Of a stretch of 31,252 nucleotides of DNA, positions 1 to 31,252 are shown one piece after another. How positions within the stretch are numbered: position 1 is the first letter of the stretch; the number at the start of each line of letters is the position of its first letter. The DNA lies in the IMG/VR virus record IMGVR_UViG_3300032893_001088, positions 1 to 31,252 of that record. The stretch is one strand, 5' to 3'. The position numbers were made by a program, and so were the translations under genes. The DNA is from a virus. The notes beneath the pieces are model-generated. The model ran no database searches and was not told the DNA's origin. It worked only from the letters and a program-made list of their open reading frames with translations.

Positions 1-753
1 CGTGTTGTCGATTCCCAGTTTTATTCTGTCCCTCAACTGCTCCAGCAGTTGCATCGTCCGTCCCGCCGCTTGCCCCGCCCACTCTTTCCATTCCCCCATC
101 GTCGCTTCGTCTCTCTCCATCCTTATTCCTATCACGCCCTCTATTTCCCAGTACCCTATTTCCACCGCCAGAAATCCCCCAATTTCGTCCAGCGCGTCGT
201 GTGCCTCGTCCAGTATTAGCCAGTCCCTTTTCCCCAGTGCCGATTTCCTTTCCCCCCCGTCTTCATCCTCTTTGTCGTTTGATTTTACTCCCATCCAGTA
301 CGCGTAGTTCGTCACCATCAAATCCGATATTGCCGCTGCCCTCTGTGCATCGAAGTATAAGCACCCACCGCCCTTCAATTCGCACTTGTATCCGGCGTGG
401 CACGCCCCCTCGTCGCAGTTTACTTCCTCATCTTCGAAACATACGTAGTTGTTCATTCCTCTTACATCCACCAGTCCGCACGGGTTGAAGTCCGTCATCA
501 ACTGGTCCTGTAGCCCTTTGGTGGACGTGAGCACCGCGAACCGTCCTGCTGCCATTCCCGCCGTCATGTAAGTCAAACTCTTCCCGAACCCTGTCGGCAT
601 CGCCATCACTATGTACCTTTTGTCCGTCTCCAGTGCCCGCATTACTGCCTGCTCCTGCCCCGGACGCCACTGAGCAAACTGTTCCGGCAGCCCCATGGTG
701 TTCGGAGGAGGCAGCAAGTTTCCGCCCCTTTTTCCTGTTGGTGTCATATCCAT
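1..753 (-). CDS. DinG/XPD-like superfamily 2 DNA helicase, N-terminal part (runs off the window)
   Basis: Reading frame open from an ATG at 753 to the window edge, about 251 residues without a stop. Seen: a WRPGQEQAV segment near residues 29-37 (Q-motif-like), Walker A MPTGFGKSL at 52-60, cysteines near 105, 113, 118, 124 and 131, a VTNYAYW segment near 148-153, and a DEAH box (LILDEAHDAL) near 179-188. A Cys cluster between Walker A and the DEAH box followed by an N-Y motif is the layout of Fe-S helicases of the DinG/XPD/Rad3 family, which unwind DNA 5' to 3'. A second ATG lies at 747; no clear ribosome site precedes either, so translation may be coupled to the HNH gene upstream. The C-terminal helicase motifs lie outside the window. 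It probably serves phage replication or recombination. Confidence 0.85.
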   Translation of the reverse strand, partial: MDMTPTGKRGGNLLPPPNTMGLPEQFAQWRPGQEQAVMRALETDKRYIVMAMPTGFGKSLTYMTAGMAAGRFAVLTSTKGLQDQLMTDFNPCGLVDVRGMNNYVCFEDEEVNCDEGACHAGYKCELKGGGCLYFDAQRAAAISDLMVTNYAYWMGVKSNDKEDEDGGERKSALGKRDWLILDEAHDALDEIGGFLAVEIGYWEIEGVIGIRMERDEATMGEWKEWAGQAAGRTMQLLEQLRDRIKLGIDNT

Positions 754-1003
754 TTGCTGAATTATTGCACGGCCAGCACTCCAGCCTGCATTCCCCCTTT
801 CTCCAGTCTTCTCTGTATCTCTTCAACCGCATCATACGGTTCAGGTCCCTTACCACCCACGTTCGGCTGTGACCCGGTAAGTGCCCGAACGTTAGCGCGT
901 CCCAGTCTGTGCACCCACATACCTCGCATTTGCCGCCCATTTCGACAATCAAGCGAATACGGGCGCGGCGATAGGTAGCGGCGGTCCATGAGCCATTAGC
1001 CAC
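428..1003 (-). CDS. HNH-like zinc-binding protein, frame extends into the helicase gene
   Basis: GTG start directly after the TAA of the preceding gene (stop 1004-1006). The first 90 residues look genuine: CEVC at 26-29, GHLPGH with His 41 and 45, then CRLECWPCNN at 72-81, the CxxC...H...CxxC-N arrangement of HNH-type zinc nucleases or related DNA-binding modules. After about residue 85 the translation becomes Gly/Ala/Arg/His-rich and shadows the helicase, which begins at 753 in another frame; the stop comes only at 428, giving about 325 bp of overlap. Either the protein truly has this long tail or a frameshift or sequence error hides an earlier end. HNH proteins in phages range from homing endonucleases to packaging or repair nucleases; no catalytic assignment can be made here. 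Confidence 0.6.
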   Translation of the reverse strand: MANGSWTAATYRRARIRLIVEMGGKCEVCGCTDWDALTFGHLPGHSRTWVVRDLNRMMRLKRYREDWRKGECRLECWPCNNSANGYDTNRKKGRKLAASSEHHGAAGTVCSVASGAGAGSNAGTGDGQKVHSDGDADRVREEFDLHDGGNGSRTVRGAHVHQRATGPVDDGLQPVRTGGCKRNEQLRMFRR

Positions 1004-1567
1004 TTACTTACCTATCATCCTGCTCTTGGCTCCGCAGACGAGCGTAACATCGGCTCCCAATTGTGCATCGGTGTACGGCCACGCTGTAGAGAGAGTACGG
1101 ATTAGGCCACGATGGGCGTAGAGCCTCCGCTTGGCCTCCTCCACCGCCGCGTCCTCGGGCGGCTCAGCGCATATGTGCTGCGTTCCCTTGTATCCCTTGC
1201 CGCACAGGTCGCAGATGTGCTCAAAGGCTTCTTCGTTCGCCACGGGCCAGTTGGCAGAATACGAGTTAATTGACTCGGAAATTGTTGCGGGCGGCTCGGC
1301 GTGCTGGCGCTCCAGAGCGGCCCCGGCATAGAAAGCCTGCTGGATGCGTTGAAACATCGTGCGCTCCTCTACGCCCGGTTGCTTGTTCCACCATTCGCGC
1401 CATGCCTCGCGCACCTCGTCCTCCGTCAGCACTGCTCGCACGGGACGGGCGGCGAGGGCTGCGTCGAAGGCACAGCGGAGGCAGTCGGGCTGGCAGGAGT
1501 AATTCATTGAGCCACAATAGTTCTGTTCATGCGGAATCCGCTCCACCAGCTTCGTCAGGTCGTCCAT
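1004..1567 (-). CDS. Hypothetical early protein with cysteine pairs
   Basis: Codes for 187 residues from an ATG at 1567 preceded by a strong GAAGGAGG ribosome site. The start directly follows the TAA of the upstream gene (TAAATG), so the two are translated as an operon. Visible features are SCQPDCLRCAF near the N-terminus, a basic/aromatic helix (EVREAWREWWNKQ), and a second group CDLCGKGYKGTQHIC in the middle that could bind zinc. No family was recognised. The C-terminal 50 residues are helical and Ala/Arg-rich. Its place between a conserved-looking operon gene and the HNH protein suggests a role in early DNA metabolism, but that is context only. Confidence 0.75.
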   Translation of the reverse strand: MDDLTKLVERIPHEQNYCGSMNYSCQPDCLRCAFDAALAARPVRAVLTEDEVREAWREWWNKQPGVEERTMFQRIQQAFYAGAALERQHAEPPATISESINSYSANWPVANEEAFEHICDLCGKGYKGTQHICAEPPEDAAVEEAKRRLYAHRGLIRTLSTAWPYTDAQLGADVTLVCGAKSRMIGK

Positions 1568-2128
1568 TTATTCCTCCTTCTGGTCGCTTGGTTTCAAACT
1601 TATCCCTCTACTTAGCCCTTCCAACATTCTCCCCCACCTTCTGTCGAACTCCTCCGCCCTCCTCGCCTTTATCACTGGGTCGTTTACTTTCTCCGTCACC
1701 TGTTGGAACTCCTCCAGCAGTCTCCTTATGTGCCACAAATCCCCCGCTCTCGTCAGAGTCACTATGTCCTTTTCCAGTCTTTCCAGCGCTTGGTCGAGTT
1801 CCGTGTGGCGTATCGCGTACCTCATGGACCTTCGCAATTCCTCGGCGTGTGTCTGGCGTAACACCAAATCGGGGTCCTTGTTCCCCACTCGCGCCACCGC
1901 GTCCTTTGCCCCCACCCCGCACAGTTCCCTGTACATGTCGCTCTTCGTCTGCCATCCGAACGCTTCCCTGTGCTGGTCGAACAGTATCGCCATCGTGCGC
2001 ATTTCCCGGCTGCTCACTCTAAACTGTACTATGTCTTCCAGTTGCTCTTCGTCCGACATTCTGCCGAACGGCGTGTCCGGGTTCGCTCCGAATTTCCCGC
2101 CTTCTGCTCTCTGCTGACCCTTTGCCAT
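1568..2128 (-). CDS. Hypothetical early protein, first gene behind the operator-controlled promoter
   Basis: 186 residues, ATG at 2128 with AAAGGAG ribosome site about 7 bases upstream. Mostly helical and charged. Residues about 34-69 (QFRVSSREMRTMAILF... then KSDMYRELC) resemble the strand-helix-helix layout of ribbon-helix-helix proteins, but the match is weak. The C-terminal half (LEEFQQVTEKVNDP through RRWGRMLEGL) is predicted coiled helix. It is the first gene downstream of the promoter and palindromic operator at 2151-2180, and it heads a leftward run of four genes ending in the helicase. If it is a DNA-binding protein it could regulate itself; this is inference. Confidence 0.75.
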   Translation of the reverse strand: MAKGQQRAEGGKFGANPDTPFGRMSDEEQLEDIVQFRVSSREMRTMAILFDQHREAFGWQTKSDMYRELCGVGAKDAVARVGNKDPDLVLRQTHAEELRRSMRYAIRHTELDQALERLEKDIVTLTRAGDLWHIRRLLEEFQQVTEKVNDPVIKARRAEEFDRRWGRMLEGLSRGISLKPSDQKEE

Positions 2129-2150
2129 TCATTTCTCCTTTTCGTCTACT

Positions 2151-2180
2151 CGTATACACGGCACCGTGTATACTTGTCTA
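2151..2180 (-). promoter_or_regulatory. Leftward promoter with operator inside the spacer
   Basis: On the minus strand, TAGACA (2180-2175) and TATACG (2156-2151) are separated by 18 bases. Transcription should start near 2144, giving a short leader with the AAAGGAG site for the gene starting at 2128. The spacer and -10 box lie almost wholly inside the palindrome 2152-2173, so a bound repressor would exclude RNA polymerase. The -35 and -10 each match the sigma70 consensus at five of six positions. Confidence 0.6.
2152..2173. promoter_or_regulatory. Perfect palindromic operator (10-bp arms, 2-bp centre)
   Basis: Left arm GTATACACGG and right arm CCGTGTATAC are exact reverse complements around a 2-base centre. 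The size and symmetry fit a dimeric HTH repressor. It overlaps the leftward promoter. The likely ligand is the XRE-type regulator at 5201-5446 or another early protein; the sequence does not decide between them. Confidence 0.7.
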
Positions 2181-2203
2181 CTGGAGACGCGGCGTGTATG
2201 CGT

Positions 2204-2225
2204 GTATACGCGGTCACCGTGTTAC
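2204..2225. promoter_or_regulatory. Degenerate second operator copy
   Basis: Begins GTATACGCGG and ends CCGTGTTAC, matching most positions of the perfect palindrome 30 bases away, with a CGGTCACCG core. Between the two lies a further half-site, CGTGTATG. Multiple spaced copies suggest cooperative repressor binding upstream of the promoter. Confidence 0.45.
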
Positions 2226-2320
2226 TAGAAAAAGACAGGGGTAGGACGGATTGAGTCATTGGCTGTGGTGCGTGGGAGTTCATCGGGTAGCGCCCCTGTT
2301 GGCTGGAGCGCTGGAAGGAA

Positions 2321-2394
2321 GCTAAGGCCGGGGTGGGTGGAGTGAGAGTGGGCTGCCGTGTACAGCGAACTCTAACTCTCACCCCGGCCTAGCT
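2321..2394. repeat. GC-rich stem-loop, possible terminator of the leftward gene at 2472
   Basis: Exact 11-bp arms AGGCCGGGGTG (2325-2335) and CACCCCGGCCT (2380-2390), extended by four more pairs past a one-base bulge, with a further GAGAGT/ACTCTC pairing inside. It lies 80 bases downstream of the stop at 2472 on the minus strand. No T-run follows in either direction, so a factor-independent terminator is doubtful. Confidence 0.4.
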
Positions 2395-2471
2395 ACGACG
2401 GGCGCTACAGCAACCTCTATCATACCACAGGGGTTGCCTAGCCGTCAACGGGCGGTGAACTGTCGCTACTG

Positions 2472-2972
2472 CTACTGCGTGGCGTCGTGAATCGGCGTTT
2501 CCTCCTCTTCGCCTTCTGCTTCCTTTGCTTCCTCGGCGGGAGACGGAGGAGACGGCGGGAGAGGCTGCGCGGCCTGTGCCCCCTGTGCCGTGGTCTTCGG
2601 TGCTTTCGCCGCCTTCGGTGCCTTGGGCTTGGGCGGTTCCACCTTCCACCCGTGGCTTGCCAGCAACTTCCGCGCCGCTTCCACCGTTCCGACCGTCTTC
2701 TGCACTTGCGGAGGCAGGGAGTTGAACGCCATCTCGCCCCGGCAGACCTTCCGCAGCATCGAGTAGAACTTGCTGTCGTGTCCCTGCCGGAACTGGCCGC
2801 TCACCTGTTCCCCGCACCCGCATCCGCACGCGTTCAACGGCTTCGGCTGCTTGGGAGCTTTCGCTTCCGCTGGTGCCGCTGTTGTTCCCGCTGCCGCCTG
2901 TCCCTTCGCCGCCAACTTCTGCGCCAACTTCGTCTTTCCGATTGGTAGTGCCGCAGTCTTTGCTTCCGCCAT
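2472..2972 (-). CDS. Possible internal in-frame start giving a short CGCG/GHD protein
   Basis: ATG at 2972 inside the longer gene, in the same frame, preceded by AGGAG (2986-2982) at 9-base spacing. The product would begin MAEAKTAALPIGK, which parallels STAEALVALPVGK near the start of the stand-alone relative at 6607-7014. That likeness supports the idea that this part was once, or still is, made separately. It is listed apart from the long form because both may be made from one message. Confidence 0.4.
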   Translation of the reverse strand: MAEAKTAALPIGKTKLAQKLAAKGQAAAGTTAAPAEAKAPKQPKPLNACGCGCGEQVSGQFRQGHDSKFYSMLRKVCRGEMAFNSLPPQVQKTVGTVEAARKLLASHGWKVEPPKPKAPKAAKAPKTTAQGAQAAQPLPPSPPSPAEEAKEAEGEEEETPIHDATQ

Positions 2973-3239
2973 TTTCGTGTTCTCCTCGATTGCGCCGTGC
3001 CTCGCAACCATCCATTCGCCAATGTCTCGCGTAAACTTAAGTGGCACTACTTTCGTTTCCGCGTCCCAGTACAACAGGCATTCAGGGTTAGATTCCAACC
3101 TCACCGCAACTAGCTCAAACTTGGACTTCGCAATCACCGTACCCGGAAATCGAAGTCCAGCCGGGGACACCAGATGGAACGCTTGTCCCCGGCTGAGTTT
3201 CGACACTGGGACAGGTGCCGCACTTTCCCAGTATACCAC
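2472..3239 (-). CDS. Two-part early protein with C-terminal CGCG/GHD motif
   Basis: 255 residues from a GTG at 3239 with an AGGAGGGG site upstream. Residues 12-75 look like a small beta-barrel (SKLSRGQAFHLVSPAGLRF through LLYWDAETKVVPL). Residues 90-135 are an Ala/Lys linker and 138-155 carry C-G-C-G-C-G followed by FRQGHD, the motif shared with the genes at 4438 and 6607. The tail is Pro/Lys then strongly acidic. Start choice is uncertain: the promoter at 3230-3258 would begin transcription near 3223, past this GTG, favouring GTG at 3206 for that transcript. An in-frame ATG at 2972 also has its own AGGAG site 9 bases upstream and would make a motif-only protein of 166 residues. Function unknown; the Cys/His set suggests metal binding. 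Confidence 0.75.
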   Translation of the reverse strand: MVYWESAAPVPVSKLSRGQAFHLVSPAGLRFPGTVIAKSKFELVAVRLESNPECLLYWDAETKVVPLKFTRDIGEWMVARHGAIEENTKMAEAKTAALPIGKTKLAQKLAAKGQAAAGTTAAPAEAKAPKQPKPLNACGCGCGEQVSGQFRQGHDSKFYSMLRKVCRGEMAFNSLPPQVQKTVGTVEAARKLLASHGWKVEPPKPKAPKAAKAPKTTAQGAQAAQPLPPSPPSPAEEAKEAEGEEEETPIHDATQ

Positions 3240-3258
3240 GGTTGTCCCCTCCTGTCAA
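3230..3258 (-). promoter_or_regulatory. Near-consensus leftward promoter
   Basis: TTGACA (3258-3253), 17-base spacer, TATACT (3235-3230) on the minus strand. The spacer contains an AGGAGGGG ribosome-site sequence and the GTG codon at 3239, so promoter and translation-start signals for the same gene overlap. The 14 bases CCGTGGTATACTGG around the -10 recur, with one change, at the promoter of the HTH regulator. Confidence 0.7.
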
Positions 3259-3282
3259 CTGCCGACTGAACTGCCGTTTGCT

Positions 3283-3477
3283 TTACTGGGCGCTGGCTGT
3301 GACAGTGACCGTGATGCGTTCGGGCTTGCCCGGAAGCGCATGCTGCTGAATGTAGAACTGCCCGATGCGCGGGGCCTGACCCTCGACCTTCACTTCTTTG
3401 TACCGATAGGAGTTCTTGGTCTCCTTCTCGAACTCCATCTCGACTTGCACCGTCGTTGACGCCTTCGTGCTTCCCAT
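3283..3477 (-). CDS. Small hypothetical early protein
   Basis: 64 residues from an ATG at 3477, chosen because GGAGGGAA lies 5-10 bases upstream; a TTG 15 bases earlier is in frame but lies within that site. The protein starts MGSTKASTTVQVEMEFEKETKN and continues with alternating hydrophobic residues (SYRYKEVKVEG, RIGQFYIQQHAL, RITVTVTASAQ), predicting a small all-beta fold. Short proteins with the pattern K-E-T-K-N...I-G-x-x-Y-I recur in phage and plasmid genomes with no known function, to my recollection. It sits in the early operon between a coiled-coil protein and the two-part CGCG/GHD protein. Confidence 0.75.
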   Translation of the reverse strand: MGSTKASTTVQVEMEFEKETKNSYRYKEVKVEGQAPRIGQFYIQQHALPGKPERITVTVTASAQ

Positions 3478-3504
3478 GGTAGTTCCCTCCAACGCAGTTG
3501 AATT

Positions 3505-3558
3505 AGGACGGGCTTGTGACCGTCCTGCCGCGTTACAGCCGGGTTGTCAGTCCCCGGC
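3505..3558. repeat. Two tandem stem-loops in an intergenic spacer
   Basis: AGGACGG (3505-3511) pairs with CCGTCCT (3520-3526), and GCCGGG (3538-3543) pairs with CCCGGC (3553-3558). They fill the 93-base gap between two leftward genes. No T-run follows, so they may protect or process the message rather than end it. Confidence 0.4.
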
Positions 3559-3570
3559 CTCACTCCGCGT

Positions 3571-3930
3571 TTAGTACATTCCCGGAAATTCCACTCCGTC
3601 CATCTCTTCGATTGCTTCCTCCAGCTTGTCCTTGATTGATTCCATTGCGTCAGCCGCTTCCTGAACGGTGGTTCCTCTGTCCCCGTTCTGGAAGTTTTCC
3701 GGCATGTTGTCGTACCACTCCTGCAGTTCGTCGTGGAGCATTTCCACTTCCGACATCGCATCTTCAACGGACTGGTGGACTTCATTCAGCCTATCGGCCC
3801 TCGATTCGGCTTTTCCGAGTTTCAGGACGTGTTGTTCCGTCGTGCAGTCGCCAAAGACCGTCTTTATTTTATTGGCGACTACTTCCAGTCTCGGCCCGTC
3901 AGTTACCAGAACTACTCGATACTTTGCCAT
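3571..3930 (-). CDS. Hypothetical early protein with coiled-coil C-terminal half
   Basis: 119 residues, ATG at 3930 with AAAGGAGG about 9 bases upstream. Residues 1-45 form a short strand-rich part (MAKYRVVLVTDGPRLEVV). From about 45 on it is charged helix: RADRLNEVHQSVEDAMSEVE, then DELQEWYDNMPENFQNGD, then a run of Ala/Glu/Lys helix, ending EFPGMY. The segment ELQEWYDNMPEN is a pattern I recall from uncharacterised phage proteins. It is likely cytoplasmic and oligomeric. No enzymatic motif is visible. Confidence 0.8.
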   Translation of the reverse strand: MAKYRVVLVTDGPRLEVVANKIKTVFGDCTTEQHVLKLGKAESRADRLNEVHQSVEDAMSEVEMLHDELQEWYDNMPENFQNGDRGTTVQEAADAMESIKDKLEEAIEEMDGVEFPGMY

Positions 3931-4049
3931 CGGTTATTGCCTCCTTTGGTTTTGGTAGCCACACGCTCACTCCCCCGCATGGCCCGTCACATTACTGCGC
4001 CATTCCTCCTGCCGTGTTCGTTGATTCCGTCACCGTCCCCTTGCACGCT

Positions 4050-4310
4050 CTACGCAGGCAAGGGTATGTTCTGCCGTTTTTCCACCACCCCGGTGTTTCC
4101 ACGTTCCCTCCTTAATGCCAGTGGTTGTGTGCGCCGTGAGATTGGACTGTCGCCGTCGAATGGCCCGCGCAGTCTCCACGGCATAGGAGCCACACGGTTG
4201 TAAAACATTCGCAGCTTTCGTAGCGGGACGCCGGACTCCAACCTTGCTTCCACCCACGCTTGCCAGTCTTCGTCCGCCGTCATCTTTCCCCTGCGCCATC
4301 TCCCCGTCAC
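4050..4310 (-). CDS. Small basic hypothetical early protein
   Basis: 86 residues from a GTG at 4310 with AAAGGAGGAG ideally placed. A competing frame starting at 4299 has no ribosome site and a less natural composition, so this one was chosen. The sequence is rich in Arg and Trp: DWQAWVEARLESGVPLRKLRMFYNRV. It is the first gene after the promoter at 4356-4384, which makes it an early-transcribed product; small basic phage proteins of this kind are often host-takeover or DNA-binding factors, but nothing here shows which. Confidence 0.65.
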   Translation of the reverse strand: MTGRWRRGKMTADEDWQAWVEARLESGVPLRKLRMFYNRVAPMPWRLRGPFDGDSPISRRTQPLALRRERGNTGVVEKRQNIPLPA

Positions 4311-4355
4311 GGCTTCTCCTCCTTTGCTTGTTCGGTCACCCGTCCTGCCTACCCC

Positions 4356-4384
4356 ATCCTATCACACCGCTGCCCCGCTGTCAA
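4356..4384 (-). promoter_or_regulatory. Leftward early promoter with conserved upstream element
   Basis: TTGACA (4384-4379), 17 bases, TAGGAT (4361-4356) on the minus strand. The bases just upstream, ATTAACT, two variable, then CTAGATACTTGACAG, are repeated at the promoter 7065-7093 with 22 of 24 positions equal. Confidence 0.7.
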
Positions 4385-4390
4385 GTATCT

Positions 4391-4426
4391 AGGCAGTTAA
4401 TAGCCCTAAACCGCCATTAATCGCCT
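4391..4426. promoter_or_regulatory. Imperfect inverted repeat upstream of an early promoter
   Basis: AGGCAGTTAAT (4391-4401) and ATTAATCGCCT (4416-4426) are reverse complements at 10 of 11 positions. It lies directly upstream of the -35 box and between the stop of the 4438 gene and that promoter, so it may be an activator site or an mRNA 3' stem. Confidence 0.4.
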
Positions 4427-4437
4427 GATTACCCCCG

Positions 4438-4632
4438 TCAGTGTTTCTTCAGCTTGCCTTCGTTCAGTGCTTGTCTGATGCGCGTCTGCGCCTCCTCGCA
4501 CGGCACCCACCGTTCACTGTCTGTCGCTGGAGCAGAACGTCTCAGCCACCCGTGTACCCGTGCGTCGTGCCCCGGATAGAACATTCCGCCTTTGGTCCAT
4601 TGTCCGCATCCGCACAGGCACTGTTTGGGCAT
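4438..4632 (-). CDS. Possible internal in-frame start giving a motif-only CGCG/GHD protein
   Basis: ATG at 4632 in frame with the longer gene, with AGGAG at 4645-4641 and 8-base spacing. The product would be 64 residues beginning MPKQCLCGCG. The same arrangement is present in the 2472-3239 gene. Confidence 0.4.
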   Translation of the reverse strand: MPKQCLCGCGQWTKGGMFYPGHDARVHGWLRRSAPATDSERWVPCEEAQTRIRQALNEGKLKKH

Positions 4633-4899
4633 CGCGCCTTCTCCTGTTCTGTGCGTCCGCGATGGCCTTGCTTCTGGTAGCACCACCGTCAGAATGTAGC
4701 GCTCTTTGTTTACGCAGCCTTCGCCTATCGCTTCCTCGATTTTGGCCACGTTGTCCGTTAGTTTTCCCGGCACCCACCCGCCGTCCGTTTCCCCGTCTTT
4801 CACCCAATAAAGCAGCGACAGGTCATCGTCCGTCGTGTCGCGGTGGACGATTTTGTTGTACGTCTCGCCGTCGTCGCTCCTTACGTATTCGACGGCCAT
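4438..4899 (-). CDS. Two-part early protein with CGCG/GHD motif
   Basis: 153 residues from an ATG at 4899 preceded by GAAGGGAT; a longer in-frame extension upstream lies over another gene and is rejected. Residues 1-88 are an acidic N-terminal part (MAVEYVRSDDGETYNKIV, LLYWVKDGETDGGWVPG, RYILTVVLPEA). Residues 94-112 carry C-L-C-G-C-G then FYPGHD, the motif shared with the 2472 and 6607 genes. The C-terminus is a short basic helix. As in the 2472 gene, an in-frame ATG immediately precedes the motif (4632) and has an AGGAG site 8 bases upstream. No known activity; Cys and His spacing suggests a metal-binding or nucleic-acid-binding module. Confidence 0.75.
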   Translation of the reverse strand: MAVEYVRSDDGETYNKIVHRDTTDDDLSLLYWVKDGETDGGWVPGKLTDNVAKIEEAIGEGCVNKERYILTVVLPEARPSRTHRTGEGAMPKQCLCGCGQWTKGGMFYPGHDARVHGWLRRSAPATDSERWVPCEEAQTRIRQALNEGKLKKH

Positions 4900-4906
4900 T
4901 ATCCCT

Positions 4907-5128
4907 TCAATTTCCCGCACGCACCACCTCCATTTGGGACAACGTGCGCGCCCGAATAATGGTGTACTCGCGCTTCGTGCCCCACGATTTGAGGATGTAG
5001 CACTCGTCCCCGTTTGCGTCCGGCCCGTACAGCAGCAGAGCCATCGCTCCGTTCGGGCTTGTGCGTGTGCCACCAAACACGGTGCACATACGCCTTCCGT
5101 ACCCTGTCTGCCATCCTGCGTTTTTCAT
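4907..5128 (-). CDS. Small hypothetical early protein
   Basis: 73 residues from an ATG at 5128 with GGGAGG upstream (spacing about 10 bases); the frame stays open further upstream across the antisense of the HTH gene but without start signals. The sequence begins MKNAGWQTGYGRRMCTVFGG and contains AMALLLYGPDANGDECYILKSWG, a strand-turn-strand pattern. It ends 7 bases before the start of the 4438 gene, so the two are co-transcribed. It is divergent from the HTH regulator; the 72 bases between the two starts hold the regulator promoter. Confidence 0.65.
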   Translation of the reverse strand: MKNAGWQTGYGRRMCTVFGGTRTSPNGAMALLLYGPDANGDECYILKSWGTKREYTIIRARTLSQMEVVRAGN

Positions 5129-5164
5129 TTTGCTTGTTCCTCCCGTCGTTGGATTTGTACTACG

Positions 5165-5194
5165 TTGACAGCTTGGAAAGCCCCGTGGTACACT
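5165..5194 (+). promoter_or_regulatory. Rightward promoter of the HTH regulator, predicting a leaderless mRNA
   Basis: TTGACA (5165-5170), 18-base spacer, TACACT (5189-5194). The ATG of the regulator starts at 5201, seven bases after the -10 box, where transcription normally begins, and no ribosome site precedes it. The -10 region CCGTGGTACACTGG also resembles half of the operator at 2152-2173. Confidence 0.75.
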
Positions 5195-5200
5195 GGTTGT

Positions 5201-5446
5201 ATGGAGACGATGACAGCAACGGCAACGGCCACGACACCAGCCATCGTTTGCGCTCGTCTGGGCACGGACAAATCTCTGCGCCAGATTTCGCGCGACTGTG
5301 GATTGACGATTTCCCACGTGTCGCGCCTCTTTAACGGCAAGCGCCGTCTCACTCTGCGCGTTGCCCGTTTGCTGTCCACCGCGTTGTCTGTCCCGCTTGA
5401 CACGGTTGTGTCCGCTTTCGACGAACCCTCTCAAATCGCAGCCTAA
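5201..5446 (+). CDS. XRE-type HTH transcriptional regulator (Cro/CI-like)
   Basis: 81 residues from an ATG at 5201. Residues 24-69 form a typical Cro/CI HTH: SLRQISRDCGLTISHVSRLF with recognition helix near 37-44, then GKRRLTLRVARLLSTALSVP. There is no C-terminal cleavage or dimerisation domain, so it is Cro-sized. It is the only + gene inside the leftward early region and is presumably a repressor of early promoters. The start sits at the predicted transcription start, so translation should be leaderless, as for lambda cI from PRM. Its TAA (5444-5446) overlaps the TAG of the convergent gene (5443-5445). Leftward transcription from 7065-7093 would cross it antisense, making mutual interference possible. 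An antisense frame across it is a shadow. Confidence 0.85.
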   Translation: METMTATATATTPAIVCARLGTDKSLRQISRDCGLTISHVSRLFNGKRRLTLRVARLLSTALSVPLDTVVSAFDEPSQIAA

Positions 5447-5634
5447 CTGCTAGCGCGTTCGGGCTTCCAGTTCTTACGCCAGCACGCATAGCAAACTACC
5501 ATGGTAGCCGTACTTTCATCATCGTCGCCATAAATGAAGCTATCCACTTGCACGAATCGCGTGACCGTTTCCTCGTCACCTTCTGGTGGCTCGTTTGGTA
5601 TTGGCTTCCTGCACACGTCGCATTCTATCTTCAC
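5443..5634 (-). CDS. Small zinc-ribbon-like early protein
   Basis: 63 residues from a GTG at 5634 preceded by GGGAGGAACAAACC. CDVCRKPIP at the N-terminus and VVCYACWRK near the C-terminus make two CxxC knuckles about 40 residues apart, typical of a zinc ribbon. The central stretch is acidic (GDDDE). The stop codon overlaps that of the convergent HTH gene. A structural zinc role is likely; the biological role is unknown. Confidence 0.75.
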   Translation of the reverse strand: MKIECDVCRKPIPNEPPEGDEETVTRFVQVDSFIYGDDDESTATMVVCYACWRKNWKPERASS

Positions 5635-5658
5635 GGTTTGTTCCTCCCTATCGTGCGT

Positions 5659-5880
5659 TTAGTATTCGCGCCACGCGTGCGCTATTTGCCCGTCCTGCAT
5701 CCAGCTTGTCAGAACCATCGCCGGATTGAAGCGCAGGTACACCTTCGTCGAGATTTCCTCGTCCGTTGTGCCCCACCCGTAGTTCGCGTTTCGCGCCGCG
5801 CGTTTGCCGTACACGCGCACTATTTCGTCGTGCTGCGCGTCGTACACTTTCTCTTCCATTTCCTCTGTCAGCTTGTCCAC
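5659..5880 (-). CDS. Small hypothetical early protein
   Basis: 73 residues, GTG at 5880 with AAAAGGAG upstream at about 8-base spacing. The N-terminal 35 residues are charged helix (MDKLTEEMEEKVYDAQHDEIV), followed by GYGWG-like turns and a strand-rich C-terminus (KVYLRFNPAMVLTSW). Its upstream leader is nearly identical to that of the next gene. No family was recognised. Confidence 0.7.
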   Translation of the reverse strand: MDKLTEEMEEKVYDAQHDEIVRVYGKRAARNANYGWGTTDEEISTKVYLRFNPAMVLTSWMQDGQIAHAWREY

Positions 5881-5887
5881 GGTTTGT

Positions 5888-5913
5888 TCTCCTTTTCCAC
5901 TTGTTCTGAACGT
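5888..5913 (-). repeat. Duplicated gene leader, copy 1
   Basis: 26 bases containing the ribosome site of the 5659-5880 gene match 6175-6200 at 24 of 26 positions. A further shared CTTCCGTC follows at different distances. The duplication includes the AAAAGGAG site and the bases upstream of it. Confidence 0.6.
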
Positions 5914-5937
5914 CGTGCTTCCGTCATCTTTCCCCTG

Positions 5938-6168
5938 CTACCACGCGACTACGAATGCTGTCAGCTTTGGGTTGTCCGTTTCGTTCGTGTCGTAGCGCTC
6001 GAACGTTTCTACCTTGTCCCCGTCTGCCCGCTCTGCCGCTTTGTGCAGTTGCTCCTGTGTTGGTTCGCCGTCAAAGAAAGCGACTTCGCACACGCCACGG
6101 TCATCGTTCGGGTTCATCCGAAGAGCCACGGCGACTAGTCGCGCCTTCTTCTGCCCTTTTGGTTTCAC
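5938..6168 (-). CDS. Small hypothetical early protein
   Basis: 76 residues, GTG at 6168 with AAAAGGAGACAGACC upstream. Begins with a basic stretch (MKPKGQKKARLVAVALRM), then an acidic part with DDRGVCEVAFFDGEPTQEQL, and ends KLTAFVVAW. The strand-helix-strand pattern suggests a compact alpha/beta fold. Its leader duplicates that of the neighbouring gene at 5659-5880 although the proteins are unlike. Confidence 0.7.
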   Translation of the reverse strand: MKPKGQKKARLVAVALRMNPNDDRGVCEVAFFDGEPTQEQLHKAAERADGDKVETFERYDTNETDNPKLTAFVVAW

Positions 6169-6174
6169 GGTCTG

Positions 6175-6200
6175 TCTCCTTTTCCATTTGTTCTGAGCGT
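6175..6200 (-). repeat. Duplicated gene leader, copy 2
   Basis: Partner of 5888-5913, with two mismatches in 26 bases; supplies the ribosome site of the 5938-6168 gene. Confidence 0.6.
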
Positions 6201-6304
6201 TCTTCCGTCCTCACGTGCCGCGTCGTGGCCCGTCGTGCCCGTCCTGCCGCGCCGCGTTGCCCGCGTCTCGCGCCACGATTCGTCGTCGTGGGGCGGGAGA
6301 CGGG

Positions 6305-6324
6305 GGTGGCCATCGTGGGCCACC
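6305..6324. repeat. Short stem-loop in an early intergenic gap
   Basis: GGTGGCC (6305-6311) and GGCCACC (6318-6324) with a 6-base loop. It is inside a 176-base gap (6169-6344) where minus-strand frames are Arg-rich and lack ribosome sites; I see no gene there. Confidence 0.45.
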
Positions 6325-6344
6325 CGCGCGTGTCGCCAGCCCGT

Positions 6345-6533
6345 CTATTTGGCGAAGAGTTCGTTTACGCGTCCGTCCTTGTCCACCCAGGATGCTTCGC
6401 TCCACGGACGCGGGCCGATGTTCCGCTCGACGATTCGTTCGTGTAGGAAGCGATTCCGCCCCTCAACTAAGCGAACGTGGAAGAACCGCGTGTTGCCGTC
6501 TCGCGATTTCACGATGTCCGCGATTTTCCGCAT
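6345..6533 (-). CDS. Small basic hypothetical early protein
   Basis: 62 residues from an ATG at 6533 with CAAGGAG about 7 bases upstream; a longer frame with a start 27 bases earlier overlaps the ribosome site and is rejected. Sequence MRKIADIVKSRDGNTRFFHV then RLVEGRNRFLHERIVERNIG and a Trp-containing C-terminus. Rich in Arg, with strand-turn-strand character. No family recognised. Confidence 0.7.
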   Translation of the reverse strand: MRKIADIVKSRDGNTRFFHVRLVEGRNRFLHERIVERNIGPRPWSEASWVDKDGRVNELFAK

Positions 6534-6606
6534 CTTGTCTCCTTGTGTCTGGGCTTGCAACCAGACTGCCGCATTCCGGCGGGAACTCTCCCGCCGTGCT
6601 CTGCGC

Positions 6607-7014
6607 TTAGGCCACCGCCAGAGCTTCCCGTTCCTGCCTGCTTGCCTTCGGCACCAGCAGGTGGCAATTCGGCTTCACGTCCTCGCCGTGCACGTTCAGA
6701 ACCAGCCCGCGCTGGATTGCCGCAACCAAAGCGGGGGGCAGGTTGCCTGTCGTGTTGTCGTCGTAGGTGGAGCGCTGCAGGATTCCGCGAACCCTTTGGT
6801 CGTGCCCCTGCCGGAAGTAGCGCGACACCATCTCGCCACAGCCGCAAGCGCATTCGTGCTTCGCCTTCTCGGTCTTCGCCTTCGCCACCGGAGCGGGCTT
6901 GGGCTGCGCTGCCGCCTTCGCCTTGCGCTCGCGCTTAGCTTTGCCTACGGGAAGCGCAACCAGAGCTTCCGCCGTGCTGCCCGTCGTGTTCGTCGTCTCG
7001 GTCGTGTGTTCCAC
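6607..7014 (-). CDS. Stand-alone CGCG/GHD motif protein, first gene of the early operon
   Basis: 135 residues from a GTG at 7014, chosen for the ACAGGAGACAGACC site; an upstream TTG in frame lies at the promoter and is rejected. Residues 18-50 are an Ala/Lys linker with EALVALPVGKAK, closely like the linker of the 2472 gene. Residues 55-72 carry C-A-C-G-C-G then FRQGHD, then RVRGILQRS. The C-terminal 45 residues (LPPALVAAIQRGLVLNVHG) are helical. It is the nearest gene to the promoter at 7065-7093, so it should be among the earliest products. This third copy without an N-terminal domain shows the motif can stand alone. Confidence 0.8.
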   Translation of the reverse strand: MEHTTETTNTTGSTAEALVALPVGKAKRERKAKAAAQPKPAPVAKAKTEKAKHECACGCGEMVSRYFRQGHDQRVRGILQRSTYDDNTTGNLPPALVAAIQRGLVLNVHGEDVKPNCHLLVPKASRQEREALAVA

Positions 7015-7064
7015 GGTCTGTCTCCTGTCCGGTCTCCCCCTCTGGGGGGCCGTCCGACACAACC

Positions 7065-7093
7065 AGTCTAGCACAGCGCTGTCCGTCTGTCAA
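7065..7093 (-). promoter_or_regulatory. Main leftward early promoter
   Basis: TTGACA (7093-7088), 17 bases, TAGACT (7070-7065) on the minus strand, preceded by the conserved upstream element also found at 4378-4401. Transcription from about 7058 gives a 44-base leader with a CCCCC/GGGGG hairpin (7036-7050) before the ribosome site. The bases ACTGGTTGT after the -10 recur at the HTH regulator promoter, near its start. Confidence 0.75.
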
Positions 7094-7138
7094 GTATCTA
7101 GCTAGTTAATCCCCCCGTGTCGTCTGCGACAATCCCCT

Positions 7139-7211
7139 CCTTCGCCTCGTCTTCGCTGTGTCTGCGTTACCACAGTGTGTCACTCCTACCACAGCGAAGA
7201 GCGGGCGAAGG
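7139..7211. repeat. Large imperfect inverted repeat
   Basis: The 22 bases at 7139-7160 and 7190-7211 are reverse complements at 19 positions: an 8-bp and an 11-bp stem with a 3-base internal mismatch and a 29-base loop. Outer arm CCTTCGCC, inner arm TCTTCGCTGTG. The loop region holds two copies of TACCACAG. Confidence 0.65.
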
Positions 7212-7237
7212 CACGGTCAGTTAAGCTGTGGAAGCCA

Positions 7238-7357
7238 ACGTGCACCCCCGCAAGTGAAGGGCCACGAACTGGAAATCGACGTGCACCCCCGCACGCCAAT
7301 GGCCATGGTGCAGGCTCTGTTGGGGTTGGGTTGGCACTCCGCTTGCACCCCTGCACG
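7238..7357. repeat. Three direct repeats (iteron-like)
   Basis: ACGTGCACCCCCGCA at 7238-7252 and again, unchanged, at 7279-7293; a diverged third copy GCTTGCACCCCTGCACG at 7341-7357. Starts are 41 and about 62 bases apart. Such repeats may be binding sites of the small terminase or of a replication initiator. Confidence 0.6.
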
Positions 7358-7414
7358 TTGAGTTCCATTTGGCTTAGCTTTGTGGCAACCAGCTTGCAGG
7401 GAGGCCGAGCAGAA

Positions 7415-7510
7415 CGAAACCAAACGGGCTGGCCGATGGCCGAATGCCGAAATCTCGGCATGCCGACCGTTCGGCATCCTTTCGTTTCCCTTTCGCTTCG
7501 TTTGGGTTCG
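7415..7510. repeat. Long-range inverted repeat enclosing alternating ATGCCGA/TCGGCAT elements
   Basis: CGAAACCAAACG (7415-7426) matches the reverse complement of CGTTTGGGTTCG (7499-7510) at 11 of 12 positions. Inside, ATGCCGA (7444-7450), TCGGCAT (7455-7461), ATGCCGA (7460-7466) and TCGGCAT (7471-7477) alternate in orientation, allowing more than one hairpin. Confidence 0.6.
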
Positions 7511-7525
7511 CTTCGTTCTCTTTGG

Positions 7526-7539
7526 GGGTACTAGTACCC
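7526..7539. promoter_or_regulatory. Perfect 14-bp palindrome
   Basis: GGGTACTAGTACCC. It lies about 70 bases upstream of the late promoter -35. A related CACTAGTAC occurs just inside the terminase gene near 7667, so the pair may flank the promoter as regulator sites. Confidence 0.45.
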
Positions 7540-7610
7540 ATCGCTATGTAGGTACTCGACGAGACTCCCATTGTATGGGGTTTCGCGCGCTACCCCAACT
7601 TTCCGGTTTA

Positions 7611-7640
7611 TTGACACATTCATTCCCCCTGTGTTACGAT
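7611..7640 (+). promoter_or_regulatory. Late promoter, predicting a leaderless mRNA
   Basis: TTGACA (7611-7616), 18-base spacer, TACGAT (7635-7640) with an upstream TG (extended -10). The GTG of the small terminase is at 7647, seven bases past the -10, which is the expected transcription start. No ribosome site precedes it. The geometry is the same as at the HTH regulator. Confidence 0.7.
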
Positions 7641-7646
7641 GTTGTT

Positions 7647-8270
7647 GTGGCCAAGATTCCTCTAGCACTAGTACAGCAACTGGAAGCGGGTCCCATTTGG
7701 GAGAGATTGCCCGGTGAGTCTCCTCAGGCATATGCCCGATTCCTCATTTACCGTGATATGCCCCCCGGCCAGCGTTCCCTTCGCAAGCTCGGTTTTGGTC
7801 GCTCCCAGTCCGAGCAATGGTCGAAGCAGCACAATTGGGTACAACGGTGCGCCGAATGGGACTTATACATGCAACGTTTAGCTGATGTCCAAACGGAGGG
7901 GGCCGTCGTTCGCATGCGTTCCCGTCACGCCGATTTGGGAATGGCATTGGTCAACAAGGCTGTTGCTGGCGTAGAGTCTATTGACCATACCAAGTTAGCC
8001 CCCGATGACGTAGTAACGTTGGCGAAGACAGGGGTATCAATCGAGCGAGCGGCGCGTGGTTTGGCTTCCGAGGAGAAGGCCGTCGCTCCCCCTCCCGTTC
8101 TTATTGACAACCGTACCGCTATTTTGTTCCCCGATAGTGTCCGTCCCGCTTGGGCACCTGATAACAAGATTTCCATCCCCGATGACAAGACCGTTTCCGC
8201 TCCCGCTCCACCCGACCGTACCATTCGGCGCGAGAAACTTTCCCTCCCCGACCGGGTTGCGGCGAAATGA
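7647..8270 (+). CDS. Putative terminase small subunit
   Basis: 207 residues from a GTG at 7647; an upstream in-frame extension to 7380 lies in the repeat region and has no start signals. The N-terminal part (ESPQAYARFLIYRDMPPGQRSLRKLGFG... then WVQRCAEWDLYMQRL) is a helical DNA-binding type segment common in phage small terminases. A central helical stretch (ALVNKAVAGVESIDHTKLAP, VVTLAKTGVSIERAARGLA) follows and the C-terminus is Pro-rich. The gene ends in ATGA, overlapping the large terminase start, and lies next to the candidate packaging site; both support the assignment, which rests on context and pattern rather than a diagnostic motif. Confidence 0.75.
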   Translation: MAKIPLALVQQLEAGPIWERLPGESPQAYARFLIYRDMPPGQRSLRKLGFGRSQSEQWSKQHNWVQRCAEWDLYMQRLADVQTEGAVVRMRSRHADLGMALVNKAVAGVESIDHTKLAPDDVVTLAKTGVSIERAARGLASEEKAVAPPPVLIDNRTAILFPDSVRPAWAPDNKISIPDDKTVSAPAPPDRTIRREKLSLPDRVAAK

Positions 8271-9958
8271 GTTTACATTCGACCACCTTAGTCTCCGACC
8301 CACGTGTTGGTCCCCCATTGGAGGTAGTTTGCGAGGGCCGTACTTACCGTATCGGTAAGCCCCCTTCGTGGAAGCAATGGGCATTCATTGGCCGCTCGGA
8401 ACTTGAACAGCTGTACGGCGGTTCCAAGCGCGGCGGCAAGTCCGCTGCTTTGGCCGAGAAAATTATCTCCCTCCTTGTTTCGTTCCCCGGCAACCGTGGT
8501 GGCTTGTTCCGCCAAGATTTGACTGACTTGAAGGATTCCACTCTCATGACCTTCGAGCAGATGGTCCCCCGTGACCTTATCATTCAACACCACCATACCG
8601 ACCATTTTTTCCTTATCAAGTCCTATGACCCCAATTATCCCTCCCGCCTTGATTACGGTGGCCTAGGCGACGCCCACACCTTCGAATCCGCCAAAGGTAA
8701 GGACTACGGTTTCGTTGCCATCGATGAACCATCTGAGATTGACCCTCAGACCTATCTCATGCTTCTCGCTCAGTTGTGTTGGCAGCTTCCCGATGGCTAC
8801 GGCACCTTTGACCCCCAATCCAACTGCTGGCGTCCTCCCTACCAGATGCTGCTCGGTTCCAACCCTGAGCCGGGGTGGTTGGAGGACAAGTTTGGCCATT
8901 TGATTGATGCCGCTGACCGTGACCACCCCATTGTTACTGACGGCCAGCGTGTCTATATTATGTCCCTTCCCTCCGACAATCCCTATCTTCCCCCCAACTG
9001 GGAGGATATCCTCCGCAACCAAAAGGACATCCCACAGGCGTGGATTGATAAGTACATCGAGGGCAAGTGGGGGTCGAGCGAAGGGATGGTGTTCAAAGAG
9101 TTCGACCGCCGCGTTCATTGCGTCGACTGTCCTCCCGACGAGTATTTGAAGCATCTCGACCTTTATGCTTCCATTGACCATGGCGGCACGGGTACCACCT
9201 GCATGGTAATTGTCGGTATCGACCCCAATTCCAATATCATTGTCCTCGACTCGTACTACGAGAAGAACCGCTTGATTTCTCAGCATGCCGATGGAATGAA
9301 ACGTATGATGGACCAGTGGGTGGATAAGTGCGGGAAGAGAGACAGGGCCAAGGCCGCGTATACAGTAGACATGGGCGGCGGCGTATACGAGGCGTGCTAC
9401 GGGTTCGAGTACATTCTCATTGACCCATCCACCGAAGCCAAGACCATGCAGAACAAAAACGAGATGTGGTCCGTCCAAGACATGTATCGTCGTGAAGGCA
9501 TTCCCACCCAACCTGCATGGAACGCAATTGCCGCTGGCATTACTCTTCTTGAGGAGTATATTCATGTAAAGCCCTCCCACATCCATCCGTTCCTTCTCGG
9601 CCCCGATGGTCATCAGCTTCGAGGCGCTCCTTCCTTTTTCATTGTCACCAAAAACAATCGCGATGGTATCCGCGAAATGCAGGGATGGAAGCGTACCATC
9701 ACCGTCAACAAGTCCATTCGCTACGTCGGTTCGGACCACTGGATTGATAACGTCCGTTATATTGCCATGTCCCGCCCCGAACCCCCCACCTTCACTTCTT
9801 CTGACATTTTCTCCATGTCCACTCATTCCCAGATAGCCCAACGTGCCCTCACCAAGTTCGATGACACTTTCGGCAGGTCTGGCAATTCCAATTCTTGGTT
9901 TCCCCATCACGGTTCCTCTTCCGGGAATACTTGGTTCAACAGAAGGAGGCTAAACTAA
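8267..9958 (+). CDS. Terminase large subunit (packaging ATPase and nuclease)
   Basis: 563 residues, ATG overlapping the small subunit stop. The N-terminal ATPase has Walker A GGSKRGGKS at 51-59, Walker B FVAIDE at 149-154 and a coupling-like GSNP at 197-200. The C-terminal half carries acidic positions of an RNase H-like nuclease: YASIDHG (Asp near 304), LDSYYEK (Asp near 328), VDMGGG (Asp near 368) and DHWIDNVRY late in the protein. It pumps phage DNA into the procapsid at the portal and cuts it. Length is usual for the family. The C-terminal 60 residues are Ser/Gly/Asn-rich and look like a flexible tail. Confidence 0.95.
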   Translation: MSLHSTTLVSDPRVGPPLEVVCEGRTYRIGKPPSWKQWAFIGRSELEQLYGGSKRGGKSAALAEKIISLLVSFPGNRGGLFRQDLTDLKDSTLMTFEQMVPRDLIIQHHHTDHFFLIKSYDPNYPSRLDYGGLGDAHTFESAKGKDYGFVAIDEPSEIDPQTYLMLLAQLCWQLPDGYGTFDPQSNCWRPPYQMLLGSNPEPGWLEDKFGHLIDAADRDHPIVTDGQRVYIMSLPSDNPYLPPNWEDILRNQKDIPQAWIDKYIEGKWGSSEGMVFKEFDRRVHCVDCPPDEYLKHLDLYASIDHGGTGTTCMVIVGIDPNSNIIVLDSYYEKNRLISQHADGMKRMMDQWVDKCGKRDRAKAAYTVDMGGGVYEACYGFEYILIDPSTEAKTMQNKNEMWSVQDMYRREGIPTQPAWNAIAAGITLLEEYIHVKPSHIHPFLLGPDGHQLRGAPSFFIVTKNNRDGIREMQGWKRTITVNKSIRYVGSDHWIDNVRYIAMSRPEPPTFTSSDIFSMSTHSQIAQRALTKFDDTFGRSGNSNSWFPHHGSSSGNTWFNRRRLN

Positions 9959-9963
9959 ACTAT

Positions 9964-10221
9964 ATGCCATCCGTATCCCGTGCACAACAGCATTTTATGG
10001 GGGCCGCTTACGCTCGTGCTAAATCTGGCCACCCTCGCGCTGGTGACCCCGATATGTCCGTCAGCCAGCTTCGCGACTTTGCTTCCACTTCCACCGCAGG
10101 ATTGCCAGGTCACGTCCGCCCACGCTATACTGGGGGGCGTGGGCATCACGGCTCGCACAGCAATTCTCCTCACTCAGCTAACCGAGGTTGGGGCAAAGGC
10201 CCGGTAACGGAGCACACCTGA
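9964..10221 (+). CDS. Small basic protein with SxAQQxxMGxAYA motif
   Basis: 85 residues from an ATG at 9964; AAGGAGG lies about 15 bases upstream, rather far. It begins MPSVSRAQQHFMGAAYARAKSG, a pattern that recurs at the start of small uncharacterised phage and bacterial proteins (S-K-A-Q-Q-R-F-M-G type). The C-terminal half is Gly/His/Ser-rich (GGRGHHGSHSNSPH), like the 10448 gene. It is placed right after the large terminase. Possibly a minor head or DNA-binding protein. Confidence 0.7.
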   Translation: MPSVSRAQQHFMGAAYARAKSGHPRAGDPDMSVSQLRDFASTSTAGLPGHVRPRYTGGRGHHGSHSNSPHSANRGWGKGPVTEHT

Positions 10222-10222
10222 G

Positions 10223-10447
10223 ATGAGATTGTCGGAGAAGATGAAACGCCGCGTACCGAGGTCCAGGCGTGGTGTTCCATCGAGGTCCGGCACGGGTTCT
10301 TACCCAATGCCCGATGCCGAACATGCCGCCTCCGCCAAAGGTTTTGCAGCCATGCATCACGGCAAGAATTCCTCTGTTTATCGTCAAGTAGCGGCCAAGG
10401 CCCGTAAATTAGGCTATGGCGAAGGTCCAGCATCGGAGGACACGTAA
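10223..10447 (+). CDS. Small phage protein with PMPDxxHAxxA motif
   Basis: 74 residues, ATG at 10223, directly after the stop of the previous gene. A basic N-terminus (RRVPRSRRGVPSR) is followed by YPMPDAEHAASAKGFAAMHHG and VAAKARKLGYG. The YPMPD..HA..A.....H....V..KA..LG pattern is one I recall as common in short proteins near the packaging genes or fused to the ends of phage structural proteins. Function unknown. Confidence 0.7.
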   Translation: MRLSEKMKRRVPRSRRGVPSRSGTGSYPMPDAEHAASAKGFAAMHHGKNSSVYRQVAAKARKLGYGEGPASEDT

Positions 10448-10975
10448 ATGGCAGCCAAATGGTCAGCGATGACCGCACCAAAAGGTTCCCTTCTCCACAA
10501 TGACGCGGAACACGGATTCTCCGACCCCAATCAGGGCGGGGGTCCAACAAAACGCACCGTCCGCTCTATCCCCCCGGCGCGTCGTGGCGGTTCCGGTCAC
10601 CACGGTCAGCGTGGTCCTTCGGCTCCCCGTGGCGGTGGCCGTGCTCCTTCCGGTAACCCTGCTTCCCGTGGTGGAAATGTCGGTTCCTTTACTCCCGAGT
10701 CCCGTATTCCCGGTCACGGCGGCTCTCCTCAGCATCGCGGTCGCGTTGGCACTGGTGCTCACAATCACGGCGGCTTTGGTCATTCCGGCCAGAAGTCTGT
10801 CCCCTCTTATCCCCATTCCAACCCCCGCCCCGGCCCCGGCAACGTTTCCGGTCGCATGCACCGCCGTATTGCGGGCGAGTTCCGTAATTTCACCAAGGGC
10901 CGTGGCAGGTCATCCTCCGCCGATACTGGCACTCGCGGTTCGTGGGGTTCTCCTCCGGTCGATTCCAACGTCTAG
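10448..10975 (+). CDS. Gly/His/Arg/Pro-rich low-complexity protein
   Basis: 175 residues, ATG at 10448 directly after a TAA. The first 20 residues look ordinary (MAAKWSAMTAPKGSLLHNDA); the middle is made of repeated Gly-His, Arg-Gly and Pro-Ser units (GGSGHHGQRGPSAPRGGG, HGGSPQHRG, HNHGGFGHSG) and the end is basic (GRMHRRIAGEFRNFTKG). It is probably disordered and nucleic-acid or metal binding by composition. The late-operon position suggests a structural or packaging-linked role. Antisense and alternative frames over the gene are compositional shadows. Confidence 0.65.
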   Translation: MAAKWSAMTAPKGSLLHNDAEHGFSDPNQGGGPTKRTVRSIPPARRGGSGHHGQRGPSAPRGGGRAPSGNPASRGGNVGSFTPESRIPGHGGSPQHRGRVGTGAHNHGGFGHSGQKSVPSYPHSNPRPGPGNVSGRMHRRIAGEFRNFTKGRGRSSSADTGTRGSWGSPPVDSNV

Positions 10976-10978
10976 CCC

Positions 10979-11368
10979 GTGCTCGCTCGTCCTTATCACC
11001 GCTCCGATGCCAAGCGTCTAGACGAGCTATTGCACGGTAATGCTGGTGATGTACGGTTGGAACACGACCGTATCTTTTGTATTGGGGATGTAGGTGACCC
11101 GTTTGGCTGTCTTGTCTACCGCCCCGCCGTCTTTGTTCATGAGTTTGTCCTTTCTCCTTCTCCCTTGCGTCGTCTTTTTGCTGATGCTCTCCTCAATTAC
11201 GCAATCTCTGACGGCCTCTCTCGCCCACACGACCTTCACGATGCTGTCTTTCTGGTTGACAGTGCTAATTTGGATATGGTACGATACGTGGAGGGGCTAC
11301 AAGCCCACCAAGAGGCGGCAGGCAAGCGGTTATATCGTTTGCCAGTAAGGGGAATTCAACACCCATGA
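10979..11368 (+). CDS. GNAT-like acetyltransferase-fold protein (tentative)
   Basis: 129 residues from a GTG at 10979, three bases after the previous stop. The opening LARPYHRSDAKRLDELL, the central GDPFGCLVYRPAVFVHEFVLS, the helix RRLFADALLNYAISDG, and the end FLVDSANLDMVRYVEGLQAHQEAAGKRLYRL follow the strand-helix order of GNAT N-acetyltransferases, including the late strand-then-helix with an Asn and a conserved G/A turn. The acetyl-CoA loop (Q/RxxGxG/A) is not obvious, so an enzymatically inactive relative is possible. Such proteins occur in late regions of many environmental phages. Confidence 0.55.
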   Translation: MLARPYHRSDAKRLDELLHGNAGDVRLEHDRIFCIGDVGDPFGCLVYRPAVFVHEFVLSPSPLRRLFADALLNYAISDGLSRPHDLHDAVFLVDSANLDMVRYVEGLQAHQEAAGKRLYRLPVRGIQHP

Positions 11369-11706
11369 AAGACTGCGTTGGAAATCGAATCGAAGTGGGG
11401 GCGCTGTTGATGTGGCTGGACAACCGGATGAAAGTGAAAGTCCTCGAAGTCTCGGACGGAGGCATCGAAGACCCGGTTACCCATCAATTTTCTCCCGCCC
11501 ACATCAAGGTGGAATTGGATTTCGGCTTCCCTGTTACCAAGGGGGATAAGCGCGAGGTTCAGATCGGCAATTTTATCGTGTACCAAGACCCGGAGGCGGG
11601 GAAAAGGGCCGAGGAAACTCTCAAGTCCGTGCTCGACCCAACTCTACGTCCGTTCGTTGCTCCCAAGCCCCCGCCGAGTGAAGACCCGGAGATTGCGGAG
11701 GGGTAA
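11365..11706 (+). CDS. Hypothetical late protein
   Basis: 113 residues, ATG overlapping the preceding stop by four bases. Residues 1-70 are beta-rich (GNRIEVGALLMWLDNRMKVKVLEV, HIKVELDFGFPV, VQIGNFIVYQDP); the C-terminus is Pro/Glu-rich. No signal peptide. No family recognised. Translational coupling to both neighbours shows it belongs to the late operon. Confidence 0.75.
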   Translation: MKDCVGNRIEVGALLMWLDNRMKVKVLEVSDGGIEDPVTHQFSPAHIKVELDFGFPVTKGDKREVQIGNFIVYQDPEAGKRAEETLKSVLDPTLRPFVAPKPPPSEDPEIAEG

Positions 11707-11711
11707 AACTG

Positions 11712-12068
11712 ATGGCCATGACAGGACGTTTCAACCCGGATGGTGGCGTGGGATTCCGCGCCAACCCCGGTGGCTTTGGTCCCATGGGGGTAGAGTCTCG
11801 CGGGGGTCACGGTGACGAGGAATCCGACATCGTTTCCTCCAATCCCCCCGGCAACCCCCATTCTTCCCGTGGTTTCCGCCGCGCCCTCATGCGCACCCAA
11901 CGTTCTCAGGGCACCTTGAAGGATAAGCTCGCCGACAAGCAACACTTCGGCGGTCCGGGGTTCCGGAAGCCAAACTACTTCGCTCAAGGTGGCCGTCGCC
12001 ACGGCATGCATATTGGCTCCGGTGCTCCCCCAGTTACCCCTGCTCAGCATGAGGGGGCGGAATTCTAG
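11712..12068 (+). CDS. Gly-rich hypothetical late protein
   Basis: 118 residues, ATG at 11712. Sequence is Gly/Arg/His/Pro-rich: FNPDGGVGFRANPGGFGP, RGGHGDEESD, then a short helix RGFRRALMRTQRSQGTLKDKLADK and a second Gly/His stretch. Similar in style to the 10448 protein but not an obvious copy. Probably partly disordered; role unknown. Confidence 0.65.
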   Translation: MAMTGRFNPDGGVGFRANPGGFGPMGVESRGGHGDEESDIVSSNPPGNPHSSRGFRRALMRTQRSQGTLKDKLADKQHFGGPGFRKPNYFAQGGRRHGMHIGSGAPPVTPAQHEGAEF

Positions 12069-12070
12069 CG

Positions 12071-12355
12071 GTGTTCAACTGGGTACACCGCCGCAGTTAT
12101 GAAGCTGTCGTCAACGCCCTCAATGCTCGTCTGATTGAAAAGGACGACCAGATTCAGTATCTCCGTGACCAGTTCCGCGATTTGCAAATGCGCAATGACC
12201 GTCTCACGATGGCGTTGGCGCAGAAGGCCGGGGTGGAATTGGTCATACCGCTTGATGAGCCGCCACCTTCTTCCCCCGGTCCCAAGACTTCCGGGTGGTT
12301 CGACCGCCACGTCGCTTCCCCCGTTCCCCCGGTTCCGCCTAAAGGAGGCAAATAA
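12071..12355 (+). CDS. Small coiled-coil late protein
   Basis: 94 residues from a GTG at 12071, two bases after the previous stop. Residues 8-50 form a charged helix with heptad character (YEAVVNALNARLIEKDDQIQ, YLRDQFRDLQMRNDRL), then a Pro-rich tail (PPPSSPGP, PVPPVPPKGGK). The tail codons hold the AAAGGAGG ribosome site for the next gene. Likely a small oligomeric structural or chaperone-like protein. Confidence 0.7.
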   Translation: MFNWVHRRSYEAVVNALNARLIEKDDQIQYLRDQFRDLQMRNDRLTMALAQKAGVELVIPLDEPPPSSPGPKTSGWFDRHVASPVPPVPPKGGK

Positions 12356-12356
12356 C

Positions 12357-13061
12357 ATGAAGAATTGGAAGTCCAAGGCCGTATCCATTTTCACCAGCAT
12401 GATTCTGGCGTTCGCGTTCGTATTCACCATCGTCGGTACCCCCGAACAGCGTGTCTACGCTCAGTTCGTCGGTGCCGCTTATCCTCCGGGATTCGCCGCT
12501 GCTGCCAACAATGGCGTAGTCAATGCCGCCATCGGCAACAATTTGGCCACTACCAATCCAGCATCCAACTTTATCGTGCTGGTACAGGGCGGGCCTGTTT
12601 ACTGCGGTGGCTCCGAACAGATTGTGGGCACTTCCACTTTGACGTTGCAGGCCAACACCACATATCTGTTGGTGTGGAACTGCTCATCCGAACTTCTCTA
12701 CGCCAAGACCGCCGTTAATGGCCCCGGTTCGTCCGGTACCACCCCCGGCGTTCCCGCTTCTTATCTCGCCGCTATTCCGAACGTCGAAGTTCCTTTGTCC
12801 ACTGTCGTGTGCAACGCCACCGCTTGTGGCAATGGCGGCAACGGTTCCATCACTGATGCCCGCCCACTCAGCGCTTTCCCCGGAGGGGGCATGGCGTTGG
12901 CTACTTCCACTTTCGCCAACCTTCCCACTTCCAATGTTCCCGATGGCACAATGATTCTGTGTACCAATTGCACTCAGCCAACCTCTGGTTCGGCTGCCTG
13001 CTCTTCCGCCGCCGCCAGCGTTCTAGCGGTTCGTGTGGCTGGCGCTTGGCGCTGTTACTAG
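12357..13061 (+). CDS. Signal-peptide-bearing tail/attachment-type protein
   Basis: 234 residues from an ATG at 12357 with AAAGGAGG 9 bases upstream; an earlier frame extension overlaps the previous gene and is rejected. The N-terminus is a textbook Sec signal: basic KNWKSK, hydrophobic AVSIFTSMILAFAFVFTIVG, then a likely cleavage after VYA. The mature part is Asn/Gly/Ala/Thr-rich beta, with GPVYCGGSEQIVGTSTL, VPLSTVVCNA, GSITDARPLSAF and a C-terminus SNVPDGTMILCTNCTQPTS ... LAVRVAGAWRCY. The last part is the pattern I recall at the ends of phage fibre-like proteins. It lies just before the portal. Confidence 0.7.
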   Translation: MKNWKSKAVSIFTSMILAFAFVFTIVGTPEQRVYAQFVGAAYPPGFAAAANNGVVNAAIGNNLATTNPASNFIVLVQGGPVYCGGSEQIVGTSTLTLQANTTYLLVWNCSSELLYAKTAVNGPGSSGTTPGVPASYLAAIPNVEVPLSTVVCNATACGNGGNGSITDARPLSAFPGGGMALATSTFANLPTSNVPDGTMILCTNCTQPTSGSAACSSAAASVLAVRVAGAWRCY

Positions 13062-13090
13062 TCCAGTATTAATTTCTTGTTCACACGGGA

Positions 13091-15364
13091 ATGTCATCGC
13101 TTGTACAAGCCGTGCTCGGCGCAACCGGGCGGGGGACCACCGGGCAATCCGAACAGGAACCCGGCGTCGGTACTGGCTTGGACAACGCCAAGGTCCTGCA
13201 ATTTACTCAGGACCGATGGAACGATCTCAAGTCCGCCTACATCGTTTATCATCAGGCGGTATGGGAGACATTCCTTTTCTACGCCAACCAGACGTGGATT
13301 GAATGGGACAACGCCCGCAAGTTTTGGCAGCCCGTTGTCCCAGATGACGAGTGGGTGCCTCAGCCCCGTATTAACCGTTTTTCCCCCACCATCGATGCTG
13401 TTGCCTCCAATATCTATCAGGTCCCCGAGGTTGAGGCCACTCCCAATCCCGATGACGACCCTGTTTCCACCATGGTTGCTCAGGTCTGTACCGATTTGGC
13501 CGAGTATGCCATGCTCAAGGAGGGATTCAAGCGCCAAATCCACTCGGAGATGGATAAGTCTGGCCTTGCCGCCCAACTTTTTATCCTTGCTGGCGCTGTC
13601 AGCAGTCTAATCCGCGTCACTCCTACTTCCCTTCAATCTCCTTCCCAGTCCGTCCAGAAGACTTTCGGCTACCAGTGCGACAATTGCGATAAGTGGAACA
13701 TGGTCCCGGTGGGGCAGGAACCACCGAAGTTCTGCCCCGAATGCGGGAATCCAGTCGAACCCGAGGATGCCGAAATGATGGCACCGGATGTGGACGAGTC
13801 CGGCCAGCCTGTCATGCAGGACAACAACGAGTACGAGATTTCCTGTGAAATTGGGTGCTCCCTCAACATGTTCCCGCGCCCCGGTGCCCAGTCCGTCGCC
13901 GAATCCCCTTATCTCCTTTGGGCCAAGCGTCAGCCCACCGATACCATTTATTTCCGCCACAACAAATTCGAGGCCGAACCTGACAACATTTGGCCCGATG
14001 GTTACGCTGTCACTTACGAACACGCCCTCAATTTCTGGTATACTGGTTATTCCTCCTCCTCCATTCAGATTAAGGACTCCTGCATGGTGCTGGAGATGTT
14101 CGTCGAACCCAACAAGGTCAAAGACCATCCCGATGGGTTCTACGCTGTCGTTATCAATGAGAAGATAGCGGATTCACGTCCGTGGAACTTTCCCGAGCAT
14201 CCTCTTACTCTCGGCGGCTATCTCACTCTTCCCACCATCTTCTTTCCCCGCTCTATTGGTTTTGATTTGGTCGAGATTCAGCGCGAGCTTAATTCCTACG
14301 AGTCCGTTATCAAGCTCCATTCCATGGTATCCGCCGTTGACCCCATCGTTCTCGACAAGAATTCCTCCGTTGGCGAGGTCACTGGTCATGCAGATAAAAT
14401 TATTTATTGGCGGCCCCTCGGACCCAACGCCCAACCCCCCTTCCGTTTGGGTGCAGGACATCTGGATGACGGAATCTACAAACAGCGGGACAATCTCCAC
14501 GCCGAGTTTCAGAACATCTCCATGGCGGTTAATGCCTTCCGAGGCCAGCAAGAAGGAGCCGTTACTGCTGCCGCTGCCATTCAGCAACTCCGCTCCCAAG
14601 CCGAGTTGATGTTCTCTAAGCCCGTCGCCAACTGGCTCAATTTCTGGTGCGAGACAATCCGCAAGTACGTCAAGTTCATGCAGAAATTTCTTACTGTCGA
14701 ACAGCTTGTCCGCATTCTTGGCCCCAATCGTCTCGCTGAGATTCAAGCTTTCAAGGCCGCTGACCTCGACAATGTTACCCAGTGGGTAGCGTCGTCCCAC
14801 GGCATCCCCCGTACCCGTGACGAGAAGCGGCAAGAGTTCATGGCTCTTTGGGACAAGGGCGCTCTCGACATTACCGACCCCTCCGTTCGTCAGAAGATTC
14901 ACGACCTCTTTGGCGAGACCGGAATGATGGACACGTTCAACGAGGATGCCACTAACGCCCGTCTCGAAAACCAGTTATTTAAGACTGGCACCAACAAGAT
15001 TCCCGGCGCTCCTTATATCCCTCCCAAGATTGTGCCCCTCGTCGGTATCGAGGATATGCCAGTCCATCTTTATTTCCACAAGCGCTGCGTCAAGTCTCAG
15101 GATTTCCAGAAGTGGCCTCCCGAGGCCAAGCAAGCTCTCATTCAACATACCCTTCTCACCATGGCTGAAATTCAGCAGCAGGCCCTCGCCCAAGCAAAGG
15201 CTATGGGGCAGGGCGGGCCAGATGACAAGTCCTCCGACAAATCCTCATCTGCAGGCCCAAAGACCTCCGCTCAGTCCCAAGGGGCATCTGGCGCTCGCGC
15301 CGCTCAAGGCGCACCCCCTCAAGTTCCAGGTCAACCTGCTGGAGCCGGGAGGACTCAGCCATGA
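13091..15364 (+). CDS. Portal protein (P22-like) with zinc ribbon insertion
   Basis: 757 residues from an ATG at 13091. The length, helical stem region near 430-560 (QRDNLHAEFQNISMAVNAFRG, AAAAIQQLRSQAELMF) and position after terminase identify the portal, the 12-fold head gate through which DNA is packed and released. The N-terminus (WNDLKSAYIVYHQAVWETFLFYANQ, PRINRFSPTIDAVASNIY) fits P22-type podovirus portals. Residues 196-218 are unusual: CDNC, 15 residues, CPEC, a zinc ribbon. The C-terminal 60 residues are Gly/Gln/Ala/Pro-rich and flexible. Its stop overlaps the next gene (ATGA). Confidence 0.85.
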   Translation: MSSLVQAVLGATGRGTTGQSEQEPGVGTGLDNAKVLQFTQDRWNDLKSAYIVYHQAVWETFLFYANQTWIEWDNARKFWQPVVPDDEWVPQPRINRFSPTIDAVASNIYQVPEVEATPNPDDDPVSTMVAQVCTDLAEYAMLKEGFKRQIHSEMDKSGLAAQLFILAGAVSSLIRVTPTSLQSPSQSVQKTFGYQCDNCDKWNMVPVGQEPPKFCPECGNPVEPEDAEMMAPDVDESGQPVMQDNNEYEISCEIGCSLNMFPRPGAQSVAESPYLLWAKRQPTDTIYFRHNKFEAEPDNIWPDGYAVTYEHALNFWYTGYSSSSIQIKDSCMVLEMFVEPNKVKDHPDGFYAVVINEKIADSRPWNFPEHPLTLGGYLTLPTIFFPRSIGFDLVEIQRELNSYESVIKLHSMVSAVDPIVLDKNSSVGEVTGHADKIIYWRPLGPNAQPPFRLGAGHLDDGIYKQRDNLHAEFQNISMAVNAFRGQQEGAVTAAAAIQQLRSQAELMFSKPVANWLNFWCETIRKYVKFMQKFLTVEQLVRILGPNRLAEIQAFKAADLDNVTQWVASSHGIPRTRDEKRQEFMALWDKGALDITDPSVRQKIHDLFGETGMMDTFNEDATNARLENQLFKTGTNKIPGAPYIPPKIVPLVGIEDMPVHLYFHKRCVKSQDFQKWPPEAKQALIQHTLLTMAEIQQQALAQAKAMGQGGPDDKSSDKSSSAGPKTSAQSQGASGARAAQGAPPQVPGQPAGAGRTQP

Positions 15365-15648
15365 CGTTGATTGCAGACTCCGATGCCGTATCTGTCGCCA
15401 ATGCTCAGGCAATCGGTGACATCATCAAGCTTATTTATATTCACTGGGGGGCAGAGGCTCTGGTTATTCTCAGTTTTATGTGGGGCGCATTCAAGTATTA
15501 TACCCGCTCGGTCCGTCATTACGGTCGAATGGAGCAGATGTTCGACGACCACCCGCTCCATCGCCATTCCGAGTCCGGCATCGAGGTACTTAGGGCGGAT
15601 GGCATTATGTACCCCAAGAACAGAGAACCACGAGGAGAATGGCGGTGA
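15361..15648 (+). CDS. Small membrane protein
   Basis: 95 residues, overlapping the portal stop by four bases. One clear hydrophobic helix at about 26-46 (LIYIHWGAEALVILSFMWGAF) follows a polar N-terminus; the rest is hydrophilic and His/Arg-rich (HYGRMEQMFDDHPLHRHSE). The size and single transmembrane helix could fit a holin or a membrane-anchored accessory factor, but there is no lysis gene nearby, so this is a guess. The stop overlaps the start of the next gene. Confidence 0.7.
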   Translation: MTLIADSDAVSVANAQAIGDIIKLIYIHWGAEALVILSFMWGAFKYYTRSVRHYGRMEQMFDDHPLHRHSESGIEVLRADGIMYPKNREPRGEWR

Positions 15649-18431
15649 AGGTGAGGGCCAACGGTAGACTCGCAATCGGGCTTGTTTTGTTCCTGCTACT
15701 CGCGTCTGTGGCTTCGGCCCAAACAACTGTTGTCGGCACCGTTATTGACCCCAACCAGAATCCGTACTCCAACGGAACGGCGTCCGCTATTCAGGTGGTC
15801 GTTTCTGGTCAGAACCCCGGCTCCCCCACCAATGTTTCCACCGACAACTCCGGGTCTTTCTCGATGTCGTTGCCGTCTAATACTTATTACGTATTTACTA
15901 TCTGTGCCCCCCCTACTCAACTTGGCCCAACTTCCAATCCTACCCCCAAAATGGTGTGCTTCCAGTCTGGGCCAATATATGTTTCCGGCGTGTCACAGGA
16001 CGTGTCATCTTCTCTCAATTCCGTTGCCGCAATACTTGGGCCTAATCTTGCTGCCAGTGTCACAACTATCGCCAACGCTATCAATGCCCCCGGCCCTTGT
16101 CCCACTTCCGCTCCGTGCCAGATTGGACCATACTGGTATGTAAGTAGCGCCAATGGTCTATGTACCCCTCCCGCCGCCCCTACGGTTGCCACTGAGACCA
16201 TTTCTAGCGGTACTGGGAATTTCACCAGTGCCCAGACTTATTACGTGGAAGTCCGCCTCGGTAATATGAATGGTTGGACTCCCCCTAGTCCTCCTACTTC
16301 TTACACTCCCGCCTCCGGTTCTACTAATCGTATGCTGGTTCAGCTTTCCGACTGGAGTTATCGCTCGGGCTGCTACAAGTATCAGGTGCAGGTGTCCACT
16401 TCCGGTTCAGGTGGGCCATATTACCCCGCGCAGGCTTGGACTTTGCCCTCAGCCAGCATCGCTTCGTGGTCATGTAACGCCGCCAAGCTGTGCACCGTCA
16501 TTACTAGTCCGGCTCACCCGTTCATCCCCGGCGAATACATCACCATTTCCGGGGCCGCCACTGGCACGAATAGCACATCTATTAACGGCTCGTGGACTCT
16601 GGTAGGCCAGCAGACCAGTACTCCGTTTACTCTCTTCTTCTTCCGTGGAACTTCCACCGTAGATTCGAGCGCAGTCGCTTCCGGAACAGCTGTAGCTCAG
16701 GCTGGCCTTGGCTCTGATACCTATAGCCATCTCGTCCCCGGCGATTTCATCGTGGATACGGTTCCATTGAGTGGTGCATCATTCCCTAATACCAATACGG
16801 CTGTCATTGACCCTGACCAAGTGGCGCTCAACGCTACCTGCAATTATTCCAACAACACCTGTACTGGTGGGGCGCTCCAGTACCCTCAAAGCAACCCTAT
16901 CGGTAGCTATATTACCGGGACTACTCCTCTTATCATCTCCAACCAACAGACTGTTCTGGGAATAAACTCCGCATTGGGGACATACAAATCAGTACGTACG
17001 TGTAACTGGGCTGACCCTAACATCGCGTGCGTGATGTTCCTCGGTCCAGCGAACGGTGTCAGATTCGAGGGGTTGGATATCCGAGCGAACAATGGACACG
17101 GCCTCGAATTCTTTGGTGCTGGTCCGGGGTACGGAAGCTCCAACGACTTTATCCGCAATAATAACATTTCAACCGGGGACCTTACAGGCAAGTACAGCGC
17201 TATCTATATTCATGGCGGCGTCTGGTACAACATGTACTTCGAGAACAACTTTCTTAACGGCGGTCTGTCCGATGTACAGATTGATGCTCTTTCCGGGGGA
17301 TGGTTGTTCTTTTCCGGGTCTAGGTGGAATGCGGCTAACCTTCAACCCTACGGTCTGTCGTCCCAAGCGATGTTAGCGCAATCTAGTATCAGTGACCCCG
17401 ACCGTGGAATTATCCGGGCCGGATTCAACAGCGGCGCATCCACAGTAGAAATATCAAATATTGTGGAGGAATCGGGGTCAGGTGTAATATTCGATGTCCC
17501 CAACATCGGACTAGGACTGAGTAATGTTACAGCAGCAGATTCCTCTGCCATGGCCGGAACCCCGGCTCTAATTCGTGTCGGCACGGACGCCAACACCACT
17601 TCATCCGGATGGAATTTCCACATCGAGAACAGTATCATCAACGCCGTCTCCGGAGTTCCGACTGGCCTCCAAGTGGTGACGAACACTGGCACATCGAATA
17701 TCGGTTACATCTACGTGTCACATTCCACTCTGGGCGGCAATCCTAACGAAATCGATCTTAATGGTTCCGGTGCCGGGTATATCTGCGTCAACGGTTCCAT
17801 CTGCAACAGCTATCCGGCTGCTACGGGGCACAAGGTTATCAATCCCGGCGTATCGAATCCGGGGACTGGAATAGCTGCCGGACAAATCGGGTCGAATGCT
17901 GGTGAATATGCGTACAACCAGCTTACGATGGGGACGAGGTTCACCTATAAAGGTGGGACAGACGGGTTCTATTTCTGGCCTTCCAGCACAGCGGACTGGT
18001 GGTGGTATGGCGGTGACCCGGCTGTTAGCACGAATCGTGGGATGGATTGGTCGTGGAACAGCGGGTTCCGTATGCGTATCTGGCAGAATGATGGTGCTAC
18101 TCCACTCGTTGATTTCTGGACGCAGGGGCAGAATGAAATTAATTTTTGCAATCCGTCCAGCCCATCTGCCAACCGCATCAATATCAACTGTGACATCGTT
18201 GGTAAGAATGCCCCGATACAGGCGTCACTCACCACGACCGCATCTACCAGTGACAACGTTACTGTAACCGGAATGACTGCGAGTGGCCATTGCCAGATTA
18301 CCGCGACAAATGCGAGTGGTGCCACGAATATCGCCACCACTTATGTTAGCAATAAGACGACCAATCAAATTACCGTCACCCACACGGCGACCAGTGGGAT
18401 GACTTACGATATTATGTGTACAGCAGATTAG
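15639..18431 (+). CDS. Secreted, beta-helix tailspike-like adhesin
   Basis: 930 residues. An ATG at 15639 sits almost on the GAGGAG site, so the GTG at 15645 with 7-base spacing may be the true start. N-terminus KVRANGRLAIGLVLFLLLASVASA is a strong signal peptide with an ASA cleavage site. Residues about 28-90 (TTVVGTVIDPNQNPYSNGTA, VSTDNSGSFSMSLPSNTYY) look like a carboxypeptidase-regulatory or Ig-like fold. Around 460-700, repeated Asn/Gly/Ser strands (GVRFEGLDIRANNGHGLEF, FIRNNNISTGDL, YNMYFENNFLNGG) suggest a right-handed beta-helix as in tailspikes. A C-terminal TVTGMTASGHCQI-type domain ends it. Probably receptor binding; a secretion signal is unexpected for a virion protein. Confidence 0.7.
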   Translation: MAVKVRANGRLAIGLVLFLLLASVASAQTTVVGTVIDPNQNPYSNGTASAIQVVVSGQNPGSPTNVSTDNSGSFSMSLPSNTYYVFTICAPPTQLGPTSNPTPKMVCFQSGPIYVSGVSQDVSSSLNSVAAILGPNLAASVTTIANAINAPGPCPTSAPCQIGPYWYVSSANGLCTPPAAPTVATETISSGTGNFTSAQTYYVEVRLGNMNGWTPPSPPTSYTPASGSTNRMLVQLSDWSYRSGCYKYQVQVSTSGSGGPYYPAQAWTLPSASIASWSCNAAKLCTVITSPAHPFIPGEYITISGAATGTNSTSINGSWTLVGQQTSTPFTLFFFRGTSTVDSSAVASGTAVAQAGLGSDTYSHLVPGDFIVDTVPLSGASFPNTNTAVIDPDQVALNATCNYSNNTCTGGALQYPQSNPIGSYITGTTPLIISNQQTVLGINSALGTYKSVRTCNWADPNIACVMFLGPANGVRFEGLDIRANNGHGLEFFGAGPGYGSSNDFIRNNNISTGDLTGKYSAIYIHGGVWYNMYFENNFLNGGLSDVQIDALSGGWLFFSGSRWNAANLQPYGLSSQAMLAQSSISDPDRGIIRAGFNSGASTVEISNIVEESGSGVIFDVPNIGLGLSNVTAADSSAMAGTPALIRVGTDANTTSSGWNFHIENSIINAVSGVPTGLQVVTNTGTSNIGYIYVSHSTLGGNPNEIDLNGSGAGYICVNGSICNSYPAATGHKVINPGVSNPGTGIAAGQIGSNAGEYAYNQLTMGTRFTYKGGTDGFYFWPSSTADWWWYGGDPAVSTNRGMDWSWNSGFRMRIWQNDGATPLVDFWTQGQNEINFCNPSSPSANRININCDIVGKNAPIQASLTTTASTSDNVTVTGMTASGHCQITATNASGATNIATTYVSNKTTNQITVTHTATSGMTYDIMCTAD

Positions 18432-18439
18432 GAGACGAT

Positions 18440-18925
18440 ATGAATAGGAAAAGTACCTGTATCTCCGGTGTTTTCTCTCTGGTCTTCTTGGTCGTAATGC
18501 TGACCCTCATCTATACTATCCCATTTCCCCCGTCTCATGCTTCTCCTTCCCCCTCCCCCGTGTCCGCTGTCCCCGTCACTTGTGACCACTGGACTCCTAT
18601 CAATACCACCGCCAACGTCCGTATCATTCAGGGGAACTCCTCTGTCCCCTACAAGACTTATATCTGTTCCATCGAACTCCTTGTTGGCACCGCTACCAAT
18701 GTCGCAATTGTCGAAGGTACCGGGTCAACCTGCGGCACCAATACCGCTGGAATGGCTGGTGGTGCCACCGCCGCTACCGGATACAATTTTGGTGCCAATG
18801 GCGGAATAGCACACGGCTCGGGGATTGGAGCAATTATGGTCACCGCCACCCCTCAAGATGACGTGTGCGTGTTGGTATCAGCCGCCAACCAAGTATCCGG
18901 TGTAATAGGATGGACACAGCAATGA
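18440..18925 (+). CDS. Secreted small Gly/Thr-rich structural protein
   Basis: 161 residues from an ATG at 18440 with AGGAGACGAT upstream. N-terminus is basic then hydrophobic (GVFSLVFLVVMLTLIYTI) and ends near SHASP, a probable signal peptide. The mature protein (VTCDHWTPINTTANVRIIQG, YKTYICSIELLVGTATN, IVEGTGSTCGTNTAGMAGG, YNFGANGGIAHGSGIGAIMV) matches a pattern I recall in phage-encoded beta-sandwich proteins of virions, which usually end in VSGVIGW-like strands. Even number of cysteines may form disulphides after export. The stop overlaps the next start (ATGA). Confidence 0.7.
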   Translation: MNRKSTCISGVFSLVFLVVMLTLIYTIPFPPSHASPSPSPVSAVPVTCDHWTPINTTANVRIIQGNSSVPYKTYICSIELLVGTATNVAIVEGTGSTCGTNTAGMAGGATAATGYNFGANGGIAHGSGIGAIMVTATPQDDVCVLVSAANQVSGVIGWTQQ

Positions 18926-20403
18926 AATACGTTCGCCCATTTCTGGCCCTCATAGTATCTATTTTGTTCGCTAGCAGCGCCATGAGTGTGCCACAGTGTG
19001 TACTAACTTTGTGTGGCGCGGGGCCGAGTGGCGCTGGTGGCGGTCCAGTAGTTCTGTCTCCGGGGTGGACATTTATTCAGGACTCCTATACGGACTGCGG
19101 GGCGGTGTCCAGTTGCAGCGTTCCTACTTGTGCCACTGGTGCCTATTGTATGTCCCCCACTACTTCGGGCACCGTTTGGGTTGCCGCAATCGTTGTTGGC
19201 GATAACGGTTCGACGCACCCCACGATTTCATCCGTCACCGGGGGTGGCGGGTCATGGAACCTGTGCGCTGCTAGCGCCTGCCATACCTTCGTCTCCGGAC
19301 AAATGGGGTCAGACGCCGCATACAACTTCACCGGAACGGCAGGAACCACGACCATCACGGTTAATTTATCTGCTACCGCTACGAGTTACTTCCACATCAT
19401 CTTCGTTGAACTTCTCCCGCCTAGTGGGTACTCCGCTAGTCTTGATGGCGTGGCGGTGAACAATTCATCTAGCTGTCACATCTGCACAGCTGCCTCTCCC
19501 ACCGTCACCCAGACTGATGCCATTGTTCAGATACCGCAGTTCTCCTGCTGCTATTCAGACTTCAACGGATGGTCGAGTCCGTACATCACGGACTACAACT
19601 CTATCGGAATCTGCCTGAACTGCTCCAGTGGGGCGGCTCCGACGTACACGATGGCAACGGACGTAGAGCACGGCTCTGGTCCGGGGCCGCAGGTATTCAC
19701 GGCGCTTGCGTTCAAATCGACGGCTGGCACGTTCACGACGCCCGCACCGTTCTCACTCGTCCAGTACGCGATGCCGGGGAATAGTTCGACCATATCCTGC
19801 AGTCCGACGTGCAACCTGACAGTTCCGTCTACTGGAAGTAGTCACCTACTCTTCCTCGTCGAAATAGACCAGAGTGGCGTGAACAATTATATGACTGGAG
19901 TGACAGGTGGCGGGACATGGGTCGTCCCATCGGCTTGTCGTTCCGGGCGGGCTACAGCCAACGGTGAAATCAGTTGCGCCTACGTCCTATCGAGTACTTC
20001 TGGGGCTACTACTCTCCAAGTCACGATGAACAGCAACTCTACCTCCCTGTTCGCCTATTGGGAGATAAGCCGCTCGGTTGGTTCATTTGTCCTCGATGCT
20101 GGCTCTGCTACTGTTAATACGGCGATTGCTTCCGGCGTTATCCCCGGCGTCGCTCTCACATTGAGCGGCACGAACGATGTAATCTTCCAGATGAGCGCCA
20201 TGGAAGGCGGAGTGCAGGGTTGCACGCTCTACCCGTACAACTTCAACGCTCCCGGCAATTTTAGCGGTAAGCTGATTGCTGGACCGGATTACTATGCAGC
20301 GGCTCTGATGAACTTGAACACGGTGAACGGGACGGCCCCGACGTGGGCGTACCCCCAGGAGCCAACGGCAACAACCGCAGTCGCAGGATTCGCATTCAAA
20401 TAG
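18922..20403 (+). CDS. Secreted Cys-rich beta-sandwich protein with two repeats
   Basis: 493 residues, ATG overlapping the previous stop. Signal peptide VRPFLALIVSILFASSAMS. The rest has two related halves, near residues 45-240 and 255-490: each begins with a W or F strand, includes V-T-G-G-G-(G)-x-W (ISSVTGGGGSWNLC and MTGVTGGGTWVVPSAC), a TTxTVxxS/NS strand (GTTTITVNLSATATSY and ATTLQVTMNSNSTSLF), an E-xxx-S/P strand, then SGxxDA... This is the style of lectin-like or Ig-like folds in phage adhesins and cell-surface proteins. Many Cys pairs (CSVPTC, CAASAC, SSCHIC) suggest disulphide bonds in an oxidising compartment. Confidence 0.7.
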   Translation: MKYVRPFLALIVSILFASSAMSVPQCVLTLCGAGPSGAGGGPVVLSPGWTFIQDSYTDCGAVSSCSVPTCATGAYCMSPTTSGTVWVAAIVVGDNGSTHPTISSVTGGGGSWNLCAASACHTFVSGQMGSDAAYNFTGTAGTTTITVNLSATATSYFHIIFVELLPPSGYSASLDGVAVNNSSSCHICTAASPTVTQTDAIVQIPQFSCCYSDFNGWSSPYITDYNSIGICLNCSSGAAPTYTMATDVEHGSGPGPQVFTALAFKSTAGTFTTPAPFSLVQYAMPGNSSTISCSPTCNLTVPSTGSSHLLFLVEIDQSGVNNYMTGVTGGGTWVVPSACRSGRATANGEISCAYVLSSTSGATTLQVTMNSNSTSLFAYWEISRSVGSFVLDAGSATVNTAIASGVIPGVALTLSGTNDVIFQMSAMEGGVQGCTLYPYNFNAPGNFSGKLIAGPDYYAAALMNLNTVNGTAPTWAYPQEPTATTAVAGFAFK

Positions 20404-20413
20404 GAGGGACGGA

Positions 20414-20833
20414 ATGTTATCTACGCTTCTTCTACTAGCCAGTCTCGGAATGCACCCAATGGCGATGCCGCAGTCTGGTGGGCCATGCGGCGCTTCGGCT
20501 CACTGCATCGTCTTCACTTGGACCGACACGGCGAACCCGGCGAAGTGCAACGCCAGTTCGACTCCATCCTGTACGCTGACCTATTCCCTGTTTGCCGGGA
20601 CGACGAGTGGCGGCGAGAACTATACTACCCCTGTGGCGACTGGCATCTCTTCGCTTACTTATACTCTCCCGGTGACATTGACTACTAATCCGCAGACGGG
20701 GTACTACACGCTCGAAGCGGTTATTACGCAGGGTGGAATCACGGTTACTTCGGCTCCGAGCGGGGAGGCGGGGCCGATTACCTTTCCCGGCGTGCCTAAT
20801 GCCCCCGCTTCTCCGAGTGCTGTGCCACATTAA
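20414..20833 (+). CDS. Secreted fibronectin type III-like protein
   Basis: 139 residues, ATG at 20414 with AGGAGGG upstream. Hydrophobic N-terminus MLSTLLLLASLGMHPMAM may be a short signal peptide, lacking a clear basic region. Residues 30-115 look like one fibronectin III-type domain: IVFTWTDTANPAKC, LTYSLFAGTTSGGENY, LTYTLPVTLTTNPQTGYYTLEAVI. The C-terminus is Pro/Ala-rich. Such domains in phages usually help contact carbohydrates or decorate structural proteins. Confidence 0.6.
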   Translation: MLSTLLLLASLGMHPMAMPQSGGPCGASAHCIVFTWTDTANPAKCNASSTPSCTLTYSLFAGTTSGGENYTTPVATGISSLTYTLPVTLTTNPQTGYYTLEAVITQGGITVTSAPSGEAGPITFPGVPNAPASPSAVPH

Positions 20834-20861
20834 TGCACGTTTTTGTAAGTGTGGGTGACAA

Positions 20862-21530
20862 ATGGCTGACCATCAAAGGTCCGACAAAGAAGTTGGCGGG
20901 ATGCCGATATATCAGGCTGGCGACTTGCACAAGGTTAATGCCATGCGCAAGAACGAATCCCAACCTGACCTTCTTACTATCCCCCATCTTCACGATGCCG
21001 ATGTAATGTTCACCCGCGCCGCCGAAATGGGCAACAAGCCCTCCTCTTGCTATACTTGTCATTTTCGCAATTGCAAGGATGACACCTGCGCCCTTATCAC
21101 TCCTAATGTCAAGATTAGGAAGGTTCAGCGCAACGGAATTGAATACTGGCCCTGCTGTGGGATGCATGACTACGGAGAATGTAACGATGGACCTCCTAAC
21201 CGTTGTTCAACGAATAGCCCGGACACGCTTGGTCTCATCTGGATTAACGCACCCTACACTGGAGCTAATTACGGAGGAGCTTCCTGCGGGGGCCAGAACG
21301 CAGGAGATGACTGCGACCATTATATCGTCGAGGGCGGAAAATCCAAGCGTGATTGCCCAACTGGGTTTTGCCGAGTTCTCCAGCATACTGTAGCAAACGG
21401 AGATACTTGTGTGGCTTGGCACGACGATGATATACTGGGGTGGCAAGAGGCTCAGAACTTGATTCAGGGTCCCGAGGAGCAGCGCGACAAAAAGCGTCTG
21501 GTGGACTCGATTATGAAGCGGGAGGATTAA
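20862..21530 (+). CDS. Cys/His-rich hypothetical late protein
   Basis: 222 residues, ATG at 20862, no signal peptide. A cysteine-dense core (SSCYTCHFRNCKDDTCALI, YWPCCGMHDYGECNDG, NRCSTNS, GGASCGGQNAGDDCDHYIVE, RDCPTGFCRVLQH) spans residues 60-180, while the N-terminus is ordinary helix and the C-terminus is charged (GPEEQRDKKRLVDSIMKRED). The many CxxC and CxH pairs could bind metals or form disulphides; no known domain was recognised. It sits between the secreted adhesin block and the scaffold gene. Confidence 0.75.
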   Translation: MADHQRSDKEVGGMPIYQAGDLHKVNAMRKNESQPDLLTIPHLHDADVMFTRAAEMGNKPSSCYTCHFRNCKDDTCALITPNVKIRKVQRNGIEYWPCCGMHDYGECNDGPPNRCSTNSPDTLGLIWINAPYTGANYGGASCGGQNAGDDCDHYIVEGGKSKRDCPTGFCRVLQHTVANGDTCVAWHDDDILGWQEAQNLIQGPEEQRDKKRLVDSIMKRED

Positions 21531-21535
21531 TTCCA

Positions 21536-22570
21536 ATGCGGCTTTTCATGTACGCTCGAATTTACGATTCCATTCTCCACGATTACGTTGACTTTCCCCC
21601 GATGCTGATGGCCTTCGCTTCCTCGGGAACTCCAGCCCTAGGTGGCGGAGGAGGAGGCGCACCGAGTGGAACCGGAGCAGGAGGCGCGGGTGGCGGCACA
21701 CCGTCCCCGTCCCCCGCTGCCCCGTCCGGGCAGCCCGCAGGAACGGGAGGAGCACCGCAAGGCGGGGGCGCACCACAGGGCGGGGGCGCAGGTCCAGCCG
21801 AGTCCGAGGGCATCCGTCAGCTTCGCCAGCAGTATGAGGAAACCCGTGGCCGCTTGCAGAACTGGGAACGCCTCGGGTTCTCCCACGACCAAGTTGGTTC
21901 CTTCCAAAAGACCTATCAGGCGGTCTACTCCGAAGTTGCTCAGATTGGCGAAGGTCTCGGCTACGACAAGGCCGAGATTGACGAAGCATTCGCCATCAAC
22001 CCAATCAAGCTTCTCGACATTCTGCGGCAGGAAGCGTACGAGAGGGAACAGAGCGGGGAAGAAGGCGGGGGCGGCGACCAAGACATCGCCCAGTTGGTGC
22101 AGGGTCACGTCGAACGCGCCCTCGGCCCGATTCAGGAGCGCGAGAACGTCCGCATCACCAATGAGGCCAACCAGCTTTTCAACAACACCGTCCGTTCCCT
22201 CGCCACCGACCACTACAAATCCCTCAACATCGATTACAATTCATTGGAACCGGACGAGAAATTCCTCCTCGAAACCAGCGTCAGCGAAGTCATGAAGTAT
22301 GACGATGATGCCCTGAAAGCAATGAAGTACGAGGGCAAGACAGCCGGAATACAGAAGGCATTCTCAACGGCGGTCGCCGCCCTCGACAAATACTTCATCG
22401 CCCGCATGAAGCGAGAACGCGGCGCTGTGGCGGGAGCGGGAGCGGGCGGGGGGCGGGGAACGGGGGCAGACAACGGGGGCGCTGCTCCGAAGAAGCCGAA
22501 CCTCGACGAAATTATCAACGACGGAAATGCCGTCCGGCGTGCGCAAGGGAAGCCGGACTACGCGTCGTAG
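21536..22570 (+). CDS. Capsid scaffold protein
   Basis: 344 residues from an ATG at 21536 with GGGAGG 10 bases upstream; a later ATG (MAFASSGTP) is also possible. After a Gly/Ala/Pro/Ser-rich N-terminal part (residues 35-100), residues 100-290 are charged helix (RQLRQQYEETRGRLQNWERL, DIAQLVQGHVERALGPIQE, NEANQLFNNTVRSLA) with coiled-coil character; a Gly/Ala-rich stretch and a KPNLDEIINDGNAVRRAQGKP end follow. The position directly before the major capsid protein and the helical, acidic-basic pattern are typical of phage scaffolds, which guide procapsid assembly and leave before maturation. Confidence 0.75.
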   Translation: MRLFMYARIYDSILHDYVDFPPMLMAFASSGTPALGGGGGGAPSGTGAGGAGGGTPSPSPAAPSGQPAGTGGAPQGGGAPQGGGAGPAESEGIRQLRQQYEETRGRLQNWERLGFSHDQVGSFQKTYQAVYSEVAQIGEGLGYDKAEIDEAFAINPIKLLDILRQEAYEREQSGEEGGGGDQDIAQLVQGHVERALGPIQERENVRITNEANQLFNNTVRSLATDHYKSLNIDYNSLEPDEKFLLETSVSEVMKYDDDALKAMKYEGKTAGIQKAFSTAVAALDKYFIARMKRERGAVAGAGAGGGRGTGADNGGAAPKKPNLDEIINDGNAVRRAQGKPDYAS

Positions 22571-22641
22571 ATTTTGGGCGTACGTGGGATTCGCCACCCA
22601 CAGGCTGTAAGCCGCTCGCCACGGCAGGCTGAATCCAAAAT
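22571..22641. repeat. Stem-loop between scaffold and capsid genes
   Basis: ATTTTGG (22571-22577) and CCAAAAT (22635-22641) close a 71-base element that contains smaller pairings, GTGGG/CCCAC near 22584-22601. It begins right after the scaffold stop and lies 40 bases before the capsid start; it could tune capsid translation or act as a processing site. Confidence 0.4.
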
Positions 22642-22680
22642 AGAGCGTCTCGCCAGCGCTCGACGAAGCAGGAGAGAACT

Positions 22681-24099
22681 ATGCATCGCCCGCGTCGTCC
22701 GTGGGTAGCGGCTCTGCATTTGGCATTCGGGCTATATGCCCTATTTTGCCTCATCCTGACCGCTATCTTCCACGGTCTCGGTCACTCAAGCGGCATTTTG
22801 TTCGCCGCCGTCGATACCACCACTTACCTGTCCGACGCCAAAATCGTTTATGGGGCCATCCAAGAGCAGGTTTCCACTCTTGCGGCCTTCATGAACCTCC
22901 TTGGCGACGGCAGTAAGTTCGGTAAGCCCATCAACAACATTGGCATTCGCGGGTATGTGTTCTTGGCCCGCGTACAGCCGAACTGGAACCTCGGGTATCG
23001 CCTCGAAGGGACCACTGGCGTCGGTTTGGCCGGGAATCAGGGCCTCACCAACTCCACCGTCACCCTTCGTTACGCCTATTGCCCCATCACTATCACCGGG
23101 CAGGCGGAGAACCTAACCAAGGGCGAATCCCGCGCCTTCATGCAGGCCAAGGCCCTCGAAGCCAAGTTCGACATGAAGGATATCGTGAGCCACGTGAACG
23201 TGGTGGTGGTTGGAGCAGAACCGGGCGGGCAGTTGGCCCAAGCTGCTGCCCCAATCGTCGCCAACACTTCGTTCACCGCCGACAACGCCGGGTTGCTTCC
23301 GGGCGCGATTTACCTGCGCGTCGGAATGCCAATCGATTCTATCCCGGTGGGCGGAGGCGCTCCCGATTTCACGGCCAAGACCATCTCCGCCATCAACTAC
23401 ACCACCCGCGTCGTCAGCGTTCCGGGAACCGCCGTTGCTGGTCACGCAATCGCGCTTGCTGGCGAATACCCGCAAGCTGCGGTTGCAAACGATGGATGGG
23501 TCACCGCCAACGGGTTGCAGAACCTCATCAACTCGTCCGGCGTGGTGCAGGGGATTGACCCCGGCGTTTGGCCAGCGTGGCAGTCCTACCTGTTCGACAA
23601 CGGTGGGTCAGCGTTGTCCAGCCAACTGCTCCAGCAGCTTCGGCAGTTCGTGAAGAACCGGGGCGGCGTGGATGGGAACATCTTCATCTTCCCGTCCGCC
23701 CAAATCAACCAGTATATCGGACTGGCGACCACAACTCTCCGGTTCGACATCACCAACGAAGGTCCGGCAGCCAAGGTGGGGAAGAAAGCCTTGGACCTCG
23801 GGTTCAATGTGTTCGACTACGCGGGACTCCCCGTGGTCGAAGACAAGGATGCCCGAACCGACCGTATCTTCCACGGCGACACCGAGATGATGAAGAAGTT
23901 TGAGGCCATCCCGCTCTCGCTGGCCGAGGATGAGGCTGGAACTTGGACTCGCATCATCGGGGGCAACGGAATCGCAGATGCCGTCGCTGGTCTGCTCCGT
24001 TGGTACCACAACATCGGGGTAGTGCAGCGCTCCGCATTCGGGCGTTTGCAGAACCTCGCGGTGCCCGCGAACTTCGCGACTGCACCACCGACCATCTAA
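22681..24099 (+). CDS. Major capsid protein (HK97-fold type), with hydrophobic N-terminal extension
   Basis: 472 residues from an ATG at 22681 with AGGAGAG upstream. From about residue 42 the sequence follows a phage major capsid plan: AVDTTTYLSDAKIVYGAI, VFLARVQPNWNLGYRLEG, VTLRYAYCPITITGQAENLTKGESRAFMQAKALEAKFDMKD, FIFPSAQINQYIGL, FNVFDYAGLPVVEDKD, and a C-terminus with LRWYHNIGVVQRSAFGRLQNL. It forms the icosahedral shell. Residues 1-40 are odd: basic HRPRRP then WVAALHLAFGLYALFCLILT, which looks like a signal peptide or membrane helix and is not usual for capsid proteins. A later start at the TTG (near 22798) would remove it but has no ribosome site. Confidence 0.85.
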   Translation: MHRPRRPWVAALHLAFGLYALFCLILTAIFHGLGHSSGILFAAVDTTTYLSDAKIVYGAIQEQVSTLAAFMNLLGDGSKFGKPINNIGIRGYVFLARVQPNWNLGYRLEGTTGVGLAGNQGLTNSTVTLRYAYCPITITGQAENLTKGESRAFMQAKALEAKFDMKDIVSHVNVVVVGAEPGGQLAQAAAPIVANTSFTADNAGLLPGAIYLRVGMPIDSIPVGGGAPDFTAKTISAINYTTRVVSVPGTAVAGHAIALAGEYPQAAVANDGWVTANGLQNLINSSGVVQGIDPGVWPAWQSYLFDNGGSALSSQLLQQLRQFVKNRGGVDGNIFIFPSAQINQYIGLATTTLRFDITNEGPAAKVGKKALDLGFNVFDYAGLPVVEDKDARTDRIFHGDTEMMKKFEAIPLSLAEDEAGTWTRIIGGNGIADAVAGLLRWYHNIGVVQRSAFGRLQNLAVPANFATAPPTI

Positions 24100-24108
24100 C
24101 GAGGACTG

Positions 24109-24783
24109 ATGAACTTCGAACCTACCCGCGATGCGGAAGTAGTGACGCTGATTTCGATGTTGGAGCGCGGCCTCTGGTCGCCCACCGAAATTTCCAATAT
24201 CGAACGGCAAATCTGCGACCGCATCGCGGCGGTTCGGGCAGGTGTTTCCCACCCCGTCGCTCGCTTCTGGACCAAGAAGATTCAGGAGGAGGTAGATGTT
24301 TACACTCGTCTGCGATGGGACTTCCAGAACGGGTGGACGCTCGACCGATACTCGGAAGGGATGTGGCAGGTCGTTGGAGTCCTCGGCTTCTGCACTGTAC
24401 GGTCTGACCTTGTTGAGTACCTTATTGAACACGACATGCAAAGGTGGTCGTCGCCGGAAAAATACCTTGCGTTCAAAAGGGAGAAAGCGGCGTCAGTCCG
24501 GGCGCGCAACGAACGCTACGGTACGTCCGTCGTACTCGAAGCTGTTGACAAGCTATCCGATAAATCTCTCAAGAACTTCATCGAGGTTGAACGCGCCATC
24601 CAGACCGGGGACACGGTAATAATGCACGGTTCCGACCGCAAAACATTTGACCGTATGGTGGCCGCTGGCAAGAAAGCTCCTCCGGGGCCTACCTCAATCA
24701 ACCCCGGCATGCACCCCCGCCGCTACCGCCGTACCAAAGGCCGTATGATTCAGGCGGCTGATGAATTGAGGGCGGCTACATAG
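24109..24783 (+). CDS. Conserved-looking structural protein, likely head-neck region
   Basis: 224 residues, ATG at 24109 with GAGG upstream. Mostly helical: NIERQICDRIAAVRAGVSH, FWTKKIQEEVDVYTRLRWDF, then DLVEYLIEHDMQRWSSPEKYLAFKREKAA and LEAVDKLSDKSLKNFIEVERA. The pattern D-M-x-R-W-x-x-P-E-K-Y-L-x-x-K is one I recall in uncharacterised proteins next to capsid genes of environmental podoviruses. The C-terminus is basic (PRRYRRTKGRM). Probably a minor head or internal protein. Confidence 0.65.
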   Translation: MNFEPTRDAEVVTLISMLERGLWSPTEISNIERQICDRIAAVRAGVSHPVARFWTKKIQEEVDVYTRLRWDFQNGWTLDRYSEGMWQVVGVLGFCTVRSDLVEYLIEHDMQRWSSPEKYLAFKREKAASVRARNERYGTSVVLEAVDKLSDKSLKNFIEVERAIQTGDTVIMHGSDRKTFDRMVAAGKKAPPGPTSINPGMHPRRYRRTKGRMIQAADELRAAT

Positions 24784-24785
24784 CC

Positions 24786-25013
24786 ATGGCCATGTCCACC
24801 GCCGCCAAAGAAATCCGTATTTCCTCTCACGTCCGGTGCGTGTCCGGTAGCCACTCGGGTCGTCAGGGCATCGTTACCCAATTGCGCCCTGTTCAACTTG
24901 GGACCAATGAACCCGAGACTTACGCCGTGGTTGCGTACGAGGAAACGGATTTCTCTGACCGCAAATACACGGACCATTTCTGTGTTCCAGTTCGAAGGCT
25001 CGAATCCCTATAA
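24786..25013 (+). CDS. Small KOW-like beta-barrel protein
   Basis: 75 residues, ATG at 24786 two bases after the previous stop. HVRCVSGSHSGRQGIVTQL followed by YAVVAYEETDF and CVPVRRLESL has the V-x-S-G-x-x-x-G-x-x-G-x-V spacing of KOW-type RNA/protein-binding folds. Short SH3-like proteins of this type are frequent in phage late regions without a defined job. Confidence 0.7.
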   Translation: MAMSTAAKEIRISSHVRCVSGSHSGRQGIVTQLRPVQLGTNEPETYAVVAYEETDFSDRKYTDHFCVPVRRLESL

Positions 25014-25027
25014 GGAGGAGTGTAGAT

Positions 25028-25603
25028 ATGGCATCCAAAGCAGCGGTACTTCCGGGTCAGACGGTGATTCCGGATAAGTACTCCGACACAATGGTGTTGT
25101 ACTCGTTTTGCAATCCGGTCGAATGCGTGGTGGATGGCGCACGACCGGGGCCGAACGGTCGTCTCTTCCGCATCCCCGTTGACCGCCCCACCAAGGTTCC
25201 ATATGAGGCTGGCCGCTTCATTTTGGAGCACATGGCGTACACTGGCGTCGTGCGGGTACAGGAGAAGGAACTGGAAGACGGTTCCGGCGTGGCATATCTG
25301 ACGAAGGAAGCGAAGGCCGAATCCAAGGCGTTGACCGAGCAGCAGGACTTGGCGCGTTTCCACCGTTGGGTATCGGACATGGTGGAGGATTACGTCAAGC
25401 GCGGAAAACCCGTGCCGGAACCCGACGAAGCAATCCGCGCCATCATTGAGCGCCGGGGGTATGACCCGAGAAGGTTCGGCATTGTCCCCATCGGGTGGGA
25501 AGAGCCGGACAAGGACAAGCGCATCACGGAAATGCAGGAGACCATCGAGGGCCTGCAGCGGCAATTGGCGTCACTGTCCAAGGCCCAACAGCCCAAAACG
25601 TAG
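25028..25603 (+). CDS. Hypothetical late protein with C-terminal coiled coil
   Basis: 191 residues, ATG at 25028; AAGGAGGAG lies just upstream. The N-terminal half is mixed (MVLYSFCNPVECVVDG, RLFRIPVDRPTKVPYEAGRFIL), the middle is helical (LTKEAKAESKALTEQQDLARF), and the end is coiled coil (DKRITEMQETIEGLQRQLAS). YEAGRFIL and the tail are patterns of minor head or neck proteins in my recollection; no certain family. Confidence 0.75.
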   Translation: MASKAAVLPGQTVIPDKYSDTMVLYSFCNPVECVVDGARPGPNGRLFRIPVDRPTKVPYEAGRFILEHMAYTGVVRVQEKELEDGSGVAYLTKEAKAESKALTEQQDLARFHRWVSDMVEDYVKRGKPVPEPDEAIRAIIERRGYDPRRFGIVPIGWEEPDKDKRITEMQETIEGLQRQLASLSKAQQPKT

Positions 25604-25644
25604 TGCATCATCTGGTAGTTTAAGGTTTAAGGGGGGTGTAATCG

Positions 25645-25845
25645 ATGTCCGTCCACACTCACCATTGCCACGTTTGCTGCATCCCCGTCGCCACTTGCGC
25701 TGGCGGCGAGTGTTCGTTCCCGGACTTGAGGCCCGATTGCGATGACAAGGAATGTTTGGCCTTGTCCCACGGGCACCACTACTGTTCCATTCATCACCCG
25801 GACCCAAACCACCATATCGAACCTGACCCCCCGCCCCGGAGGTAG
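25645..25845 (+). CDS. Small His/Cys-rich protein
   Basis: 66 residues, ATG at 25645 with GGGGGG upstream at 8 bases. Rich in His and Cys (HTHHCHVCCIPVATCAGGEC, DCDDKECLALSHGHHYCSIHH); nine cysteines and twelve histidines in 66 residues suggest a metal-binding, zinc-finger-like protein. The C-terminus is Pro-rich. It sits between two structural genes. Confidence 0.65.
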   Translation: MSVHTHHCHVCCIPVATCAGGECSFPDLRPDCDDKECLALSHGHHYCSIHHPDPNHHIEPDPPPRR

Positions 25846-25858
25846 GTGCGAATAGTCC

Positions 25859-26923
25859 GTGAGCGATACACTCAAATCTCTCCGCAACGAAATCATCGGG
25901 CTGATGCGGGGGGATTATGAGTCGGACTCGGACATTCCAGTTGTCAATTCCTGTATCAATGACGCCATCGAGTCCATTTGGACGTCCATTATTCAGGTTC
26001 GTATGGCCAAGCTCCTCGGCCTCGATTCCCCTGTCACTTTCACCCTAGCCTCAGGCACCGAGCGAGTCCGCCTTGTCAGTATCCAAGACCCAACCAATCC
26101 GTTAATATTGTCCGGCACCGCTGGCGGGAATCTTCCCGGCAGGCAGTACAATGTCAGCTTTACTTGGGTCACGGAATCCGGTAGCGAGACTCTCCCCAAT
26201 CCCGTAGTCAATCAGAACGTTGGCGCAAACCAGCTTCTCATGGTACAACTTCCGTCTATCGGGGGAGGGTATTCTGGTCCCCCTGTCGGGGCGATTGGGT
26301 ATAATTTGTATGTTGGCCAGCAGAATCAGGCCCTCCAGAACCAGCAGCCCATTACTCCCCTTCCTTCTGTTCCGGGTGGTCCCGGCGTACCGTACATTGA
26401 ACCCATCACCGGGTTCCAGGATTATCCCACCTTCCAGCAGCAACCGCCCATTTTGAATACTACCGGGGACAATATCAGCTTCATTACCCACATGGAGCAT
26501 CGTACTTCCGACCAAGCCCTCCATGCGTGGAACAGGTATGACCTCGATTCTATGATAATGCGGCGTTTCGCCCGTACTTTGGCTTCCTCATCCGAATTCC
26601 AAAATTATGTCTGGGAATTGAATGGGGACGGCACCCTCGAATTTCGTCCCATGACTGGGACCGCGTTCACCCCCCGTTACTGGTACGTAGCCCGTCCGCG
26701 CCGTCTTCGCTACGACCAATCCGAAATCCCTTACGTTGGTATCACCGGGGTGCACGAGTTTCTTAAGGCTTACGCCATCGCTCAATTGAAACTATCGCTC
26801 GATGAGTACCTCGCGAACCAAGCTTGGGACACAAGAGCGGAGAAGGCCCGACTGGGGATAGTATTAGCGTTGACAGAGGAGAATGTCAATCGCAACAACC
26901 GCATCAAGCCGTACTTGTATTAA
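25859..26923 (+). CDS. Head-tail adaptor / tail-tube-A-like protein with Ig-like insert
   Basis: 354 residues from a GTG at 25859. The N-terminal helix (KSLRNEIIGLMRGDYESDSDI, VNSCINDAIESIWTSIIQ) and the C-terminal helix (HEFLKAYAIAQLKLSLDEYL) match the outer helices of podovirus adaptor proteins (P22 gp4 / T7 gp11 type) that join portal to tail. Between about 85 and 190 an inserted beta region (YNVSFTWVTESGSETLPNPV, VGAIGYNLYVG) looks like a fibronectin/Ig-type domain. Order after capsid and before the nozzle supports the role. Confidence 0.7.
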   Translation: MSDTLKSLRNEIIGLMRGDYESDSDIPVVNSCINDAIESIWTSIIQVRMAKLLGLDSPVTFTLASGTERVRLVSIQDPTNPLILSGTAGGNLPGRQYNVSFTWVTESGSETLPNPVVNQNVGANQLLMVQLPSIGGGYSGPPVGAIGYNLYVGQQNQALQNQQPITPLPSVPGGPGVPYIEPITGFQDYPTFQQQPPILNTTGDNISFITHMEHRTSDQALHAWNRYDLDSMIMRRFARTLASSSEFQNYVWELNGDGTLEFRPMTGTAFTPRYWYVARPRRLRYDQSEIPYVGITGVHEFLKAYAIAQLKLSLDEYLANQAWDTRAEKARLGIVLALTEENVNRNNRIKPYLY

Positions 26924-26933
26924 AAATTAAACT

Positions 26934-28889
26934 ATGGCCTCTACGCCACAATCCGGGTTCTATTCGACGCCAGCATTCGAGATTTTCCGCCGTGGCATGG
27001 TGGTGCAAACCATCAAGCAGTTCCGTGGCATTAATCTCTATCAAACTGAGTCGTCCCTCGGCCCCGACTGGGCACTCGACTGTATGAACGTTATCGTCGG
27101 TTCCGATGGTGGCCTTCACAAGATGCGGTATCCCGTTCAGCTTACTCAGAATGGTTGGAATACTACCGCCACACGGTTCGTCGATTTTCAGCAGGGTAAC
27201 GGCACTCGCCAGCTTGTGATGTTCGGCCCCAACAACATCCAATATGTCCCCCCGGACTTCTCCGCCGCTCCCACTTTGATTTCCGCTGACCCCGCCAACG
27301 CTGGCAAGTGGCGGTCAGCGCAAATCAACAATATCATGTTCGCTGGTAACGGCGTGTTAATGAAGAAGTGGACAGGAGCGAACTGGTGGAACTGGGGGGT
27401 AGCACCAGCGGGGGCGGCGGTACAATACGTTGGGACGGTGGCCGGGAATCTCTCTCCCCTCACCGGGTACGAGTGGGCTATTGCCTTTAAGAATTCCGTC
27501 ACAGGGGATGTATCCGTTGCTTCCCCCGCAACACAGCAACTGGGCGGTGGTTCCGCCAACGTCTCATTCAATCTTCAGGGTTATCTCCCCGCCGACCCTC
27601 AAATTGACACTATCATTGTCTATCGCACCCTAGATGGCGGCGGCAACCTTTATCGTGTTGCCGAAATCGATATCGCTACCATGACCGTTACCTTCAATGC
27701 CGCCACTTTCTTCTTCAACGGTTCCAGTATCGCTTGGACCGACAATACTCCTGATGGCAATTTGGACCTCACTACTCAGGCGTCCTACATCAATTTCCCT
27801 CCTCCCGTTGGCAATATCATCGTCACCGGGCAGAACCGAATTTTCATCGCTGGCATTGTCGGTGACCCGCAAGCCGTTGCTTATTCCGGGTACGAGCAAA
27901 TCTTCAATGGTTTGGCCCCCGCTTGTTTCCCGCCTTACAATCGTCTCCGCCTTCCCATGGGCGCTGAATCCGTCGCCGGCCTCGGTGTTCTGGAAACTGG
28001 CGTCGTCGCTTTCTCCAATACAGGCCGTCTGTATACCCTCCGTGGCCAAGTCGAGGATATCACCACCAGTTCCCCCGTCAATTTTACTCAGTACCTTATC
28101 GCGTACGATTGGCCCACCGGGTGCCTGAACCACGACACTATCGCCGCCACCCCGTACGGTCTCATTTTCCTTGCTGGTGACAAGACCCTCCAGATTTTCC
28201 AGTTTCCCGGCCCTCCCACTGACATCTCTGGCCCCGTTTATCCTATCCTTCGGGCAATTACTCCGGGCACGGAATCCCAATGCGTCGGTACCGTATTCAA
28301 CTGGTTGGAGCGGGACTGGTATGCACTAACCTGCTGTATCAATGGTGCCATGGTCCCCAACCGTATTATCTTCTGGTCCCTCGCTCCGTCTTCCGGCGAT
28401 GTTGAAATTTTTATTTCCGATATCTCCGCCTCCTTCATTGGCACCATTACTACCCCCCTTCTCCAGCGCGAACTTGCTATTTGCTCCCAAGGTCAAATCT
28501 ATCAGCTACCAGTGTCGTCGGATACCGTTGGCGGCATCACCCGTGACCTTACCATTATCCCCCCCACCGACAACAAGCTTAATGCATGGTGGCGGTCGGG
28601 GTACGCTGGAAATGACACTCCTCAGCAGTCTCGTATGTTCAAGCATTGCCGTCTGGCGACCGATGTTGACGCCACCGCATTCGATCTCGACCTCCGCTTC
28701 GTTGACGATGAGGATTACACTTTCCTCAATCCCCTCCTTCTCCACCGTGTCATTAAAGACCCGAGCGGCAAGTTCAGCCCCGGTCGCCGCTCAAAGCGCA
28801 TGAGCGTGCAAATCAACTTTCCCGCCGATGATGTATCGGCCAACGTCATTGAGATGCAGATTGCTGTAATTCCCACGAGTTACAGGTGA
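26934..28889 (+). CDS. Tail nozzle / stabilisation protein (beta-propeller, gp12/gp10-like)
   Basis: 651 residues, ATG at 26934 with only an A-rich leader; M22 (MVVQTIKQFRG) is an alternative. The opening FRGINLYQTESSLGPDWALD then NVIVGSDGGLHKMRYPVQL is a hallmark of podovirus tail nozzle or stabilisation proteins. The body alternates strands with a repeated VYRTLDGGGNLYRVA-like part (Ig-like insert near 180-230) and propeller blades (SGYEQIFNGLAPACF, TGRLYTLRGQVEDITTSSPV, YGLIFLAGDKTLQIFQFPG). The C-terminus ends in VIEMQIAVIPTSYR. It closes the tail until infection. Confidence 0.8.
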   Translation: MASTPQSGFYSTPAFEIFRRGMVVQTIKQFRGINLYQTESSLGPDWALDCMNVIVGSDGGLHKMRYPVQLTQNGWNTTATRFVDFQQGNGTRQLVMFGPNNIQYVPPDFSAAPTLISADPANAGKWRSAQINNIMFAGNGVLMKKWTGANWWNWGVAPAGAAVQYVGTVAGNLSPLTGYEWAIAFKNSVTGDVSVASPATQQLGGGSANVSFNLQGYLPADPQIDTIIVYRTLDGGGNLYRVAEIDIATMTVTFNAATFFFNGSSIAWTDNTPDGNLDLTTQASYINFPPPVGNIIVTGQNRIFIAGIVGDPQAVAYSGYEQIFNGLAPACFPPYNRLRLPMGAESVAGLGVLETGVVAFSNTGRLYTLRGQVEDITTSSPVNFTQYLIAYDWPTGCLNHDTIAATPYGLIFLAGDKTLQIFQFPGPPTDISGPVYPILRAITPGTESQCVGTVFNWLERDWYALTCCINGAMVPNRIIFWSLAPSSGDVEIFISDISASFIGTITTPLLQRELAICSQGQIYQLPVSSDTVGGITRDLTIIPPTDNKLNAWWRSGYAGNDTPQQSRMFKHCRLATDVDATAFDLDLRFVDDEDYTFLNPLLLHRVIKDPSGKFSPGRRSKRMSVQINFPADDVSANVIEMQIAVIPTSYR

Positions 28890-28895
28890 TGGAAG

Positions 28896-29441
28896 ATGGC
28901 AATTAGGGGAATACGCGAGATACCACGGTACCTAGGGAAGGATTCCAACGGCAAGCTCATCCCTATTGACCCGGACCACGCCGGATTCCTGCAGGATGTC
29001 CGCGAGTTAGTTCTTACTCTTCGTTCTACTCAGGCCGCTCCTCCTCCTCCTTCCAATCTCAAGGTTACCCCTCAAGCTTTCGCTAACACCATTCAGTGGA
29101 CTCGTTCCTCCGATGCCGATTACTACGAACTTCTCTGGTCTTCTACCCCCACTCTAGCCAATTCTCTCATTATTGACGTGGGGAACTCGGCGGAGTATAC
29201 TCAGTATGTGGGGCAGGTGGGCATCAAGAGATATTACTGGATTCGGGCTTGCAAGCGTTCCTCGTCGGCAAAGTCCGTCGAAGTGGGGCCAGCCGCAGGC
29301 ACCACTCTGGCGGCGGGGACTGGGGTTACTCCTCCAACTCCACCCCCGCCAGCGCAGATTATCGTGGTGAACTCTGCAACAGGCCAGAACGTCCCAATAA
29401 CATTGAGTGAGAGTCGGAGGAATAGAGGGGTGCCACAATGA
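28896..29441 (+). CDS. Tail protein with fibronectin type III domain
   Basis: 181 residues, ATG at 28896. Residues 1-45 are an N-terminal attachment part (IPRYLGKDSNGKLIPIDPD, FLQDVRELVLTLRS). Residues 48-135 form a fibronectin type III-type domain (PPSNLKVTPQAFANTIQWT, YYELLWSSTPTLANS, IKRYYWIRACKRSS). The C-terminus is Pro/Thr-rich. The start of the next gene overlaps its stop by four bases. Likely an exposed tail fibre or tail decoration protein that meets surface sugars. Confidence 0.7.
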   Translation: MAIRGIREIPRYLGKDSNGKLIPIDPDHAGFLQDVRELVLTLRSTQAAPPPPSNLKVTPQAFANTIQWTRSSDADYYELLWSSTPTLANSLIIDVGNSAEYTQYVGQVGIKRYYWIRACKRSSSAKSVEVGPAAGTTLAAGTGVTPPTPPPPAQIIVVNSATGQNVPITLSESRRNRGVPQ

Positions 29442-29944
29442 CGGGGGGAAGAAGCCCGGTACAGAAGAAGGCACAATCACTATCGAGCCAGAATGCGGCT
29501 GCTGGAGCCGGAAAACAGGAGACCGCTCAGGGCACGCTGAGTCAATTCGAAGGTCCGGTGCAGGATTCACCGTTCTATAAGTCTTTGCTCTCTACCAACA
29601 TGGATTCGACGGCCAATGCTTACCGGAACGCAGCCGCCACCGCCAAGCGTAATGCCGCAGGTGCCGGATTCGCGGAGAGTTCCCCGGTAGCACAAGGCGC
29701 GGAGGCCGAAACTGGGGCGGAGGAGGCAGCAGCGCTCGCAAGGGTACCGGGCGAAACAATGGTCCAAGCGACAGCGCCAACCTTGTCCGCCGCCAGTACA
29801 ACCGCTGGCATCGGGGCCAGCCAACAAGGGACCGGATTGGGGTACGAAACCGGGGCCGTAGTGCCGTTGGAGGAACAGTACCAAAATTCACAACAGGCCC
29901 TGTGGAATGCGCTGGCGAAGATTCCGGGGGATGTTTGGGGGTAG
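29438..29944 (+). CDS. Putative internal virion (ejection) protein, small
   Basis: 168 residues, ATG overlapping the previous stop. Ala/Gly/Gln/Ser-rich helix throughout (SQNAAAGAGKQETAQGTL, YRNAAATAKRNAAGAGFAES, EEAAALARVPGETMVQA). Length, composition and place just before the larger ejection protein genes fit small internal proteins such as P22 gp7. The codon use is purine-rich, unlike the pyrimidine-rich late genes before it. Confidence 0.6.
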   Translation: MTGGRSPVQKKAQSLSSQNAAAGAGKQETAQGTLSQFEGPVQDSPFYKSLLSTNMDSTANAYRNAAATAKRNAAGAGFAESSPVAQGAEAETGAEEAAALARVPGETMVQATAPTLSAASTTAGIGASQQGTGLGYETGAVVPLEEQYQNSQQALWNALAKIPGDVWG

Positions 29945-29950
29945 GGACAG

Positions 29951-31165
29951 GTGAGCGACACGTTCATCAATGACGAGTCCATGGGGATTCCGGAGGATTT
30001 AATCCGGCGTCGTGGCGGGCTGTACCCAACATTACTGGGGATGGGGGAAGAAGGGGAAGCACAGCCCCAAGCACAGCCCCAACCCCAACGTCCGATGTCC
30101 CGCACCGAACCTGATTCCGGCCTTGCTTCCAAGGTGGCTCATCCAGACGATTCTGCCTCCGAATCCCCCTATCTCCGTGGTCTGGAGGCCGAACAACAGC
30201 GCTTGTCCGCTCCCGTCCCCTCCCCCACCTTGAAGCAGCGTTTGATTCAGGGCGCTACCATCGCTGGCCCGCTCATCGCCGCTCATTTGTTTGGTGGCAA
30301 GGGCTATGGTGCTGCTACCGGGGCTGCACAGGGTGTTGAGTCTGGCCTCCATCAGTCCCAGATTCGACGTGACCTTTTGGCCCAACAGCGCAGGCAGGAG
30401 CAGGAAAAGCTCGCCGACCGTATCGCGCGGGAACAACAAGTGGAATATCAGCAACGGGCCGAGGATGAAAGGGAACGGACACGGGAGGCAGCGGCATCGG
30501 CGTTGGAGGGACAGAGGGAAACGGCAACACGGGCGACGCTGGCGGATAGAACTAAGGCCGAGATGGAGGAGAAGCAACGGGAAGCCAAGGATAGGGAGAC
30601 GATTTGGCAGCAACACCACGCGCAGGAACAAACGGAACAGCAGGAGCGGGAAGGAAGACAGAGCGCGGAGTTTGACCGCCGCCAACGGGAATCGGAAAGC
30701 AGGGCGGAAGCCCGCGAACAACGGGGCGAGGAACGCACTATCGCCCGTGAGAATCGAGCCGCCGCCCGAACCGAGCAGCAAAAGGTCGAGCAGCCCGTCG
30801 AAGCTGCCCGCCAGTACGGTCACGATTACTTGGAGCGTGGCTATTTCACTGGCCCCGGCGATGAGGCTCTGCTTGAGAAATTCTTCGACCTCGCCAAGCC
30901 ATCGTCCGGTTTCCGCATGACCAAGCAGCAAATCGACCTTCTGCGTGAGAGCAGAAGTTGGACCGAGGGCGCACAAGCTCGGATTTATCATGCCCTTCAT
31001 GGAACTTGGTTCTCGCCGCAACAGCGCCGCCAGATTGTCTCCACCATGGACGATATCGCCAACGCCAAAATTGCCTCGATGAGGCAAAGCGGCGGTGCAG
31101 TACAGCCGGGGACCACAGCCAACGTCGAAATCAATTCCAAAGACCCGTTGGGTATCCTCCAGTGA
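29951..31165 (+). CDS. Internal virion (ejection) protein with long charged coiled coil
   Basis: 404 residues from a GTG at 29951. Residues about 100-130 are Gly/Ala-rich and hydrophobic (IQGATIAGPLIAAHLFGGKG), membrane-active in look; 135-270 is an extreme Arg/Glu/Gln helix (QQRRQEQEKLADRIAREQQ, EERTIARENRAAARTEQQ). The C-terminus is a compact helical domain (YLERGYFTGPGDEALLEKFF, ESRSWTEGAQARIYHALHG). Such proteins are injected and help move DNA across the host envelope. The stop overlaps the next start (GTGA). Confidence 0.7.
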   Translation: MSDTFINDESMGIPEDLIRRRGGLYPTLLGMGEEGEAQPQAQPQPQRPMSRTEPDSGLASKVAHPDDSASESPYLRGLEAEQQRLSAPVPSPTLKQRLIQGATIAGPLIAAHLFGGKGYGAATGAAQGVESGLHQSQIRRDLLAQQRRQEQEKLADRIAREQQVEYQQRAEDERERTREAAASALEGQRETATRATLADRTKAEMEEKQREAKDRETIWQQHHAQEQTEQQEREGRQSAEFDRRQRESESRAEAREQRGEERTIARENRAAARTEQQKVEQPVEAARQYGHDYLERGYFTGPGDEALLEKFFDLAKPSSGFRMTKQQIDLLRESRSWTEGAQARIYHALHGTWFSPQQRRQIVSTMDDIANAKIASMRQSGGAVQPGTTANVEINSKDPLGILQ

Positions 31166-31252
31166 GCGCCACCCCACTACCGATTGACCAGTTCGCGGCC
31201 AAAGTCCGCGCCAAATACCCCGGCGCTTATGACCATCTAAGTGACCAAGAAA
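31162..31252 (+). CDS. Start of a large ejection or transglycosylase-type protein (runs off the window)
   Basis: GTG at 31162 overlaps the previous stop by four bases. Only 30 codons are visible, containing FAAKVRAKYPGAYDHLSDQE. The K-Y-P-G-A-Y-D-x-L-S-D-x-E pattern is one I recall at the N-terminus of long phage internal or tape-like proteins, sometimes repeated. The operon position fits the large internal virion protein of podoviruses. Nothing more can be said from the visible part. Confidence 0.65.
   Translation, partial: MSATPLPIDQFAAKVRAKYPGAYDHLSDQE

Follow-up and report, generated by a model that had tools for sequence, protein, structure and literature searches.

Introduction

Tailed phages are held to assemble wholly in the cytoplasm. 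The pIII and pVIII proteins of filamentous phages are virion proteins with cleavable signal peptides, but they are unrelated to the proteins described here, and the phages that carry them are not tailed and leave the cell by non-lytic extrusion through the membrane. Among tailed phages, gp22 of crAss001 is structurally proven to be a virion tail fibre, which is docked by its residues 1-26 (PMC10172136). One or two signal-peptide proteins are reported for rumen Bacteroides phages (PMC5723332). Full-text searches of open-access papers yielded no description of tailed-phage fibres with signal peptides. Each element is familiar by itself, be it the tail fibre, the podovirus or the signal peptide; their lineage-wide combination appears to be new.

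The genes analysed here lie on a 31,252-base contig of an uncultured soil phage, probably a podovirus; the contig is termed the window, i.e. the whole stretch of DNA that was analysed. One gene (SP1, starting at 12357) precedes the portal gene and four (SP2, SP3, SP4 and SP5, starting at 15639, 18440, 18922 and 20414) are located between the portal and scaffold genes. A sequence-only reading, in which the coordinates and reading frames of these genes are correct, had assigned Sec signal peptides to all five proteins and had proposed that they coat the host, that virions acquire them as exported fibres, or that the block was taken from host secreted genes.

Late genes of the window and its relatives

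All genes with coordinates given in this and the next section are encoded on the plus strand. The large terminase TerL (8267-9958; phrog_979, E=2.8e-9), the portal protein (13091-15364; phrog_156, E=1.7e-13; P22_portal, E=2e-4, below the cutoff) and the major capsid protein MCP (22681-24099; phrog_14242 major head, E=4e-22) are all of the phage type, and the virus is classified from these genes as a tailed phage with a P22-like portal and probably a short tail. A small protein with one hydrophobic segment and without a signal peptide (15361-15648) is encoded next to the portal. The scaffold-type protein (21440-22570), which precedes MCP and is kept in the relatives, probably starts at 21536, where its N-terminus is hydrophobic, and a short hydrophobic segment at the start, such as MTKLLLKLVFFGTTFFASG, is common among its homologues. 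MCP represents a sixth late open reading frame of the window with a hydrophobic N-terminus. It has a 45-residue hydrophobic N-terminal extension followed by the conserved VDTTTYL core; the extended start is backed by the Shine-Dalgarno (SD) sequence AGGAG, and the sole internal start has no SD sequence. The MCP N-terminus is hydrophobic in nine of the 22 loci compared, and so are the N-termini of many scaffold proteins. A candidate tail-nozzle or head-closure type protein (26934-28889; phrog_511, E=9e-4, and phrog_8040, E=0.004, both weak) is encoded downstream of MCP, at a position kept in the relatives. The late region also encodes adaptor candidates and Cys-free ejection-type proteins, and no tape-measure-sized gene was seen in the open reading frame list of the window.

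The closest portal among annotated phages is that of MW202554, with 22% identity, and there is no near relative among these phages. Relatives, denoted here by G and L numbers, were collected from viral contigs with a portal profile (2 loci) and an MCP profile (21 and 23 loci), and further ones were recovered with other profiles. The MCP and portal profiles detected no prophage in genome contigs, and a search of plasmids with the integrase of G005 yielded only distant integrases in mixed hosts. By inspection, several genomes have small lipoprotein genes and endolysin-like genes near their right-hand terminus, suggesting that the hosts are diderm and that the phages are released by lysis.

Signal peptides of the five proteins

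Signal peptides were predicted by a home-made tripartite n/h/c rule with the -3/-1 criterion. Four of the five proteins (SP1, SP2, SP3 and SP4) pass this test, with a basic n-region, a hydrophobic core, an AxA-type cleavage site and an SD-supported start, so that the assignment to all five proteins holds except for SP5. Tat and lipoprotein export were set aside for the genes of the window, in which neither a twin-Arg motif nor a lipobox is seen by inspection.

SP1 (12357-13061; 234 residues) is a fibre- or tip-like protein, whose ATG is preceded by AAGGAGG with a spacing of 8 nt. Its signal (residues 1-35; score 20.8) is predicted to be cut at YA, between ...AFAFVFTIVGTPEQRVYA and QFVG. Nine homologues are encoded at the same position, with an Ala-Gln-type junction (Ala or Gly before Gln in most rows of the alignment) and two invariant Cys residues (C152 and C157). 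The AlphaFold model of SP1 is weak (pLDDT 52). SP2 (15639-18431; 930 residues; signal score 25.4) is a putative tail fibre or spike precursor, which retains its signal whether it starts at the ATG or at GTG 15645 after AGGAG, with predicted cleavage between ...AIGLVLFLLLASVASA and QTTV. Its residues 28-130 form a transthyretin/CarboxypepD-like N-terminal domain with a conserved Cys pair, followed by a variable beta-rich body with an AC_1-like stretch at the C-terminus (AC_1, E=6.5e-5; CarboxypepD_reg, E=9.5e-4; these two Pfam matches fall under the curated cut-off). This domain is found in five to six relatives, directly behind the signal in each, and the mature protein starts with QTTVTGTVVDPNGNPY in the alignment. 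The AF2 model has a pLDDT of 73-88 across most of the domain and a low one in the remainder, and Foldseek gives weak matches of the domain to the phage XM1 neck protein (7kjk, TMt 0.49) and a Vibrio phage SBP1 protein (TMt 0.66).

SP3 (18440-18925; 161 residues) is a small Cys-containing beta protein with an ATG after AGGAG and a signal at residues 1-34 (score 20.2; predicted cleavage between ...LVFLVVMLTLIYTIPFPPSHA and SPSP). Homologues with hydrophobic N-termini are present in L005, L007, L010 and L022, and the mature domain matches the C-terminus of an 846-residue signal-bearing protein of MW202554 with 55% identity across 85 residues. SP4 (18922-20403; 493 residues) is a Cys-rich (3.85%) beta protein, whose ATG overlaps the stop of the preceding gene and whose signal (residues ~1-20; score 19.1) is predicted to be cleaved between KYVRPFLALIVSILFASSA and MSVP; no homologue was found among the compared genomes. 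SP5 (20414-20833; 139 residues), which starts with an ATG after AGGAGG, has a hydrophobic N-terminal stretch (MLSTLLLLASLGMHPMAMPQSGG), but fails the test, marginally, for lack of a positive n-region. SP1, SP2 and SP3 have no match among annotated phages, and searches of PDB sequences gave no significant match.

The mature parts of the five proteins contain 1.9-4.0% Cys, 17-25% Asn+Thr and 4.5-8% charged residues, as compared with 0-1.4%, 7-14% and 14-30%, respectively, for the other late genes. They are also richer in Ser and Gly. This result confirms the earlier description of the mature parts as rich in Cys, Asn and Thr.

Conservation of the signals

Signals are retained at the same loci in related uncultured podoviruses, even at ~50% identity, and the signal-bearing proteins that the relatives encode before the portal and between portal and scaffold are often 30-60% identical or unrelated. 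Over 22 records, 38 of 50 fibre-locus genes pass the test, as compared with one of 103 core virion and packaging genes (Fisher p=3e-24), and this one is a TerL open reading frame begun too far upstream (a start-site error). Shuffled N-termini pass at 4.1% and internal segments at 0.2%. Homologues were examined for internal starts that remove the hydrophobic stretch, which would speak against signals; they keep the signal, and the ribosome sites behind the cut are few and mostly weak. By these sequence criteria, the four proteins of the window and their homologues are predicted substrates of Sec and signal peptidase I.

Two of the 12 failing fibre-locus genes belong to the SP3 family and have a hydrophobic N-terminus (L010 and L022), and for another, G007 14792, reading from the SD-supported start at 14870 reveals a clear signal. 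Six others form a separate homologous gene pair in G008, G009 and L081. These cassette genes were considered as signal-free versions of the same fibres and rejected, being a different, mutually homologous pair. No signal was detected by the same test in the listed late or virion genes of Shocker, MW202795, MW202458, T7, crAss001, B40-8 and FCL-2, nor in the plus-strand open reading frames of a Silvanigrella phage region.

The fibre set is enriched in Cys (median 2.49% vs 0.88%, p=7e-16), and MCP and scaffold are nearly Cys-free. Cys enrichment alone is no proof of export, because crAss001 virions contain disulphides without signal peptides. The contigs of G001, G004, G005 and G007 have end repeats of 108-127 nt and were taken as complete. 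In these genomes a signal is present on all late genes of the fibre type that are low in charge and contain Cys. Nearly all non-core late genes without a signal are poor in Cys, and most are of the highly charged ejection type, leaving no signal-less fibre candidate in these four apparently complete genomes. The signals of some relatives have Cys near the cut (between LLAAC and AGA in G004, and between LLAC and NSF in G005), and these fibres could be lipoproteins.

A second fibre locus and apparent uncoupling of the signal in G008

A second fibre locus is placed after the ejection proteins in the relatives. Its proteins share an N-terminal domain of ~115 residues (28-62% identity) and have unrelated C-termini, and they are probably fibres, because this combination is the podovirus fibre pattern. 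SP2 and the right-end fibres each align mainly across their first ~110-140 residues. The right-end domain, a putative virion anchor without match among annotated phages, lies directly behind the signal in G001, G003-G007, G009 and L079.

In G008, which is represented by a single contig, two copies begin with the anchor domain and have no signal. The domain starts from residue 2 and is 62% identical to that of G009. Upstream of the first copy, in another frame, a 22-codon open reading frame (MKRFLGLLALVLAVACPMMEFK, followed by a stop) matches the G009 signal MKRFLGLLCLVLAIALPLHA. The stop of this remnant overlaps the ATG of the fibre gene, with a GGAG ribosome site between, and the 17-nt segment ATGATGGAGTTCAAATG stands in place of the GCCGCCGCC of the L079 cleavage region. 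Trees of MCP and of the portal place G008 together with G009 and L081, both of which have signal-bearing fibres. The G008 state looks like a secondary uncoupling of the signal, because these neighbours keep it.

Discussion

The reading that we favour, with a probability somewhat above even, is that an uncultured podovirus makes the products of these genes as Sec precursors, and that they are the tip proteins, fibres and spikes with which it binds its receptor. Export and fibre identity are well supported by the sequences; attachment to virions and its timing are what we infer. The exported fibres probably attach to virions, because the anchor is conserved and other fibres are absent. Of the three explanations offered earlier, that of exported virion fibres is best supported, by fibre modules at fibre loci, the signal-less G008 anchor, a member with a Tail Collar domain and the lack of signal-less candidates; the origin of the block from host genes is not supported.

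The following pathway may be proposed. The proteins would be translated with a cleavable N-terminal signal peptide, a step strongly supported by sequence. They would be exported by Sec and cut by signal peptidase I just before the virion-anchor domain, as suggested by the conserved junction. In the periplasm of a diderm host, an oxidising compartment, they would fold, trimerise and form disulphides, as conserved Cys pairs and Cys enrichment suggest. Signal-less heads and tail cores would be assembled in the cytoplasm. When holin, endolysin and spanin break the envelope, the two pools would mix and the exported fibres would dock on the tails. Such a pathway would require the export of large beta proteins to be faster than their folding, and docking to take place after lysis. 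More tentatively, at slightly below an even chance, the virions are composed of cytoplasmic heads and tail cores and of periplasmic, disulphide-bonded fibres joined at lysis, the signal being a detachable evolutionary switch before the anchor, which one genome at least, G008, has uncoupled.

The proteins may instead be exported and act outside the virion, as surface decoys, as receptor-masking adhesins for superinfection exclusion, or as depolymerases that are secreted to break down the matrix surrounding a cell in lysis. This possibility is unlikely, but it carries appreciable weight: the export signals are real, several of the relatives have the look of enzymes or adhesins (pectate-lyase/GH28 and laminin-G lectin), and some signals are lipoprotein-like. 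It would, however, leave apparently complete genomes without a receptor-binding protein, and it is difficult to reconcile with the presence of four to six of these genes in each genome, at loci classical for fibres, and with the Phage Tail Collar domain of one of them. The host-coating explanation in particular leaves unexplained why an N-terminal virion-anchor domain is retained both with and without a signal. It is less probable still that the hydrophobic segments are uncleaved and draw capsid, scaffold and fibre proteins to the inner membrane, where assembly would take place. Hydrophobic MCP and scaffold N-termini fit this arrangement, but the fibre signals end in a small-x-small junction, in many cases with Gln behind it, which fits cleavage, as does the conserved mature start, the mature domain serves as its own start in G008, and Cys enrichment is confined to the fibre set.

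Capture of host secreted genes by the phage is very improbable. The CarboxypepD_reg-like domain behind the SP2 signal recalls the N-termini of secreted bacterial proteins, and presumably resembles acidobacterial receptors. The genes nevertheless occupy fibre loci, are modular in the manner of fibre genes and contain domains common to phages with 22%-identical portals, and the fibre search, for which plasmids were the scope, gave no match. Least probable of all is an artefact of wrong starts or chance hydrophobic N-termini; the marginal fifth protein and the pass rate of shuffled N-termini would allow for it, but strong ribosome sites, conservation over divergent genomes and the absence of signals from control phages argue against it.

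If the favoured reading of exported virion fibres is confirmed, these viruses are built from parts of two cell compartments. Systematic export signals on receptor-binding proteins would give tailed phages a second assembly compartment, would account for the manufacture of disulphide-rich fibres, and would allow fibres to be recognised by sequence among phage genes that have no annotation. They raise the testable question of whether fibres dock from outside at lysis, for which G008, with its signal uncoupled, is a ready comparison. If docking to virions is shown, the route of assembly would be new as well.

Comparison with known systems

The actinophage Shocker and its relatives have a homologous portal and MCP and hydrolase- or esterase-type genes in the late block, but their hosts are monoderm and their late genes lack signal peptides. 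In Crassvirales, crAss001 resembles the window in its order of portal, fibre/spike block (gp21-gp26) and MCP and in its P22-like portal, but its fibre proteins have no signal peptides. T7 gp17-type fibres resemble those of the relatives in that the gene lies behind the ejection proteins and encodes a conserved virion-binding N-terminus and a variable tip; unlike the fibres of the window lineage, gp17 has no signal peptide. MW202554 (Podoviridae sp. ctLwi270) is likewise uncultured; its portal is only 22% identical to that of the window, and its annotation is silent on signals. It shares with the window a distantly homologous portal and MCP, signal-bearing fibre genes and an SP3-type domain. 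Four signal-bearing genes lie directly behind its portal; one of these encodes a laminin-G/ConA-like lectin and another a GH28/pectate-lyase spike. A further signal is carried by a protein with the Phage Tail Collar domain (PF07484, E=1.7e-23).

Hydrophobic N-termini of the capsid and scaffold proteins

The major capsid protein of the window (22681-24099) has a hydrophobic N-terminal extension ahead of the conserved V(D/S)TTTYL core. Such an extension is also present at loci L006, L012, L013, L016, L018, L024, L031 and L080 of related uncultured phages. It consists of 42-46 amino acids with a transmembrane-like segment in six lineages, including the window, and of approximately 22 amino acids of aromatic/amphipathic character in three lineages, and is absent from the other lineages compared. 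The ribosome site of the extended gene is located upstream of the extended start. The scaffold proteins often open with a short hydrophobic segment that ends with FA(A/S)G(A/T)P(A/T), as at loci L004, L008, L009, L012 and L018 and at start 21536 of the window. Taken together, the hydrophobic N-termini of the scaffold proteins and the capsid protein extension hint that capsid assembly may be membrane-associated in these phages.

Other conserved and accessory genes

In the interval that separates the fibre block from the scaffold gene, a Cys-rich protein without a signal peptide is conserved (window 20862-21530 and homologues). Its Cys content is 3.4-6.8%, and a Pfam search gives no significant family. 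The portal protein (13091-15364) contains a zinc-ribbon-like insertion at residues ~190-230 with the pattern CxxC...CxxC. Its Pfam matches are sub-threshold, and its Cys residues are kept in the related locus L001.

At the right end, the genes at 27540-28097 of contig G009 and 11662-12339 of contig G003 encode candidate exported outer-membrane beta-barrel proteins, as judged by eye, which possibly block receptors or change the host surface. Contig G005 contains a tyrosine-integrase gene (30406-31485, L052), and therefore some members of the lineage are probably temperate.

Locations, apparent uncoupling and probable exchange of signal-bearing modules

In G005, additional signal-bearing genes (9207-12601) are inserted between the adaptor and nozzle genes, and this interval is a third location of such genes. 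In contig G008, a signal-peptide ORF (9993-10058, L057) is located out of frame directly 5' of a fibre gene that begins at the mature domain, such that the signal is apparently uncoupled from the fibre. SP3, the 161-residue signal-bearing protein of the window (18440-18925), is 55% identical to the C-terminal 85 residues of an 846-residue signal-bearing protein of the distant phage MW202554 (L025 14767-17307), although the portal proteins of the two phages are only 22% identical. Comparison of these sequences thus argues for module exchange between distant signal-bearing fibres.
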